DNA of 64,000 nucleotides from Mesorhizobium onobrychidis (GTDB taxonomy: Bacteria; Pseudomonadota; Alphaproteobacteria; Rhizobiales; Rhizobiaceae): positions 5,561,501 through 5,625,500 of the forward strand of contig NZ_CP062229.1 in the NCBI RefSeq assembly GCF_024707545.1, read 5' to 3'. Under the pieces are notes generated by a model. The model worked only from the letters and a program-made list of their open reading frames with translations. It had not been told where the DNA came from and did no database searches. The position numbers and the translations under genes are program-made. Positions 1 to 64,000 of this stretch are shown piece by piece (position 1 is the stretch's first letter; each line of letters begins with the position of its first letter).

Positions 1-10
1 ATGCCCAGGA

Positions 11-676
11 TCATTGCCTCGGCCTTTGCGGACGCGCGAGATGCTCGAGGAACCATCGCGTGGCGTGTCTGACCACTTCGTCCATTGTGCCCGGCTCCTC
101 GAAGAGGTGGCCGGCACCGTCGATAATGATCAACTGTTTCTCGCCTTTCAGCTCGGCAAGGGCACGCTCGTTCATCCCGATCACCGGCCCGTCCAGGCTG
201 CCGACCAGAAGCAGTGTCGGGGCACGCACGGCCGGCAACGTGTCCATCGCCAGATCGGGCCGGCCGCCGCGCGAGACGACAGCCGCGATACCTGCATCCG
301 GGCGTGAGGCGGCCACCAGCGCGGCTGCCGCGCCAGTGCTTGCCCCGAAATAAAGTGGGACAAGCCTTCTGGTCCGTGCTTCCGCAGCCGCCCAATGCGT
401 CGCCAGCGCGAGCCGCGATGCAAGCAGGTCAATGTCGAAGACGTTTCGCCTGTCGCGTTCCTCGATCGACGTCAAAAGGTCGACGAGAAGGGTCGCCAGT
501 CCGGCCTGCCGAAGTGCGGCGGCCACGTGATTGTTGCGCGGACTGAGCCGTCCACTTCCGCTGCCATGAGCGAAGATCACGATGCCGTGCGCACCGTGCG
601 GCACGCCCAGCAGCCCAATGAGCCCGTCGGGCTCGATCCTGACCTCCTCGACCTCTGTCATGGCGGTTGCCGGCAT
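11..676 (-). CDS. alpha/beta hydrolase, dienelactone-hydrolase-like
   Basis: About 221 residues of alpha/beta-hydrolase fold. An early strand and oxyanion loop (IVIFAHGSGSG) is followed by the nucleophile elbow G-A-S-T-G, the acid strand LLLVGSLDG and a late histidine in GAGHLFEEPG, giving a full Ser-Asp-His triad. Such small cytosolic hydrolases are often annotated as dienelactone-hydrolase-like; the substrate cannot be read from sequence. I start at MPATAMTEV because the residues further upstream do not resemble the family. It is a lone gene with no obvious operon partner here and reads out toward the window edge, its stop lying at the very start of the window. Family call is firm, function unknown. 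Confidence 0.8.
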   Translation of the reverse strand: MPATAMTEVEEVRIEPDGLIGLLGVPHGAHGIVIFAHGSGSGRLSPRNNHVAAALRQAGLATLLVDLLTSIEERDRRNVFDIDLLASRLALATHWAAAEARTRRLVPLYFGASTGAAAALVAASRPDAGIAAVVSRGGRPDLAMDTLPAVRAPTLLLVGSLDGPVIGMNERALAELKGEKQLIIIDGAGHLFEEPGTMDEVVRHATRWFLEHLARPQRPRQ

Positions 677-1001
677 CGTTACACTCCAAGGGAGGATCGC
701 CTCACAGGCAGAGGAACTGCGCCTCGCGCCCACTCAGTGCGTTAAACACTGGCATGCCGGAAATGTTTCCGAGTCAGGCCAGAAAAATATGGCTATCCCA
801 TCGGGAGCGACGGATCTGTTCCGTCCGTCTATTCGGAATTGTGGGCTCCCTGGGCGCAACGCTCTCCGCGGCCGAGCATCAGGACGTGTTTGGCATTAAT
901 TGCTCTAGAGCCATCGTCGCCAAGCACGATGCAGCGTTCGATTGGCCACTCCGCTATGAAGCGAACTTGGTGCAGCATCGCACTCGCCGGGCTCGCGATT
1001 T
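677..1001. other. intergenic stretch, nothing recognised
   Basis: About 325 bp between the hydrolase start and the end of the next minus-strand gene. Short open frames exist on both strands but none has a family signature. I see no tRNA, repeat or clear terminator. Confidence 0.4.
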
Positions 1002-1298
1002 TCAGCTAGCGCCTCTTGTGGGTGGCTTGTCTGTGTCGTTCCATTCCGCCTTGCGTGCCCGCGCTTCCTCGAAGATCAGCTTGAACTCCCGCATCATCGC
1101 GCTCTCAATGGCGAACGCACTGCTTGGCACGGCGCCGGGGTCTTCCTGATTGTTCTGGAATTGAAAACGGGCCTCCAGTTCGGCCCATATTCGCTCGGAA
1201 GTCGCATCGAGGCCGGCAAGCAGCGCGACGACCAGCGCCAGAGTCTCTCGCTGGGCATTCAGCCGCCCCTCGATCTCTTCATTCGTCAACCCGGACAT
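1002..1298 (-). CDS. small hypothetical protein
   Basis: 98 residues starting MSGLTNEEIEG, predicted mostly helical, with no signal peptide or membrane segment. It opens with an acidic helix, has a hydrophobic helix near residues 20-35 (LALVVALLAGLDA) and a charged C-terminus. I do not recognise a family. It lies downstream of and co-directional with the prsE-like gene (gap ~85 bp), so it may be the last gene of that unit. The ATG at 1298 is preferred over a TTG 33 bp upstream. Coding potential is plausible but unproven. Confidence 0.55.
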   Translation of the reverse strand: MSGLTNEEIEGRLNAQRETLALVVALLAGLDATSERIWAELEARFQFQNNQEDPGAVPSSAFAIESAMMREFKLIFEEARARKAEWNDTDKPPTRGAS

Positions 1299-1383
1299 GT
1301 GGATCGCTTCCAGTTTCAGGCGAAACGGCAAAATCGCGTCCTTGTTCCGGAGTCCAGCTCGTCGGCTCGCCCGGAGACGCGGC

Positions 1384-2694
1384 CTATTCTTCCCTGAATG
1401 CCCGTTGGATTTGGTTCGCCAAAGGTTTCACGAGATAGGACAGCATGGTGCGGCTGCCGGTCGAAAAGAACACCTCGACAGGCATTCCAGGCGCCAAGGC
1501 CAGGCCCTTGAGCCTGGTAAGCTCTGTGCGCGGTAAAACAACATGCACGGTGTAAAAGCCGGCGCCTGTTTTCTCATCGACATTGAGGTCGGCGGAAATC
1601 TTGCCGACGGCACCATTCAGTTCCGGCGTTGTTTGCTGATTGAATGCCGACAGCCGCAGCGTCGCGCTTTGCCCTAACGTCAATTGATCGATGTCTTGGG
1701 GTGCCACGCGCGCCTCGACGGTCAGGTCGTCTGTCACCGGGACAATCAGCATGATGAGCTCGCCCGGAGAAATAACGCCACCGACCGTGTGCACACCAAG
1801 CTGATGAACGACGCCGGTCTGCGGACTGCGTATATCGATCCGCTTGAGCTGATCTTCGGCCGAGACTTTGCGCTCGACGGATTCAGAGATCTTTGCTTGG
1901 ACGTCACGCAGTTCGGTCGCCACCTCGCTGCGCAAATCCTGGTCGATCTGAATGATCTGCAAACGGATTTCGGATGTACGACCCTTCGATTGCGCTATGG
2001 CCGCGGTCAGCTGCCCGTGCTCACCTTTGAGCCGCACGGCATCGCGTTCAAGCGCAGTTATGCGATCGATTGAAACCAGCTTGCGTTGCCAAAGTCTGCG
2101 CATGCCTTCGAGCTCAAAGCCGATCAACTTGATTTCCTGGCTCTTGGCATCTCTTTGCTCGGTCAAGCCGGAAACTTCTTCGGCAAGCTGCGCAATACGC
2201 TCTTCCAACTGAGCCTTCTGACCAGCGCGTGCCTGTCGGCGAAATTCGAACAGAGATTGCTCGCCGGCCATCGCCCGACCAATCTCAGGGGCATCCTGCC
2301 GTGACACAAGCGAAGCTGGAAAGATGATGCTTCCTTTGCCGTCGCGCTCGGCCTCAAGGCGAGCCAGGCGCGCCTCGAATTCGTCCAGGCTCTTCGTGAC
2401 GATCGCCAAATTGGCCCGGGTGATCGTCTCATCGAGGCGGATCAAAACCTGGCCCGCCTTCACGGCATCGCCTTCTCGGACGAAGATTTGACCGACAACG
2501 CCTCCCGTCGGATGCTGCACCTTCTTAACGCTGGAATCGACGACTAGCTTTCCCGAAGCAATCACGGCCCCGGAAATCTCGGTGACGGCGGCCAAGCTTC
2601 CGGCCCCACCAATCAGAAGTATGCAAGCTGCGACCCCAGCAAGCAGATAGCGCCGAATGGTCCGGTCAATCGCGGATGCAGTGCGTTCTGCCAT
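1384..2694 (-). CDS. prsE: type I secretion periplasmic adaptor, HlyD/PrsE family
   Basis: 436-residue membrane-fusion protein: a short cytoplasmic N-terminus, one transmembrane helix near residues 17-38, a lipoyl half-motif (VGQIFVREGDAVKAGQVLIRL), a long coiled-coil hairpin near 85-270, the second lipoyl half (IDIRSPQTGVVHQLGVHTVG) and a beta-barrel domain with the family ending LVEARVAPQDID to PGMPVEVFF. It bridges the ABC exporter in the inner membrane to a TolC-type outer-membrane channel, which is not in this window. Its start overlaps the stop of the upstream exporter gene by one base, so the two are translationally coupled. The nearby RTX glycanase is the expected cargo. Confidence 0.93.
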   Translation of the reverse strand: MAERTASAIDRTIRRYLLAGVAACILLIGGAGSLAAVTEISGAVIASGKLVVDSSVKKVQHPTGGVVGQIFVREGDAVKAGQVLIRLDETITRANLAIVTKSLDEFEARLARLEAERDGKGSIIFPASLVSRQDAPEIGRAMAGEQSLFEFRRQARAGQKAQLEERIAQLAEEVSGLTEQRDAKSQEIKLIGFELEGMRRLWQRKLVSIDRITALERDAVRLKGEHGQLTAAIAQSKGRTSEIRLQIIQIDQDLRSEVATELRDVQAKISESVERKVSAEDQLKRIDIRSPQTGVVHQLGVHTVGGVISPGELIMLIVPVTDDLTVEARVAPQDIDQLTLGQSATLRLSAFNQQTTPELNGAVGKISADLNVDEKTGAGFYTVHVVLPRTELTRLKGLALAPGMPVEVFFSTGSRTMLSYLVKPLANQIQRAFREE

Positions 2695-4436
2695 CAGGAT
2701 GCAGGTTCTTCAGGGCCAGAGACGACCTTCAGAGGAACGCCTGCTGGGCGAGTTATCTTGTTCAAGATCTCATTCTTCGGGCCAAAGGCCTGGACCTGGC
2801 CGTTCGCCATCACAAGAATCTGATCCAGGCTCGCCAGCGCGCTCGGCCGATGTGCCACCACGACGGCAATACCGCCTCGCGCGCGCACGCCTTGGATCGC
2901 CACCGTCAGTGCAGCCTCACCCTCCGAATCGAGATTGGAATTGGGCTCGTCGAGGATGACGAGGAACGGATCGCCATAGAGCGCCCGTGCAAGTGCAACC
3001 CGCTGCCTCTGGCCGGCCGAAAGTGCCGACCCGGCCTCGCCGACCCGCGTCTCGTAGCCTTCCGGCAGATGGATGACGAGATCATGAACGCCAGCCGCGC
3101 GCGCAGCCGCAAGTATCTTGTCCGATGGCGCTTGCGGTTCGAAGCGCGCGATATTCTCGGCAATGGTGCCGTCGAACAATTGGACATCCTGAGGGAGATA
3201 GCCGACATGCTTGCCCAGCTCTTCCGGCGACCACTGGTCGAGCGTTGCGCCATCCAGCCTGACGGTGCCGCGAACTGGGAGCCATATGCCGGCAATCGCG
3301 CGCACGAGCGATGACTTGCCGGAAGCGCTCGGCCCGACAATGCCGAGGCCGACGCCCTTTTCCAATGCAAAGGTGGCGTCTTGCACGACCATACGACGCT
3401 CCCCCGGCGGCGTGACACTGATACTTTCGACCGAAAGAGCAGATTTCGGCGCAGGCAGCGAGACACTTGTCGCAGTTTCGGGAAGCAGGACCAAAAGCTG
3501 GGTCAAGCGGGCCCAGGCCTGGCGGGCGGTGACGAAACCCCTCCAGTGCGCGATAGCCAGTTCGATTGGTGCGAGTGCCCTGCTCATCATGATCGAACTG
3601 GCGATCATGATGCCGCCAGTCGCTTCCTGATGGATGACGAGATACGCGCCGATCGCCAGGATACCCGATTGCAGCATCATTCGCAGGATTTTCGAGATCG
3701 TTCCGAGTGTCCCAGCAAGGTCGCTCGCTGTTGCATTGGTGTCGAGATAGTCGGCGTTGATCCCTGACCAGCGCTCGGCGATGCGTGATCCAAAGCCCAT
3801 GGCCTGCAAAACCTCGACATTGCGACGCGTCGCTTCGGCAAGTGTATTGCGCGCCGCCGCTTGACTGTTTGCCTTTCTGGCGGGCTCTCTCGTGCGAATT
3901 TCGGCAAGCAATGTCAGGCTGAAGAGAATGACCACGCCGGCCAGCGCCGTCATGCCGATCCAGAAATGGAACAGGAAGCAGATTGCGAGATAGAGCGGCA
4001 TCCATGGCAGGTCGAAAAGCGCGGTCGGACCGGCGCTCGACATAAACGAACGCACCTGATCAAGATCGCGCAACGATTGAAGGCCGTCGCCTGCGAGCTT
4101 GGTGCGCAACGGCAAACGCATGAGGGCGGCGTAGACCTGGCCGCTCAAGCGCGCATCCAACGCCATCCCGATGCGCACCAGCAAACGCGACCGGATGAGC
4201 TCAAGAGCGCCCTGAAAAACAAAAAGCGTGCCGGCAAACACGGCGAGCCCGACGAGCGTCGGCACGCTGCGGCCGGGTACGACGCGATCATAGACCTGCA
4301 GCATGAAAAATGAGCCGGTCAGCGCCAGAACATTGACGACGCCGCTCATCAACGCAATTCCGGCCCACGCTCGCCGGAAGGAAGCCAGAACCGCTGCGAG
4401 GGTCGTACCCGGCTCGGATGGATGGGGATGCGACAT
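2694..4436 (-). CDS. prsD: type I secretion ABC transporter, PrsD family
   Basis: About 580 residues. An N-terminal exporter membrane domain (roughly residues 20-300) is followed by a nucleotide-binding domain with Walker A GPSASGKS (about 365), signature LSAGQRQR (about 467) and Walker B LVILDEPNSNLD (about 490). It lacks an N-terminal C39-like domain, as usual for PrsD. It energises one-step export of glycine-rich RTX proteins with C-terminal or uncleaved signals. The ATG at 4436 (MSHPHPSEPG) is preferred over an in-frame GTG nine bases upstream. The gene lies about 105 bp after the ExsH-like glycanase gene and overlaps prsE, giving a substrate-exporter-adaptor unit. Confidence 0.93.
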   Translation of the reverse strand: MSHPHPSEPGTTLAAVLASFRRAWAGIALMSGVVNVLALTGSFFMLQVYDRVVPGRSVPTLVGLAVFAGTLFVFQGALELIRSRLLVRIGMALDARLSGQVYAALMRLPLRTKLAGDGLQSLRDLDQVRSFMSSAGPTALFDLPWMPLYLAICFLFHFWIGMTALAGVVILFSLTLLAEIRTREPARKANSQAAARNTLAEATRRNVEVLQAMGFGSRIAERWSGINADYLDTNATASDLAGTLGTISKILRMMLQSGILAIGAYLVIHQEATGGIMIASSIMMSRALAPIELAIAHWRGFVTARQAWARLTQLLVLLPETATSVSLPAPKSALSVESISVTPPGERRMVVQDATFALEKGVGLGIVGPSASGKSSLVRAIAGIWLPVRGTVRLDGATLDQWSPEELGKHVGYLPQDVQLFDGTIAENIARFEPQAPSDKILAAARAAGVHDLVIHLPEGYETRVGEAGSALSAGQRQRVALARALYGDPFLVILDEPNSNLDSEGEAALTVAIQGVRARGGIAVVVAHRPSALASLDQILVMANGQVQAFGPKNEILNKITRPAGVPLKVVSGPEEPAS

Positions 4437-4541
4437 CGCCTTCACATCAATCCCGGTTCACTCTCAGGCGGTCATGACTGCGCCCGAAATCAGGCCTGAT
4501 GACGAACGTGTGCGTGCCGAGCCCACGCTTAGGTGTTGCGC

Positions 4542-5933
4542 CTAGATAATCCAATCGTTCAACGCATAGGCATGGATGTAGTCGATCTGCATTTCCGCAG
4601 GCGTCGCAAGCCCGTCGGCGGGCGCTCCCGCTTGGCCACCAATCCCCATATTCACCAGCATATACATCGGGTCGTGCATGTCGGCAGGCGTTGCGGCACG
4701 AGCGACTTCGACGTCGTCGAAATACCAGACGAGTTCGTCTTCTGTCCAAAGCACGCCGTATGTGTGGAACCCTTCGGTATCCGAGGCATAGGCCGTCGAG
4801 CCCACTGTTGTATGAGTTCCCGTCGCGTTCGAGTGGCCTGTCAGAATGAGCTTGTTTGGATCCTGACCGAACATCTCTATGACGTCCAGTTCCGGTGGCC
4901 AGGAGCCATCCTCCGGGAGAAGCCAGAAGGCCGGCCATGCACCTTGTGTTTCGGGCATATCGGCCCGAATCTCAAAATAGCCGTAGGTCTGCGCGAAGGA
5001 TTCGTAGGTCGTCAGCAAACCTGACGTGTATTGGTAGTTATTTATATAGGGCCGGATCGCCTCAGGAGCCCGGGCGGCGGTAATCGTGAGAACACCGTCC
5101 TCAATGCTGAACGGATTGACGGACTGTGTCGGGGCGTAGTTGGTATCGATGTACCATTGAAGATCGTTGTTGCTGGTGAGCGTGCTGCCGTTCGCGGCCC
5201 CCCACCAGTAGTTCGAATCCCAGGTGCCGCTCGAGCCGTTCCACAGGTCCAGCGTGTCGAACTCGTCCGAAAAGGTGAGTTCCAGAGCCGACCTGTCCAC
5301 GGCCAGCTTGAACTGGCTTGCGGTGAAATCGCCGATGGTCTTGTTGGCGAAGACGAGAAACTCGTCGTCGGACAGATTAAGTCGGACGTTTGCTCCCGAC
5401 TGGACCATGTTGACGCGAACCTCCTCGAAGGAGGTGAAGCCGTAGCTGCCGACGCGAACGGTATCCGTCGCGCCAAAGTCCAGGATCAGATCACTGCCGT
5501 TGCCGGGGGTCACGACGAAAATGTCTGCCCCGGATCCGCCCTTGAGAACGTCATCGCCCTGCAAGCCGTCGAGCGTCTGTTGGCCGGAGCCGCCGGTAAC
5601 GATGTTGTCTAGCGCGTTTCCGAAAGCATAGCGTTTATCGCCCGTGACGGTCAGGTTCTCGAAATTCGTTGGGAGCTTATAGCTCATCCAGGTCGAGATG
5701 GTGTCCACCCCCTCGCCAGACAGCTCGACCGCTTTGTTTTTCGAGGAATACAGATAATAGATGTCATCGCCCTTGCCGCCACGCATTGTGACGGTGACGT
5801 TACCGTCGCCATACATCGAGTCGTTGTATGTGCTGCCATAAAGTGTTGAGCTGGAACTCGTCGCCGAATACCACCTTACGGAGGACCCGCTGTAGGGGAG
5901 TGGAACGCCTTTGGCGTTCAGTACCGTGGCCAT
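4542..5933 (-). CDS. exsH: secreted GH16 endo-glycanase with RTX repeats, ExsH-like
   Basis: 463 residues. The N-terminal half (about 30-150) carries calcium-binding RTX-type motifs such as GGKGDD, GGSGQQTLDGLQGDD and GGSGAD. The C-terminal part (about 215-463) is a GH16 domain with the active-site motif E348-L-D-V-I-E353, nucleophile and acid/base glutamates intact. Known relatives (ExsH of Sinorhizobium) depolymerise nascent succinoglycan-type exopolysaccharide outside the cell after export by PrsDE. There is no Sec signal peptide, as expected for a type I substrate. An AAGGAG-type ribosome site precedes the ATG. RTX repeats come before the catalytic domain here. Substrate specificity is inferred from family and context. 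Confidence 0.88.
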   Translation of the reverse strand: MATVLNAKGVPLPYSGSSVRWYSATSSSSTLYGSTYNDSMYGDGNVTVTMRGGKGDDIYYLYSSKNKAVELSGEGVDTISTWMSYKLPTNFENLTVTGDKRYAFGNALDNIVTGGSGQQTLDGLQGDDVLKGGSGADIFVVTPGNGSDLILDFGATDTVRVGSYGFTSFEEVRVNMVQSGANVRLNLSDDEFLVFANKTIGDFTASQFKLAVDRSALELTFSDEFDTLDLWNGSSGTWDSNYWWGAANGSTLTSNNDLQWYIDTNYAPTQSVNPFSIEDGVLTITAARAPEAIRPYINNYQYTSGLLTTYESFAQTYGYFEIRADMPETQGAWPAFWLLPEDGSWPPELDVIEMFGQDPNKLILTGHSNATGTHTTVGSTAYASDTEGFHTYGVLWTEDELVWYFDDVEVARAATPADMHDPMYMLVNMGIGGQAGAPADGLATPAEMQIDYIHAYALNDWII

Positions 5934-6201
5934 CCCGGTCTTTTCTCCTTGTTTTGTCCCGATGTCAGCCTAACAGCTATCGAGGGCAAAAGGAGCCAGT
6001 ACTTTTTCACTTTCGAGTTCGGAGGGTTACCAAATGGTTATCACGTAGTGGGAGCACTTGCCGGGAAGCTTCACTGCCTCGAGTGCATAAGGTTGGGCCA
6101 CTGCAACATGATCGAAGATGTGGTGAGGCAGATCGAGACCGACCCTCACCGCATTTCGCATCTCGAATAGCATTACCGCTTGACCGGTGATGAAGAACTG
6201 C

Positions 6202-6404
6202 TAGTAGACCTTGAAAGCGCCCGCATCGGCTCGTGCATCCACATCGGTGATCAGCATGTGCCCCGGCGATACCGTGATCGAGGTCGCGAGTTCGGCACGA
6301 GCAAGTGCATCCTGTGCGGTTACGCTGCTGGCCCATACAGGGACCTCCCCGTCCATGATTTTGAACGCGTCGCCCCAGTCGGGAGCCATCAAGTCGGCAA
6401 TCGC
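6202..6404 (-). pseudogene. 3' fragment of a DUF1445 putative hydro-lyase gene
   Basis: This stretch encodes about 62 residues nearly identical to the C-terminus of the complete gene at 9792-10619 (shared MAPDWGDA, KIMDGEVP, SPGHMLITDVDA and the ending FKVY with the same stop). It has one codon deleted and a few substitutions. Homology stops abruptly at about 6404, just before the prsE-like gene 2 stop, so no start or N-terminus remains. It is a broken duplicate, in the same orientation as the intact copy. Confidence 0.88.
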
Positions 6405-6430
6405 CGGCTCACCAACGCGCGGCGGGTGAC

Positions 6431-7756
6431 CTATTCTTCGCGAAACGCCTTGCCGAAAGAATCCAGGAAAGGCCGCAGGAGGTAGTCCAGAAAGGTCCGC
6501 TCGCCGGTTCCGATAAAGGTTTCAACAGGCATTCCGGGATAAATCTGTTCCTGCTTGATCTCCATCGGAAGCTGCTCGTCTATCTTCATCCTTGTCGCAT
6601 AGAAGGATTGGCCAGTCTTGTCGTCGACGATGCGGTCGGCTGATATGTAGATGACTTTTCCACGCACTTGCGGCGTAATCCGCGCATTGAGCGCGCTGAA
6701 CATCATCTGTGCTTGCTGCCCGAGCCTGATTGAATCGATATCTTGCGAGGAGACGCGTGCCTCGATGATCAACTCGTCAGTAGTCGGCAGCAGTTCCATT
6801 ACGACGTCACCAGGCCGGATAACCCCATCCTCGACATTATATGATGAGTGAACCACGATGCCGTCGGTCGGGGCCTTCACAATCGTCCGTTGAAGAATGG
6901 ATTGGGCAGCGTTAATCTGCTCTTCGAGGTCGGCCAGTGATGAGCGGACCGTATTCAGCTCGCCGACGGCCTCCTCCACTCGCGATGTCGTTAGTCTCTC
7001 GATTTGTTGACTGGCCTCTGCAAGTTGCGTTGCAGTTCCAGCGATCTGCGATTCTATCGCCCCAGCCTGACCGACAAGCGAAGCACTGGTTCGCAAGAGT
7101 TCGGTATACTCGCTGCGGTTTGTCAGGCCTTTTTCAAGCAATTGCTTCTTGCGTTCGGCTTCTTCTCGCACGATCGTCAACTGTTCTTCAGAAGCCTTCT
7201 TTTGTGCTCGAAGCCCGGTGACGGATTCCTTCAAAGTTTCGATCCGCTGCCGCAGAATTTCCTGCTCGGCATGATAGCGCGCCAGACGTGCCTCAAATTC
7301 CTTTCGTTGCTGGGCGATAACATCCTGGACATCGAGTCCACCCGATGGGCGCTCCAGGTCAGGAGGCATGTCGATTTCGGACAGTCCGTCGCGCTCAGCT
7401 TCGAGCCTCGCTGCTTTGGCTCTCTGGGATATCAACTGTTTGACAAGACGGTTGACCTGCGTCTCAGCGGCTGTCGCGTCGATAACGAAAAGCGGGTCTC
7501 CTTTCTTGACTCTGTCGCCTTCCTTAAAGTGGATCCTTCGTATGACTCCGCCTTCGAGATGTTGGATCATGATATTCTTGCCGGCAGCGGCAACAACACC
7601 TGGCGCAATCGCCGCGCCGGCTATGGGCACCGTGGCTGCCCACACGCCAAATCCACCAATGAGGGCTGCTATCGTTGAGTAGCCGGCGATGGCGATCTTC
7701 CCAGTTTGCGTGGGAATTTTTCTGTGCCAGCGGAAATTTTCAGCTTCCTTTTGCAT
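6431..7756 (-). CDS. type I secretion periplasmic adaptor, second PrsE/HlyD copy
   Basis: 441-residue HlyD-family adaptor with one transmembrane helix near 21-42, a lipoyl half [18 protein letters not shown], a long coiled-coil hairpin (about 90-285), a second lipoyl half ([19 protein letters not shown]) and the beta-barrel segment ending [23 protein letters not shown]. It ends in FREE like the first copy, but the sequences differ throughout, so this is an old paralogue or a separate acquisition, not a recent tandem copy. It follows the second ABC gene by about 36 bp. The unit carries no adjacent RTX cargo gene; the SGNH-RTX protein at 45820 is a possible client. Confidence 0.92.
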
Positions 7757-7792
7757 ACATGTCCTGGGGCAGCCGAGCCCAAACGGCGTGGC

Positions 7793-9565
7793 TCAGTTCT
7801 GCAGGAGAGACGGTGTCGATTGATCCAGCAAGCCTCGGCTTTCGTTCGCCGTTCCAACAGGGGGATTTGCAGCCGCAGACTGTGTCACGGGTCTGTTTTG
7901 TCCTTGAGCCAATCGGTGCAGCACATCCTGGGCCGGGCCGTATAGCTCGATCTGTCCATCTCGAAGCATCAGGATCCGATCGCATTTCGCAGCAAGTGAC
8001 GGGCGATGCGTGATGAGCAGAACTGTTCTTTTGTCTGAACGGGCATTAAGGATCGCTCGCTCGAGGGCAGCTTCACCTTTTGCGTCCAGATTTGCGTTTG
8101 GCTCGTCGAGCACAAGAATTCTGGGGTCGCCGAAGAACGCGCGGGCTAGCCCGATACGTTGTCTTTCTCCGCCGGAGAGCCTCACTCCCAGCGGGCCGAT
8201 TACCGTTGCGTAGCCGCGGGGAAGACCGAGCAGCAATTGGTGCACCTGAGCGCGTTGTGCAGCTGCTATGATCTCGTGATCGAACGGATCAGCTTCAAAC
8301 CGGGAAATATTCTGGCCGATCGTTCCGGGAAAAAGTTCCACTTCCTGCGACAGATAGCCGAGATGCTTACCGAGTTGGTCTGGTCGCCAATTCTGTATGT
8401 CAGCGCCGTCTATCCGCACGACGCCAGAGCGAGGCTTGATAGCGCCGACTATCAATCTCGCAAGCGTCGACTTGCCAGCCTGGCTGGGTCCGATGATGGC
8501 AACGCACTCGCCGGCGTTAACGGAGAAACTCAACCGCTTGATCAGTGGAAGATCGCCAGGGTCGGTATTGGGCAGGAAGTAGACGACCTGGTCGAGCGTC
8601 AGCGCCCCGACTGGCGGGGGCAGTTCCACATTGGCGTGCCTTTCGCTGAAAACCTGCTTTTGCAACGCGGTGACTCTTTTCCAGGCCTGGCCGGTTTCAG
8701 CGATTTGCCGCCAGCTGCCGACGATCTGGTCGATGGGTTGCAGTACACGCCCCGAGATGATCGAAGCCGCGAACATCATCCCCGCCGTCATTTCGTCAGC
8801 CAAAACCAGATAGGCGCCTACGCCAAGCGCGGCCAGTTGCAGCAAGATGCGGATCGTTCGTGACAGACCGCCATAGAACGCATTGTTTCGCGCGACTTTG
8901 TCTGACGCGCGGAGCGACTGTGCAAAGCGATCGCCCCAGAACTCGATGATGCTAGAGACCATCCCAAGCGCACGCACGGTTTCGAAATTGCGCGCAAAAG
9001 TCTGTGCGGCATTCATCGTGGCGGCGAGCGTGTCGCCAGCCTCCCTGCCGCTTCGGCTTGTAACTGCCTGATTGAGCAGCGCGATGATAACCATGATGAC
9101 CACACCGACAAGCGTGATCGCAAACAGTAATGGGTGAACAAAGTAGAGCAGAACCATGAAAAGCGGTCCGAAAGGCAAATCGAAGAGGAAAAACAACGAA
9201 CGCGAGGCAACGAAAGTGCGGATTGTCGCTAAGTCGCGCAACGGTTGGACGTCGCCGAAGCCGGCTCCCGGACCATTCATCGCTGCGAGAAATGCCGCAG
9301 ATCCCAATCGAGCGTCAAAGCGTGCAGCCAGCCGATTTGCATAAAGCGATCGGACTATTTCCAAAATCCCAAGGACCGCAAGTCCGGTGACCGAAAACAG
9401 CGACAGATAAATGAGAGTGTTCATGCTCGACGACGGCAGAACCCGATCGTAAATCTGTAAAAGATAAAGCGGAGGTACGAGCAGCAATATATTGACGGCA
9501 GCGGAAAACACCCCGATCTCGAACAGGCTTTTCGACAACGGCAGCCTGCCGTTCGACGTCGACAT
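7793..9565 (-). CDS. type I secretion ABC transporter, second PrsD-like copy
   Basis: 590 residues: exporter membrane domain (about 15-300), then an ATPase domain with Walker A GPSQAGKS (about 357), signature LSGGERQR (about 460) and Walker B ILVLDEPNANLD (about 484). It has an extra polar C-terminal tail (after about 550) absent from the first copy. A GGGAGGAT-like ribosome site lies before the ATG at 9565. Together with the adaptor downstream it forms a second complete inner-membrane type I exporter, flanked by direct repeats of the DUF1445 gene end. Confidence 0.92.
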   Translation of the reverse strand: MSTSNGRLPLSKSLFEIGVFSAAVNILLLVPPLYLLQIYDRVLPSSSMNTLIYLSLFSVTGLAVLGILEIVRSLYANRLAARFDARLGSAAFLAAMNGPGAGFGDVQPLRDLATIRTFVASRSLFFLFDLPFGPLFMVLLYFVHPLLFAITLVGVVIMVIIALLNQAVTSRSGREAGDTLAATMNAAQTFARNFETVRALGMVSSIIEFWGDRFAQSLRASDKVARNNAFYGGLSRTIRILLQLAALGVGAYLVLADEMTAGMMFAASIISGRVLQPIDQIVGSWRQIAETGQAWKRVTALQKQVFSERHANVELPPPVGALTLDQVVYFLPNTDPGDLPLIKRLSFSVNAGECVAIIGPSQAGKSTLARLIVGAIKPRSGVVRIDGADIQNWRPDQLGKHLGYLSQEVELFPGTIGQNISRFEADPFDHEIIAAAQRAQVHQLLLGLPRGYATVIGPLGVRLSGGERQRIGLARAFFGDPRILVLDEPNANLDAKGEAALERAILNARSDKRTVLLITHRPSLAAKCDRILMLRDGQIELYGPAQDVLHRLAQGQNRPVTQSAAANPPVGTANESRGLLDQSTPSLLQN

Positions 9566-9791
9566 TCCCCATCCTCCCGAAGTAACGCTTGTCTCCCGAC
9601 CATCGAAATCTATATCATGATGACCTAATGTATCGCATTGCGCCAGAGCGCTGTCCCGGGCGGATCCTTTGGCTGTGTTGTCGCGGCTTTGGGACGACCC
9701 GAATTTACCGCTTGCGAAGCGTCATGGAGCGGTCGCATTCCAGACTGCCATCTCACTTCGTCATGATGTAGGTCCGAAGCCAGATGGGCTG

Positions 9792-10619
9792 TTAGTAGAC
9801 CTTGAAAACGCCGGCATCAGCTCGTGCATCCACATCGGTGATCAGCATGTGCCCCGGCGATACCGTGATCGAGGTCGCGAGTTCGGCACGAGCAAGTGCA
9901 TCCTGCGCGGTGATGCTGCTGGCCCAGAATACAGGGACCTCCCCGTCCATGATTTTGACCGCATCGCCCCAGTCGGGAGCCATCAAGTCGGCAATTCCGA
10001 TGACCGTGGGATCTCCGACATGAATGGGAGAGCCGTGGGCATGCGGGAAACGTGCGGTGAGGGCGCGAACCCTGTCGACATCGCAACGCCTTATCGGACG
10101 CATCGAGACGACCATTTCCCCACCAAACGGTCCTACGCGACAAGTCTTGATCCTGGTTCGGAACTTGGCTGAGGCCTTGCCGCAGCCGATGCGGCGGAGT
10201 TTCACGCCCTTTTCGGCAAGTGCGGCTTCGACGGTCAGCGAACTGCCGAGCGCGAAAGCGGCAAAATCATCCCGCCACAGGTCGATGATGTCCGTTCTCT
10301 GACGCGTCAGCTCCCCGAAGTGATAGATGTTGTACTGGGGGGCATCGGTGCGGATGTCGATATCGCCCAGCGCTGGGATCAATGGACTGCCGGCGCGATT
10401 CACGCCGACCAATGGACAGGATTTCGGGTTGCGGATGCAAAACTGGTGGAAATCGCCGGCAAAGCTGCGGGGCACAATCACGACATTGGCCTGAAGCTTG
10501 CCGTGGGCCAGCCCCCCTGTATGCCCCTCATAGGCGCCCATTCTGACAAGCCTGCGCAGCCTATCCACATCGACCAGTCGCAGGTCCTCGAAGAGCGGTG
10601 AAGTGGTCAGGCGAGCCAT
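9792..10619 (-). CDS. DUF1445 putative hydro-lyase (YcsI / D-glutamate cyclase-like)
   Basis: About 275 residues with family landmarks EGHTGGLAHGKLQANVVIVP near the start, FCIRNPKSCPLVG, CRVGPFGGEMVVSMRPI in the middle and SPGHMLITDVDA at the C-terminus. Relatives are annotated as putative hydro-lyases, and the mammalian homologue is a D-glutamate cyclase; the bacterial substrate is unclear. ATG at 10619 (MARLTTSP) is chosen over a TTG 33 bp upstream. The gene is intact but its last ~200 bp is duplicated at 6202-6404. It lies just beyond sctT but has no evident link with secretion. Confidence 0.8.
   Translation of the reverse strand: MARLTTSPLFEDLRLVDVDRLRRLVRMGAYEGHTGGLAHGKLQANVVIVPRSFAGDFHQFCIRNPKSCPLVGVNRAGSPLIPALGDIDIRTDAPQYNIYHFGELTRQRTDIIDLWRDDFAAFALGSSLTVEAALAEKGVKLRRIGCGKASAKFRTRIKTCRVGPFGGEMVVSMRPIRRCDVDRVRALTARFPHAHGSPIHVGDPTVIGIADLMAPDWGDAVKIMDGEVPVFWASSITAQDALARAELATSITVSPGHMLITDVDARADAGVFKVY
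9794..9994. repeat. direct repeat of 6202-6400, flanking the second exporter pair
   Basis: About 200 bp matching 6202-6400 at roughly 95% by eye, in the same orientation, starting at AGTAGACCTTGAAA and covering the end of the DUF1445 coding region. The two copies bracket the second prsE/prsD-like pair and about 230 bp of upstream DNA. The match ends inside the intact gene, as expected if a segment carrying the exporter pair was inserted with, or generated, a duplicated gene end. Confidence 0.85.
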
Positions 10620-10792
10620 GGCTTCCGAGGGATATGCGCGTTTCAGAGACAAGTCGGGAGGGCGTAAGATCGTTGGCGGCTCGGCTGCTTGTCAAATCGT
10701 CAGAATCTTTCCTCAACGATAAATTGTATTTATTGGCCGGCCAACGATTGCTTCATTTAGGACCGACGCTTGCGCAAATCTTCCTGGTGTCA

Positions 10793-11605
10793 TTAACAGC
10801 TGCGGCAGCCGATCGCTTCTATCTGTCGGCCTGCCTCGTGCAGGAAGCCAAGGTCTCGGTTCATGTAGAAGAGCAGGAAAGCAGAATAGAGTACAAAGAC
10901 GAGGCTAAACACCAGTGTCTTCACGATCAGCGAAAGCGCAAAAACATTCAGGTGCGGTGAGGCGCGCGCCAAGAAGGCCAGCACAATGTCGGACAAGAGC
11001 ATGCTGATGATGAGCGGAAAAACGAGGGTCAATGCCATCATCAGAATGCGGTTCAGCAGATCGAGAAAGATGCCGGCTGCATCCTTACTGAACACAGGCA
11101 AAAGTTGGTCGATCGGCCACAGGCCATAGCTGTCGTAGAGACTGGTCAAAGAAAGTTCGAGGCCGCCGGCAGCCAGGTAGATCGTGACCATGATGACGGC
11201 GAGCAAGGTGCCGGTGGCACTCGTCTCATGGGTCATCATCGGATCGATCAGAGTCCCCATCGTGGAGCCGCGCTGTAGGTCCAGGATATCGCCGGCAGCC
11301 TCGGCCGCCCAGAACGGTATGCCCATCGCCAGCCCGAGCGTTACCCCGACCACGACCTCCTTGAGCATGTACACGACGATCATCGTCGTCGCGATGTCAG
11401 TGTTCGTCAGCTTGTTCACGATCATCGGAAAGACCGGAACCGCCAGCGCCAGAGCAACGCCGTTGCGCAAAAGGCCCGATAGCGGCACACGCGAAAAGAG
11501 CGGCATCAGGAGCATGAATCCGGTCATGCGTGCGAGCGCGAAAGCTCCGGCCAAAAGATAGAACTGAAGCTCTTTGACCGACGCGAAGAATGGTTCGACC
11601 GGCAT
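10793..11605 (-). CDS. sctT: T3SS export apparatus protein SctT (RhcT)
   Basis: 270-residue polytopic inner-membrane protein of the SpaR/YscT/FliR family, with about six to seven hydrophobic segments and the conserved region KEVVVGVTLGLAMGIPFWAAE followed by GDILDLQRGSTM. In the injectisome it packs with SctR and SctS to form the export gate core. It is the last gene of the left T3SS arm, ten bases after sctS. In classical rhizobial clusters rhcU follows directly; here it does not (see 40557-41597). About 140 bp without a gene separate this stop from the DUF1445 gene start. Confidence 0.95.
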   Translation of the reverse strand: MPVEPFFASVKELQFYLLAGAFALARMTGFMLLMPLFSRVPLSGLLRNGVALALAVPVFPMIVNKLTNTDIATTMIVVYMLKEVVVGVTLGLAMGIPFWAAEAAGDILDLQRGSTMGTLIDPMMTHETSATGTLLAVIMVTIYLAAGGLELSLTSLYDSYGLWPIDQLLPVFSKDAAGIFLDLLNRILMMALTLVFPLIISMLLSDIVLAFLARASPHLNVFALSLIVKTLVFSLVFVLYSAFLLFYMNRDLGFLHEAGRQIEAIGCRSC

Positions 11606-11614
11606 CTGCGTGCT

Positions 11615-11884
11615 TCAACGCGTGACGACGGGGAATTCGTCCAGCGCCGTTGAGGCCTGCTCGGCGATTTGCTGGCCAAGCAGCGGGCCGAAGACGATGA
11701 TGACCAGCAGGATCACGACGAGCTTAATCGTCTGCGGCAGGGACTGGTCCTGAATTTGCGTCAGCGCCTGGGCAAGCCCGACAAGGATGCCGACGGCCAT
11801 CGCCGCGATGATCGCTGGGCCGGACGCGAACAGCACCGTCAGAAGCGCGCTTTGGACCTTCGCCAGGATGAAGTCATTGCTCAT
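11615..11884 (-). CDS. sctS: T3SS export apparatus protein SctS (RhcS)
   Basis: 89 residues with two transmembrane hairpin helices (about 13-40 and 52-75), matching the FliQ/SpaQ/YscS family in length and in the conserved GLAQALTQIQDQSLPQTIKL region. It forms part of the helical export gate with SctR and SctT. A strong GGAGGT site lies just before the ATG. It sits between sctR and sctT with gaps of about 18 and 10 bases. Confidence 0.95.
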   Translation of the reverse strand: MSNDFILAKVQSALLTVLFASGPAIIAAMAVGILVGLAQALTQIQDQSLPQTIKLVVILLVIIVFGPLLGQQIAEQASTALDEFPVVTR

Positions 11885-11902
11885 GCAAACCTCCTAACGG
11901 CG

Positions 11903-12556
11903 TCAGACGTAACTCAGGATGAGGCCGTGCATCAGCCGCGACCAGCCATCTATGGCGACGAAAAGGAACAGTTTCAGCGGGATCGAAATGAGGACCGGCG
12001 AGACCATGATCATGCCGAGCGTCATCAGGATGTTCGCAACAACGATGTCGATGATAAGGAAGGGAAGATAAAGCAGAAAGCCGATTTCAAACGCGCGCGT
12101 AAGCTCGGACGCGACAAAGGCAGGGACTAGTATCGAAAGATCGTCGTCTTTCAGATTTTGACGTGCCTGTTCCGGCCACAGGCGGTTCGTTCCGTCAAGA
12201 AAGAACTGCCGCTCTTCCGGCTGCGTGAATTTGATGAGGTGCTGCTGTAATGGTTCCCTGACCAGTTGCGCCGCCCTGGCGAGGTCGTCTGTAGTCTGGA
12301 ACTGAACCTGCCCTTCCTGAAGCCGGCCCGTCATCTCGCTCAGCAATGGCGTCGTGACATAGACCGTGAGCACGAGCGCGATGCCGTAGAGGACCAAATT
12401 GGGCGGCATCTGCTGGACGCCGAGCGCATTGCGAATGAGGAACAGCACGACCGAGATTTTCAGGAATCCGGTCATGGTGACGACTGCCAGCGGCAGCAAA
12501 CCGACGAAGCCGACGGCAATCAGGATCCCAAGCAGGTTGGGCGAATTGTCAAGCAT
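11903..12556 (-). CDS. sctR: T3SS export apparatus protein SctR (RhcR)
   Basis: About 217 residues of the FliP/SpaP/YscR family. Landmarks are MTGFLKISVVLFLIRNALGVQQ-type helix 2, the large periplasmic domain, and LVPAFVASELTRAFEIGFLLYLPF with MTLGMIMVSP at the C-terminus, all in expected order. The start MLDNSPNLLG overlaps the end of sctQ by eight bases; an upstream in-frame start would only read through sctQ. It makes the pentameric core of the export gate. Confidence 0.95.
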   Translation of the reverse strand: MLDNSPNLLGILIAVGFVGLLPLAVVTMTGFLKISVVLFLIRNALGVQQMPPNLVLYGIALVLTVYVTTPLLSEMTGRLQEGQVQFQTTDDLARAAQLVREPLQQHLIKFTQPEERQFFLDGTNRLWPEQARQNLKDDDLSILVPAFVASELTRAFEIGFLLYLPFLIIDIVVANILMTLGMIMVSPVLISIPLKLFLFVAIDGWSRLMHGLILSYV

Positions 12557-13643
12557 TGTCGAACATGCGGGCGATCCGCACGCCCAGGCTCTCCCCAATC
12601 CGCACGATCTCGCCATGGCCGACGCGTTTGCCATTGGCGATGATGTCGACCGTCTCCTTCGTCACATTGGCGAGCGGAACGATAGCACCGGGCGCAAGCT
12701 GCCTTACCTCGCCGAGAGGCATTGCCGTGCGGCCGAGCTCGAAGGCAAGCGCAACCGGCAGTTGGTCCAGAGTTGCCTCTTCCAGTGTCTGGTCGGCGTG
12801 CGGCGGCGTGTTCTGATTCATGGTCCACTCCCATTTCGATCCAGCAATTGCAGTCGGGGCGGCAAGCAGTTGCGGCCCGCTGGCAGTCAGCACCGCCGGG
12901 GCATAAAGGCGCTCGGCAATGACGAATGCCGCCTCTTCCTCTTCGTCATCGAAGAGCACCACATCGTCGGGCTGCAGACTTTGAAGCTCACCAAGGCTGA
13001 TTGTAAGCGCGTTGCGCCAAAGGCAGACCGGCAACGGGAATTCGGCAGGAACCGGGGGCCTTGCTTTCCCGATCTCGTCGAGAAAGCGCCCGGCCTGGAC
13101 GGCCAGATCGACGCTATCGGTGTGCAAGGCGCAATCTATGGTTTCGTCCTTGCCGGTCAGTGCGATAGCGAAAGCGGTCTCTTCCAAAACGGTGTCTATT
13201 TGTTCGACCGACGTAATAACGATCGTCTCGCCCAGCTTGCTCTCGATCCATTCGAGATCTTCTTCGAATTCGGATTCCAACAGCAGTGCGGCGTGAGCGG
13301 GTGCCAGTCGTATCACGTCGACCAACTCGTCAGCCTTGGCAAGGCCCCGTCCGACAACAGAAAGCGGCAGGCGCAATTTGCCCGCCGTGTCTCCAACCGT
13401 GAACGAAATCGTGCACAACGCCTGGTCCACAGGGTTCAGTGCCGGCCAGACGGCAGCGATCGACATGGTTTTCCCGGCAATCGTGATCTGCGCGGGAGCA
13501 CGACGGCGGTAGAAGGCGTTCAATGCCCCAACCTCCACGGCCGCAACAGATTCCAAAGTCAGCGGCTCGCCAACGCTCGAGCGTGTGCGTCTCACCGGCT
13601 CTGCGCGCGCTTTCTTTTTTGCCGACGCCAGGGCCTGAGGCAT
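12549..13643 (-). CDS. sctQ: T3SS C-ring protein SctQ (RhcQ)
   Basis: About 364 residues. The C-terminus holds two SpoA domains: one around residues 215-285 (LPVCLWRNALTISLGELQ) and one in the last ~70 residues (LPVALAFELGRTAMPLGEV to GESLGVRIARMF). These build the cytoplasmic sorting platform that docks SctK, SctL and SctN. I choose the ATG at 13643 (MPQALASAK), preceded by GGAAG and just after the sctO stop at 13675; a start at 13712 would overlap sctO. The N-terminal part is divergent, as usual for this family. Confidence 0.9.
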   Translation of the reverse strand: MPQALASAKKKARAEPVRRTRSSVGEPLTLESVAAVEVGALNAFYRRRAPAQITIAGKTMSIAAVWPALNPVDQALCTISFTVGDTAGKLRLPLSVVGRGLAKADELVDVIRLAPAHAALLLESEFEEDLEWIESKLGETIVITSVEQIDTVLEETAFAIALTGKDETIDCALHTDSVDLAVQAGRFLDEIGKARPPVPAEFPLPVCLWRNALTISLGELQSLQPDDVVLFDDEEEEAAFVIAERLYAPAVLTASGPQLLAAPTAIAGSKWEWTMNQNTPPHADQTLEEATLDQLPVALAFELGRTAMPLGEVRQLAPGAIVPLANVTKETVDIIANGKRVGHGEIVRIGESLGVRIARMFDNA

Positions 13644-13674
13644 CACACTTCCATATTCACGATCACGGATTGGA

Positions 13675-14163
13675 CTATCGCTCTGTAGGCAAGCGCAGCG
13701 GACAGCGCTCATCTTCCTCGGAAAGCTCGGCCAGCGCGAGGCGACGACGCGCAGTGCGCTTGGTCAGATGCTCCAACAGCCCGTCCAGCTTCGTCACGGC
13801 CTTCATGCTCGCGCGATGATCATTGCGGGCTGCCGATAACTCGGCTTTGCGTCGTTGTTCGGTGACGCCGGCCAGCTTCTCGTTTTCCCGAAGCTGCTCG
13901 GTTTGCCGGGCGGCGATCTCGAACTGTCCCTGAAGCCTATAAAGGCTGGCAGCCTTCACCGGTTGTCCAACAAGCGAACCGAACGCCGCATCCTCGGCGT
14001 CGGCTGTGCGCTGGAGGTGTTCCCTGACCGCGGCGGCTGCCTCCCGAACCTCCCCGACGGCCCGCTGCGCAGCGGCGTATCTCCTTATGACCGCTTCGTT
14101 TGCGCGCCTTTCACCGCGGCGTCTGAGGTCGCGCAATCGCGCGATCATGTCACGATCTTTCAT
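13675..14163 (-). CDS. sctO: T3SS stalk protein SctO (Y4yJ-like)
   Basis: 162 residues, almost entirely charged heptad-rich helix (MIARLRDLRRRGERR to LTKRTARRRLAL), matching the coiled-coil hairpin architecture of SctO/FliJ proteins that insert into the ATPase ring and couple it to the export gate. Primary sequence is poorly conserved in this family, so the call rests on position between sctN and sctQ, length and coiled-coil character. The ATG at 14163 overlaps the sctN stop by 14 bases. The reading frame stays open upstream inside sctN, but that extension is not real coding. Confidence 0.85.
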   Translation of the reverse strand: MKDRDMIARLRDLRRRGERRANEAVIRRYAAAQRAVGEVREAAAAVREHLQRTADAEDAAFGSLVGQPVKAASLYRLQGQFEIAARQTEQLRENEKLAGVTEQRRKAELSAARNDHRASMKAVTKLDGLLEHLTKRTARRRLALAELSEEDERCPLRLPTER

Positions 14164-15508
14164 TGACGATCCCCCGCATGCGTTCACGTGTCTGCTCGAT
14201 TGTCTCGTGGGTGGCGGACGGCTGTCGCAGGAAGGCGTTGATGATGTCGATTTTCGCCACCGCCTCGTCCGCCACCGCGTCGCTGCCCTTTTCGTATTCA
14301 CCGACGCGCAGCAGCAATTCGACGTCGGCGTAGCGGGCGAGCAACTCCCGTAAGCGGCCGGCGTCCGACCGATGCTCAGCCGGCACCACCGTGTCCATGA
14401 GGCGGCTGCGGCTGCGCAGCACGTCGATGGCCGGGAAATGATTGCGCTGTGCAAGTTCGTTCGACAGAAAGACGTGGCCATCGAGAAGCGCTTGGATTTC
14501 TTCGGCAACCGGATCCAGCGTGCCATCGCCCTCCAGAAGAACGCTGTAGAGGCTTGTAATGGAGCCGACGCGGCCAGGCCCTGAGCGCTCGAGCAATCGG
14601 GGCAGAACTGCAAAAAGCGAAGACGGAAAACCGCGACGCGTCGGCGGCTCGCCTGAAGCGAGGCCAATCTCGCGCTGCGCACGGGCAAACCGCGTGATGT
14701 TGTCCATTGCCAGCAACACATGCTTGCCCTGGTCGCGAAAATATTCGGCAATGCTGGTTGCCACATAAGCGGCCTTGACGCGCTCGATCGCCGGCCGGTC
14801 GGACGTCGCGACGACGATGATTGCCCGCGCCAGCCCTTCCGGCCCGAGCTGATGCTCGATGAATTCGCGCACTTCACGTCCGCGTTCGCCGACAAGAGCA
14901 ACCACAGCAACATCTGCGTCGGTGCCGCTGACGATATCCGAAAGCAGGATCGACTTGCCGACGCCAGGCTCGCCGAAGATACCTACGCGCTGCCCACGCG
15001 CGCAGGTGAGAAGCCCATCGAGGGCGCGGATTCCGAGCTGGATAGGCTCGGAAATCAAACTGCGCTCCAGCGGAGATGGCGGATAGGCATTGACCGGATA
15101 GCTGCCGGTAATGTCATCCGGCGAAAGCGGCTTGCCATCCAATGGCTCGCCGAACGCGCTGATCACCCGACCAAGCAGGCCGGGCCCGACGGACACCGTT
15201 TGGGTTTTTCCGGTCGCAATAACCTCCGTAAGGCTTGAAAGACCGGTGAGATCGCCAAGCGGAACAAGGATTGCCATCTCGTCCATGAGCCCAACGACTT
15301 CCGCCTTGGTCGCCGTGCCGGTCCTGGGATCGACGAGTTCGCATATCTCGCCGATCCGAACCTCCTCCACCGTCGCGTGAATGACCGTGCCGGTCACTCG
15401 CCGTACACGCCCTTTCCTGGGTCGGCTGGCATCGTCACGCAGGCCGGAACGCAGGTTCGGAACGATCGATGCGAGGCGGCTCTCGATCTTGGTGGCGGGA
15501 CTTGTCAT
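14150..15508 (-). CDS. sctN: T3SS ATPase SctN (RhcN)
   Basis: 452 residues of the F1-like FliI/YscN family. There is an N-terminal barrel, then Walker A GEPGVGKS near residue 168, a Walker B-type strand VLLAMDNITRFA near 255, the hallmark AQREIGLASGEPPTRRGFP, and a C-terminal helical domain. It forms the hexameric ring that unfolds substrates and detaches chaperones. Its start overlaps the sctL stop by four bases and its end overlaps sctO, showing tight coupling. The Walker A lead residues differ slightly from the common GSGVGKS but the P-loop is intact. Confidence 0.96.
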   Translation of the reverse strand: MTSPATKIESRLASIVPNLRSGLRDDASRPRKGRVRRVTGTVIHATVEEVRIGEICELVDPRTGTATKAEVVGLMDEMAILVPLGDLTGLSSLTEVIATGKTQTVSVGPGLLGRVISAFGEPLDGKPLSPDDITGSYPVNAYPPSPLERSLISEPIQLGIRALDGLLTCARGQRVGIFGEPGVGKSILLSDIVSGTDADVAVVALVGERGREVREFIEHQLGPEGLARAIIVVATSDRPAIERVKAAYVATSIAEYFRDQGKHVLLAMDNITRFARAQREIGLASGEPPTRRGFPSSLFAVLPRLLERSGPGRVGSITSLYSVLLEGDGTLDPVAEEIQALLDGHVFLSNELAQRNHFPAIDVLRSRSRLMDTVVPAEHRSDAGRLRELLARYADVELLLRVGEYEKGSDAVADEAVAKIDIINAFLRQPSATHETIEQTRERMRGIVNERS

Positions 15509-16125
15509 GCCGGCGCCTCGGCCTTTGATGAAATCGCAGCGGCAAAGGCATTGAGCTGTGCGTCGATACTGGCGTCAATGACGGCAAAATCGGTCGAGAG
15601 GATGCAGGCGTCCGTGGCGAGCGTATCATCCGCGTCGATCTCGACGGTCATGCCCAAGTCACTCTCGCGCAGGACCGCATACAGTTCGTCGCGAACCCTG
15701 TTAACGGAAGCGGGATGAAGTCGGACCTTCAGATATTTGGCGCGGCGAATTTCAGCGACGGCCTGCGCGGCCGCCTTGGCGACCAGCATGCTGACGTCGA
15801 ATTCTCCCAGCACTCGCCTGACGACATCTAGGGCTAGACTGATGATTTCGGCTTCCAGCCCACCAAGATAACGATCGACCTTGACCGCGGTCTCGCTCAC
15901 CAAACGCGCGGCATCCGCGTCGCCTCGCGCCTTGCCGTCTTCATAGCCTTGCGCATATTCGGCCGCATAGGCCCGCCGAGCGGCGTCACGCAACTGCTGC
16001 GCATCACGCCTGGCTTCGTCGAGAAAGGTGTGCCCATCTTGCCAGGCGCGTGCCTCAGCAGCGCGCAGGATGCGGCCGTTAGGACGCCTCGGCACGCCAG
16101 TGATCGCTTTGCCTGGTTCGACCAT
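15505..16125 (-). CDS. sctL: T3SS stator protein SctL (RhcL/NolV)
   Basis: 206 residues of the HrpE/YscL/FliH family: an alanine-rich N-terminal helix (about 40-70, with AYAAEYAQGYEDGKARGDAD), the central LVSETAVKVDRYLGGLEAEIISLALDVVRRVLG helices and a C-terminal domain with VRLHPASVNRVRD. It links the ATPase to the C-ring pods. The gene follows sctK by five bases and overlaps sctN by four. In classical nomenclature it is nolV, and its place in the order matches other rhizobia. Confidence 0.9.
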   Translation of the reverse strand: MVEPGKAITGVPRRPNGRILRAAEARAWQDGHTFLDEARRDAQQLRDAARRAYAAEYAQGYEDGKARGDADAARLVSETAVKVDRYLGGLEAEIISLALDVVRRVLGEFDVSMLVAKAAAQAVAEIRRAKYLKVRLHPASVNRVRDELYAVLRESDLGMTVEIDADDTLATDACILSTDFAVIDASIDAQLNAFAAAISSKAEAPA

Positions 16126-16130
16126 CTCGT

Positions 16131-16754
16131 CTAACCCATCGCCCGTCGAACAATCGCCGGACCAGCTTCGGAAAATGGTTTGGCCGTCGTCTGATCAACA
16201 AGCTCATGCGGCATCAGTTTGAGGCGAACGCGCATGCTCGTTTCGCCGGGCATCGACCGACACCAGGCGCCAAGGCAACTCAAGCCGTCGGCATAGACAC
16301 GAGGATGAATATCTTCCATCGGCTTCAACGGCTGCATTGGGCCGGTCAGATCGCGGTTGGCCACTGCGATAGCGCAGAGATCCGCGCCAAGTGCGGCCTG
16401 CAACGCGGCCGCCTCGCGTCCATCAATGACGGCGGCCAGACTGCTGGCCCAGTAGATCGCGCCCGAGCGAAGCGAAAGTTCCTCCAACTCCTCACCCGAC
16501 GACAAGGCAATCGCACGGTCCACCTCGTCGGCAGGCTCGTCGGAAACTGCGGCAGTGAGTCCATAATGGTCGAGCAGAAGCTCCGACAATCGCTCATGCA
16601 GGCGTTGCGACCGCAACATACGCTCGCAGGCAGCCTCGCCGATCGTGCCGTCAAAGCATTGCGCCAGCCGGGCCGCATCCGCATAGCCTGCAGGATTGGA
16701 CATGAATGTCCGCCATTCCGAGCTGGCGGTTTGCTTCGGGCCGGTCTGGATCAT
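16131..16754 (-). CDS. sctK: T3SS sorting-platform protein SctK (NolU)
   Basis: 207 residues, mostly helical, starting MIQTGPKQTASSEW. The ATG overlaps the sctJ stop as ATGA, which fixes the start. Sequence similarity within SctK/NolU is weak and I rely mainly on position between sctJ (nolT) and sctL (nolV), length, and the pattern of an N-terminal ARLAQCFD segment with a C-terminal basic tail. SctK links SctD to the C-ring pods. Confidence is moderate to high from synteny. Confidence 0.8.
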   Translation of the reverse strand: MIQTGPKQTASSEWRTFMSNPAGYADAARLAQCFDGTIGEAACERMLRSQRLHERLSELLLDHYGLTAAVSDEPADEVDRAIALSSGEELEELSLRSGAIYWASSLAAVIDGREAAALQAALGADLCAIAVANRDLTGPMQPLKPMEDIHPRVYADGLSCLGAWCRSMPGETSMRVRLKLMPHELVDQTTAKPFSEAGPAIVRRAMG

Positions 16755-17590
16755 GTCTTCTTCACAGGCATTGCCGAAGCGTCGAGCGCATAGACACCGG
16801 GTCGTCGATACCACCGGACGTAGGCCAGCCGGGCAGCCAGCGCGAGTATGGCCGCCGTCATGCCGTAAAACAGCCACATCGCGGCGACGAGGCTGTCCGG
16901 ATGCAGCCAGAGGCCGAGGAATGTTGTGAAACCTGCCTCGCCGGTTGCGAGCTCGGGCACTGCTGCGGTCACCGGAATGAGCGTGACGGATACATTGTCA
17001 TAGGTCAGCCCGGCGATGCCTTTGGCCACCAGCATCTTGACCTGCGGGATCAGCTCATTCATCGGAACGGATGCGCGGTGCCGGATGAAGACGGAGGCGG
17101 ACGATGGCACCAGCCGCTGTCTCAGCGGATCATTTTCGGGCAGGACGAGATGAACGCGCGCGGAAAGCACGCCGTCGATGTCCGAAATCGTCTGCGACAG
17201 TTCCTGGCTCAGGCCATAGATCATCGTCGCCCGCTCTTCGACCGGCGAGGATACAAGCCCGTCTCGCTTGAACACGTCGCCGAGCGTCTGGAATTCCTGT
17301 TTGGGCAATCCGCTTTCGTCGAGAATCGCCATGGCTTCGGCGAAACGGTCCTTCTGCACGGAAACCGTCATTTTGCCGTCCTTGCCGGCCTCGCGTTGGG
17401 CCGCAATCCCGTGACGCATCAGCGTGGCCACGATCTCGTTGGCCTGCCGCTGGTTGAGGTTGGAATACAGCTCAACCGAGCACGCCTGGAGCACAAGCAT
17501 GCCCACCACAACGAGCGCGACGCGGCACCGGGCGCCGCATCGATTCAATAGTGTTGACCGCCGCGGCGAGGATAGTGTGTGCACGAACAC
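16751..17590 (-). CDS. sctJ: T3SS inner-membrane ring lipoprotein SctJ (RhcJ/NolT)
   Basis: 279 residues of the YscJ/PrgK family. A hydrophobic leader ends in a lipobox with cysteine (VLQAC-S), followed by the ring-building motifs YSNLNQRQANEIVATLMRHGI and ILDESGLP, VQKDRFAEAM, VRARVHLVLPE-type strand ARVHLVLPENDP and ASVFIRH. A transmembrane helix sits near 235-255, with a short cytoplasmic tail. The start is a GTG, about ten bases after the sctI stop. It forms the periplasmic inner ring with SctD. Confidence 0.93.
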   Translation of the reverse strand: MFVHTLSSPRRSTLLNRCGARCRVALVVVGMLVLQACSVELYSNLNQRQANEIVATLMRHGIAAQREAGKDGKMTVSVQKDRFAEAMAILDESGLPKQEFQTLGDVFKRDGLVSSPVEERATMIYGLSQELSQTISDIDGVLSARVHLVLPENDPLRQRLVPSSASVFIRHRASVPMNELIPQVKMLVAKGIAGLTYDNVSVTLIPVTAAVPELATGEAGFTTFLGLWLHPDSLVAAMWLFYGMTAAILALAARLAYVRWYRRPGVYALDASAMPVKKT

Positions 17591-17600
17591 TCCGTAGCGC

Positions 17601-18233
17601 TTACTGTTGCTTGATAAGCGTGCTGGTGGACGACGTAACGGCCGTCACGCTGCTCGTGACCACCTCGAGATTGGCGGCTGCCCACATCACCGAAATGGAT
17701 CGTTCGAGGAGTTGCTCGGCATTTTTTGCGGTGGCGTTTGCGCCTTCCTTGGCTGACGGGGCGGTCTTGCCGGCGCCATCCTGCATGGCGGCCGTTTCAG
17801 CATTCACTGGGGCATTTGCCTGGCCGAGGGCCTTCTGGACCTGCTGCATGGTTCCTTCCAGCGACTGAACCGCAGAACCGAACAATGCCGACGGATCCGT
17901 AAACGCCCCGCCCCCTGCCTTTTCCACCTCGGCCAGATAGTCGAAGAGTTTGTGTTCGGCGACCGGTTCGGTCCTTTCCAGTTTGGAGGATTGTCCGGCC
18001 ATTGCCGGATTGGCTCCCGAAGATGCCTGCGCCACCTGCTGGCCTGCCCGTGTGGCGACATCACCGCGCTCAGGCATAGTAACCTTCGTGGCATCATGTT
18101 TTTCCTGATTAGCACCCACCATCCGATTACCCGGCTGCGCTGCCGTACCGGTGGTGATCTGCTGCTGCGAAGCTATGCTGGTGGTCAAGTTTGCCAGTGT
18201 AGCTTCCAGGGCTCCAATCGGCGCGATTTGCAT
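17601..18233 (-). CDS. sctI: T3SS inner rod protein SctI (NolB-like)
   Basis: 210 residues. The first ~120 are low-complexity and polar (Gln, Ala, Thr rich). The last ~45 form an amphipathic helix pair (LLERSISVMWAAANLEVVT to TSTLIKQQ) typical of inner-rod/adaptor subunits, where only the C-terminus is conserved. A GGAGGG site precedes the ATG. Position between nolW and sctJ (nolT) matches nolB in other rhizobia. It is itself an early substrate of the machine. The extended N-terminus is longer than in enteric SctI but usual for NolB. Confidence 0.82.
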   Translation of the reverse strand: MQIAPIGALEATLANLTTSIASQQQITTGTAAQPGNRMVGANQEKHDATKVTMPERGDVATRAGQQVAQASSGANPAMAGQSSKLERTEPVAEHKLFDYLAEVEKAGGGAFTDPSALFGSAVQSLEGTMQQVQKALGQANAPVNAETAAMQDGAGKTAPSAKEGANATAKNAEQLLERSISVMWAAANLEVVTSSVTAVTSSTSTLIKQQ

Positions 18234-18253
18234 GAACCTGCCCTCCTGCTTGC

Positions 18254-18856
18254 TTAGTTCGATTTGCCGGAGGGGACATTCTGCGCCTCCGCCTGCCTTC
18301 CGCGGAAAACGCGGACCGGAACGACTTTGCCAGGATCCGGCTTGGTGCTCGGCGCCGCAGGAACTCCCAGTGTTTTCCTGACAAGTTCAACATAGGATGG
18401 TGGCCCCGATACCGAGACAACATCGTCTTGCTTGGAAACCTTTGTCGGAAACCTCGGATCGATGACCCCCAGTCGCGAAAGCCGATCTTCCGCACTGGCA
18501 GCGGTATTGGCATCAAGCGGGATCATTTCCGTCCGGACTTCAGCTTCGGTCGCGACGTTCATGACGATGCCGTCGAAATGCCAGACCAACCCGTATCGAT
18601 TGCAGATCTCTTGCAGAAACTCGCGGGCCGTTCCAACCGGCATGCCGGCGCTTAAACGGCCCTTTACGAGTTTGCTGACACGCATGGGCGCCTGCATGTT
18701 GCGGCCTAGCTCGACCAGCGCCTCGGCCACCGACTGATCGACGGTGATGTATTTGTACGGGCCGGCAGGCCACCGCGGTTCGGCGGCGTTGGCCCGCGAC
18801 GAGGCAAGACCGAACGTCAGGATAGTCGCAAGACCGCAGGCGACGAAAGCAGCCAT
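18254..18856 (-). CDS. rhcC1: T3SS secretin N-domain protein RhcC1 (NolW)
   Basis: About 200 residues: signal peptide (MAAFVACGLATILTFGL, cleavage after ANA), then N0/N1-type secretin domains (about 35-175) with YKYITVDQSVAEALVELG, GTAREFLQEICNRYGLVWHF and a second domain ending VSVSGPPSYVELVRKTLG. It has no beta-barrel secretin domain. In rhizobia the T3SS secretin is split and NolW supplies the periplasmic part; the channel partner would be RhcC2. Here the only secretin-channel gene is the CpaC-type one at 37756. The ATG at 18856 follows GGGAG; an upstream GTG at 18928 is less likely. First gene of the left arm. Confidence 0.87.
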   Translation of the reverse strand: MAAFVACGLATILTFGLASSRANAAEPRWPAGPYKYITVDQSVAEALVELGRNMQAPMRVSKLVKGRLSAGMPVGTAREFLQEICNRYGLVWHFDGIVMNVATEAEVRTEMIPLDANTAASAEDRLSRLGVIDPRFPTKVSKQDDVVSVSGPPSYVELVRKTLGVPAAPSTKPDPGKVVPVRVFRGRQAEAQNVPSGKSN

Positions 18857-19126
18857 GGCTCCCGAGCACCGATCCGCATGGCAGGTATCGCGTCCCGTCA
18901 ACATCGGTCCTATCGCAAAGGGACGCACGAGCGATGGCCCGCGTCGCTTGTTTCATGGTTCACCCGCCGATTCACTCTATCGTGCACATCTCAGAATTGG
19001 AAGTCCAATTGGATTGCGCATGAGCATTTGGTGCCAAATGTTGCGAACCGCCAGCAAAGCGATATGGTGCGTGCTGGAATCAGGTGATCGCCGGCTGAAC
19101 GCCTGGATGCAGAAGGATCGTTCTTG

Positions 19127-19849
19127 GTGGCGGCAATCTTGATCCGGCATGCGAACTTGCCTGTTCCCGTCAGCGATGCGGGACGCAAAGTCCTGCTCAG
19201 CCCGCGCCTTATCCGGAGATTGTGTGCATCAGTTCTGATAGCTGCCACGTCGATTGCCGCCATGGCGCCGGCGCAGGCCCAATCGAATAGCGGTTATGAC
19301 CCACGAAGCTGGACTTATGATCCGGCAAAAAATGTGCTGGTCTCCCCTTCCGCTCCCGACCAGACTTCGGACGAAGAAATCCGGCCCGAGTGGTCAGCAA
19401 TTCCTAGGGAGATCGTGCATTTCAGCGAGGCTCAACCGAAGGGATCGATCGTCATCAACACCACGGAGCGGCGGCTTTACTACATCTTGGGGGGCGGCAG
19501 GGCGCTGCGATACGCGGTAGGCGTTGGAAAGGAGGGATTGGAGTGGTCCGGCCGCGACACGATTTCGAGCAAAAAGAACTGGCCAGATTGGCGGCCGCCG
19601 GCCGAAATGCGATCCAGAGAAGCATCAAAAGGCCGCTTCCTGCCCGCTCATGTCGAGGGAGGACCGAACAATCCATTGGGGGCGCGCGCATTGTATATCG
19701 GCAACACGCTTTATCGCGTCCACGGCACCAACCAGCCATGGACCGTCGGACAGGCCAACTCCTCCGGTTGCATTCGCATGACCAACGAGGATGTTATCGA
19801 TCTTTATGACCGAGTGAAGATCGGTGCCCAGATCATTGTACGGCATTGA
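19127..19849 (+). CDS. L,D-transpeptidase (YkuD domain)
   Basis: About 241 residues with a signal peptide (hydrophobic stretch RLCASVLIAATSIAAMAPAQA, roughly 26-46) and a YkuD catalytic domain ending in H199-G-T-N-Q-P-W, then S-S-G-C215-I-R-M, the conserved His and the nucleophile Cys. Such enzymes make 3-3 peptidoglycan cross-links or anchor proteins to the wall. An AGAAGGA site sits 9-10 bases before a GTG start. It lies between the left T3SS arm and the giant LysM protein gene, which suggests (inference) local wall remodelling for the secretion machine, though rhizobia carry many such enzymes. Confidence 0.92.
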   Translation: MAAILIRHANLPVPVSDAGRKVLLSPRLIRRLCASVLIAATSIAAMAPAQAQSNSGYDPRSWTYDPAKNVLVSPSAPDQTSDEEIRPEWSAIPREIVHFSEAQPKGSIVINTTERRLYYILGGGRALRYAVGVGKEGLEWSGRDTISSKKNWPDWRPPAEMRSREASKGRFLPAHVEGGPNNPLGARALYIGNTLYRVHGTNQPWTVGQANSSGCIRMTNEDVIDLYDRVKIGAQIIVRH

Positions 19850-19897
19850 TGGTCGACGCCCCCTCCCCGAAAGCCCGCAAATGAGTGACCTGCCGTC

Positions 19898-20860
19898 GTG
19901 ATACCTTTCAACATCAAGCAGCTCGAAACCTTTCTCCTGGTGGCCACCTTTGGAAGCTTTCGAAAGGCGGCGGAACGCCTGAACACCACGCAGCCGGCGG
20001 TGTCCACCCGAATTGCCGGGTTGGAGGAAGCGCTTGGTGCCAAGCTGTTCGAGCGGCAGAGCAGCACGGTCAGGCTGACCGCCGAGGGACAACGGCTGCT
20101 ACCACCTGCCCAACGGGTTCTGCGGGTAGCGGAGCGGCTGCAACTGATGGCCAGCTCTCTTTCAGAGACTTCAGAGACGACGAGGGTGCTGAGGCTTGGG
20201 GTTGCCGAAACGATCGTGCACACTTGGCTGCCGGATTTCCTCAAGGCACTGAAAGCAACCTATCCGCTTGTCGAGACCGATATCGTCGTCGATGCAACGA
20301 CGACCCTTCGCAACGAACTCATGTCACACCGGCTCGATCTTGCGGTGCTGATGGGCCCTGTCCTGGAGTACAGCATCGAGAATATCGATATGCCGTCCTT
20401 TCCTCTTGTCTGGGTCTGCTCGCCGCAGTTGGAATTGCCCAACCGACGCAAGGTGACGCTGAACGACCTGATGCAGTTTCCTATCATCAGCTATGCGCGC
20501 ACCACGCGACCCTATAGCGAACTCTACCGCAAGCTCACCGGCGAATTCGAAGAAACGCCGCGCATCTTTCCGGCCAATTCGCTGGCCGCTTCCATCAAGA
20601 TGACGCTCAACGGAATCGGAATAGCCTCCCTGCCTGAGGGAGTCGTCCAAGACTATATCGCAAGCGGCAAACTGCGCGTCGTCGAATGCGAGTGGCACCC
20701 GTCCGACCTGCAGTTTACCGCGTCCTACTCTTCCGAACCATCCAATCCGATAGCGCAGCGGGCGGCAAAACTGGCCGCCTGCGTTGCGCACGCATATGCT
20801 GCGAGGACCGATAAGCTTAGGCCCGCGGTTTCTCAGCCGACCAAGGTGGCCGGCAGGTAG
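19898..20860 (+). CDS. LysR-family transcriptional regulator
   Basis: 320 residues: an N-terminal winged helix-turn-helix (about 4-62, with ETFLLVATFGSFRKAAERLN and QPAVSTRIAGLEEALGAKLF) and a periplasmic-binding-like effector domain (about 90-295). The start is GTG. Its 3' end overlaps the 3' end of the convergent giant gene by 28 bp. Neighbours suggest it may control the T3SS/giant-protein genes, taking the role TtsI plays in classical rhizobial systems, but no target site is demonstrated. Effector unknown. Confidence 0.92.
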   Translation: MIPFNIKQLETFLLVATFGSFRKAAERLNTTQPAVSTRIAGLEEALGAKLFERQSSTVRLTAEGQRLLPPAQRVLRVAERLQLMASSLSETSETTRVLRLGVAETIVHTWLPDFLKALKATYPLVETDIVVDATTTLRNELMSHRLDLAVLMGPVLEYSIENIDMPSFPLVWVCSPQLELPNRRKVTLNDLMQFPIISYARTTRPYSELYRKLTGEFEETPRIFPANSLAASIKMTLNGIGIASLPEGVVQDYIASGKLRVVECEWHPSDLQFTASYSSEPSNPIAQRAAKLAACVAHAYAARTDKLRPAVSQPTKVAGR

Positions 20861-23800
20861 ATGCGGTCGCCCGAGAAAATCAGATCCGGGCTCAGAATAT
20901 GATCCATATTGAGCACCACCGTCTCCGCCACATCCGCAGAATGGGTCTTGGCGATCAGGCGAATGCTATCGCCATTCTGGACCTCGACCCACTGGTAGCC
21001 GTCTTTCTCTAGCGTTGGATTCGTGCGGCCCTCAGGATTGCTGCTGCCGTCGGGATGAACCTCGACATGGTCGCCAGAAACCCAGCCGCTATGCAAATTG
21101 CCGTCCGGCCCGAAACCTTCGACGGGTATCCAGGCCTCCCCTGACTGATCGGTCGAAGGCTTCGCGGTCTGCTCGACGAATGTCCCGGGTTGCAGAACCG
21201 TCACGACAGTCGACTCCTCGTCAGGCTTGGTCCGCAAATTCAGGCCGTCATCGGCGACCACGACAAGTTGCGGGAAATCCTCCTCCGGGATCTGCGGCTC
21301 ATCTGGATCATCCGAAGGATCATCGGGTTGCTGGGACGAGGCATCGCCATCCGGTTTTTTCGGATCGGGTGGAGGGGTCGGCTTCGCGCCTTCCCAAGGC
21401 TCCGCGAGCAGGGCGTCCAGCGAGAAGAGAAGCATTCCAACGCCGAAGGTGATGCCAAGAGTCCACCGATCCCATGCGGCCCATTTTTTGTCGGACTTTT
21501 CCGCCGCCGCGATATCAGCATCGGTTCGCGGCACTGAACGGCGATTCATTTGGTCCGTCCTGTAGGCGGATGCCCAGAATTCCGCGCAGCCGAACGTGAA
21601 CATCGTGCCGGCGACTGTGGCGATCGGCGCCGGCCAGGACTGCACCGTATAGAAGGCGCAGCCAAGCACATAGCCGGGTCCAGCCAGATATTCGGCCAGG
21701 TTTCGGATCACCGGCCTGCCGGTGAACGACTGCAGCATCGACTTCGTGCCATAGACGATGTTGCCGACCGTGAACGTGCTGTTGACGACAAGATCCTTAC
21801 CCTGGATCATCCCGGCCGCGGCGCCTGGCGCTGCGGCAATGAATGTGGCTCCGCCGAGCGCGTTGAGGAACCGCCCGAACGGCTTGTGACTTGCGGTTGC
21901 GTTGGGGAAGAGCGCCTGCGCACCGAAAACGACGCCTCGCACGCCAAATGCCACCGCTCCGGCGGTGGCGGTCCAGGTTGGCGGCAGCGAGCTCCACAGC
22001 ATGTAGGACGTGCCCGCCATGGTGCCGAAGGTGTCCAGCGCAGCCTGATATTCATTGGTCCGCGAATAAACCAGCGCGCCTTCCACAAGCGTCCGCTGAT
22101 CCGGCGTCATCGCCTTTTTATGGGTCGCCCGATAGGTCGTCAGCTGCAGCACCGAGAGCGCATTGGTCTGGTCCACGCTCATCCACTCGAACTGCTCGAG
22201 CGTGAACTTGCGGAACTGGCCGGGGCTCATTTCCCCGAACTGTTTTGGTGTCACCGCTTCGATCTGCGGCTGGGTCAGGGCTTCAGTGTGGTGGATCGTG
22301 AAGGCACCCCATTGATCGTGGGTCAGCACCGGAATCTGCTTCTCGGTCAGCCACGGCACCTGCTTGGGATCGAGCTTCGCCACGTCCACGGAATCGATCA
22401 TGGTTTCGGGGATCGCCGGAACCTGGCGCTCGGTGAGGTTCTTCAACAATCCGGCCTCGCCCAGATCCTTGAATTGCTGTGACGTGAACTTCGCGACCTG
22501 GCCGGGCTTGAACCATGGAACCTGGCGCGCTTCCAACTTCGACACGTTAACGAGCTCGACCATGTCTCCTTTTATCGCCTGCAACTGTGGTTTCGTCAGG
22601 TGAGGCGTCAAACCGGTTTTGCCGAGATCCTGGAACTGCTGGTCGGTCACATTCCGGATGTGGCCCTCGGTCAGCCAAGGAATCTGTTTCCCGTCGAGGC
22701 CCGCGATGTTGACCTGGCCTATCTTTGCCTTCGGGATACCGCGCAGTTGGCTCTTGGTCAGAGAGGGCAGCAAGCCGGCCTGATCCATGTCGCGGAACTG
22801 CTGTTCCGTCAGCTCGGCCACCTGCTCGCGCTTAAGCCATGGAATCTGGTTCGGCTGGAAATCGCCCATGACGAGATCTGGCACCTGGTCAAGCGGGGTC
22901 GCTCTGACGCCATCTCGGGTGAGCGGTCCATTGTTCGGAGCGGGTTGGCCCTTGTTCGCCGGTGCGGCAGCGCGCGGTTCACCCACGACATGCGATGCGT
23001 TGGACGCAACATCGCCTTCGTGGCCCGGCGCGACATTCGCTGCCTGATATGCCTCGTCCGCGAAATGTCCGTAGTAGTCTGCGTAGGTGCCGCCGTCCGC
23101 AATGCTCGGCTCCATGCTCCTGTAGAGCGCCGCCATCTCGTGGACAGCCTGGGTGCGGTCGATCTCGCCGGCGGTGAAGCGGTCATAGATATCGGCCTGC
23201 GCCTGGTCGGCTCGCAGCGCGAGATTCGGCTTGCCGCCGTTGGCAGCAAGCTCATCGGCTACGATGTATTGAACCAGCGCCGCTTCGCCCTCCGACTTCA
23301 AGCGGGCGTCTACGTTTGCGTCCCTATGGGCTTGGCGGGTCGCGAAATCCTGGGGCAGCACGTCGATCGGGGCGTCGGTCACATGCGACAGTTCATGGCT
23401 AAGCGCGTCGACGAATCCGGCGACGACCGCGTCATTGTCCGCGTCCGGCGTGCGGAACATATCGGCATCCATGGAAATCACGCGGAGCGGTCGGTCCAAC
23501 CCTGATCCGGTTGCAGTCAGATCCTGTTCCAAGCTCGGATCGAAAATCCGCAGATCTCGCCGCGCCGGGTTGACGATGCGCACGCCTTTCGCGTGGGCAT
23601 TGCGCAAGAGTTCCATCATCTCGGGCGACCGGCTGACCTGATCGGCAAGATCGGCCCTCATCTCGGTCATCTCGGGCATGCCAAGATCCTGCTGGATCAT
23701 ATCGTCCAGCATGCTCGATGCTTCCTGGCGGTTGGCCGCAATTTCAGCTTGCGTCAGCGGTTTTGCCGTCGACGGTCCCCACGACCCTTCAGCCGCCGGA

Positions 23801-26800
23801 CCCTGTTCCCGTCGCGGCGCCGGACTCCTCGGACCAACCGGGCCATCGCCAACTGGCGGCAAGGCGTTCGGCGGCGGCGCGTTGTGCAAGACATCCTGCT
23901 TGAGCAATTGGTTGAGGTAATGGGCCTGCGTGTCGGTCAATTCGATGCGGGCCTGCTGATTGAGCTGCTGGCGCAAGGCCTTCCAGGCAGGTCCGCTCAT
24001 GCCGTCGGGCCGCCTGCCGGCGGTGGCGAACGGGTCCGGGTAGGGCGCGGTGCCCAGTTCCGGGAACACATCCGACACGCGCTGGCCGGCGAACTTCAAA
24101 TCGCCGTGCGGCGATGCCGCGACGTCGGCGAGGTAGGTGTCGAGATGATCCAGGACCTCCGGCGTCAGCTGCCCGTCCGATGCTTCCAGCGCGGAGAAAA
24201 CCTTCTGCGCGCCTTCGGAGGATTCGGGGTGCGCTCGGGCGGCGCGCGTGTGCGGCACCAAGTCCTTCCTCACCGAGCCGAGTTCCGCCGTCGTTAGCGG
24301 CCATTGCCAAAAGTTCACGGCGAGACCGGCGCCGTGGTCCGTGCGGTCCAGGCGGTTGAGCGGCCCGGCACCCGTCTCGCGCGGAACGCCCTCGAAGGCG
24401 GGGTTGCCGCGCCAGGGTTCCTTTCCGCCTCCGAGGGGCGGAAGGACGTTGTAGTTCCGGTAGAGGACACGATCCTCGAAACCAGGCACCTTGCCTTCGG
24501 CGCTGTAGTGGCTGGCACCACCTCTCGCGGCCTCCTCCCAGAACGAGGCTGCCCGTTGGCTGAGCGGGCCAGGCTCCCTGTGCGTATACCCCGGCCGACC
24601 GCCCTCGCCGCCGAGATAGAGCAGCGTGCGTTTGACGTAGGCCCCACTCACAGAGAAGCCGGCGATGGATATGGAAACGCCAGTGGCGCTTTCGCTCTGG
24701 AACGTATTCTTCGACAGCATCGGCGCCGATGCGACCCACTGGGCGGAGGGAGCCGCCGCCTCGTCATAAGCGAAATTCGGCCGGAATCCATTGGCGAAGA
24801 GTTTATGGCCTTTTGCGTCATTGGGGTGGACCGGGAGAAGAAAGCCAGTGCCGTCCGGACCGTTGTTCTTCAGGCTGAGTTCTCCATAGACCTGCCGGCT
24901 GGGCAGCGGCACTTTGATGCCGATGCCAAGCATCGATCCGCCGAGGGTGACTGTGCGGGCGTCGGTGCCGAGTATCGACCCGGCAACAAGGAAGGCGCCG
25001 TTGGTCGCCATGTCGTTCAGGACGGGTCCGCCCAAGACATTGGCTTCGTGCTCCTGCAGGAACCAGGAAACGGTGGCGCGGTCGGACCGCCAGACGCCTT
25101 GTGCATCCGTGAAGAATGTCGGGGCGCGCCACGAACTCGCCTTGTCGGCATCCAGCAACCGCTCCAGCAGGACAGGCACCTCGCTGTTGATTTCGGTCCC
25201 GGCCTTGGGCTTGCTTGCGGGCAGCGCGTTCTCCAAGGCGTGCGCGAGCGACCGGACCGCGGGGTCCGCGGATTTCTGCTGGTTGGCGGCGTAACCGCGC
25301 ATCTCTCGCCAAAGATACGGTGTCCAGGTGTCATGGCCGGACAGAACCTTCGCATTGTAGCGGCCTTCCGGCGAAAGCTTGCCGGCGGGTTTGAACGAAG
25401 ACTCCGGCTGAAGCTTCGGACCGTAGACCCACGTGCTGCCACTGTCGGCCTGCAGGACTTGCATGAGCGCATCTTGCTGCGCGGCGGTCACCGCCTTGCC
25501 GGGCTTCGTGGCGCGCCCCTTGAAGAACGGCGAGGCGGCATTTGCCGCGGCGGCAAGGTTCGGATCGGTGGAGCCCGACGCAGCCTTGAGGTAATCGCCG
25601 ACGATGCCACGGCCGGCATCGGTCCAGCCGGCTTCTCCTGGCAGCGCCCCGGCGGTAAGGAACTGCTCGCCGCGGGACAGCCTGGTGTCGGACGACAGGC
25701 CGAGTTGGTCGATCACTTCTCCTGGCGACAGATGCCGCAGCTTGCCCTGAGCGCTGAACACCTGGAGGGTCGTCAAGCCGTTCATCGAAAGTTGGCCGAC
25801 CGGCTTGGAGCCGGTGAACGGGCTGTTCCGGTCGGCGTTGAGCATTTCGACAAGCGCATGATGCTGAGCCTGCGTCATTTCGGTGCCGGACTGAGGCAGG
25901 CCCCTGCCCCCGAGCTGCACTCTGGTCATGGTCACCGCATCGCGGACGACAGGATCGCTGGCACGTTCGAGGGAATGGAGGTAGTCGCCCACCAGTTCCA
26001 CCTGCTCGGGCGTCCACGTCGGCGCGGGCGGCGCCGCATCGTCGGGAAGCGCCGGCAAGGTCGCGGCCAGGGTTTCGCCGAGCGCCGAGCGATGGCTGAC
26101 TTCCCGATAGTCGGCAGGATCGAACGTGTGGACTTCCCGTGCCGGGGTGTTGACCCTCAGTTGGCCGTTTGGCGTGGTTATCGACCCGCGCTTGGCGCGT
26201 TCGATGGTCAGGCCGGAACCCAGGTAGCCGGCCTCCGTGGCATGCTCGCCCGGCAGGACGATGTCGCGGGTCATGCTCGCCTGCGGGCCGGCCACGATGA
26301 CCTTGGCCGGCAGATATTCGCCGCCGGCCTCGACATAGATGTCCTGTCCGGCGGTGACGCCGTCCTGCGGAACCGGCCGGTGATAGATGCTGTCGACCAG
26401 TTCGCCGAGCTTCGGATAGTCATAGCGGGGTTCGGTATTCAGGTAACGCGTGCCGATGCGCCGCAGGCCGGCTTTGACGGCATTGAACGTCTGGCCGAAG
26501 CTGTACGGGTTTGACGAGAACCTGTTGATGATCGGCGTGCCGTCGGGCCGAGCCCGGCTGGGGTGCCCGGTGTCCGTCACGGCCGGTGGCTCGGTGCGGG
26601 CGTTCGGATCGGCTGTCCAGCGGCCGTCGGCGCCGAGATAAAGCACCGGCAAGGAAGGGTCGAGCTCGACAGGGGCCGGCACCGGCTCCGGCGCGGCCGT
26701 GATCGCCTTGGGTTCGGGTATGGCGACAACCCTCTGTCCTTCCGGTAGGTTGAAATCGACGAGCATCTCGCCGGTATGGCGGTTGCCGAGAGTGTAGCGC

Positions 26801-29800
26801 ATCAACGGGCGGGTGCCTTGCGCCCCGCTTTCGGGCAGCTTCGCTCCGGAAGGTCCCTGCCGCTCGGAGGTTTCGCGGCTCGAACCGTCGCGTGTTTCCG
26901 TTTCGGACTGGAGCAGGACCTCGTCCGGGGTGGCCAGCACGGCCGGGTCGGAAGGGCGTGCGCCGTCGAGGTAGCCCGTCTGCTGCGGATCCTTGCCGCT
27001 GGTGTAGACGTATTCCGCGGGATTGGGGCTTGGCATGCCGGTGAACGTCTTGGTCGCCGGATCCCAGACGAGCCGCCAGCCGCTCTCGGCCGGGCGCGTC
27101 GTTCCGTCGCCGCGGACCGGCGGAACCACAATCGGATCGCCGTCGGCGGGGACGCGCACATTCTGCTCACGCGCTCCCTGGGCGTCTCGGTCGCTGGCAT
27201 TCTCGGGATCGCCGCGCTCGCCCGGGGCGCTCGGCCCTTCATCGTGGACGTTGATAACCGTCCCTTCGACGACGGGGTGGCTGGGATCGTGGAAGACCAG
27301 CTTGTCGGTCGGGCGATAGACGCCGTCGGTGCCTTGCTCATGCACGACCATCGGCCGCGACGATTGTCCGTCGCCTGATGGATCACCTTTGCCGCCCGTG
27401 GGTGGCGGCGGGTTCGGACCGTCGGACTCGCCGGCCGGCAGCGCCCGTGGACCGGTTGGACGGTTAGCCCCTCCCGTGTTGTCAAAACCGTTCCGGCCAC
27501 CGAAACCCGGCCCCTGCTGGCCGGACGTTTCGCCGACCGCGTCGCCATCGATGATGATCTCATCTGGATCCGGCATGGCCTGCTCGCCGGTGGGCCTGTA
27601 GACACCGTCAGGGCCCATCTCGTAGACGGCCCGCGGTTGCGGCCCCGACTCCGAGGTATGAGTTCCATTCCGGGCGCCGCCGGTTCCAGGCATGTTGTAC
27701 AACAGCGAGCGGCCGCCCAAGCCTGTGCCGACAGTGCCGACGCCTATGCCTACGACTGCGTTCGCGAGCTCGAGCAGGGACATCTCGCCGCCATGCGCCG
27801 CCAGATCTTCCACCGATTTGCCGAGCAACGGAGCACCGGTAACCACGGCGCTGGCATCGAGGCCCCACGCAGCCGTGGTCAGCCTGTTGCCGCCTTGCAT
27901 AAACTCCGAGACTTTGCCGGCATAAGAGGCCTCCTCTACGTTCACCTGGAATCTGCCGATGCCCCAGCTGGCATCCTTCATGCGGGTCATCCCGAAGCCG
28001 CCCGCGAAAGCCTGGGATCTGGACAGGCTTGTCTTTGCCAAACCGAATGTGCGCAGGGCACCCGCGCCCACTGGCAGGAATGCAGTTACGCCGGTCGCGA
28101 CATTCCAGGCCGACTGGCTGTCGAAGTCGCCGCCCTGCAGGAGGTGATCACCCTCTTTGATCAGAGCCTTGCCGCCAAGGATTGATCCGGAGCCGATCGC
28201 GATGGGAATCGCCCATTGGCCGCCCGGCACGAACGAGACGATGGTGGAGACACCGGCGACGATGCCAAGGCCAATGTCGGTAGCCTTGTCCCAGAAACCC
28301 ACCTTGCGCGCGTCGGCCACTTCCAGTTCGTCGAGCGAAAAACCATCCTCGCCGAGCGACATGTCGCCGCCCTTGGCCATGACCAGATTGCCCTTCTCGC
28401 TGAAGATGCGGTTCTCGTGCTGGAATTCGTCAAAGCTGCTGTAATATTTGCCCGAGCTGTCGACATAGCCGATTTCGTCGCCGCCGCTCTTGATCGCGAA
28501 CAAAGCCGTCGTCGATTCCTTCCCGCCGTCAAGGGAGAAAACCGGCACGATCTTGACCTCGGCGTCGTCGCCGGCGCGGTCGGTGATTTCTTCGCTGACC
28601 TTTTGGACGTCTTCACTCGGCGCGTCGAGCCCGAGGGTCTGACCAACGGCAGTGCTGAGTTGGTCCGGCGTATATGTCTCGTATTCGCCGGTGTAGCCGG
28701 CCTCGTAGAGGTTCTCGAACTGGACCTGATATCCAGCCAGCGCCTGGTCCTTGTGTTCTTCAAAATACTCGTACTTGAGTTTCGCCTCATGCTCGGCGGA
28801 ACCGTATTCGAGAAGCTTGGGGTGGCCTGCGGAAAAAGCGTACCAGTCGCGCCCAGCCACCATCGCCGGCCGCACGTTTTCTTCCCAGTCCTCCAATTGG
28901 TTCTTTTCGGTCTCCGCCTGGCCTCGATCGATTTCCGCGGCCGCAACTTCGGGGTGCACCCACAGCTTCTGGCCGTCCATCTCGATCTGGACCCACTTGC
29001 CGCTGTCGCCGATTGCGCCCGGCCCCTGCTCTTCGTAGGCCGCGGCAACTTCCGGCGCGACCCACAGGTCGCGGCCGTTCACCGTGATCTTCACCGCCGT
29101 CTCGCCCGGCTTGAGCGTGCCAGCGGGCGCCTCTACGGTTCCCGGCCCGTAGTCGGTGATCGCCTGGTCGCGTGCCGTCGTCGCGTCGACGAGCCCCGTC
29201 TTCGCATCTCTCAGCCCGGCATCAAGCTGGTCGACCTGCACGCCGACAATCTTCGACTTGGCCGCGTCCAGCGCCGATTGCGATCCCGTGCCGTTGGCTG
29301 TGCATACCGGCGCCGACGATATGTCCTGCGTCGAGGCCAGCATCTCCTGCCACTGCTTGTTCAGCGGATCGTTGCGGAAATCTTCCCTGATACCCTCGTC
29401 GTTGAGGTCATATGTCAGGGCAGATTTATGTACGTTCGTGTCATCCCCATTCTCGTCGGTGAAAGTATAGTTCTCATAGACGGTAACGACATAGAGTTGA
29501 CCGTTCTCCTCGACTATGTCCTGCGATTTTATCTTGCCGGTAAAGTCACCATGTCCATTGGTATAGCCTTCCCAATCGAAATGGTGCGGGTTTCTTTCCT
29601 GCGCCTGCGCAAGCAGTTGCTGCTTGAGAGGCTCCATGGTTACGGCAAGATCCGCCGCCTCTGCCTGTGCAACCCCATACTCCTGATATGCCTCGGCCAG
29701 GGTCACCTGATTGGCCGCGGCCCCCTGGAGCGTTTGCAGACCTTCAAGCCGCTCTTCGATGGCTGCGTATTCGGGGCTTCCAGGCTTGGCATCGGTAAGC

Positions 29801-32322
29801 TTCAGCTCCAGCTCGGTCGAGCTGATCATTTGGTCGATCGTGGCCTTGTTGCCGTTGGCGGTGTGTAGCGAAACGTTTGTAAAGAGCTCGGCGACCTCCG
29901 CGTGCGCGGCCTTTCCTTGTTGGTTGGTTTCCTCGGCACTGGGACCATCCGGGCTGCTGACAGCCGTCTGGTTGGGATCGCTGAGCGTCGGCAGGTCTAC
30001 CTGTTTGTCGATCGCTTCGAGAAGTGACTTCTGGCCCTGCTCGTATTCGGCCCGGGCGGTGCTGGCGCTTTCAAGCGCGTTGTTGGCGAGGGTCAACCGG
30101 TTTTGCGCATCTGCCAGCGTGCCCTTCGGCTCGGGCGGCTTCCAATCCAGTCCATAAGGCGCCAACGCCTCGTCGAGCGTTGACTCGGCACCCTCCATGG
30201 CGTTCTTGAATTCAGGGTCCAGCGCATAGACGTCGAGCTGTGCCGCGCTCTGCGCAGCCTTTGCTTCTGCCTCACCGAAGTTCGCAATCGCCACGTTCTC
30301 GGCTGCGATCGCCTTGGCCACCTCCGGGTCGAACCATTTCCAGCTCCCGTCGACCAGCAACGGCACCCACTTCCCGCCTGAAGGAGCCGTGGGCGATGGT
30401 GGGTTCCCGTAGGGACCAACCGACGTGGGACCACCGTCGAGAGTCGCGCCGGTTGCGTCTTGTCCCGGACCATATAGTGCCATTGCAGCGACGACGGCCT
30501 GCTGCTTTTCAAGCGCCTCCGTGGTCAGCTCTGGCGTCGCTCCGCCGAATATGCCGTCCAGCGTCGTCTTGACGACCAGATCCTCCTTGGCCTGCTCCGG
30601 GTCACTGCTGTTCGGATTGATGGAAAGCAGCAGCTCGGCCAGCGCCTGTTGTGCGGTGCCGGCCGCGATATCTGTAACGGCGCCGGTCGTATCGTTGGTC
30701 AGCGTGATCTTGCCGTCTGGCGACGTGGTCAACGTGTAGCCGTTAAACGTCACATTGACGGTGGTCTTGGTGGCACCCTCGATCACCACGGTCTCTCCCG
30801 GATGAATAAGGTCGGGATCGCGCGGAGAGGTGAACAGTTCCGGATTGCTTGCGGCGAGATCCTCCAGCGTCACACCATGCGCCTCGGCGATGTCGCTCAG
30901 ATTGTCACCGGGCTGGACCTCGTAATCGATCGCCTCGCCGTCGTTCAGCGTCTCGACGATGGTTTCGGTGCGTCGGCCGTCCTTGTCGAAGACGATCGTC
31001 GTTTCGGTGTTGTTCCTGGGGTCGACGATGGTGGTGGTCTGCTCGCCGGTCTCAGTGTTGCGCTCGGTGTGGCTGGTCCTGCCATTGCCGTCGACCATGT
31101 CGGTCGTCTCGGTATTCCCCTCGACGGTCGTCACCGAGCGCGAACCATGCTGGTAGTCGTTGTTGTAGGTGACCGTCTTGCCGGTCTCCGGATCCGTGAC
31201 GACGATCTGGAGGGTCTCGCCTTCGTCACCGCCCTGGGTCACCTCGAGGCCGGCCGCGTTCAGCTCGGCGATCACCTGCTCCGGCGTGAGATTGCGCTCC
31301 TCGGCGATCTCCTCGATGCTCTTGCCTTCGGCAAGCTGATCCTGGATCGACGGCGCGCCCGAGCCGTCCGCTGCCTGCGTCTGCGCCAGGATTACTTCTT
31401 CGCCATCCGGCCCCGTGACCGTGGTTACCGGCAAAGCGACGCTGTTGTTGGGCGTTACCGTCTCAACCTTTGCGCCGTTCGGCAGGGCCTTCTCCACCGT
31501 GACGGTGCCGTCGGCGGCCGTGTGGGTGGTGGTGGTGATGCCGGTCTGCGGGTTCGACGTGCGTTCGGTGACCGCGCCGTCGCCGAGATCGTCCACGAAC
31601 TTGGTCGTGATCGCGCCTGTCTCCGGGTCGACGCTGGTGGTTTCCTTGCGGCCGAGATCGTCACGGATCGGCGAGGAGGTCGCCTGCCGGTCGGGACCCG
31701 TCACTTCGGTGTAGTAGCCGCCGTGATGATAATCCTGGTTCTCGGTGATCGTGCGGCCGCTTCCGTCGGTGATCACCACCGTGCGTGTGTCGCCGTTGGC
31801 GTGTTCATTCGCCGTCGCCGTCATGTCGCCGGCGTTCAGAGCCGCCACCACCTCCTCGGGAGTCATGTCCCGCTCGTCGGCGATGTTGTCGATACTCTTG
31901 CCGCCGTCGATCTCCTTGAGAATGTCCTTCGCCTTGGTGACTTCCGGAGAAACACCACCGTCGTCGGGCTCACCACCGGTTAGCAGGAGGTTTGGCGTAC
32001 CGCCGAAATTCTGCGTCGTGAAAAGCGCAGGCGCGGCGGTGGTGCCGCCGTTGCCGTTTGCTGCGGTGACTGCGGCAGGCAGCTCCGGTCCTGGCTGCGC
32101 CGCCGGGGCAGTCGGCTGCGCCGTCGTCAGATCCGCATTGACCTGCGTCAGCCGCTGGCGGGCGCTCGCGGCCGCGTCGGCCTCGCCCATCTTGTTGGCG
32201 AGCCGGATTTCATTGTGCAATTTCGTGGCTTCTGCCTGCAGCCGCGTAATCTGCTCGGCATTGGCCTTTGGATCGACCCTGGGCGGCGGCGGCGGCTTGA
32301 CGGTGTTAATCGGGCGGATCAT
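20833..32322 (-). CDS. giant LysM/SH3b/HExxH protein in the T3SS cluster
   Basis: 3,829 residues from an ATG at 32322 with GGAGGT eight bases upstream; no Sec signal peptide. Order: Pro-rich start (KPPPPP); two related modules (GKSIDNIADERDMTPEEVV; GKSIEEIAEERNLTPEQVI), each followed by Thr-rich strands; LysM (about 465-515, YEVQPGDNLSDIAEAHGVT); coiled-coil regions with three short modules like LWVAPEVAAA; a Gly-rich hydrophobic segment (about 1340-1390); long Pro-rich linkers; an HExxH motif (H2976-E-L-S-H2980); three 54-residue repeats plus a partial one (about 3160-3390); three or four hydrophobic helices (about 3420-3640); SH3b (about 3685-3755); terminal LysM-like domain. It lies between the two T3SS arms, so it may be an effector, translocon or wall-spanning accessory. 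I think parts resemble DUF4781-type proteins, from memory only. Function unknown. Confidence 0.85.
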   Translation of the reverse strand: MIRPINTVKPPPPPRVDPKANAEQITRLQAEATKLHNEIRLANKMGEADAAASARQRLTQVNADLTTAQPTAPAAQPGPELPAAVTAANGNGGTTAAPALFTTQNFGGTPNLLLTGGEPDDGGVSPEVTKAKDILKEIDGGKSIDNIADERDMTPEEVVAALNAGDMTATANEHANGDTRTVVITDGSGRTITENQDYHHGGYYTEVTGPDRQATSSPIRDDLGRKETTSVDPETGAITTKFVDDLGDGAVTERTSNPQTGITTTTHTAADGTVTVEKALPNGAKVETVTPNNSVALPVTTVTGPDGEEVILAQTQAADGSGAPSIQDQLAEGKSIEEIAEERNLTPEQVIAELNAAGLEVTQGGDEGETLQIVVTDPETGKTVTYNNDYQHGSRSVTTVEGNTETTDMVDGNGRTSHTERNTETGEQTTTIVDPRNNTETTIVFDKDGRRTETIVETLNDGEAIDYEVQPGDNLSDIAEAHGVTLEDLAASNPELFTSPRDPDLIHPGETVVIEGATKTTVNVTFNGYTLTTSPDGKITLTNDTTGAVTDIAAGTAQQALAELLLSINPNSSDPEQAKEDLVVKTTLDGIFGGATPELTTEALEKQQAVVAAMALYGPGQDATGATLDGGPTSVGPYGNPPSPTAPSGGKWVPLLVDGSWKWFDPEVAKAIAAENVAIANFGEAEAKAAQSAAQLDVYALDPEFKNAMEGAESTLDEALAPYGLDWKPPEPKGTLADAQNRLTLANNALESASTARAEYEQGQKSLLEAIDKQVDLPTLSDPNQTAVSSPDGPSAEETNQQGKAAHAEVAELFTNVSLHTANGNKATIDQMISSTELELKLTDAKPGSPEYAAIEERLEGLQTLQGAAANQVTLAEAYQEYGVAQAEAADLAVTMEPLKQQLLAQAQERNPHHFDWEGYTNGHGDFTGKIKSQDIVEENGQLYVVTVYENYTFTDENGDDTNVHKSALTYDLNDEGIREDFRNDPLNKQWQEMLASTQDISSAPVCTANGTGSQSALDAAKSKIVGVQVDQLDAGLRDAKTGLVDATTARDQAITDYGPGTVEAPAGTLKPGETAVKITVNGRDLWVAPEVAAAYEEQGPGAIGDSGKWVQIEMDGQKLWVHPEVAAAEIDRGQAETEKNQLEDWEENVRPAMVAGRDWYAFSAGHPKLLEYGSAEHEAKLKYEYFEEHKDQALAGYQVQFENLYEAGYTGEYETYTPDQLSTAVGQTLGLDAPSEDVQKVSEEITDRAGDDAEVKIVPVFSLDGGKESTTALFAIKSGGDEIGYVDSSGKYYSSFDEFQHENRIFSEKGNLVMAKGGDMSLGEDGFSLDELEVADARKVGFWDKATDIGLGIVAGVSTIVSFVPGGQWAIPIAIGSGSILGGKALIKEGDHLLQGGDFDSQSAWNVATGVTAFLPVGAGALRTFGLAKTSLSRSQAFAGGFGMTRMKDASWGIGRFQVNVEEASYAGKVSEFMQGGNRLTTAAWGLDASAVVTGAPLLGKSVEDLAAHGGEMSLLELANAVVGIGVGTVGTGLGGRSLLYNMPGTGGARNGTHTSESGPQPRAVYEMGPDGVYRPTGEQAMPDPDEIIIDGDAVGETSGQQGPGFGGRNGFDNTGGANRPTGPRALPAGESDGPNPPPPTGGKGDPSGDGQSSRPMVVHEQGTDGVYRPTDKLVFHDPSHPVVEGTVINVHDEGPSAPGERGDPENASDRDAQGAREQNVRVPADGDPIVVPPVRGDGTTRPAESGWRLVWDPATKTFTGMPSPNPAEYVYTSGKDPQQTGYLDGARPSDPAVLATPDEVLLQSETETRDGSSRETSERQGPSGAKLPESGAQGTRPLMRYTLGNRHTGEMLVDFNLPEGQRVVAIPEPKAITAAPEPVPAPVELDPSLPVLYLGADGRWTADPNARTEPPAVTDTGHPSRARPDGTPIINRFSSNPYSFGQTFNAVKAGLRRIGTRYLNTEPRYDYPKLGELVDSIYHRPVPQDGVTAGQDIYVEAGGEYLPAKVIVAGPQASMTRDIVLPGEHATEAGYLGSGLTIERAKRGSITTPNGQLRVNTPAREVHTFDPADYREVSHRSALGETLAATLPALPDDAAPPAPTWTPEQVELVGDYLHSLERASDPVVRDAVTMTRVQLGGRGLPQSGTEMTQAQHHALVEMLNADRNSPFTGSKPVGQLSMNGLTTLQVFSAQGKLRHLSPGEVIDQLGLSSDTRLSRGEQFLTAGALPGEAGWTDAGRGIVGDYLKAASGSTDPNLAAAANAASPFFKGRATKPGKAVTAAQQDALMQVLQADSGSTWVYGPKLQPESSFKPAGKLSPEGRYNAKVLSGHDTWTPYLWREMRGYAANQQKSADPAVRSLAHALENALPASKPKAGTEINSEVPVLLERLLDADKASSWRAPTFFTDAQGVWRSDRATVSWFLQEHEANVLGGPVLNDMATNGAFLVAGSILGTDARTVTLGGSMLGIGIKVPLPSRQVYGELSLKNNGPDGTGFLLPVHPNDAKGHKLFANGFRPNFAYDEAAAPSAQWVASAPMLSKNTFQSESATGVSISIAGFSVSGAYVKRTLLYLGGEGGRPGYTHREPGPLSQRAASFWEEAARGGASHYSAEGKVPGFEDRVLYRNYNVLPPLGGGKEPWRGNPAFEGVPRETGAGPLNRLDRTDHGAGLAVNFWQWPLTTAELGSVRKDLVPHTRAARAHPESSEGAQKVFSALEASDGQLTPEVLDHLDTYLADVAASPHGDLKFAGQRVSDVFPELGTAPYPDPFATAGRRPDGMSGPAWKALRQQLNQQARIELTDTQAHYLNQLLKQDVLHNAPPPNALPPVGDGPVGPRSPAPRREQGPAAEGSWGPSTAKPLTQAEIAANRQEASSMLDDMIQQDLGMPEMTEMRADLADQVSRSPEMMELLRNAHAKGVRIVNPARRDLRIFDPSLEQDLTATGSGLDRPLRVISMDADMFRTPDADNDAVVAGFVDALSHELSHVTDAPIDVLPQDFATRQAHRDANVDARLKSEGEAALVQYIVADELAANGGKPNLALRADQAQADIYDRFTAGEIDRTQAVHEMAALYRSMEPSIADGGTYADYYGHFADEAYQAANVAPGHEGDVASNASHVVGEPRAAAPANKGQPAPNNGPLTRDGVRATPLDQVPDLVMGDFQPNQIPWLKREQVAELTEQQFRDMDQAGLLPSLTKSQLRGIPKAKIGQVNIAGLDGKQIPWLTEGHIRNVTDQQFQDLGKTGLTPHLTKPQLQAIKGDMVELVNVSKLEARQVPWFKPGQVAKFTSQQFKDLGEAGLLKNLTERQVPAIPETMIDSVDVAKLDPKQVPWLTEKQIPVLTHDQWGAFTIHHTEALTQPQIEAVTPKQFGEMSPGQFRKFTLEQFEWMSVDQTNALSVLQLTTYRATHKKAMTPDQRTLVEGALVYSRTNEYQAALDTFGTMAGTSYMLWSSLPPTWTATAGAVAFGVRGVVFGAQALFPNATASHKPFGRFLNALGGATFIAAAPGAAAGMIQGKDLVVNSTFTVGNIVYGTKSMLQSFTGRPVIRNLAEYLAGPGYVLGCAFYTVQSWPAPIATVAGTMFTFGCAEFWASAYRTDQMNRRSVPRTDADIAAAEKSDKKWAAWDRWTLGITFGVGMLLFSLDALLAEPWEGAKPTPPPDPKKPDGDASSQQPDDPSDDPDEPQIPEEDFPQLVVVADDGLNLRTKPDEESTVVTVLQPGTFVEQTAKPSTDQSGEAWIPVEGFGPDGNLHSGWVSGDHVEVHPDGSSNPEGRTNPTLEKDGYQWVEVQNGDSIRLIAKTHSADVAETVVLNMDHILSPDLIFSGDRIYLPATLVG

Positions 32323-32411
32323 CAAACAACCTCCGGGGCCGGTCCAGTCCTGGTTCAGGCAGTCTGCCTGCCGTCAACGCCCCCGCGCCCGACAGTGGAA
32401 GCCCCAGAAGC

Positions 32412-33290
32412 TTACCGGGGCGGCTTCCAATAAATGCCGAAAGCAGCGAGTTGCTCTTCCGACCGTTTTACTCGTTCTGCAGCATTCACTTCAGACTGCA
32501 CAGCCGTCAGTGCCGCCAGAATCTCGACGGCGGCGAACGCCGGCGCCATGCTGCGAAAGAACGACTGCGAATTTGCCGTAACGATGATGGTCTCCCGCGC
32601 GATCCGGGCCAGCGGCGACACGCTGCTATCGGTGATTGCCACCACGCCGACACCCTGCCTGGCCGACTGGCGCGCCATGTCGATCGTCGCGCGTTCATAA
32701 GGCGACATGCCCACAGCAAGGAGCACGTCGCCGCGTCCCGCGCCCCGCAAGGCATCCAGACCATGTCCGCCCATCTCGCCGACAAACGTCACCTTGCGAT
32801 CACCGCCAGCCAGAAACGACATGATGTGAACGAAGTGGTTGGCGACCGGATAACCGGAGCGCGAGCCGAGACCGAACAGATTGCGTGATCGTGCAAGGAG
32901 GTCGGCGGCGGCGATGAATTGCGAGGCATTGCCGTACTCACCCAGACTTGAAATCTGCGCCGCGAGCGTGTCGGCGACGACCTCTGCAGTCGAGTATCCC
33001 GGATCGCCACCCCGTCGCGCCGGCTCACTGGCGCCGGTCTCACGCAGCGCGCGCGCATAAAGGCTGCGCATATCCTCATAGCCTTCGAGGCCAAGCCATC
33101 GCGCCAACCGCATCATCGTGCTGTGCGAAACGCCGGCATGGTGCGCCTGCTCGCGCATCGACATCAGCGCGACATCCTTAGGATGATCCAGCACGAAACG
33201 CGCTGCGACGCGCAACTGCGGCGGCATATTCTCGAAGCGTTCGACCAACAGCTCCGCCAAAGGACCTTGTTCCATTCTGCCATACCCCAT
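32412..33290 (-). CDS. MurR/RpiR-family transcriptional regulator
   Basis: 292 residues: N-terminal RpiR helix-turn-helix (about 8-80, with HHAGVSHSTMMRLARWLGLEGYEDMR) and a C-terminal SIS domain (about 115-260, LFGLGSRSGYPVANHFVH and VLLAVGMSPYERATI). SIS domains bind phosphosugars; MurR senses MurNAc-6-phosphate, but the ligand here cannot be told. It is transcribed away from the needle-like/sctD operon, sharing a 180-bp intergenic region with an inverted repeat (33336-33364). Its stop lies about 90 bp before the giant gene's start, so it could sit upstream of and even be read through into that gene. Confidence 0.92.
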   Translation of the reverse strand: MGYGRMEQGPLAELLVERFENMPPQLRVAARFVLDHPKDVALMSMREQAHHAGVSHSTMMRLARWLGLEGYEDMRSLYARALRETGASEPARRGGDPGYSTAEVVADTLAAQISSLGEYGNASQFIAAADLLARSRNLFGLGSRSGYPVANHFVHIMSFLAGGDRKVTFVGEMGGHGLDALRGAGRGDVLLAVGMSPYERATIDMARQSARQGVGVVAITDSSVSPLARIARETIIVTANSQSFFRSMAPAFAAVEILAALTAVQSEVNAAERVKRSEEQLAAFGIYWKPPR

Positions 33291-33335
33291 TCACCCCGAT
33301 GTCAGGTTACTCCTCGAATGGCGGCAATGCAACAG

Positions 33336-33364
33336 TTGGAACTGAATTGGTTCATATATTCCAA
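33336..33364. promoter_or_regulatory. nested inverted repeat, candidate operator
   Basis: TTGGAA at 33336-33341 pairs with TTCCAA at 33359-33364, and inside it GAAC (33339-33342) pairs with GTTC (33350-33353). The site lies in the 181-bp space between the divergent RpiR-family gene and the first gene of the right T3SS arm. Such symmetry is what a dimeric regulator would bind. The assignment to RpiR is inference. Confidence 0.4.
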
Positions 33365-33471
33365 GTGGACTTTCATTTTCGATCACGCTGCCTTAAGCTG
33401 CTTTCGCAACCTGCCGGATCGCTTCGACGTGATTCCGGAGTTTGTAACTTGAATGGTCCCTCAAGGAGACA

Positions 33472-33654
33472 ATGATGGCTACCCCTCCCATTACGTCCGG
33501 CGCTGCCGGGTCGCCGGAACAGAACCTGGACAAGATGATCAAGCATCAGGAGCGCATGTTTAGCCTCGAGATCACAAAAGAGATCGCGAAGTCCCAACAT
33601 GACATGCTGATGAGCACCGCCAGGACGCTCGGCCAGTCGGCTGAAAAGGCCTAA
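33472..33654 (+). CDS. small T3SS-locus protein, candidate needle subunit
   Basis: 60 residues (MMATPPITSG start) with AAGGAG five bases before the ATG. A flexible Pro/Gly/Ser-rich N-terminus leads to a long amphipathic helix (roughly 18-55, KMIKHQERMFSLEITKEI to QHDMLMSTARTLG). There is no signal peptide or membrane helix. Size, helical character, position at the head of the sctD-sctV operon and the strong hairpin after its stop fit a small abundantly made T3SS filament or needle subunit (SctF-like). I see no diagnostic needle motif, so this is a positional guess; it could instead be a chaperone-like helper. Confidence 0.5.
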   Translation: MMATPPITSGAAGSPEQNLDKMIKHQERMFSLEITKEIAKSQHDMLMSTARTLGQSAEKA

Positions 33655-33673
33655 GGCGGGATTCTCGAAACCA

Positions 33674-33701
33674 TGCGCCGCCGCAAGCACCCGGCGGCGC
33701 A
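33674..33701 (+). terminator. strong hairpin after the small needle-like gene
   Basis: A perfect 10-bp stem (TGCGCCGCCG / CGGCGGCGCA) with an 8-base loop starts 20 bases after the stop codon. No T-tract follows, so it may stabilise the upstream transcript or attenuate read-through rather than fully terminate. It separates the small gene from sctD and would allow different expression levels. Confidence 0.6.
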
Positions 33702-33774
33702 CGTGCACGGCAAGAACGTTTCGATGCCGTTGTCAGGCTGCGTCTGAATTGTCATCGGCGGGAGATGAAGTGGC

Positions 33775-34776
33775 ATGACCGCTCATTCTATCGGCAAATA
33801 TTGGGATGCGGCAGCCGCGCGCCGGCTCCGATCGATTATCGCCCGTACCCCGGCATCCGGACATTCCATTGCGCTCAGCGTAACTCACGGATTTCACGCC
33901 GGCGCCCAAATCAGCCTGGTCGAGCCTCTGTATACTGTTGGCTCCAGCACGGAGTCCGACATTGTCCTTAGGGATGCCGGCATCGCGCCGGTCCACGCAA
34001 GGTTGCGGCGCAAGGGCAGCCAAATTGAAATCGAAGCCGTCGGCGGCGACGTCACACTCGCCACGGGCGAGATCATCCATGAAGGCCAAGGCAGCCGCTG
34101 CAAGCTGCCGCTCACGATAAGTATCGGCGATGCCCATATCCGGCTGATCAACCCAGAACGCCCGCCGAATCGCTGGTCCGTGTCTGATCGCCCCCTCCTG
34201 GTTGCAGGCAGCGTTCTCTTTGCCGTGTTCGCTGTATCCGTCGCTGCGAATGGGTTCTCTTTCGCCAAGCCCGACATTGACAAAAATGTATCCGCTCAAG
34301 ACCGTGAACCGATCAGAGTAGCCTTTGCTGGCGAGGCCGGGCAAAGTGTCCTGAACGATTCATCGCCAACACAAATACCCAGTGCTGCCGAAGCGGAAAG
34401 CCAACTCAGGCTGCGCCTCGAGCAATCTGGCATCAGCACATTGGCTGTTCAGCGATCACCTGGACGGCTCGTGGTCTCGGGTATGATCCCCAATGACAAG
34501 GATGGTGCCTGGACGGAAACGCAATCCTGGTTCGACCAAACGTTCGGCGCGCACATTCCCCTCGTCTCCAATGTTATGATCGGCAACGCCGAGCAGGCTC
34601 CGCGCCTGAGGCTGCAGGCGATCTGGTACGGCGAGCGGCCCTATGTCATCGCCGCCGACGGCGCACGCTATCATGAAGGTGCATTCACGAATGACGGCTG
34701 GACCATCAAGCACATTGGCGAGACGGAACTTCTCCTGACGAAGGGCGGCGCCACGGTCGCGCTGAAATATCCGTGA
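33775..34776 (+). CDS. sctD: T3SS inner-membrane ring protein SctD
   Basis: 333 residues: an FHA-like cytoplasmic domain (about 25-120; YTVGSSTESDIVLRD, then APVHARLRRKG), one transmembrane helix (about 138-158, LLVAGSVLFAVFAVSVAA) and periplasmic ring-building domains to the C-terminus (GRLVVSGMIPNDKDG type). This is the architecture of YscD/PrgH; the FHA fold normally lacks phosphopeptide binding. A GGGAG site precedes the ATG. The stop overlaps the next gene's GTG. Divergent in sequence, but the layout and context make the call good. Confidence 0.87.
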   Translation: MTAHSIGKYWDAAAARRLRSIIARTPASGHSIALSVTHGFHAGAQISLVEPLYTVGSSTESDIVLRDAGIAPVHARLRRKGSQIEIEAVGGDVTLATGEIIHEGQGSRCKLPLTISIGDAHIRLINPERPPNRWSVSDRPLLVAGSVLFAVFAVSVAANGFSFAKPDIDKNVSAQDREPIRVAFAGEAGQSVLNDSSPTQIPSAAEAESQLRLRLEQSGISTLAVQRSPGRLVVSGMIPNDKDGAWTETQSWFDQTFGAHIPLVSNVMIGNAEQAPRLRLQAIWYGERPYVIAADGARYHEGAFTNDGWTIKHIGETELLLTKGGATVALKYP

Positions 34777-35213
34777 ACCGCCGGCTTGAAGGGCCGCGAT
34801 TCGATACGGCAAGAATGGACACGGCCGGCCGCGAGGTGCGGCAGGCGGAAGGTGTGCGCGGTCAGGCGATCAACCGGCGGCGGATGAACGGCGTCGACAA
34901 AGCCGCAAGCCGTGCTCAGAGGACGACATCGGCCGCTGGTACGGAAAAGCCACAAAACGCGGAATTCCAGCCCTCTCGAGGCACAAATAGCGAGTCGCTC
35001 GACGAGGCACTCATCAACTTCGTCATGCCGGGTATTCCCGAGCCAGCCATCCTGCGTCGCTCGGTACCTATTCTCCAGCATTTCGTAACGCATCTGGTTC
35101 CCGGTCTTGAGGGTGGCGAGCAACTCAAGACACTTGCCAGAACGCTGATGGAGGATGAAATCGAGCGTCATCGCGATCTGCTTGGCCGGATACAGGAAGG
35201 AACCGAAACCTGA
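34773..35213 (+). CDS. unknown T3SS-operon protein
   Basis: 146 residues from a GTG that overlaps the sctD stop by four bases. The first ~70 residues are basic and polar, probably disordered, with many arginines. Residues about 75-146 are predicted helical (LDEALINFVMPGIPEP to EDEIERHRDLLGRI). There is no signal peptide or membrane helix. I do not recognise it. Its place between sctD and the TPR gene suggests a cytosolic regulator, gatekeeper-like protein or co-chaperone for the needle subunit. Confidence 0.72.
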   Translation: MNRRLEGPRFDTARMDTAGREVRQAEGVRGQAINRRRMNGVDKAASRAQRTTSAAGTEKPQNAEFQPSRGTNSESLDEALINFVMPGIPEPAILRRSVPILQHFVTHLVPGLEGGEQLKTLARTLMEDEIERHRDLLGRIQEGTET

Positions 35214-35230
35214 CCGATCCGCGTGACACA

Positions 35231-35542
35231 GTGCATCTGCTGCATGTCTTGGGCTATCTCTACGGGTGTCACGGACAGGCAAAGCGGGGCGCGGCATATC
35301 TGCTTATCGCTGCACAGCTGTCGCCGGGAAATGCCGGCGTCCTGCGCACATTGGCGCATCTGCTCATACTCGATGGCGAAGCGGACAAAGCGCTTGCCAC
35401 GATTGCCAGGCTGGAGACGTTGGAGGGAAAGGACCACCCGACGCTAGCGTTGCTGAAGAGCCGCGCGTTGCTTGTGGCCGGCCGCAAGGCCGAGGCGCAC
35501 AATGCCTTGCGAAGCTTCCTATCGCATCGAGCCGCCGAATGA
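35231..35542 (+). CDS. TPR protein, SctG-like T3SS chaperone
   Basis: 103 residues from a GTG start 17 bases after the previous stop. It is built almost entirely of TPR-like helix pairs (AAYLLIAAQLSPGNAGVLRTL and ADKALATIARLE to HPTLALLKSRALLVAG). Small TPR proteins in this position act as chaperones for needle or translocon subunits (YscG type) in other systems. Its stop overlaps the sctV start as ATGA, so expression is coupled. Exact client unknown; the small protein at 33472 is the natural candidate. Confidence 0.75.
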   Translation: MHLLHVLGYLYGCHGQAKRGAAYLLIAAQLSPGNAGVLRTLAHLLILDGEADKALATIARLETLEGKDHPTLALLKSRALLVAGRKAEAHNALRSFLSHRAAE

Positions 35543-37698
35543 CGGTGTCGGAGCGACTTCTGCACTTCCTTGCCAAGCTGTCACGCCGCAGCGATCTGGT
35601 CATTGCCGTCCTGATGCTCGTCGCAGTGGTGATGATGCTCATTCCCTTGCCGACCTTCCTCGTCGACATTCTCATCACCGCCAATATCGCCGTCAGCGTG
35701 CTTATCCTGCTGGCTTCGTTTTACGTTTCTCATCCGCTCCAGTTCTCCTCGCTGCCATCGGTCATCCTCATCGCTACCTTGTTCCGGCTGGCGATCACGA
35801 TCACGACCACGCGACTGATCCTGCTTCAGGCCGACGCAGGCGAGATCGTTTCCGCCTTCGGTACTTTCGTCGTCGGCGGCAGTATTGCGGTGGGCCTCGT
35901 CGTCTTCCTGATCATAACCGTTGCGCAGTTCATCGTGGTTGCGCGGGGTGCGGAACGCGTTGCCGAGGTTGCCGCGCGCTTCACCCTTGATGCGCTTCCG
36001 GGCAAGCAGATGAGCATCGATGCGGAGTTGCGCAACGGAGACATCGATCAGGCGGAGGCACGCCGTCTGCGCCAGCAGCTTGAGCGCGAGAGCCAGCTGT
36101 TCGGCGCGATGGACGGTGCCATGAAATTCGTCAAGGGCGACGTCATAGCCGGCATTGTCATCATTCTGGTCAATCTGATCGGTGGTTTCGCGATCGGAAC
36201 GCTGCAGCACGATATGTCGCTGGGAGACGCCGCCGCGACCTACTCACTGCTCACTGTGGGTGACGGGCTGGTTGCGCAGATGCCGGCATTGCTCGTCGCT
36301 GTGGCCGCCGGTACGATGGTGACGCGCGTCGGCAGCGCCGACGGCACGAGCGATCTAGGCAGGCAAATAACCAGCCAGTTGCTGCGCGACTCCCGTGCGC
36401 TCGCACTCGCCGCAGTGATCATGGTCGGCCTTGCCATAGTGCCGGGGTTTCCGTCCATTGTATTCCTGATCCTTGGCGCCTGCTTCGGCGCCGGCGCCTA
36501 TGCAATCAATCGCCGCACCGCCCGCGAGTCCGAGCTCAAGGACATCGGCCAGGCAGGCATGGCCGAACAGCCGGGAAATCCGGCGCTTTCAGCAAACCCC
36601 ATCGGAACACTGCCTTCTTCGTCCCGCATCGTCGTACGCTTCGGAACCGAACTCGGGCGCTCGATCCCGGAACCCGAATTCGCCGCGCTCGCCGACGGCG
36701 TGCGCCGCGCACTCTTCGGCGATCTCGGTGTCGACGTTCCCGCTATCAGCCTGCAGGTCGACGAGATACTTTCAGCGAGAGGCATGCGCATCGATCTGGA
36801 GGGGGCACCCATCCTGGATGCCGAAATCCCGGCCGACCGCGTTCTTGTCGAAGCGGACTCAACAAATCTCGATCTGCTCGATGTGACTTACGAAAAAGGT
36901 TCTCCGATTGCCGGTCAGCGCAAATTCATGTGGGTCGATGATCGCCACATTTCGGCATTGAAGGAAGCCGGCTTCGTCTTCTCCACACCGGCGCATACAG
37001 CGGCCAAATGGACCGGAAATGCACTTCGGCTCTATGCCGGCCATTTCGTCGGGATCCAGGAGACGCGCAGGCTCCTTTCGGATATGGAGCCGGACTATGC
37101 GGATCTGGTCAGACAGGCGCAGGAGATCGTGCCGCTGCAGAAAATCGCTGAGGTGCTTCGGCGACTCGTCGGCGAAAACGTGCCGATCCGGAACCTGCGC
37201 CTGATCCTCGAAGCGCTGATCGAATGGGGTCAACGCGAACAGGACGTCGTCATGCTTACGGAATGCATCCGCACGTCCTTGAAACGCCAGATCAGCTTCC
37301 GCTTCGCTGGCCGCAGCAACATCATCGCAGCCTATGTTCTGCAGCGCTCGGCCGAGGATATCCTGCGAAACGCGGTGCAAAGCACATCGACCGGCACGTT
37401 CCTGAACCTTTCGGATGACGCTGCACAGGCTTTGGTCACCGAAATCGAACGCGCCTTGTCGCAGAACGCCACCGATGTCTCACCGGTCGTCCTTGCGGCG
37501 ATGGATGTACGCCGTCACATGCGAAGCCTGCTCACGCACAATGCCATTGAACTCCCGGTTCTGTCCTTCCAGGAACTCGCACAAGAATTCAACGTCCAGC
37601 CATTGGCCACGATAGCCGGGCGCTCGGGCATAGCGCGCAATGCCTCGCAGTCGCTGCCATCGGCTGCGGCGAAAGCCGGACAAGAGGCAGCCTCATGA
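35539..37698 (+). CDS. sctV: T3SS export gate protein SctV (RhcV)
   Basis: 719 residues of the FlhA/InvA/YscV family. The N-terminal half has about eight transmembrane helices and the perfect family signature RVAEVAARFTLDALPGKQMS with SIDAEL. The C-terminal cytoplasmic domain (about 350-719) contains IPEPEFAALADGVR and the LRLILEALIEWGQREQD block. It makes the nonameric ring that receives substrate-chaperone complexes. The ATG at 35539 overlaps the TPR gene stop; a longer open frame upstream is only read-through of that gene. Confidence 0.96.
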   Translation: MTVSERLLHFLAKLSRRSDLVIAVLMLVAVVMMLIPLPTFLVDILITANIAVSVLILLASFYVSHPLQFSSLPSVILIATLFRLAITITTTRLILLQADAGEIVSAFGTFVVGGSIAVGLVVFLIITVAQFIVVARGAERVAEVAARFTLDALPGKQMSIDAELRNGDIDQAEARRLRQQLERESQLFGAMDGAMKFVKGDVIAGIVIILVNLIGGFAIGTLQHDMSLGDAAATYSLLTVGDGLVAQMPALLVAVAAGTMVTRVGSADGTSDLGRQITSQLLRDSRALALAAVIMVGLAIVPGFPSIVFLILGACFGAGAYAINRRTARESELKDIGQAGMAEQPGNPALSANPIGTLPSSSRIVVRFGTELGRSIPEPEFAALADGVRRALFGDLGVDVPAISLQVDEILSARGMRIDLEGAPILDAEIPADRVLVEADSTNLDLLDVTYEKGSPIAGQRKFMWVDDRHISALKEAGFVFSTPAHTAAKWTGNALRLYAGHFVGIQETRRLLSDMEPDYADLVRQAQEIVPLQKIAEVLRRLVGENVPIRNLRLILEALIEWGQREQDVVMLTECIRTSLKRQISFRFAGRSNIIAAYVLQRSAEDILRNAVQSTSTGTFLNLSDDAAQALVTEIERALSQNATDVSPVVLAAMDVRRHMRSLLTHNAIELPVLSFQELAQEFNVQPLATIAGRSGIARNASQSLPSAAAKAGQEAAS

Positions 37699-37755
37699 CG
37701 CCGGCCGGGCGGATTGGGACAGTTGGGGACTCTACATGCTCAAGAGGGGAACGGC

Positions 37756-39111
37756 ATGACAATCCACGATACCGCAGCAGGCGTTCGATCCGCCACTTTC
37801 GCCGGGCGGACGGCTATGCGCTGGCTCGCTATCGCGACGGTTGGCGTCTTGCTGGCGTTTTTGTTCACACTTGCCGACACGATGGCACAGGACATGTCGC
37901 CATTGCCGAGCAAGCCAACGGTCGACCTGCCGGTCGGGCAAGGACGCCTGCTGCGGTTCAATGAACCCGTCGAATCCGTCCTGATCGCGGACACCACGAT
38001 CGCGGACCTTCAGGTCGTGTCGCCGGGAATGGTCTATGTCTTCGGCCTAAAGCCCGGCCTGACAAACCTCATTGCAATCACAGCCGATGAGCGGGTCGAG
38101 GCAACGGCCCAGTTCCGCGTCACCCCCGATGTCACCCCTGCCAACGAAGCGAAACACGCAATGCAGCCGAACTCGGCGACAAATCTCTCGATTTTCGGAA
38201 CCCGCATTGTTGCGACCGGCGAGGCACGAGGCGTCGAAGAGGCAACGGATGTCGACAACATCGCCCGCACGTTCTCGCCGCCGGATCAGCCGCCGCTGAA
38301 CGACATGACCGTGCAGGGATCGCAGCAGGTCAACATCCGGGTCCGCTTCGCCGAAGTCTCACGCACTGAGTTGCAGTCGTACGGCGTCGATTGGTCTGTC
38401 GGGTACAGGAGCGGCGGCTTCGAATTCAACATGTTCCAGGACAATGGTGTGCCCTCCGGCACCGGGAATTTCGGTTTGAACATGGACCAGACGCATGGCA
38501 TCAACTTCGACATTCTCATCGAAGCGCTGCAACGCAACGGCGTCGTCAAAATACTGGCCGAACCGAACCTGACGGCGATGACCGGTCAGACCGCAAGCTT
38601 TCTTGCCGGCGGCGAAATTCCGGTTCCGATTCCGCAAGGAACTGACGTCGTTACCGTTCAATACAAGCCCTTCGGCGTTTCCCTCGGGTTCACCCCTACG
38701 CTGATCGGCCGCAATCGTATTGCGCTCCATGTCCAGCCGGAAGTCAGTTCCTTGTCGGAAGCAGGCTCAGTAAGCGCGAATGGCTTCGCCATGCCGAGTT
38801 TCGTCGTGCGCAGGGCCGACACCACGGTCGAAGTGGCGAGCGGCCAGACCTTTGCGATCGCCGGTCTTTTCCAGCAGCGGACCTCGCGTAATCTGGAAAA
38901 GTTTCCGGTTCTCGGTGATGTGCCGGTCCTTGGCCCGCTTTTTCAGTCACAGCGTTTCCAGCGCGAAGAGACGGAACTGGTGATCCTGATCACGCCTTAT
39001 CTGGTCGAGCCGGTGCGCGACAGTCTTGCCACGCCGCTCGATCGTCCGGCAGCCAAGCGGCACAGGAAGCGCGCCAATGACGCATCGGCGATGGGCCTGA
39101 TCATCAAGTAG
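37756..39111 (+). CDS. cpaC: CpaC-type secretin, presumed T3SS outer-membrane channel
   Basis: About 451 residues. A signal peptide (about 22-46, WLAIATVGVLLAFLFTLADTMA) precedes the Tad-type N-terminal domain (VDLPVGQGRLLRFNEPVESV to GLKPGLTNLIAIT) and a complete secretin domain (about 240-430: VKILAEPNLTAMTGQTASFL, GGEIPVPIPQG, GQTFAIAGLFQQ, ETELVILITPYLVEP). These match CpaC/RcpA of Tad pili rather than YscC. GAGGGGA lies before the ATG. It follows sctV by about 57 bp and precedes a CpaD-like gene; no other Tad genes for pilin, ATPase or platform are present. I infer it is the channel (RhcC2 role) paired with NolW. Confidence 0.88.
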   Translation: MTIHDTAAGVRSATFAGRTAMRWLAIATVGVLLAFLFTLADTMAQDMSPLPSKPTVDLPVGQGRLLRFNEPVESVLIADTTIADLQVVSPGMVYVFGLKPGLTNLIAITADERVEATAQFRVTPDVTPANEAKHAMQPNSATNLSIFGTRIVATGEARGVEEATDVDNIARTFSPPDQPPLNDMTVQGSQQVNIRVRFAEVSRTELQSYGVDWSVGYRSGGFEFNMFQDNGVPSGTGNFGLNMDQTHGINFDILIEALQRNGVVKILAEPNLTAMTGQTASFLAGGEIPVPIPQGTDVVTVQYKPFGVSLGFTPTLIGRNRIALHVQPEVSSLSEAGSVSANGFAMPSFVVRRADTTVEVASGQTFAIAGLFQQRTSRNLEKFPVLGDVPVLGPLFQSQRFQREETELVILITPYLVEPVRDSLATPLDRPAAKRHRKRANDASAMGLIIK

Positions 39112-39124
39112 TGGGGAACCGAAC

Positions 39125-39574
39125 ATGACATTTCGCATCGCTTTGTGCTGTGTTCTTCCAGTGCTGCTTCTGGCCGGCTGCGCGAACAGCCCGCAACAGC
39201 CGCAGGAATATTCTCCCGGCTACAGCTATGTTTCGACCGACACCGGCGGCTCAGAGAAGGGCGTCAGCGGCTCCGTCCTTGCTCCCAATGCATGTCTGAA
39301 CGAACCGGCCGATGACGACCGTTCTGCCGCTGCGACCAATCTGACGATCGTCTCCGGCGTCGGCTCCCACCTGCCGTCCGGTTGCGCCAACGCCTACAAT
39401 CTTCAACGCATGGCCGAAAGCCAGCGTGACCTCGTCGAGGGCCGGCGCATGGGGGCGGCGGCGGCCGCACCGACTGCAAATGCCGCCCGGCGCTACCTCA
39501 ATGGCGAAGAGACTCCCATGGGTGGAGCCAATAGCGGGCCGCTGACGCCGCAAACAACGCTCCCGGTCGAGTGA
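39125..39574 (+). CDS. CpaD-like outer-membrane lipoprotein
   Basis: 149 residues with a lipoprotein signal peptide ending LLLAGC (Cys at 20). The C-terminal part contains GCANAYNLQRMAESQRDLVE, resembling the CpaD family's Cys-Ala-Asn-Leu and Arg-Asp-Leu-Val blocks. It is shorter than typical CpaD (about 220-260 residues), lacking much of the middle. It follows the CpaC-type secretin by 13 bases. In Tad systems CpaD helps assemble the secretin; the same role is inferred here. Confidence 0.75.
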   Translation: MTFRIALCCVLPVLLLAGCANSPQQPQEYSPGYSYVSTDTGGSEKGVSGSVLAPNACLNEPADDDRSAAATNLTIVSGVGSHLPSGCANAYNLQRMAESQRDLVEGRRMGAAAAAPTANAARRYLNGEETPMGGANSGPLTPQTTLPVE

Positions 39575-39668
39575 GCCGATGCGGCCTTGCCCGCGTAGCA
39601 TTACTTTGTCCGGTCATTTGCGCGTCGGGCTCGACCCAAATCGGCTTCGCGCTTTCCGGTCCGCTGCG

Positions 39669-40472
39669 CTAGCCGAGGATAGAGCCGAGCGCTTTCGCCC
39701 TGGCCTGCGTGCTACCCTTCGAACGGATGGTTCTGGCACGCGCAAGCAAGGTATCCACCTCCTTGGTCGCCAGGCCGATCGGCGGCGAGGCCCTGACCTG
39801 ATCGGCCTGGCCGAGAAGTCCGTAGACCACCACGACATTGCGCTTGTGATGCAACTGCGCATTGGGTGCGGCGGAGATCTTCTGGACCAGCGGGAGTGCT
39901 GTGGTGGAATTGCCTTCGAGCGCTGCGGCCAGCGCCATGTTGCTCTCGACGTCGAGATCCTCCGGCGCGAGTTTCAGCGCCTGAGCAAAAGTAGTCTGCG
40001 CCTCCGCCGTCTGACCCGCAAATGTCTGCGCCACGCCCAACCGATTGTAGGCGCTGCTAGTATTGACCAGCGGCGCTGCCTGTGCGAGCGCGCGCATGCC
40101 GGCATCGATATCACCCGTTTCCATCATCGCCGAGCCAAGCCCGAGCATTGCCCCCCCGTCATTGGGGGCTTTTGCGAGCGCGGCCTGATAGGCTCTGGCG
40201 GCCTCGGCGGGATAGCCGGCCCGCATATAGGCCTCGCCCGCCTTGACGAAGGCGCTCGGCTTGGCGTCCGGCATCGCTGCGGCGCGCTGGTAGAGCGCGA
40301 TTGCGGTGTCGCTATCTCCCTGCGCATCTATATCGTCCGCAAGCTTGATCAGACGCTCCGATTGCGACGACGGGCCCTGCGCCTTTGCCTGCTCGGCGTC
40401 GGTTTTGGTCGTCTGACAACCGGCCACCGCCAGCATGGCGACGACGGGCAAGAACACGACATGCAGCCGCAT
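39669..40472 (-). CDS. TadD-like TPR lipoprotein (secretin pilotin candidate)
   Basis: About 267 residues: a lipoprotein signal peptide ending AVAGC (MRLHVVFLPVVAMLAVAGC), then about five to six TPR units (SDTAIALYQRAAAMPDAK, YPAEAARAYQAALAKAPND, GQTAEAQTTFAQALKLAPED). TadD proteins with this layout are Tad-pilus pilotin or assembly factors. The ATG at 40472 follows GAGAGG; a GTG six bases upstream is less likely. It is convergent with the CpaD-like gene and divergent from sctU (85-bp gap), completing a CpaC-CpaD-TadD outer-membrane set inside the T3SS cluster. Confidence 0.83.
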   Translation of the reverse strand: MRLHVVFLPVVAMLAVAGCQTTKTDAEQAKAQGPSSQSERLIKLADDIDAQGDSDTAIALYQRAAAMPDAKPSAFVKAGEAYMRAGYPAEAARAYQAALAKAPNDGGAMLGLGSAMMETGDIDAGMRALAQAAPLVNTSSAYNRLGVAQTFAGQTAEAQTTFAQALKLAPEDLDVESNMALAAALEGNSTTALPLVQKISAAPNAQLHHKRNVVVVYGLLGQADQVRASPPIGLATKEVDTLLARARTIRSKGSTQARAKALGSILG

Positions 40473-40556
40473 ATCCACCTCTCCGTATTCAAGCCCGCCG
40501 CACCTTACACACGGCCTTGGCCGACTGGAACCACAACAGTGCGATAAGATTGCAAC

Positions 40557-41597
40557 ATGGCCGAAGAAGCTGAGGAAAAAAAACTACCGGCGTCCGACAA
40601 GAAGCTTCGTGACGCTCGCCGGAAAGGCCAGGTTTCGCAAAGCCGCGACCTGGTCTCCGGCTTCACTCTTTTCGCAGCGCTTGGCTATCTCTATTTTGCC
40701 TGGCCGATGCTCGTCGAGCACCTTTCGGAACTCGTGCAGACCGTGACCGCCCCCGGCGATTCGTTCGGGGAAGTCAGCCAGCGGGCCATCCGCCATTCGT
40801 TCTCATTGCTGATGCTTGCGACTTTGCCGCTGGTCGGAATCGTTGTCGTTCTCACGGTGGCCTTCGGCATGCTGGGGACGTTTGGGCCAGTCTTCTCGTT
40901 TGAGCCGCTCAAGCCGCAATTCGATCACATAAACCCGGCGAAGGGCCTTCAGAAGATCCTGTCGCTGCGAAACGTCATCGAGTTCACCAAAGGCCTGGCC
41001 AAGGTGGTGTTGCTGGCCAGCCTCTTCGCGTTCATTTTGATCGCGTGGCTGCAGCCGCTCTTCGATGCTCCAGGATGCGCTCCGTCATGCCTAGAGCCGA
41101 TCATCAAGGCGGTGCTGACACCACTTGGAATTGCCGCCGCCCTGGCCTTTGTCGTCATCGGCGTGATCGATGTTCCTATTCAGCGCTGGCTGTTCCTGCG
41201 CGACATGCGCATGACGACAACTGAATACAAGCGCGAACACAAGGACCTCGAAGGCGATCCCTTGATTCGGCATGAACAGCAGCGACAGCGGCGTGAGGCC
41301 GTGATGCAACCTGCGAAGCTGGGCGTAAAAAACGCCGTCATCGCCTTCGTGTCTGGTGACCGCGTAGTGGCGTTGCGTTACGTCAAGGGTGAAACGCCGG
41401 TGCCAACGGTCGTCGGCAAGGGCCAGGGCCGAGCGGCAGACGAGATGATGGCTCAAGCACGCCAGGCAGGTATTCCCGCGGTCGAGGATGCGGCCGTCGT
41501 CAGCCCACTCTTCGAAAATACGAACACCGGAGCTTACATCGGACAGGAGATGTTCTCACCGGTCGTACGCCATCTTGTCCGGCTCGGGCTCACTTGA
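40557..41597 (+). CDS. sctU: T3SS export switch protein SctU lacking the NPTH site
   Basis: 346 residues of the FlhB/YscU family. The start EKKLPASDKKLRDARRKGQV-type segment is followed by four transmembrane helices (about 33-205), the cytoplasmic linker, and a C-terminal domain with VVALRYVKGETPVPTVVGKG. The autocleavage motif Asn-Pro-Thr-His expected ten residues before that block is absent: aligned on ALRY, the positions are V265-S266-G267-D268. Without the Asn-Pro pair self-cleavage by the usual mechanism is not possible. The gene is about 29 kb from sctT, whereas rhcU normally follows rhcT. It is otherwise full length. Confidence 0.92.
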   Translation: MAEEAEEKKLPASDKKLRDARRKGQVSQSRDLVSGFTLFAALGYLYFAWPMLVEHLSELVQTVTAPGDSFGEVSQRAIRHSFSLLMLATLPLVGIVVVLTVAFGMLGTFGPVFSFEPLKPQFDHINPAKGLQKILSLRNVIEFTKGLAKVVLLASLFAFILIAWLQPLFDAPGCAPSCLEPIIKAVLTPLGIAAALAFVVIGVIDVPIQRWLFLRDMRMTTTEYKREHKDLEGDPLIRHEQQRQRREAVMQPAKLGVKNAVIAFVSGDRVVALRYVKGETPVPTVVGKGQGRAADEMMAQARQAGIPAVEDAAVVSPLFENTNTGAYIGQEMFSPVVRHLVRLGLT

Positions 41598-41656
41598 GGC
41601 ATGCTCGAACCGACCTTGCCGCAATGCCTGAGCAGCGCGGCAAGGTCAGCAGCGAT

Positions 41657-43000
41657 CTATTTGGCTGGTCCCAACAGGACGTCGAGATCGACCGCGTCCG
41701 CCATCGCCTTGTATCCCGCGTCGTTGGGATGGAGGTTATCGCCGCAGTCGTAGTCGTCGCGCAGGTATCCCGGCTTGGCCGGGTCCTCCATCACCTTGTC
41801 GAAGTCGATCACGCCATCGAAGCCGTCACCGGTGCGTATCCAATCGTTCACAGCGACGCGTATCTTTTCCTTCTCTGGTGTGTAGTAACCCTCGGTAGGA
41901 AGCCCTTTGAAGGTGTCGGCGAAAGGAGTCAACGTCGCGCCGACAATGCGAACGCCATGGGCATGCGCGCGGTCGATGAGCTGTTTGTATCCGGTGATGA
42001 TGTCTTGCGCCGTCGGTTCCTTGTCGTCCGGCGTGATTGCATTTTCGCCGGGCCAGCCGATATCGTTGATGCCCATCATTACGACGACGGTCGAGACTTT
42101 GGGATGGCTCAGGATATCAGAATCGAAACGTGCCAGAGCATTGACACCCATACCGTCGGTCAACACCCGATTGCCCGAAAAAGCTTCGTTAACCACCGCG
42201 ACCTTGCGGTTGGCCTCCTGCAATCGCTTGGCGATATGGTCTGGCCAGCGATTATTGGCGTCGGGGGTCGAGCAATTCCCATCTGTGATGGAATCGCCGA
42301 AAAACACGACCGCCTGGGATTCCGGCGCGGCGTCAACCCATATATCGCTCAGAAAAAGGCGTGATTTGAACGTGCTGTCAGCCTTGAACGCCGCGTCGTT
42401 TGTGAAATTGCCCGGGCCGGAGATGTAGGCGGTCTGCACACCATCCCAATGCACCGACGACAGCGCCGTCTTCTTCGACAGGAAGACGCTGACCGAGAGT
42501 TCGGAAAGCGCTTCTGCCGGGAGGGCGACGGGGTCGCTGAGGATCGGGGCTCCCGGCGGAACGACCACAGAACTCTTGCCGGCCCAGGTCAGGGGCTTCA
42601 GGGTCGCCTGATCGATGTCGCCGTCCTTGCCTGCTATTGCTACGCTGCCGGCGCCGATGGTCAGCGGCTTGGCGCCAAAGGCATTCGACAGCACGACCCG
42701 GACGCTATTGCCGCCAACACTGATGCGGGCAACTTGGCGCACGGTCTGATTCTCCAGCACCTCCGGCACTCCGAAAGGCGCAGGAAGATCATCCGACCAG
42801 CGCGGAGCAGGTGTGGCAGCCCAAGTGGTGATCCAGTCTCCCGTTTCCGCACCTTGTGCCGAAAACCCTGCGATCGCGGAACCGGCCGCCACAACTGCAC
42901 ATATCAGGATAGTCTGACGTCGACGCCGTTTCCTCTCTGCTGCGGCAGAAAGCACCGATGAAACCTTATCCGTAAAAACCAAAGGCCTGTTGAGCCGCAT
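41657..43000 (-). CDS. secreted SGNH/GDSL hydrolase
   Basis: 447 residues. An arginine-rich start leads to a hydrophobic export signal (about 28-50, ILICAVVAAGSAIAGFSAQGA). The C-terminal two thirds is an SGNH esterase: block I AVVFFGDSITDG, block II around NEAFSGNRVL, block III VVVMMGINDIG and block V DNLHPNDAGYKAMA. Relatives cleave acyl or acetyl groups from carbohydrates and lipids. An N-terminal beta-rich domain (about 55-210) is typical of this subgroup. It follows sctU on the opposite strand and is probably unrelated to secretion. Substrate unknown. Confidence 0.87.
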   Translation of the reverse strand: MRLNRPLVFTDKVSSVLSAAAERKRRRRQTILICAVVAAGSAIAGFSAQGAETGDWITTWAATPAPRWSDDLPAPFGVPEVLENQTVRQVARISVGGNSVRVVLSNAFGAKPLTIGAGSVAIAGKDGDIDQATLKPLTWAGKSSVVVPPGAPILSDPVALPAEALSELSVSVFLSKKTALSSVHWDGVQTAYISGPGNFTNDAAFKADSTFKSRLFLSDIWVDAAPESQAVVFFGDSITDGNCSTPDANNRWPDHIAKRLQEANRKVAVVNEAFSGNRVLTDGMGVNALARFDSDILSHPKVSTVVVMMGINDIGWPGENAITPDDKEPTAQDIITGYKQLIDRAHAHGVRIVGATLTPFADTFKGLPTEGYYTPEKEKIRVAVNDWIRTGDGFDGVIDFDKVMEDPAKPGYLRDDYDCGDNLHPNDAGYKAMADAVDLDVLLGPAK

Positions 43001-43192
43001 TTTTATCTCCTCCTCGAGACATGCTGGTAATGCCGCCGCCGGCCTTATTATGACGGGCTGCCTAGGGAAAGAAATTCAACTTCCGTGGCAATTTTGGACC
43101 AGCGTCAGGGGCAAGAATTGCGAGCGTGGAAACTGGTGCTGCCTTATGGTCAAAACTCGCGTGCTGAAACGTCCGCTGCGCCCTCGCCGGAT

Positions 43193-44914
43193 TCACTGGC
43201 GGACATCGATTCTGGGCCCCAATGTCTGGGTCATGACCCGCCGCACAACCTTGCCATCTGCGACATCCAGGCAGACGGTATCGACCAGGTATCGATACGC
43301 CACGATGTCGCGAGGCTCCAACGCCTCAAAAGCGCGGTGCAGGAACGGCATGGAATAATGATGGTGTGGATAGAAGTTGTAATCAACCGCAACAGCCGAG
43401 TTCGCCAAATTCGCGGCGCGATTGTGCTGCCCAAGAATAAACGGTGCCGGGCGGGCCGCATCGTAGTCAGGCGGCGTGATTGCCAGTTCGACTGGATAGG
43501 CACACTCTTTGGTAAGCTTCATGACCTCATAGTTGGACGAGGCAACGTCCGACGACTTTGGCTGCACCTGCCTGATCCCGATCTGGCCCCAAGCCGAGGT
43601 CGGAACGTGGCCGGATTCACGACGATATTCCTGATAGCCGAAGTGACGAGCATAGAGCAGATAGGAGGCGTCGCGGAAAAAGCTCGGTGCGACCCGCACC
43701 CAGTCACCTTCTTTCGTGAGCGCCTCGAAATGTGCTTGCCGGATTTGCCTTGAATCGTACCAGCCGAGCCGCGCGTTATAAAAAACTGCGTGGCCGAATA
43801 TGGTGACAACAATCCCGGTTACGATGGCAATTGTGGAAAACGAATTTTCCTTCATTCTCGTCAGAGCCGCGACGATCAGACTGTTCAATATGATCCAGTG
43901 CAGAAAAAGAGCGCCGCTCAGAAGGAATATCCCGATATGCATGATATCGAAGAACGCGGTCAGTCCGATGAGCCATCGCCGGCGCAAAAAAGCAAGAAAG
44001 CATAGAAGCTGCGCAGCAAGGATAACGACATTCATCGGAATCTGGACCGCCCTGACTGCTTCATAAGCAAGAGCGAGCAGGGATTCGGAAAAGCCCAACG
44101 GGGCCGCGCCTAACCCGTACCCGGCCAGCATGATGGAACTGGTCGGGTTCTCCAGGATCCAGCTCATCGGCCCTCCGTCAAGCGTGACCTTGGCCATCCC
44201 GGACATGAAGTAGTTGCCAAAATGGCCGCCGATACCGGCCAGCAGCAATATGCCGGCAGCTTGGGCCGCGAAATTCCTGGTTTCGAGTTCGCTAAGGTTG
44301 GGCAGGTTCCTGGTGAAGGGCTTCAGCCGGCTCAAGCTCTGCAGCAGGCCAAGGCCCAACAGGCCACAAGCCAGGAAGAGACCGACCTCAATCAAGGGTG
44401 CATAGTCGTTGCGGCCCAGTTCCGCAGCACCGGAAACTGCCCGTGTGACATCCTTGTGGAAGGCGAAATAGGCCATCGGGAAAATGGCGAAGGATGGCCG
44501 CAGGATCGAAAAAAGGGCCGCCACAAGCGCGATCAGGCGGGAATAGATGAGTACATTGCCCAACGCGTCGGCGCGAGCTGCGTCGGCAATGCCGAGTTCG
44601 TCTCCAAGCCCGAAGCTGAGGAGGCCCAGCGTTATCGCCAGGCCGACGACGATAATTCGCGCAGCCCGCGCCCCGGCGGGATAGCGCACGAATGAAAAAA
44701 GGCAGCATAGTAGAGCCAACCCGATGGCGCTTACCGTGGCGAGGGCAGGATCGTGCCACGCCGCGCGGGATGCCGCCTTCTCGTACAACAGGATCGGAAC
44801 GAGCCCGCACAGGAACGGGAAAAAAAGAAGGGCTGCAAGGACATAACGCTCAACGGGTGAACGCTCGATGCCGACTGACGGCCAACGCCGGGCGCTGCCC
44901 GCTCCTATGCTCAT
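43193..44914 (-). CDS. HTTM-like polytopic membrane protein
   Basis: 573 residues. About ten to eleven transmembrane helices in the first 400 residues are followed by a soluble C-terminal domain (about 410-573). The segment HFGNYFMSGMAKVTLDGGP with a following NPTSSIMLAGYGLG recalls HTTM/vitamin-K-carboxylase-like membrane proteins, but the match is partial. No catalytic role can be assigned. It stands alone, divergent from a roughly 480-bp non-coding stretch. Confidence 0.7.
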   Translation of the reverse strand: MSIGAGSARRWPSVGIERSPVERYVLAALLFFPFLCGLVPILLYEKAASRAAWHDPALATVSAIGLALLCCLFSFVRYPAGARAARIIVVGLAITLGLLSFGLGDELGIADAARADALGNVLIYSRLIALVAALFSILRPSFAIFPMAYFAFHKDVTRAVSGAAELGRNDYAPLIEVGLFLACGLLGLGLLQSLSRLKPFTRNLPNLSELETRNFAAQAAGILLLAGIGGHFGNYFMSGMAKVTLDGGPMSWILENPTSSIMLAGYGLGAAPLGFSESLLALAYEAVRAVQIPMNVVILAAQLLCFLAFLRRRWLIGLTAFFDIMHIGIFLLSGALFLHWIILNSLIVAALTRMKENSFSTIAIVTGIVVTIFGHAVFYNARLGWYDSRQIRQAHFEALTKEGDWVRVAPSFFRDASYLLYARHFGYQEYRRESGHVPTSAWGQIGIRQVQPKSSDVASSNYEVMKLTKECAYPVELAITPPDYDAARPAPFILGQHNRAANLANSAVAVDYNFYPHHHYSMPFLHRAFEALEPRDIVAYRYLVDTVCLDVADGKVVRRVMTQTLGPRIDVRQ

Positions 44915-45395
44915 ACCATGCTTCTCCCGTCTTCCGGAATTTTCGCCTCACCTATTCGGTTTTCGGTGCTCACCTTTCCGGTGACGGGATGAGCCCTCAC
45001 ACGGCCGCACATTGCCGCCGGGATATTGCTGCACTGCAACAGGACGCGTACTACAACCTAAACGCACAGGCAACGACGAAAGTTCAAGATGCCCTGGCTC
45101 AATGCGCGCGCGCAATTCCACCAATTATCGATAAATGCCCGCGTTAATTTGCCGATCTCTCCTAATTTGGGTCCAATAACAGCAACAGGGATCGTCCAGC
45201 CCGCATCCGTGCCCGGTGTCGCGCCAGGGTATTGCAGGCTCAAAAAAATGTTGCATAACTACCCAAAGTAGTGGCAAATATTATGTTGCAGTGCCTAAGA
45301 GTGCGATGCAACATTGAATTTGTCTCGCTGACCTGCAGGAAACCGATCGCATCGGCGTCAGGTGCAGGTATCAGTGGCTGCAGAGGCCATAAACA
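44915..45395. other. 480-bp gene-free stretch with repeated ATGTTGCA sites
   Basis: No convincing gene. Near its right end ATGTTGCA occurs at 45248-45255 and 45283-45290, and its inverse TGCAACAT at 45307-45314, three sites in 67 bp. The flanking DNA is AT-richer than its surroundings and would suit a regulator-binding promoter region. Confidence 0.45.
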
Positions 45396-45776
45396 ATGGT
45401 ACTCGATATCCGAGGCAAACAGGTCGCCGACGAGCATTATGATAGCGTCGTGATCGGCGCTGGCTTCGATTCAGCGTTTTTCCTGCACCAGTTCGTCGGA
45501 CGGAGGAAAGCTCGCGTTCCCGTCCTCGAATGGGGGCGCCACCACACGCATGATTGGCAGCTCGAACGCGGCGCAAACAGCAATATCCGAGACGAGGACA
45601 CCTACTCCAGCAGACCGTGGAATTACACGATCGGCCTGACAGGCGGAACCAACTGCGGGTTCGGGCAGACGCCGCCATTCCATACTAACGACTTCAGGCT
45701 GAAAGGCCTCTGCGGCATCGGTCTCGACTGGCCGATCAGCTATGACGATCTCGAGCCTTTCTGCTGCGCGGCCTAG
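45396..45776 (+). pseudogene. truncated GMC-type oxidoreductase, N-terminal piece
   Basis: About 127 residues resembling only the start of an FAD-dependent GMC oxidoreductase: the dinucleotide-binding motif YDSVVIGAGFDSAFF, then LTGGTNCGFGQTP and the WPISYDDLEPF segment just before a stop. Full-length relatives exceed 500 residues, and nothing downstream continues the match; the SGNH-RTX gene starts 44 bp later. It is most likely a remnant left by deletion. Confidence 0.8.
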
Positions 45777-45819
45777 GCGGTGACGCCCGCGAGAAGCTTT
45801 GCCAGGTGGGGAAAATACT

Positions 45820-47970
45820 ATGACGGTGTTCTATGATAGCAGCCGTCCAGACGCTTTCGCCGGCGGTGCCGGTTCGGACGCAGTCACTTACGGCGCTTCG
45901 TCCCGTGGAGTCATCGCCGATTTGGCTTCCGGTCATGCTTACAAGTTGCTGTCGATACTGCCGCTGGGCGATTCCATTACATATGGAGTGATCGCGAGCT
46001 CTTCCGATACCGAAAGCGGCGGATATCGGAAGTTTATGCTGGAACAGTTGGGCGCACTCAATGTGAAGATCGACTTCGTCGGTTCCTCGTCCAACGGCCC
46101 CGCCAGCATGGGCGATCGGGATCACGAAGGTCACCGCAACTGGACGCTCAATCAACTGAACGGCATCGACAACGATGTTGTGGCAGCTACGAAACCCGAC
46201 GCCGTGCTGCTGATCGCCGGAACAAATGACAGCTCGACCGATAGCGTGCCAACGATGCTGCAGGATCTGCGCACCCTTTTGCTCAGCCTGACCTCCAGCG
46301 ATCCCGCCTTGACCGTCTTCGTCGGATCCTTGCCTCCCGTTCGCGTCGGCCAACAGTCACAAGCGCGTGCAGACCGTGTCGATGCGTATAACGATGCAAT
46401 GCCCGGTCTGATCTCTGAACTGGCCGCCCAAGGGCATAAGGTCATCTTTGTCGACATGCGTGATCTGACACCAGATGACATCACAGCACCGCCGCTTGAC
46501 AGCGGACTGCATCCGACTGCCGATGGCTATGCGAAAATCGCCGCGCACTGGATAGATGCCCTGGAGGAACACTTCAGGCTGGACGGGACCGGCATCGGAA
46601 GAGACCGCGATACCTTCACCAGCATTGAAAATCTTACAGGGTCTTCCTTTGCCGACCAACTCGGCGGAAACGAGGGAGCCAACGTGCTGGATGGGCTGGC
46701 GGGCGATGACGTGCTGGAGGGCCGCGGCGGCTCCGACCAACTCATCGGCGGGGTCGGCGCCGACACGCTTGTCGGCGGCGCGGGTAATGACGTCTACTAT
46801 GTCGACAATGCCGGTGACAAAACCATCGAGGCGACCAATGGCGGCATCGACGAAACGCACGCCTATCTAAACTGGACCCTGGCCGACAACGTCGAAAACC
46901 TCTTCCTGAGGTCGGCTGCCAATCTGGCGGCAAAAGGCAACGGGCTCGCCAACACCATGGTGGGCAACGGCGCAGCGAACACGCTCGAAGGCCTCGGCGG
47001 CGCAGATCGGCTGGACGGCCGAGGCGGGTCGGACCGGCTCGTCGGTGGTCTTGGCACCGATATCCTCACCGGTGGAACGGGAAACGACAGCTTCGTCTTC
47101 GCCACCGGCCACGGCCACGACACCGTCACCGACTTCGACCTTTCCGGCGACGATCTCCTGGAGATTTCAGGCTACCAGAGCTACAGCGAACTCAGGCAGG
47201 TCGGGAGCGACACGCTGGTCGTCTTCTCCGACAGTGACACTGTTCTCCTGAAAGACGTGACCAGCGCCTCCTTGAGCAGTTCGGATTTCGTCTGGATCGA
47301 TCCACCCAACGAGCCGCCGCCGGGGTCAATCGTAGGGGACGACGGCAACAATACGCTTACCGGCGGTTCCGGTGCGGACGTCATTTATGGAATGGACGGC
47401 AGCGACATCTTGAACGGAAAAGCGGGCGCCGACACGCATGTCGGCGGCGCGGGTGATGACGTCTACTATGTCGACAATGCCGGTGACAAAACCATCGAAG
47501 AGACCAATGGCGGCTTCGACGAGACGCACGCCTATCTAAACTGGACCCTGGCCGACAACGTCGAAAACCTCTTCCTGAGGTCGGCTGCCAATCTGGCGGG
47601 AAAAGGCAACGGGCTCGCCAACACCATGGTGGGCAACGGCGCAGCGAACACGCTCGAAGGCCTCGGCGGCGCAGATCGGCTGGACGGCCGAGGCGGGTCG
47701 GACCGGCTCGTCGGTGGTCTTGGCACCGATATCCTCACCGGTGGAACGGGAAACGACAGCTTCGTCTTCGCCGCCGGCCATGGCCACGACACCATCACCG
47801 ACTTCGACCTTTCCGGCGACGATCTCCTGGAGATTTCAGGATACCAAAACTACAGCGAACTCCGGCAGGTCGGGAGCGACACGCTGGTCGTCTTCTCCGA
47901 CAGTGACATGCTTTCACTAAACGGTGTCCTCGTTGCAAGCATCTCGAACAGCGATTTTCTCTTCGTGTAG
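45820..47970 (+). CDS. SGNH hydrolase with RTX repeats, type I secretion substrate
   Basis: About 716 residues. An N-terminal RTX-like stub (FAGGAGSDAVTYG) is followed by an SGNH domain (about 45-265: ILPLGDSITYGV, VLLIAGTNDSS, GLHPTADGYAKIA) and two long calcium-binding blocks with nonapeptides such as GGAGNDVYYVD and GGTGNDSFVF. The two blocks are near-identical in DNA (offset 669 bp). There is no Sec signal; glycine-rich repeats and the short hydrophobic end (NSDFLFV) mark a type I exporter cargo, plausibly for one of the PrsDE pairs in this window. Possible substrate: acylated surface polysaccharide (inference). GGGGAA precedes the ATG at 45820. Confidence 0.88.
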   Translation: MTVFYDSSRPDAFAGGAGSDAVTYGASSRGVIADLASGHAYKLLSILPLGDSITYGVIASSSDTESGGYRKFMLEQLGALNVKIDFVGSSSNGPASMGDRDHEGHRNWTLNQLNGIDNDVVAATKPDAVLLIAGTNDSSTDSVPTMLQDLRTLLLSLTSSDPALTVFVGSLPPVRVGQQSQARADRVDAYNDAMPGLISELAAQGHKVIFVDMRDLTPDDITAPPLDSGLHPTADGYAKIAAHWIDALEEHFRLDGTGIGRDRDTFTSIENLTGSSFADQLGGNEGANVLDGLAGDDVLEGRGGSDQLIGGVGADTLVGGAGNDVYYVDNAGDKTIEATNGGIDETHAYLNWTLADNVENLFLRSAANLAAKGNGLANTMVGNGAANTLEGLGGADRLDGRGGSDRLVGGLGTDILTGGTGNDSFVFATGHGHDTVTDFDLSGDDLLEISGYQSYSELRQVGSDTLVVFSDSDTVLLKDVTSASLSSSDFVWIDPPNEPPPGSIVGDDGNNTLTGGSGADVIYGMDGSDILNGKAGADTHVGGAGDDVYYVDNAGDKTIEETNGGFDETHAYLNWTLADNVENLFLRSAANLAGKGNGLANTMVGNGAANTLEGLGGADRLDGRGGSDRLVGGLGTDILTGGTGNDSFVFAAGHGHDTITDFDLSGDDLLEISGYQNYSELRQVGSDTLVVFSDSDMLSLNGVLVASISNSDFLFV
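46750..47240 (+). repeat. internal tandem duplication, copy 1
   Basis: About 490 bp nearly identical to 47419-47909 (offset 669 bp), encoding one RTX block with its linker, from the Asp-Tyr-Tyr-Val-Asp nonapeptide to a Val-Phe-Ser-Asp-Ser strand. Only scattered differences are visible, so the duplication is recent or kept alike by recombination. Confidence 0.9.
47419..47909 (+). repeat. internal tandem duplication, copy 2
   Basis: Second copy of the RTX block described at 46750-47240; substitutions such as Ala to Gly in NLAGKGNG distinguish it. The region between the copies (47241-47418) encodes a Pro-rich linker (DPPNEPPPG) and a further short repeat. Confidence 0.9.
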
Positions 47971-48063
47971 AGCGGCATCTCCCTACGCGATGTCAAAAGA
48001 CAGTCGCTGACATGCGGTCTCTTCGCGCAATTGCCCTTCGTCGTTGCCTCGACCTCTTTGCTT

Positions 48064-49035
48064 TTATCTGCCTGTTTCGGTCTCGATCACGACAAGGCGG
48101 TCGGTACCAGACTCCGCGCCCCATACCTCGCCGGAGCGACCGTTGAGCTGACGCACGTTGGCATTGTCGCGGTCGGACGGGAAGCTCGCGAAGGTCTCCG
48201 ATTCCGGGTCGAAGCGGACGATGGCGTTCGCGCTGAAATCGGTGAGCCAGACCTTGTCGCTTTCATCGACATAGACGGCATAGGCCTGGGGCTCGTCTCC
48301 GGGCAGCTTCCAACTGCGCCAATCATTCGCTGCCGGATCGAAAACGCTAACCTGGCCGGCATTCCATTCGCTGACCCAGATGCGGCCTTTGGAATCCGAC
48401 CAGACGCGGCGGGCGCCCTGATCCGCGGTCGGCGGGTCGATCGGGGAAGCCTCGCCGGTCGAGACATCGATCCTGGCGATATGGTTGCCGGCGAGCGAGG
48501 CGTAGTAGACCTCACCGGACGGCGTGGTCGTGATCCCGTAGGGGCCGCGACCGCGCGGCGCGTTCCAAACGTCGACCTTGCCGCTCGCCGGATCGAGCCT
48601 GCCGTAAATGCCGTCCTGCCCAGTGAACCAGAGCCTCCCGTCCTTGTCGAAGGAACCGGTGTTGAGGTTCGCGTAGCCGTGCCCCTCGGGGAGCGGAAAG
48701 GCCTTCACCGCTTCCGTCTCAGGATCGACGCGCACGATGGCGTTGAGGCCGCTGTCGGTCACCCAAGCGGCGCCGTCGGGACCGACGATCACGCCGTGCG
48801 GCGCCGAGCCGTCGCCAAGGGTGATGTGCTTGACCGCGCCTGTATCAGGATCGAGCCGCCCAAGCGCGCCTTGTGCCTGGGCGGTGTACCATACGGACCC
48901 ATCCGGCGCCGGAGCGACATCGTGCGGGGCGGCGCCCTCCGGAACGGGATAGTAGCGGACCTTCTCCGCGGCGGCAGGAGCGGCCACCGAGCAGAGCAGC
49001 GCGGCGAACACGGCCGACGCAATCGTACGAAACAT
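48064..49035 (-). CDS. secreted Vgb-like beta-propeller protein
   Basis: 323 residues with a signal peptide (SAVFAALLCSVAAPAAA, cut before EKVRYYPV) and six to seven propeller blades with recurring PHDVAPAPDGSVWYT, PHGVIVGPDGAAWVT and RIWVSEWNAGQV motifs, as in virginiamycin B lyase/streptogramin lyase-like proteins. Many family members are not antibiotic lyases, and rhizobia carry several of unknown role. Periplasmic by prediction. It stands alone. Confidence 0.85.
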   Translation of the reverse strand: MFRTIASAVFAALLCSVAAPAAAEKVRYYPVPEGAAPHDVAPAPDGSVWYTAQAQGALGRLDPDTGAVKHITLGDGSAPHGVIVGPDGAAWVTDSGLNAIVRVDPETEAVKAFPLPEGHGYANLNTGSFDKDGRLWFTGQDGIYGRLDPASGKVDVWNAPRGRGPYGITTTPSGEVYYASLAGNHIARIDVSTGEASPIDPPTADQGARRVWSDSKGRIWVSEWNAGQVSVFDPAANDWRSWKLPGDEPQAYAVYVDESDKVWLTDFSANAIVRFDPESETFASFPSDRDNANVRQLNGRSGEVWGAESGTDRLVVIETETGR

Positions 49036-49274
49036 GGCGAACTCCTCACATCGCGAGTTTCAGTTTTGCACAGTGAGCGATCCACGTATCCTTTTCGCGC
49101 CACTGCGGCGGCCGAGCCGCAGATGCCGAGCTCGCCGTGCCGCTTTGCATTAAAGTCAGGAGCTAGCGTAGCCCCTGCCCTCATCTAGGCCTGCAAACCC
49201 AGAATCGTCGATAGGCGGTAGCATCGTGGGAAAAACGTGCATACGACGGGATCGCGCCTGGCGTGCGGAAGGCG

Positions 49275-49568
49275 TCAGCTTTGGGCCAAAAGTGCACGCG
49301 CCAACTCTTGCCATTCCTCATCAAGCGTCAAGATCGACGGCGCGGCGTCGCAGCGACGATACCAATATTCCGCATTCGATTGATCGCCTTCCTTGCGATG
49401 CAGGTAGGCATGCACGCGCATACCCGCCGTATCGTCGCGCACCTGTGCCCGCTCGTGCGCCTTATCCCAATCGCCCTTCGCATCCCACCACAGCGCCTGC
49501 AGGGCAGGGCTCAAGCCGGCGGGCGGCTGTGATTTCGCAATCGAATTTCTGAAGGCTTGCAGATCCAT
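49275..49568 (-). CDS. conserved small protein, unknown function
   Basis: 97 residues starting MDLQAFRNSIAKSQPP, with tryptophans and a helix-rich layout (LQALWWDAKGDWDKAHERAQV, VHAYLHRKEGDQSNAEYWYRRC). This pattern is common in small rhizobial proteins of unknown function. No signal peptide or membrane helix. I start at the ATG at 49568; upstream in-frame sequence is unlike coding DNA. Confidence 0.75.
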   Translation of the reverse strand: MDLQAFRNSIAKSQPPAGLSPALQALWWDAKGDWDKAHERAQVRDDTAGMRVHAYLHRKEGDQSNAEYWYRRCDAAPSILTLDEEWQELARALLAQS

Positions 49569-49825
49569 TCTTCCCCGACGTGAGGTACATGGGCGTAGAC
49601 TAGTGTAGTCCCGGATTCTCCAACAGCAAAGTCGCGCCGTGCGCAGCAAAGAGGCGGTGCTCTTGTGCGTGCCATTGTCCAATCTCGGGCGATACAAAAA
49701 GGCCGCCGATTACGGGTCGCTCGCGGTAGCTGGCTGGGCGGTCCGTGACGCTAGGCCATAACTCTTTCCCGACGCGTTCCGGCGGTAAGCTGACCGCTTG
49801 GGCAAACAGTCGACCCTTAGCTGCT

Positions 49826-50724
49826 TCATTTCGCAAGCTGCCGAGCCGCATCTGGGCCAGGAGGTTGCGCCGGCCGGTCTGGCGGTGCTCCAATTCCACC
49901 GGGAGCCGAGGGTCCGTGGGGATGCTCGGGGCTGCACGAGTGCGTTGCCATCTCGCCGGCAGGCTGCCCGGTGCCGCCTTCCGGTCCGTAGAATCCCCGA
50001 TGCAGTCCCCAATAGGCGGAACCAAAGACGACAAGAGCCACCGCCAACCCGGCGGGAACCCCGACCAGCATCCGCTTGACGGCCGGCACGAAGTGTACCT
50101 CGCGCTCCGGATCTGCCGCGATGAGGATAATTGTCGCCATGATCAGAGCGTGCCCGACGAGATCGATGCGCCCGAATGGATAGACTGCCGCATTGAATAT
50201 GAGGAACAAGGCAATGGCCGATAGCCGCCGCACCAAGGGCGTCCAGATCAGCCCGAAACCCATTGTGAACTCGGCAACCCCGGCCATCGGAATGAAACAT
50301 CGCGCGGCATGCCGAAGGTCAGGGACGGCTTTTCTTCGACCAGCGGATAGAACCAGTTCGGATACGCGAATTTTTCAAGAGACGACCACATCAACGCGAT
50401 CGCCACGCCCCAGCGCAGGACTTCGAAGCGATGCTTGCGCCAAGCTTCGTTGTCCACGGACGCCAGGATTAGATATCCAGCCACGGCGACTCCGAGCGCA
50501 AGATAATCGAGCAGGTGGAAAAGATCGTAGTCACGAAGCGCCAGGACCCACAGCCCGATGATGCCGGCCGCCGCAAGCGGCATTGTCGCGCGCCAGAAAA
50601 TGAGCGCAGCGATCAGGAGTTGCGCCCAGGAGACCCATTCGCTGGGTGTTTTGAGATCGGGGGTCAAATAGACGCCACCGACGGCGAAGATGGGGACGAA
50701 GAAGGCGGCCGTCACCGCCCGCAT
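49826..50724 (-). pseudogene. frameshifted DoxX-like membrane protein gene
   Basis: Two overlapping frames together make one membrane protein: MRAVTAAFFVPIFAVGGV to PSLTFGMPRDV in the first, then IPMAGVAEFTMGFGLIWTP to VVFGSAYWGLHRGFYG in the second. The switch lies near 50287-50300 and one missing base explains it. Eight or so hydrophobic helices and the GVAEFTMGFG segment suggest a DoxX-like protein. It is either a pseudogene or a sequencing error. The tail past residue ~115 of the second frame looks non-coding; another frame (49600-50034, ending NPGLH) has coding-like composition but is unrecognised. Confidence 0.7.
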
Positions 50725-50852
50725 GAAATCGTCCGCCGAGTTCCAAAGACCACCGAAGAACTGATCGAGAGGTCGACGCAGTCTGCACGGCAGTGAGCGG
50801 TGTCTCGTTACCTACGAAGGCGCTCATGTCCGGTGCGGCGACCTAGGACGCC

Positions 50853-50963
50853 GACGTAAAGGACTTTACCGAGCGATCCGAGCACGACCGGCACCACTTC
50901 CGGTTCATTATCTTCCCGGAGGATGGCGTGGAGATGCCCGAGCACACGGGAAAGGCATCATTG
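50853..50963 (+). pseudogene. fragment of a conjugative relaxase gene
   Basis: About 37 codons reading DVKDFTERSEHDRHHFRFII and then FPEDGVEMPEH closely resemble the DRHHFRFIVSPEDA block of VirD2/DUF3363-type relaxases. No other part of such a protein is visible. It looks like the remnant of a plasmid or integrative element lost from this locus. Confidence 0.55.
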
Positions 50964-51680
50964 AACGATCAAACGCGAGTAGCCAAGAGCAACAGACTCT
51001 AACGCGGTGCGATTGAGAATCGTCAGCGAGCCGTGGTCGTATTGGGTCAGATACCGCCGTTCCCATTCTCTCAGGCAACGATTCACTTTCGCTCGAGACG
51101 CCGGGATCATTGCCGCGAGGTCGGTCTGCGAAATGTGGATGCTCAGAGCTCCATTCACGGTAGCCGTGCTGTGCGGGATCTCAGTCAATCGCAAGAGCGT
51201 GCTCGCCAATCGAGTGGATAGTGCACTGGACGCACTGTGGATCACTCGCTCTTGCGCGTCGTGCGTTGCTTGGCATAAGTACGGGATCACCTTCAGTGCG
51301 AGATCTGGGTGCTTGTCGAAGACACTAGCCATGAAAGCTGCTTCGATTTGGAGCAAGTCGCTGTCCACGACTGACGCAGCGTTCATGTTACTGCGTCGCG
51401 CGATGAACAATCTAGTCAAGTCGAAAGTGTCACCGGGACCAAGATCGGAAAAGATGAATTCTCTGCCGTCTGAGAGGGGAACACTAAGACGAACTTTTCC
51501 GTGAATTATGTAGTAAATATAACGTGGTATGTCCCCAAGGTGAGTTAAGACTTTATTCTTTGGAACCCTCCTTAGGATGGCTGCTTTCGCCATTTCACTA
51601 AGAGTATCTTGCCCAAATTGCCGAAATAAGCGTATTTTGTTCAGCTGTTTGACCCGAACCTCAGCGCCATTTTCTGCCAT
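50958..51680 (-). CDS. Crp/Fnr-family transcriptional regulator
   Basis: 240 residues from MAENGAEVRVKQ, with GAGAGGGAG before the ATG. A cyclic-nucleotide-type sensor domain (about 12-125, with GDIPRYIYYIIHGKVRLSV and FIFSDLGPGDTFDLT) precedes a winged helix-turn-helix (about 150-225, ISQTDLAAMIPASRAKVNRCL). It lacks the cysteines of an Fnr iron-sulfur site. It is divergent from the EPS glycosylphosphotransferase gene across a shared ~300-bp region that recurs twice downstream, so it is a good candidate for local EPS control. Confidence 0.92.
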   Translation of the reverse strand: MAENGAEVRVKQLNKIRLFRQFGQDTLSEMAKAAILRRVPKNKVLTHLGDIPRYIYYIIHGKVRLSVPLSDGREFIFSDLGPGDTFDLTRLFIARRSNMNAASVVDSDLLQIEAAFMASVFDKHPDLALKVIPYLCQATHDAQERVIHSASSALSTRLASTLLRLTEIPHSTATVNGALSIHISQTDLAAMIPASRAKVNRCLREWERRYLTQYDHGSLTILNRTALESVALGYSRLIVQ

Positions 51681-52000
51681 GGCTCCCTCTCCCTCCCTGA
51701 TAGGGTAAGCGCCCCCGTCCCCTAAAGCGTTGCCTTGACCACCTCTTTGAACGAGTCCGATTTCCGGTCCGTTCTCGCGCGGACGCGTTAAGGCAGAAAA
51801 TATTAGCACATTAGGATACGATAAAATAGCGACTCGTGTGCCCGGGGTAACAGCGGCATGTCTCTGAGACATTTAAATCAAATCTAACCGACTGGAAGCC
51901 GTTGGGATAACCCCCTCCTTATGGGATGGCGTGTGCCATGAGCCAAGAAGGAGAAGGGATGCAACAGGATTCGGGGGGTCGTCACTATGCGGCATGCACC
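51677..52000 (+). repeat. EPS-locus intergenic repeat, copy A
   Basis: About 320 bp from the crp start codon to the first codons of the glycosylphosphotransferase, recurring at 60727-61045 (B) and 63256-63675 (C). The invariant block TGTGCCCGGGGTAACAGCG is at 51838-51856 here, 60969-60987 in B and 63504-63522 in C. Other shared elements are AAAGCGTTGCC, TTTGAACGAGTCCG and CTGGAAGCCG. All copies face the same way. Confidence 0.88.
51858..51872. promoter_or_regulatory. perfect palindrome, candidate regulator site
   Basis: ATGTCTCTGAGACAT is a perfect 7-1-7 inverted repeat just after the invariant block of copy A. Copy B keeps a symmetric CGTCTCTAAGACG at 60991-61003, with compensating changes on both arms; copy C has the imperfect GTTCTCTGAGACG at 63526-63538. 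Paired changes suggest a protein-binding site; the adjacent Crp/Fnr regulator is the obvious candidate. Confidence 0.55.
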
Positions 52001-53438
52001 AACCGAGGCGTCGCGTGCGCTCTGGAAGCGAAGCGTAGAGCCGCTACGGCTTCCTGTGGGAGCAGTTTGCGTGTTTCTCGCAACTGCTGATTTCCTCCTT
52101 GGACAGACAATACTTCTTGCGTCAATTGAGCTCTACCATAGGGCCTTCGGCGTGAGGCCGCCAGATATCTGGGATTCGATCTGCCTAAGTGTTACCGCCG
52201 GTCTGTTGCTGGTCGCATTCATGACCGCCAGGGGCGCCTACACGGTTAGTGGCATCCTGGACGATCACTGCAGGATCAAAACACTCTTCAGCGGCTGGCT
52301 GTTTGTTTTCTTTTCAATTCTCTGGCTCGCCTTTCTCACGAAGACGACGTCGACGTTCTCGCGCGGCTCCTTGACGCTGGCGTTTGCGGTCGGATTCCCA
52401 ATCCTGCTGCCTGGCCACGCGGTTCTAGCGCGTGGGCTGAAACGGCTTCTGGCGGCTGAGAAACTCGTGTTGCGCACAGTTTATCTGTTTTACTCTGGCG
52501 TTCCTGGAAAGGAACAGGGGATAATCAACAAGCTTGGGCAACAGGGCATCGCGGTTTGTGGTGTTTCGAACATCGAGAACGATGATGGCACGATCGCAGC
52601 ACGATCGGTGCATGCCGCCGCCGCAGCTGCACAGGCTGCGTTCCGTAATGGCTCGTATGGGGCAGTTTATCTCTTTTGCTCTTGGGACCAGCGGAAGTTG
52701 ATCGAACGCATCCTGGAGGAAATGTCCCGCCTCCCCCTGCCGATCTATCTTTTCGCCGACGCCTACATAGATAGAATTCTGGCTGGATGCCCGCTGCACA
52801 CCGGCTGGCAGCGGGCCTTCGAAGTCCAGCGTGTGCCTTTGAGGCCTGCCGAACGCCTGCTGAAGCGGTTGTTCGACATTGCTGTTGCATCCCTGCTCCT
52901 GCTGTTCCTGTGTCCGTTGATGGCCTTGGCCGCATGTGCCATAGCGCTCGAGAACGGTCGCCCTGTGGTGTTCCGGCAGATGCGACGAGGTTTTGGTGGT
53001 AAGCCGTTCAATATTTACAAATTCCGATCGATGACGGTGCAGGAGAACGGTACACAAATTCGCCAGGCTCAGCGTAATGATGCGCGGGTTACCCGACTTG
53101 GCCGAATATTGCGCCGGTCAAACATCGACGAGCTGCCGCAATTATTCAACGTGCTTCGGGGGGAGATGTCCCTGGTTGGGCCCCGACCTCACGCCGTCGC
53201 TCATGACGATACCTATAGTGTGATCATTGCGAGCTATGCTTATCGCCATCATGTAAAACCCGGTTTGACAGGCTGGGCTCAGATCAATGGCTTTCGAGGG
53301 GAAACGAAGGAACTCTGGAGGATGGAAAAACGCGTTGAGCACGACCTCTGGTATATAAAATCCTGGAGCATGCTTCTCGACGTTAAGATAATTTGGAAAA
53401 CTGCTCTACTGATCTTTTCGGATCGTAATGTCTATTGA
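51987..53438 (+). CDS. polyprenyl-phosphate glycosylphosphotransferase (EPS initiation)
   Basis: 483 residues: four N-terminal transmembrane helices (about 25-155), a cytosolic Rossmann-like region (about 160-270), a fifth helix (about 295-317) and the C-terminal bacterial sugar transferase domain with PFNIYKFRSMTVQENG, RRSNIDELPQLFNVLRGEMS, LVGPRPHA and GLTGWAQINGFRGET. Relatives (WcaJ, ExoY-like, PssA) attach the first sugar phosphate to undecaprenyl phosphate at the inner membrane to start EPS repeat-unit assembly. The ATG at 51987 is used; copy C of the upstream repeat carries a relic of the same first codons (RHAPT). Confidence 0.93.
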   Translation: MRHAPTEASRALWKRSVEPLRLPVGAVCVFLATADFLLGQTILLASIELYHRAFGVRPPDIWDSICLSVTAGLLLVAFMTARGAYTVSGILDDHCRIKTLFSGWLFVFFSILWLAFLTKTTSTFSRGSLTLAFAVGFPILLPGHAVLARGLKRLLAAEKLVLRTVYLFYSGVPGKEQGIINKLGQQGIAVCGVSNIENDDGTIAARSVHAAAAAAQAAFRNGSYGAVYLFCSWDQRKLIERILEEMSRLPLPIYLFADAYIDRILAGCPLHTGWQRAFEVQRVPLRPAERLLKRLFDIAVASLLLLFLCPLMALAACAIALENGRPVVFRQMRRGFGGKPFNIYKFRSMTVQENGTQIRQAQRNDARVTRLGRILRRSNIDELPQLFNVLRGEMSLVGPRPHAVAHDDTYSVIIASYAYRHHVKPGLTGWAQINGFRGETKELWRMEKRVEHDLWYIKSWSMLLDVKIIWKTALLIFSDRNVY

Positions 53439-53807
53439 TGTATAGCAGCTTCTCAGGAAGCTAAATGGATTTATGTAGTCCATCCTCCGACCGATTGAAC
53501 GGATAATTTTGATTCTGATGCTTCGGGCGATCCCGCCGCCAGCGAGTACATCGAGCCTCACAATCGGGTTCGCGCCGGTTCAGTCGCGGACAGTGGCGCA
53601 TCTCGCAGGCTAAATTTAGCTCAATGCGAGAATCAACGCGACGCGGGGAGATGGTCGGAGCAACCATGACGGAACCTCAGCAAAAAGCTGGGGGGCAGTC
53701 GGATCTTGCCATTCAACGGTTCGGGACGGACCACGGGCTCATTGTGGCGAACGGAAAGCAGGCTTGCTGGCGGCGCAGCCGTCTTCAACAAGAGAAATTG
53801 TGCAGTC
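53439..53807. other. gene-free stretch with a short hairpin
   Basis: After the transferase stop, AGCTTC-TCAG-GAAGCT at 53447-53462 can form a six-bp stem; without a T-run it is a weak terminator candidate. The rest of the 369 bp shows no gene or repeat I recognise. Confidence 0.45.
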
Positions 53808-54950
53808 CTATGAGCTTCCGCTCGACGGCATCCGGCTCTTGATTTCCTTTAGAATGTTGGTTGCGCGTGCGATGCGGCTGTACTTGGCCAGAAAGTCTGC
53901 CTTCGCCTGCTGACCAATCTGATCCCGAAGCGCCTTGTTTTCGCGCAGGCGCTGAAGAGCTTTGACCCAGTCGGACGGGTTGTCTGGCGACACCAGAACG
54001 CTGTTGACGCTATCCCTCAAAACTTCTCGGATAACTGACAGGTCGGAGGACACTATGGGTTTGCCATGCGCCATATATTCGAAGAGCTTGCGCGGCGACA
54101 TCCCCTCGGCGATATTTCGACCGCCGCCCTCGCCCTCTACATCTCTAAGATAGGGCGCGAGTACAACGTCCATTTCGGCCAAGTAGGCACATGTCGTGGC
54201 GTGAGGAACGTAGCCGTGAAACACTGTGTTCGGGCATTTGGCCAGCTTCGATGTCCAATACTCTATATCGCCTGGTGTTCCCCCGACGATGTGAAATGTC
54301 GCCCAGCCGCATCGAGGCGCGATAGCGCTTATTATCTCCATGCCTTTTCCCTTATACAGATGTCCGACATAACCAACCTTGAACGTGCCGCTGAGGCTGC
54401 ATGGCTCGACATTCGGCGCCATTGGGCGCGATGAGAAGTTTTCCTGCATGTTGAGGAAAGAGGCGGATGCCGTCGTCCCGCAGACGTTGCGACGTGACGA
54501 CCAGCATACGGAATGCCTCTAGGCCTATCACTTTGGCAAGGCGCTGACGCTGACGTCTGCTCAAACTGCCAATCGGGTCGTGAAGCTCAAAAACGGTCGT
54601 GAACCCGAAAAGTCCGGCAGAAACAAGCGCTACAGTAGCCGAGCGTGTAAAAGACGACATGCGGCCGCAGCCAGACCGCAGCAAGCAGCGCCAACACAGC
54701 AAAAAAAGCTCCCGGCCGGGCACAGGCCAAAAGGGTACAGGGAGAACGCGGAATGGGAACTCGGTACCGAATCCGTATCGCGCGCGATCTTTTCATAATG
54801 ATCCCGTGTATTCATGGAGGCGCGTGGAAGCGCTAGTAGGACCTCCGCTCCGGCAACCCGAAATGATGGCACATCTTTGCGACTTGTACCGCATTGGCGG
54901 CCGGCGCCGGGACGTGCGCAGAATGTATATAGAGTAGCCGCATCCACAAA
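53808..54950 (-). pseudogene. glycosyltransferase family 4-type pseudogene, several frameshifts
   Basis: Pieces in different frames line up as one glycosyltransferase: ANAVQVAKMCHHFGLPERRS near 54900 (followed by an in-frame stop), FFAVLALLAAVWLRPHVVFY near 54700, FTTVFELHDPIGSLSRRQR near 54580 and LFPQHAGKLLIAPNGAE near 54440. The intact C-terminal donor-binding domain is at 53808-54449 (FKVGYVGHLYKGKGMEI, MSPRKLFEYMAHGKPIVSSD). At least three frame changes and a stop make the gene non-functional as a whole, though the C-terminal domain alone remains open. Confidence 0.82.
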
Positions 54951-55202
54951 GCCTATCTTTCACGCGTCGCCGCTGGTCTAGTTCTTCGTCTCTGAGCCGC
55001 AAGTTCGGAGACCACGGGCTGGGCAGGACGCACCCAAGTCGAACGACAAAAGCGCCCTCCGCCCCGGTGGCTCCATGGGTTGCGATAGTACCACTCTCCG
55101 GTTGCCTTACCAAAATCGAGCGTCGCCCTTTTCGCGAACTGAGGGCAGGCCCAGCGACAGCACACGCCGCCCTTCACGGATAGGTTCTGACCACAGCCGT
55201 CA

Positions 55203-56351
55203 TCAAAGCCCCAGCCAGCCAGCAATAATGTTGCGCTGTATCTCCGAAGTTCCGGAATAGAGTTTGCTGCCGATGGCATCACGCACGGCACGTTCGACGT
55301 CGAATTCGCTCAAGAAACCATAGCCGCCGAAGACCTGGACGACATCGAGCGTGGTGCGAACTAGCGATTCGCTCACAAAGAGCTTCGAAACGGCGGCGTC
55401 GAGGGATATGGACTCGGAGCGCTCAAGGCCCCACGCCGCCTTGTAGACGAGCAGTCGGGCCGCCTCCACCTGCATCTTCATGTCGGCAATCTTATGGGCG
55501 ACCGCCTGGTGCTTGGAGATGGCCTGGCCGGACTGACGTCTGGTGCGCGTATAGGCCACTGCCTTTTCCAGAAGCCGCTCCATGGTGCCTACATGACTGG
55601 CGAATAGGCACGCCCGCTCCCAGTCCATGCTATGAACGAACAGCCTGGAGCCGCCGCCCACTCCACCGAGAACAGCGTCCTTCGAAACAAATACGTCCTC
55701 GAAGACAAGCTCCCCGATCGGAGACGTCCGCAGTCCCATTTTTTCGAACTCTTGCGCGACCCGATAGCCGGGCAGCGCGCGGTCCACGAGGAAGCTCGTG
55801 ATGCCGCCGAAATACCCCTTGGCGCGGTCAGTGACTGCAAAGACGACGGCAACATCTGCCACCGGCCCGTTGCTCACGAAGGTCTTCGTGCCGTTGATTA
55901 GAAAGCCGTCGCCATGAGGCTCCGCCCGGGTTTGCATCGCAAATGCATCGGAGCCCGACCCCGGTTCGCTCATCGCATTGGCTGCGATCAAAGTGCCATC
56001 ACAGAGCCCCGGAAGATATCGATTCTTCTGCTCGTCAGTGCCGAACTTCCAAATCGGCACCACGCAGGCCAGAAGGTGGGCGCAGATCGAGAAGACCAAG
56101 CCGGAATCCTCGCAGCCGTAGCCAAGCGCCTCGATTGCAATGGCCGTGGACAGGGAATCGAGACCGGGTCCCCCGTAGGCCTGGGGGACTGGCAGGCCGG
56201 TCAGGCCCATCTGCGCACAAGCCCCCCACAACTCGCGCTGGAATACTTGGTCTCGGTCGCGCTGCCTGATATCTTTATTGAGCTTATCTTGCGCGAAGCG
56301 AAGGATCTGGCCGCGCAGGATACGCTGCTCCTCGTTCAGCGCGAAATCCAC
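55203..56351 (-). CDS. acyl-CoA-dehydrogenase-like flavoprotein, candidate prolyl-carrier oxidase
   Basis: 382 residues with full ACAD architecture: helical N-domain, middle beta-domain (ANAMSEPGSGSDAFAMQT), and C-terminal helices with FGGYGFLSEFDVERAVRD and SGTSEIQRNIIAGWLGL. The usual base in the Tyr-Glu-Gly-Thr motif is replaced (LYSGTSEIQ), but a Glu in SMDWERACLF sits where isovaleryl-CoA dehydrogenase has its base. The GTG start shares one base with the adenylation gene's stop. In pyrrole pathways (PltE, RedW) such flavoproteins oxidise L-prolyl-carrier to pyrrole-2-carboxyl-carrier; the neighbouring prolyl-type adenylase and carrier make that the best hypothesis. Confidence 0.88.
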   Translation of the reverse strand: MDFALNEEQRILRGQILRFAQDKLNKDIRQRDRDQVFQRELWGACAQMGLTGLPVPQAYGGPGLDSLSTAIAIEALGYGCEDSGLVFSICAHLLACVVPIWKFGTDEQKNRYLPGLCDGTLIAANAMSEPGSGSDAFAMQTRAEPHGDGFLINGTKTFVSNGPVADVAVVFAVTDRAKGYFGGITSFLVDRALPGYRVAQEFEKMGLRTSPIGELVFEDVFVSKDAVLGGVGGGSRLFVHSMDWERACLFASHVGTMERLLEKAVAYTRTRRQSGQAISKHQAVAHKIADMKMQVEAARLLVYKAAWGLERSESISLDAAVSKLFVSESLVRTTLDVVQVFGGYGFLSEFDVERAVRDAIGSKLYSGTSEIQRNIIAGWLGL

Positions 56352-57931
56352 TACTCCATCCTCATCAGATGCTGGTAGTCGATTTTATCTGTCGATGTCT
56401 TCGGAAGTAACTTCTGATGCGAGAACCAGTCCGGGGCCATGTAGGCCGGCAAGTTGTAGGCGCAGAACCGCTTCAGTTCGATGAGCGACAGCGCATGGCC
56501 GTCGCGCGAGGCATAGAACACCTTAATGGAGACGCCCGACTCCTCCGAGCGAGCGATCGCCGCCACCTCGGAGATCGCTGGATGGCGATAGAGCGCCGTC
56601 TCGATCTCGCCGAGTTCGATCCGATATCCCCGCCTCTTCACCATCCTGTCGCGTCGACCGCGGAAGGTGTAGACTCCGCCATCGCCTTCGATCACTACAT
56701 CGCCGGTACGGTACCAGCGACCGCTTGAATCGACGTGAAAAGCGGCGCTTGTTCGCTCAGGCATGTTCCAATAGCCCAGCATCACGGGAGCACCGCTGAT
56801 TGCGAGCTCGCCTTCCTGGCCTCGCGGCACGTTGCGGCCATTCGCATCGATCACGCGTGCCTTAACATGCGAGCAGGCGCGCCCGATCGGAAACGGCGCC
56901 GTGCGGTCTTCGGCGATCGTCTGCGGGATTTCGTAGTAGGTACAGACGTTGGTTTCGGTTGGGCCATAAAGATTCAGGTAACGTGCGCGTGGGACCACAG
57001 CCTTCAGCCTGCGCAGATGCTTGACCGGAAAAACTTCGCCGGCAAATAGAATGAACCGAAGAGCGTGGTCGTCGCGAGCATCAAGGCCGCCGTGCTCGAC
57101 CAGAAGCGTGAGTACGGAGGGCGTGGAATACCAGACGGTCAACCGCCGCTCGGCGATAACCGACGCCATCCGGGTCGGATTCTTGCCGAGATCCTCACCG
57201 ATGAGGAATACGGTCGCGCCGTGCTTCAGCGGTACGAAGATGTCGAGGATAGACAGGTCGAAGTGGAAAGGCGCATGGGAGGAGAAGCGGTCATTCTCGT
57301 CAGGGGCGAGGATCTCGGAGCACCAATCCACGTAGCTCGAGCCATTACGATGCGTCAGCATCACGCCCTTCGGCTGGCCGGTCGAGCCCGAAGTGTAAAG
57401 CACGTAAGCGAGGTTGTCCGGCCCCGGCCGCGCCGATTCGTCCTCCACCGCCAAGCCGCCGGCCTCTACGCGAGCCAGGTACGTCGCGAGCGGCGAGGGA
57501 CCGTCGGACCAGTCGAGCGGTAAGAGACAAGGTTCCGCCGCCAAGCGCGCCAACTCACAGCGCAAAGTTTCGGCTCGGGAAGCCTCCACGAAAATCGCGC
57601 GCACGCCGCAGTCGGTAAATATGAACGCGTTACGCGCAGGCGGTGCCAGAGAGTCGACGGGCACATAGGCCGCGCCCACCTTCAAGATGCCGAACAGAAC
57701 AGCGAGCGAGGCGATCGATTTTGGAAGGCAAATGCCGACGCGGTCCGCCGGCCGGACGCCGATCCGACGCAGATGGTCGCGGACTTGGTCCGACAGCGCG
57801 TCGAGCTCGCCGTAGGTGATCTGCCGCCCAGAGCTCGCCTCGACGGCGGCGCACGTCTGGGGATACCGCCTCGCGCTCTGTTCCAGGTACTCGTGCAAGA
57901 TAGCGACCGGCATGACGGGCTCTACGTGCAC
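56351..57931 (-). CDS. free-standing amino-acid adenylation enzyme, prolyl-type code
   Basis: 526 residues of the adenylation (DltA/NRPS A-domain) family: A3 LYTSGSTGQPKGVMLTH, A5 NLYGPTETNVCTYYE, A7 YRTGDVV, A8 RRGYRIELGEIE and A10 PKTSTDKIDY. Aligning with PheA by eye, the specificity residues read D, L, L, Y, L, A, L, V, C, K (FDLSIL; VWYSTP; LFAG; YLNLYG; NVC; DKID). I recall this as the code of free-standing L-prolyl adenylases (PltF, RedM, CloN4). It activates an amino acid as AMP ester and loads the carrier protein encoded just upstream, whose 3' end it overlaps. Start GTG 57931 or ATG 57913. Confidence 0.9.
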   Translation of the reverse strand: MHVEPVMPVAILHEYLEQSARRYPQTCAAVEASSGRQITYGELDALSDQVRDHLRRIGVRPADRVGICLPKSIASLAVLFGILKVGAAYVPVDSLAPPARNAFIFTDCGVRAIFVEASRAETLRCELARLAAEPCLLPLDWSDGPSPLATYLARVEAGGLAVEDESARPGPDNLAYVLYTSGSTGQPKGVMLTHRNGSSYVDWCSEILAPDENDRFSSHAPFHFDLSILDIFVPLKHGATVFLIGEDLGKNPTRMASVIAERRLTVWYSTPSVLTLLVEHGGLDARDDHALRFILFAGEVFPVKHLRRLKAVVPRARYLNLYGPTETNVCTYYEIPQTIAEDRTAPFPIGRACSHVKARVIDANGRNVPRGQEGELAISGAPVMLGYWNMPERTSAAFHVDSSGRWYRTGDVVIEGDGGVYTFRGRRDRMVKRRGYRIELGEIETALYRHPAISEVAAIARSEESGVSIKVFYASRDGHALSLIELKRFCAYNLPAYMAPDWFSHQKLLPKTSTDKIDYQHLMRME

Positions 57932-58182
57932 GCCTGCTTCGATTGCACGAAATTGGCAATATGGGCGATGGAGTTCAGGTTCTCCGGCACGAGTTCGTCG
58001 GGGGCGATTTCGATGCCGCAGGACTTTTCCAGGTAGGCAACGAGCTTAAGCGTCGCCAGCGAGTCGAGAATGCCGCCAGTTATCAGCTCCGTTGAATCCG
58101 TCAGATTCTCCGGCATTTCACCAGGCAGGAATTCCTTCAATATGAAATCCCTGGCCATCGTCCTGATCTGGATTGCGTTCAT
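57922..58182 (-). CDS. acyl/peptidyl carrier protein
   Basis: 86 residues starting MNAIQIRTMARDFI, with the phosphopantetheine site G-G-I-L-D40-S41-L42 at the start of helix 2 and the usual four-helix spacing (LKLVAYLEKSCGIEIAPDEL, then IAHIANFVQSK). The ATG overlaps the stop of the MBOAT-SGNH gene (ATGA), and its end overlaps the adenylation gene start. It would carry the activated amino acid between the adenylase, the flavoprotein and the membrane acyltransferase, like DltC or PltL. Confidence 0.92.
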   Translation of the reverse strand: MNAIQIRTMARDFILKEFLPGEMPENLTDSTELITGGILDSLATLKLVAYLEKSCGIEIAPDELVPENLNSIAHIANFVQSKQACT

Positions 58183-60788
58183 TGTTCCTCCTTGTGCGGA
58201 GCAACCGCAAGGTTCAGGGGAATTAGATCCCTGTGTTGCTGCAGCACCTCGTAAAGCTTGTCGGCGATGAGCCGATGGCCGGCGGCGTTTGGGTGATCGT
58301 CCCAAGGTGCTACAAGAAGGGTCCGCCAGTCGTGCCCGTCATACACGTTGGAAAGATCGAGAACGTTGAATCCAGCCTCGGCAGCGAGGCGCCTCTCCAG
58401 CTCGGGACTGGTCCTCTCGTCTGGTCTGGGTAGATAGATCCAAAAGACCCCGACACCTTCTCGCTTCGCAGCTTCCACGATTCGAGAATAGATTGCACGC
58501 AGAAGTCTCTCTCCGTAGGGCGTGAGCTTTCTTTGAAGCACCTCGCGGTCGGCGCTGGGATCGATCCCGCTCTCGCGTACAATGTCGCTCACGAAGTCGT
58601 AGCGATATGCGGAGCCATTCTGGATTGCTGTCGCGAGACGCTTTAGCATTCGTGGAATAAGCGCGGTGTGCTCGAAGTAAAAAATGTACTGTGGTTTGAA
58701 TGCGAGCACCCGATCCTCGGTGATGGCCAGAACGTCCAGAGGAACATAGCCCCCGACGGCGAAGTTCAGCACCTCGTAATCTCGGTACCCGCTGTCGGCC
58801 GCCTGTTCATTCAGCCGCCGCTCCAACAGGCCCTCGAAAATCTCTTCATCCGCGACGCCCTCGCCGAAGACGTGCGAAGAGCCGACGATTGCAATTCGTA
58901 GGGTGCCGGGATAAGGAATCTTCTCGTAGTCCTGATCTCGCATGCCCCAGCGGTTGATATGGACCCGATTTCCCTTATAGTCTGCTTGGGAGAGTGGACG
59001 CAGATAGATCGTGGGAAGCGCACCCGTAAACTCAATCAGCGGCGTCTTGTGTAAATTGACCCATCCCTCGTCTCGTCGTTGGCCGTAGACAATCCACAGT
59101 TCTGGGTTAAAAGCGCTGACATTGACGAGGTTCTCGTAGTAGCCGCGCTCCAGGTTCTCGTTGTCGCGGCTATTGAGGTTCGGCGCTCTAATGTCGGCCA
59201 TTGCGGTACTCACAGTCTCGCCGAGGCGATCGCGAAACCCGGGGAGCGAGATGCAAACCGCGATCAACCCGCAGACACCGACCGACGCAACCGACCGCCG
59301 AAAACTGTATTGGCGGTCGGCGGCGCCCCGCGCGAGCGCAAGGGCAGGAATGCCAATGATAGCTGCTACCGTGAGCAGCACGAGGGCGGGCGTTGTTTTG
59401 CCAGGGCCTTCCACACCCACGGTTTCGAAGACCGAGAACCATTGCGGGACCGAGCTCGCGCTCCAAAACGACCAAAGGAGCGAGATGACGACGAACACGC
59501 CGATGGTCCGGCCAACAGTTTGCAGCGCACCGTTCCAGCTGAGTGCCCCGCCACGCAGGCGCCGCGTGCGACCGTGCCGCATTTCATAGTGGGCGTTGAT
59601 CGTCACAAGCACGGCCAGGATCATCCAGAAGAGGAAGTCGTTCCAGGTGAATACCCAGGTGCCACGTAACCAGAACCACTGATAATTGTGCAGCAGCCAA
59701 GTCGCGAGGAACGCCAGGAGGGTCGCGCTCACCAGCGCTACGCTCTCTCCCCAGCGTCGAAAACGAAAATACATTGGATAGTATACAATTTTCATTATGA
59801 AGTCCTTCCAGTATATATTTATTCTACGCCAGAAATCTGTGAAACTTGAGGAAAGAAAGTACAGATTGTGGGTTTCTGGAAGATTGAATCCAAATAAATG
59901 CAAAATCCCGGTGATTATGTGAAAAGTTCCTGAAACCTTCAGATAAAGTAAAAATGGCCATATGATAAATTGCAAAAGTTCAATCTGATTCTTTACGTCC
60001 GCAGCATCGATCACAAACCGCTGGTACACGATACGGTAGCATATTAAATGGATAGCGCCGCGAAACATCCACTGAACACCTGTTTGATAGATATAATGCC
60101 GGTCAGCATTGTAGTAGCTGCTACGGAAAGTTCTAAAATCTACGACCGGAAAGAGCGGGAAGCACACGTTCGGCAACATGAAAAAATACGCGAGACGTTC
60201 CGAAACCGTCGCCATCCTCTGGTCACGCCGCATTTCGTACGCATAGACAATGAGACGGAACATGAACATTGAAGCGAGCACGGGCCAGACGGCGCGCGTC
60301 CACGGGATCGCAATCCAGTCCATTCGTGCGGCGGCGAGCCCGCAGCCGGCGCCAACCAGCGCCAGCACTCTCCATCCAAAAGCGATCGGTAGGTGGACAA
60401 TTCCGATCAGTACGAGCCCAATGGCGACGATCCAGGCGGCATCGATGAGGCCCTCAAATCTCCAGTGGTGCCAGTTGGGCCCAAGGTTCGCGAAAACTGC
60501 GGCGATAGCCGCGAACGAGAGCAGCACGAAAAACGGCAGCCGGTAACGCTGTGGCAGGAAGTAGTGCACGCACCAGCCGGCGAGGGCAACGAGCAGGACG
60601 CGGACAAGCGCAGTAGTCTCGAGCCTGAGGAGATAGACCAGCGCGATGAAGAGGGCCATCTCGCCGGCTATGGCGAACCAAGCCAGGATGCTTCTCGACT
60701 CAGTCCCCGTAGGATCCGCCGACCAGGGAAGAGACAATGTCTTGATCGAATGCACGCTCGCGCGCCTCAACCAGCTGCCAGCGGACAT
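58179..60788 (-). CDS. MBOAT acyltransferase fused to an SGNH domain
   Basis: About 869 residues. The N-terminal ~490 form an MBOAT membrane domain with about 12 helices, the FTDFWRRINIYWKDFIMKI motif and a catalytic-type His (LLHNYQWFW, about residue 367). After another helix, the periplasmic C-terminus (about 560-869) is an SGNH/DltD-AlgX-like domain with IAIVGSSHVFGEG (Ser about 637), LNFAVGGY and PWDDHPNAAGHRLIA. MBOATs pass acyl groups from a carrier to an extracytoplasmic acceptor; here DltB- and DltD-like functions are in one chain. Start uncertain: ATG 60788 lies in a segment repeated in copy C, ATG 60659 is the next choice. First gene of the adenylation operon. Confidence 0.87.
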   Translation of the reverse strand: MSAGSWLRRASVHSIKTLSLPWSADPTGTESRSILAWFAIAGEMALFIALVYLLRLETTALVRVLLVALAGWCVHYFLPQRYRLPFFVLLSFAAIAAVFANLGPNWHHWRFEGLIDAAWIVAIGLVLIGIVHLPIAFGWRVLALVGAGCGLAAARMDWIAIPWTRAVWPVLASMFMFRLIVYAYEMRRDQRMATVSERLAYFFMLPNVCFPLFPVVDFRTFRSSYYNADRHYIYQTGVQWMFRGAIHLICYRIVYQRFVIDAADVKNQIELLQFIIWPFLLYLKVSGTFHIITGILHLFGFNLPETHNLYFLSSSFTDFWRRINIYWKDFIMKIVYYPMYFRFRRWGESVALVSATLLAFLATWLLHNYQWFWLRGTWVFTWNDFLFWMILAVLVTINAHYEMRHGRTRRLRGGALSWNGALQTVGRTIGVFVVISLLWSFWSASSVPQWFSVFETVGVEGPGKTTPALVLLTVAAIIGIPALALARGAADRQYSFRRSVASVGVCGLIAVCISLPGFRDRLGETVSTAMADIRAPNLNSRDNENLERGYYENLVNVSAFNPELWIVYGQRRDEGWVNLHKTPLIEFTGALPTIYLRPLSQADYKGNRVHINRWGMRDQDYEKIPYPGTLRIAIVGSSHVFGEGVADEEIFEGLLERRLNEQAADSGYRDYEVLNFAVGGYVPLDVLAITEDRVLAFKPQYIFYFEHTALIPRMLKRLATAIQNGSAYRYDFVSDIVRESGIDPSADREVLQRKLTPYGERLLRAIYSRIVEAAKREGVGVFWIYLPRPDERTSPELERRLAAEAGFNVLDLSNVYDGHDWRTLLVAPWDDHPNAAGHRLIADKLYEVLQQHRDLIPLNLAVAPHKEEQ

Positions 60789-61045
60789 CGACAAGAAGTA
60801 GCTTTGGGGCACGCGAAAGATCCGCAAGCTGCTGGTCCCCCTCCCATGGCTCCCATCCCTGACGGGTAAAGCGCCCGGTCCTTAGAGCGTTGCCTTGACT
60901 TCTTTGAACGAGTCCGGTTCCGCGCAAACGCAGAAGTACATAAGTGTATCAGAGAAAAATCGCTCCGCTGTGCCCGGGGTAACAGCGACCCGTCTCTAAG
61001 ACGCTTAAATCCAACAAGCTAAATCTGACCGCTTGGAAGCCGATT
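60727..61045 (+). repeat. EPS-locus intergenic repeat, copy B
   Basis: Shares the core with copy A (60841-61045) and a further ~110 bp to the left with copy C only (60727-60840). That left part encodes the first residues of the MBOAT gene on the minus strand (GSWLRRAS, SIKTLSLP), so copy C preserves the 5' end of a second such gene. Palindrome at 60991-61003. To the right lies a truncated glycosyltransferase. Confidence 0.85.
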
Positions 61046-61084
61046 CCGAATGGGATCGATCCGCGCCGCGAGCCGAACGCCGAT

Positions 61085-61434
61085 GGCAGCCGACGCTCTA
61101 TTTGCGTTGGCCATCTTAATCCGGAACGCTCGAGCAGATGGTCGACGAGTTCGCGGCACTTCCCGCCGAGGCAAAGGCGCAACTCACCATCCTGGGCGAT
61201 GGCCAATGCCGCGCCACTCTCGAGGAACAGGCAGCCCGGTCGGGCCTTTCCAGCAGGGTCACTTTCGCTGGCGCGGTCGAAAATGTCTTTCCATTCCTGT
61301 GGGAGGCTGAATTCTATCTTTCGACCTCGGTGTCGGAAGGTATGTCAAACGCTCCTGCAAACAGCCTCTCTTCCTTGAAGATCGTTAAATACATGTCGGC
61401 CGGGGAGGCAATTGTTGCCTACGTGCTGGTGTGA
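61085..61434 (+). pseudogene. glycosyltransferase fragment
   Basis: Encodes part of the donor-binding domain of a family 4-like glycosyltransferase: LEQMVDEFAALPAEAKAQL, ILGDGQCRATLEEQAARSGL, VTFAGAVENVFPFLWEAEFY and STSVSEGMSNAPANSL, then a degraded end. A HLNPER segment just upstream is in another frame, so there is at least one frameshift. The N-terminal domain is missing. Confidence 0.8.
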
Positions 61435-61496
61435 TACTTGACTTGACGGAACAACTTGGCCGTATAGCCGCCGTTGATAGCAACGGATCTGCTAAA

Positions 61497-62247
61497 TGTT
61501 GATTGGCACACTAACTTTGCACACCGGTTACAACGAGGGGGCGCAGCTTCAGAGCCTCGCCCTCCAACGCTGCATTTCGTCTGGATAGCGGTGGTCCACG
61601 ATCTCCGCTGGCTATGGGCCGGCGACAAACGCGCGCCAGCGAACGCTTGCCGCCTTCGCCGATGGACTGCTGCTCAGCCCCAAGAGGTTCTACTCGGAGG
61701 ATAGGTCACCAACGTTTCGCTACGCAAGCGACCGCTATGATGCGGTTGTGGTGGGTAGCGATGAGCTTTGGAAGATCGACTAGGTCTCCCGTCTTGGTGG
61801 GCTGATCAAGCTTCAGACCAACCCACTGGCCAGAAGTGGCATGCTCCAAGGTAGCATATGCGGCGAGCACCGGCAGCAGCACCAAATGGACCGAAATGCC
61901 GCGCCGCAATCGATACTTAATGGCCAAATGCCTGAACGAATTTGTCGCGATCGGCGTGCGGGACGAGCGGACATCTGGCATCACAATTCTCCTACTGCTT
62001 GTCAGAGCGCATGCATGGGGCACTATTTGCTCTGCGGAACCGGTGCCCGTTAATTTGACTGGACAGCCGGCGACCTGCCATCGGCTTCCCCACTAAGAAT
62101 GCAGCTTTGATGACGCTGATGGGCATTCCCTGTCAGTACGTGTCTATTCACCGCAAGGGTGCCAGGGACCATTTGCTGGACATGTGCGAAGACCTCGGAA
62201 AACTTATTCATGACTACATGAAGATAGACAACCGGTTCCGGAACTAG
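61497..62247 (+). pseudogene. polysaccharide pyruvyl transferase pseudogene
   Basis: Broken pieces in several frames: MLIGTLTLHTGYNEGAQLQS at the start (ending in a stop), then FRYASDRYDAVVVGSDELWK near 61740, NEFVAIGVRDERTSG near 61950 and LMGIPCQYVSIHRKG with DLGKLIHDYMKIDNRF near 62130-62240. These match the order of the pyruvyl-transferase family that adds ketal pyruvate to EPS. Multiple stops and shifts show it is dead. Confidence 0.8.
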
Positions 62248-62676
62248 CTGAGATTGGCCGTACGTTTCTGGACATGGCCTTGCCTGTAGCCAAGTAAAAT
62301 AACAACTAAAGATGTTAGAAAATGCCTCGAAAGCTGCGAATTCTCCTGTCTACTTAAGCGAATGTAATGATCTCCCTACGTATATGACGTTAGAAATTAC
62401 CTACGTTACAACGGTGATTCGCTGCTGGCTCCGAATAAAGAGCGGCTATATTACCGAATAATCGTGGACGCTCACTCGATTTAGAAGGGCCTTTCTCTAA
62501 AGGACAGGAGGCCCGGTTTTGGCCAGGGAAAAATCAAGCGCCTTATGAATATCAAGCGCCTTATGAATGAGGTGTCCTCCTACGACACCTCGCTAGGGGC
62601 GTTTCCGCTTGAAATGGCTGTCGGCGCACCTGATGGAGTCGCTTGACCGGCGGGGTTCAAAGCGCCGTTCTGCCAG
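62248..62676. other. AT-rich gene-free stretch with an 18-bp tandem repeat
   Basis: No gene recognised. ATCAAGCGCCTTATGAAT is repeated head to tail at 62533-62550 and 62551-62568. Base composition is clearly AT-richer than the surrounding genes, consistent with decayed or foreign DNA. Confidence 0.5.
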
Positions 62677-63227
62677 TTGGGGGGCCAGGCCCTCACACTC
62701 CTGGAAGGACTTCAGTGTCGTCGCTCGGTTAGATACTTTGACGAGCAATTAATAGATCGCACCACATTGCTGGAGTTGGTACGCTTAGCGCAGGGTGCGC
62801 CATCCCAATGCAACATGCAGGCGACAAGAGTATACCTCTACCAGGGCCGTCATCAAATCGATCAGATACTCGCCCTGCAGGGCGGGGCGCGAGGCTTTTC
62901 ACAGTCCATATCAAACCTGGCCATTGTCACGTCAGACACAAGGGCCTGGCGAGGAAGCAATCAACGAAACCAGATTTATGTCGATGGTGCACTGTTCCTA
63001 ATGCATTCCTGTTGGCCGCGGAGGCACTTCGGCTCGTGGCTTGCCCACTCAATCTTGCGGTCGATGGTCGAGTTGAACGGGAAATTCGTGACGTAGGTCG
63101 AATTCGAGCAGGCGAGAGATTGATTGCATGCGTCGCCCTTAGCCCTATGGCAGGTACTGCCATCAGATTTGCCAGGTCGCCGCGCAGGCCGATTGATGAG
63201 GTGGTCTCGTTTGTAACCGAGGAGTAA
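62677..63227 (+). pseudogene. nitroreductase-like pseudogene
   Basis: The first frame reads LLEGLQCRRSVRYFDEQ, LLELVRLAQGAPSQCNMQA and IYVDGALFLMHS, a nitroreductase N-terminal pattern. Near 63010 the match shifts to another frame with CPLNLAVDGRVEREIRDVG, RIRAGERLIACVAL and ARSPRRPIDEVVSFV, the family's C-terminus. One frameshift separates the halves. Such genes often accompany pyruvyl transferases in EPS loci, and the preceding pseudogene fits this. Confidence 0.8.
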
Positions 63228-63255
63228 GTCTCCGCTGGCACTTGCAGAGCGATCG

Positions 63256-63675
63256 AACCAAGCTGGCTTCTCGGGGAAGGGACAATGTCTTGATCGACTG
63301 CCCGCTCGCGCGCCTCAACCAGCTGCCGCCGCACATCGACAATAAGTAACGTGGAGCACGCGAAAAATCCGCAAGCTGCGGGTCTGCCCTTAAAGCATTG
63401 CCTCCAATACTTTTTTGAACGGGTCCGGTTCCGATCCGATTTCGCGCAAACGCGGTGAGGCAGAAGTATTGGTACAAGATATACCACAAAATAATCACTC
63501 CGCTGTGCCCGGGGTAACAGCGGCAGTTCTCTGAGACGTTTACATCCAACAAGTTAGATCTGATCACTGGAAGCCGTTGGAATAACCCTCCTTACGGACT
63601 GCAAGTGCCATGGCCCAAGAAGGAAGGGCACACTTAGGATTCGGGGTTCATCTCCATACGGCATGCACCCACCGG
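63256..63675 (+). repeat. EPS-locus intergenic repeat, copy C
   Basis: The longest copy. Its left end (63256-63380) matches copy B and keeps the remnant 5' codons of an MBOAT-type gene. The core (63385-63600) matches A and B, and the right end (63600-63675) matches copy A through the glycosylphosphotransferase start, where ATG has become ATA followed by the same RHAPT codons. Confidence 0.85.
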
Positions 63676-63791
63676 GGGCGTGGCATGTCACTCCAATGCA
63701 GTAGCACCGATATCGGGACACATGGACCAAAAGCGCGGCTGGGCGTGGGAACGCACCCAACGGATAAATTCAGCGCGATCGGTGCGGCGAT

Positions 63792-64000
63792 ATGAAAGTA
63801 CAGGATGCGGAAGGCAAGATTGACGTGGGGCGTCGACTGCGTATCGCTCATGTCATCACCCGTCTCATCAATGGCGGTGCTGATGAGAATACTGTCCATT
63901 CCTGCAATTGGGCCGCGCAAGGGGGGCATGATGTTGCCCTGCTACATGGCGAGACGGTCCTGCCGGAAATCATAGCTAAAGTGGACCCGCGGGTGGAACT
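63792..64000 (+). CDS. glycosyltransferase N-terminus, cut by the window end
   Basis: 69 codons from MKVQDAEGKIDVG, with LRIAHVITRLINGGADENT and then WAAQGGHDVALLHGE, the typical first strand and loop of the acceptor domain in family 4 glycosyltransferases (GGADENT is common in EPS examples). The gene is open to the window edge. It lies just downstream of repeat copy C and would be driven from it. Confidence 0.82.
   Translation, partial: MKVQDAEGKIDVGRRLRIAHVITRLINGGADENTVHSCNWAAQGGHDVALLHGETVLPEIIAKVDPRVE

Follow-up and report, generated by a model that had tools for sequence, protein, structure and literature searches.

What might an operon do that couples a stand-alone adenylase and its carrier to a membrane acyltransferase and a flavoprotein? 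In the window (the whole 64,000-nt stretch of Mesorhizobium onobrychidis DNA that was analysed), four minus-strand genes at 55203-60827 overlap each other and encode, in order, an MBOAT-SGNH fusion, a carrier protein, the adenylase and an ACAD-type flavoprotein (Table 1). This confirms the four coupled genes of an earlier note on this DNA, and the note's proline- or pyrrole-type, Dlt-like reading is supported by the PltF-like pocket of the adenylase and by the prolyl-carrier dehydrogenase relatives of the ACAD. Since enzymes for converting proline to an activated pyrrole ring are here joined to a membrane acyl-export machine, the probable role of the operon is to attach pyrrole, a group more familiar from antibiotics, to a surface polysaccharide. 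We hold, with good but not full confidence, that a carrier-fed transmembrane acylation system is the best explanation of the operon. Gene context points to a surface glycan as acceptor, and the ring would be fully oxidised, as opposed to dehydroprolyl or prolyl.

Table 1. Features of the operon and its surroundings, in window coordinates
Feature	Position	Strand	Details
Initiating sugar transferase (Bac_transf)	51987..53438	+	PF02397, 227.9 bits
Downstream glycosyltransferase, frameshifted here	53811..54949	-	pieces in different frames; Glycos_transf_1
Prolyl-carrier dehydrogenase-like ACAD	55203..56351	-	382 aa; helix-G base Glu245
Stand-alone L-prolyl-type adenylase	56351..57931	-	526 aa; pocket DLLYLALVCK
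Carrier protein	57922..58182	-	86 aa; PF00550; phosphopantetheine site Ser41
MBOAT-SGNH fusion	58179..60827	-	open frame; 882 aa from TTG 60827 or 869 aa from ATG 60788
SGNH half	58209..58910	-	residues 640-873; Ser651, His845; matches SGNH esterases
G562-Y-Y-E-N-L567, proposed built-in acyl-shuttle motif	59127..59144	-	
MBOAT half	59433..60617	-	residues 71-465; catalytic-type His380
GT4-type glycosyltransferase, first part	63792..64000	+	Pfam on L106:7293-13139

The best stand-alone PDB match of the adenylase is 6o6e, L-proline--[L-prolyl-carrier protein] ligase, and its pocket equals that of 6o6e (PltF) at 9/9 aligned positions, which bears out the L-prolyl pocket code of the earlier note. 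Among 53 rows, the code is exact in 36 and carries one change in 13, while in 4 its last residue did not align. These counts exclude the additional, non-cassette adenylases of L048 and L061, and where a locus had several matches the longest alone was aligned. Ser41 of the carrier is kept in 64 of 64 rows. The same data bear on the possibility of a Dlt operon, which would D-alanylate an envelope polymer and to which the ACAD would be unrelated. Adenylase, carrier, DltB-like MBOAT and SGNH functions do indeed lie side by side, but over the pocket region 6o6e gives 179.8 bits and the best DltA 97.6 bits, the whole adenylase falls below the cutoffs of the DltA models, and the ACAD stays beside the set across phyla. 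The clustering with DltA that the earlier note had named as speaking against its reading is thus not seen, and D-alanylation, largely refuted by the adenylase pocket, is highly improbable.

The four best PDB matches of the ACAD are 4irn, 5zw0, 6cxt and 6af6. Its best solved relatives are therefore prolyl-carrier dehydrogenases and 6cxt (which we take to be Bmp3), and a want of prolyl-carrier oxidase relatives, the other contrary sign that the earlier note had named, is not found. Under the NCBIfam equivalog cutoffs the protein stays below both PigA (456.7 of 500 bits) and RedW (418.5 of 650 bits). Glu245 aligns with the Glu of 5zw0, this position being Ala in the PigA-type entry 6af6, and the helix-G Glu is kept in 47 of the 48 ACAD rows with a letter there. 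In trees of the ACADs and adenylases (rows of up to 300 and up to 330 residues, respectively, left out), the ACADs of the cassette do not form a single clade, and natural-product references are placed among them. The ACAD tree is not decisive, but inheritance of the cassette as a unit need not be assumed.

The single best PDB match of the ACAD is AnaB (4irn), with 381.9 bits against 326.3 for 5zw0, and AnaB, on our understanding, makes only dehydroprolyl. This match favours a transferred group that is prolyl or two-electron-oxidised dehydroprolyl, the machinery being otherwise unchanged. So do the 16 of 44 cassette-locus ACADs with His where AnaB has His, and three Chloroflexota loci (L056, L064 and L102) that carry the carrier and adenylase with no ACAD in the sequence examined; however, these contigs stop near the cassette, and an ACAD may be missed. 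The window's ACAD, in contrast, has Asn at the AnaB His position, as have 5zw0 and 6cxt, and Asn is found in 27 of the 44 (another residue in 1); the position is not decisive as a marker of two- versus four-electron oxidation. Halogenases of the pyrrole-carrier class also count against a less oxidised group. Two distant relatives, L100 (with the full set) and L092 (no adenylase in the contig sequence examined), each have a pair of Bmp2-like FAD halogenases, and one halogenase per pair scored 237.0 and 261.6 bits, respectively, against 5bva, presumably the halogenase of the Bmp pathway. These enzymes add independent support for pyrrole. A prolyl or dehydroprolyl group is thus unlikely, if still a serious candidate, and pyrrole-2-carboxyl remains our preferred acyl group.

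The predicted fold of the fusion is DltB-like plus SGNH. Pfam gave an SGNH match only, below threshold, and PF03062 MBOAT was not matched at E 0.001, although the fold agrees. In the fusion alignment His380, Tyr564 and Ser651 are each present in 81 of 81 rows and His845 in all 80 rows with a letter; the frames of L029 and L105 each contain one stop. Between the DltB-like and SGNH halves, within a low-confidence stretch of the model (561-581), lies a near-invariant R/K-G-Y-Y-E-x-L segment (Gly562 in 81, Tyr563 in 80, Glu565 in 80 and Leu567 in 78 of 81 rows). An acyl-Tyr relay with the motif FXYXXF has been published for PatA and DltX (PMC12148441). The segment seen here resembles that shuttle; its own Tyr is invariant, but it has neither Phe of FXYXXF, and we propose that it may serve as a built-in shuttle. 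Residue 690, which we take to be SGNH block II, is Gly in 33, Ala in 28 (including the window's protein) and Ser in 20 of the 81 rows. As PMC12148441 links Ser or Asn at this block to transferases, the Gly or Ala of most rows was counted against our best explanation.

Taken together, these features suggest a route in four steps. L-proline would, on strong grounds, be activated by the adenylase and loaded on the carrier, and the prolyl-S-carrier would then be oxidised by the ACAD, most likely to pyrrole-2-carboxyl-S-carrier. By homology, the MBOAT half would carry the acyl group across the membrane to Tyr564 (or Tyr563) of the same-chain shuttle, from which it would pass to Ser651 of the fused SGNH domain and on to a hydroxyl of the extracytoplasmic acceptor, forming an ester. 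Before transfer, the ring may in certain other bacteria be modified by halogenases or by a Rieske/B12-radical-SAM pair. In Mesorhizobium, the polysaccharide that the neighbouring genes produce probably serves as the acceptor. Weighing against this route are the AnaB match and the below-cutoff scores of the ACAD, the want of both Phe in the shuttle segment, the scatter of cassette ACADs in the tree, the stops in the L029 and L105 frames, the L092 contig without an adenylase in the sequence examined, and the small share of Mesorhizobium genomes that carry the set.

The Mesorhizobium loci sit within polysaccharide gene sets; beyond the window, Pfam places a second glycosyltransferase, a Wzx-like flippase and a pyruvyl transferase after the GT4-type gene. 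The downstream glycosyltransferase is full-length in 6 of 8 other Mesorhizobium loci. Decay of the operon itself was rejected, as it is under purifying selection, with dN/dS values of 0.12-0.38 in 19 of 20 comparisons; the twentieth (the MBOAT of L029) was left out of this range because an internal stop shifted the register of the codon alignment. Many neighbourhoods other than those in Mesorhizobium and Microvirga consist of housekeeping genes, and in a scan of 121 of the 172 neighbour ORFs the best glycosyltransferase family matched only 10, leaving a general link with polysaccharide clusters outside rhizobia unsupported.

Such loci outside polysaccharide clusters favour another explanation, that the operon directs synthesis of a small-molecule natural product and that the MBOAT-SGNH protein acylates a metabolite or lipid and not a polymer. 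The adenylase, carrier and ACAD trio also serves antibiotics and, in L132/L134, prodigiosin. Moreover, there is one match to a beta-ketoacyl-ACP synthase model among the 121 neighbours, and a second adenylase-like gene lies close by in both L048 and L061. That one synthase aside, however, no PKS or NRPS model was present among the 25 commonest families of the 121 neighbours (141 and 181 families matched). The polysaccharide setting in Mesorhizobium also argues against a small molecule, as do the MBOAT/SGNH systems that PMC12148441 names, which act on envelope polymers. We consider this explanation quite unlikely, and retain a surface glycan as the preferred acceptor.

Related loci were taken as the best 80 of 222 MBOAT-SGNH relatives. 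Of the 43 with 4.5 kb or more of sequence on each flank, 36 have all three partners, as do 28 of 35 such loci when the 8 from Mesorhizobium are set aside; in total, 45 full sets were found among the 80 loci, spanning nine phyla. Only 10 of 146 Mesorhizobium genomes carry the full set; M. muleiense (L030) and M. amorphae (L032) have the operon. The set is scarce in a Pseudomonadota sample, with 2 of 398 genomes, one of these being G000. The earlier note's placing of the system in rhizobia was therefore too narrow, although within Mesorhizobium the set is confined to few genomes. No description of such a system was found in a limited literature search. We would put at even chances the broader claim of a widespread, apparently undescribed envelope chemistry, in which bacteria of nine or more phyla attach pyrrole-2-carboxyl groups, halogenated in some lineages, in ester linkage to extracytoplasmic glycans. 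They would do so through a single-chain MBOAT-shuttle-SGNH protein that draws on a proline-to-pyrrole carrier pathway of the antibiotic type. If so, a building block of antibiotics and pigments doubles as a recurrent bacterial surface decoration, in Mesorhizobium an accessory one, and an aromatic, possibly halogenated, surface group is predicted that standard glycan analysis may overlook. The fusion would also provide a one-chain model for Tyr-relay acyl export, the shuttle being built in between both enzymes. The loading and oxidation steps rest on small soluble proteins and are accessible in vitro.

Among known systems, Dlt (DltA/DltC/DltX/DltB/DltD) likewise combines a stand-alone adenylase, a carrier, an MBOAT, a Tyr shuttle and an SGNH transferase acting across the membrane. 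The DltB-like MBOAT is present here, whereas DltA-type D-alanine specificity appears to be absent, the predicted pocket being that of PltF for L-proline, and a dehydrogenase is added. There is no separate DltD, the SGNH domain being fused to the MBOAT in one chain, and the shuttle is apparently internal and takes the place of DltX: the four overlapping genes leave no room for DltX between them, and just outside the operon, at this locus, no minus-strand ORF of 25-75 aa with F-x-Y-x-x-F/L was found. Pyrrole-2-carboxyl carrier assembly (PltF/PltE/PltL, PigI/PigA/PigG, CloN4/CloN3/CloN5) shares the prolyl adenylase, prolyl-carrier dehydrogenase and discrete carrier, and both an L-prolyl pocket and an ACAD with a helix-G Glu base are predicted here. 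The recipient of the product would, however, be a membrane acyltransferase, where those pathways use a PKS, an NRPS or a cytosolic acyltransferase; aminocoumarins too terminate in a sugar esterified with pyrrole, but this ester is formed inside the cell. The Bmp brominated-pyrrole pathway supplies 6cxt and 5bva, which rank among the closest relatives of known structure for proteins of the cassette, but yields free halopyrroles, and we know of no MBOAT-SGNH transferase in it. The OatA/OafA fusions also join a transmembrane acyltransferase to SGNH, with a Tyr relay shown for OatA, but have the AT3 fold and an acetyl-CoA donor. Finally, the MBOAT-SGNH pairs PatA/PatB, AlgI/AlgJ/AlgX and WssH have in common with the fusion the MBOAT fold, the invariant His, the extracytoplasmic SGNH Ser and a Tyr-containing segment following two extra helices, whereas the system described here is fused in one chain, carries R/K-G-Y-Y-E-x-L in place of FXYXXF and is carrier-fed, where PatA uses acetyl-CoA.

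All four genes that the earlier note had described as coupled are present, each touching or overlapping the next on the minus strand. Among named relatives, those closest to the fusion come from Mesorhizobium. When the four genes were compared with five Mesorhizobium loci, dN/dS lay between 0.12 and 0.38 in 19 of 20 comparisons; the twentieth, the MBOAT of L029, is invalid owing to an internal stop in the frame. One internal stop is found in each of the L029 and L105 MBOAT–SGNH frames, a single TGA interrupts the frame at G194:C31:477383-480025 (the coordinates of L029), and the frame at G016:C1:5044741-5047385 is split near residue 644. In the window, the 5′ end of the MBOAT–SGNH gene and the stretch upstream of it are repeated in the same orientation (60726-61042 and 63274-63576). 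The copy, 2.5 kb upstream (112 bp at 88% and 89 bp at 84%), resembles a truncated duplicate, and comparable fragments occur in L030 and L031.

Coordinates of the operon genes and the downstream glycosyltransferase in the window
Feature	Position	Strand	Remark
MBOAT–SGNH fusion	58179-60827	minus	
Carrier	57922-58182	minus	
Adenylase	56351-57931	minus	
ACAD flavoprotein	55203-56351	minus	
Downstream glycosyltransferase	53811-54949		Frameshifted, split over frames relative to homologues

At 373.1 bits the adenylase clears the 317.4-bit cutoff of NCBIfam's amino-acid adenylation model, but it fails to pass the DltA models. The best-scoring stand-alone protein of solved structure is 6o6e (333.9 bits), named L-proline--[L-prolyl-carrier protein] ligase and presumably PltF; over the whole chain six multi-domain NRPS sequences outscore it. 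With the pocket region alone, 6o6e ranks first at 179.8 bits, ahead of the best NRPS (118.2), a second prolyl ligase, 7thn (116.4), and the best DltA (97.6). The L-prolyl-type pocket read in the earlier note is borne out, nine aligned positions (D, L, L, Y, L, A, L, V, C) being identical to those of 6o6e. Among 53 adenylases (one from the window and one from each of 52 loci scoring 100 bits or more by tblastn, excluding the second adenylases of L048 and L061), the pocket reads DLLYLALVCK without change in 36, differs at one residue in 13, and in four agrees over the first nine residues with the last unaligned. In the tree, its 52 adenylase rows are separated by one branch from eight references (support 96/90).

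The solved relatives of the ACAD are headed, as anticipated, by prolyl-carrier dehydrogenases: 4irn (AnaB, a prolyl-ACP dehydrogenase, 381.9 bits) and 5zw0 (L-prolyl-carrier dehydrogenase, 326.3 bits). These are followed by 6cxt (324.5 bits), deposited as a butyryl-CoA dehydrogenase and which we take to be Bmp3, 6af6 (323.6) and 4l1f (282.7). The helix-G Glu of 5zw0, which is Ala in 6af6, corresponds to Glu245 in the window and is kept in 47 of the 48 rows with a residue there; the sole exception, L081 (Gly), is not of the prolyl-carrier dehydrogenase type. Ser occupies the usual ACAD base site in 48 of 49 rows. At the position of the AnaB His, Asn is present in 27 of 44 rows, the window included, as it is in 5zw0 and 6cxt; 16 rows have His and L081 has Tyr. 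The ACADs do not form one clade, at least three label changes being forced on the tree. A pyrrolyl product in the window is favoured over a less oxidised ring, though short of full confidence, because the ACAD misses the NCBIfam equivalog cutoffs (PigA, 456.7 of 500 bits; RedW, 418.5 of 650) and AnaB, its best match, is presumably a two-electron oxidase.

A search of genome contigs from 84,980 species gave 222 fusion relatives, of which the best 80 were examined for partners (carrier at least 55 bits, adenylase at least 250, ACAD at least 150). All three were found in 45 of the 80, spanning Pseudomonadota, Acidobacteriota, Gemmatimonadota, Rhodothermota, Hydrogenedentota, Calditrichota, Myxococcota, Planctomycetota and Verrucomicrobiota. 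Where at least 4.5 kb was available on both sides, the full set was present in 36 of 43 loci (28 of 35 excluding the eight from Mesorhizobium). Of the seven exceptions, L068, L089 and L097 have no partner; L069 and L083 have the carrier alone of the three, L083 also with another AMP-binding enzyme; L081 has, besides a carrier, a distant ACAD and, like L083, another AMP-binding enzyme; and L099 has carrier, adenylase and ETF genes close to a contig end. Judging from some of these loci, other loaders may be able to feed the fused transferase. Of 146 Mesorhizobium genomes searched, the fusion and the adenylase occur in the same 10; these also have the ACAD, for which there is one further match, a 47% relative, elsewhere. 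A Pseudomonadota sample had the cassette in two of 398 genomes, G000 and G406, the latter with a carrier and the adenylase no more than about 1 kb from the fusion. Separately, L039, L047, L062, L075 and L097 each carry at least two MBOAT–SGNH genes or pieces, with the full proline trio absent from the sequence examined; these are perhaps CoA-fed or other-carrier relatives.

In a scan of 121 neighbouring ORFs (of 172, from 37 non-Mesorhizobium full sets), five were hit by Trp_halogenase and FAD-halogenase models and ten by the commonest glycosyltransferase model. The full set L100 has two FAD halogenases between fusion and carrier, the first scoring 237.0 bits to 5bva (which we take to be Bmp2), 127.4 to PltA and 125.7 to 5buk. 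In L092, whose contig starts inside the ACAD gene, a pair of them follows the ACAD, fusion and carrier genes, and the one scored gives 261.6 bits to 5bva against 124.3 to PltA; no adenylase was found in the 13 kb examined. As pyrrolyl carriers are the substrates of Bmp2, PltA and Mpy16, the products at L100 and L092 would most likely be halopyrrolyl carriers. Weaker FAD relatives occur in full sets L044, L082 and L105, and in L068 and L094, where no partner was found. A CPA2-type Na+/H+-exchanger-like protein adjoins FAD halogenase genes (L100:8068-9507, L092:3722-5032, L082 about 4246-5523). L044 and L065 have in common a Rieske oxygenase and a B12-radical-SAM protein, and ETF genes near L044 and L099 are consistent with a dehydrogenase handing electrons to ETF.

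The operon's neighbours in the window include a Bac_transf sugar transferase and a Crp-type regulator; from the window's end onward lie two glycosyltransferases, a Wzx-like flippase and a pyruvyl transferase. The downstream glycosyltransferase is full-length in six of eight other Mesorhizobium loci. L026 has the same setting with that gene intact. Glycosyltransferase models also match neighbours in Microvirga L084. A surface polysaccharide setting is thus best supported in Mesorhizobium and partly in Microvirga; neighbourhoods outside rhizobia are mixed, including housekeeping argB-like and cysN-like genes. On a Pseudohalocynthiibacter plasmid (L130:4559-9898), a carrier, a prolyl-dehydrogenase-like ACAD, a methyltransferase and an adenylase lie next to EPS genes of the YjbH/YjbF type. 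A HupE/UreJ_2 protein is a neighbour too, and there is no MBOAT–SGNH match; this is possibly a parallel route using the same carrier chemistry. Elsewhere in the window, FHIPEP, secretin and FlhB/YscU-family genes in series (35266-41597) resemble a non-flagellar type III secretion locus, and in a single protein (45799-47970) RTX calcium-binding repeats come after a GDSL domain.

Judged from sequence comparison, the best-supported reading is the one predicted earlier, that the operon would make a pyrrolyl (or prolyl) decoration. The substrate pocket, the MBOAT–SGNH fusion and the fact that no DltX was seen beside the operon set it apart from Dlt members. In its mode of working, the operon would resemble both the Dlt/Pat systems and the pyrrolyl-carrier pathway.
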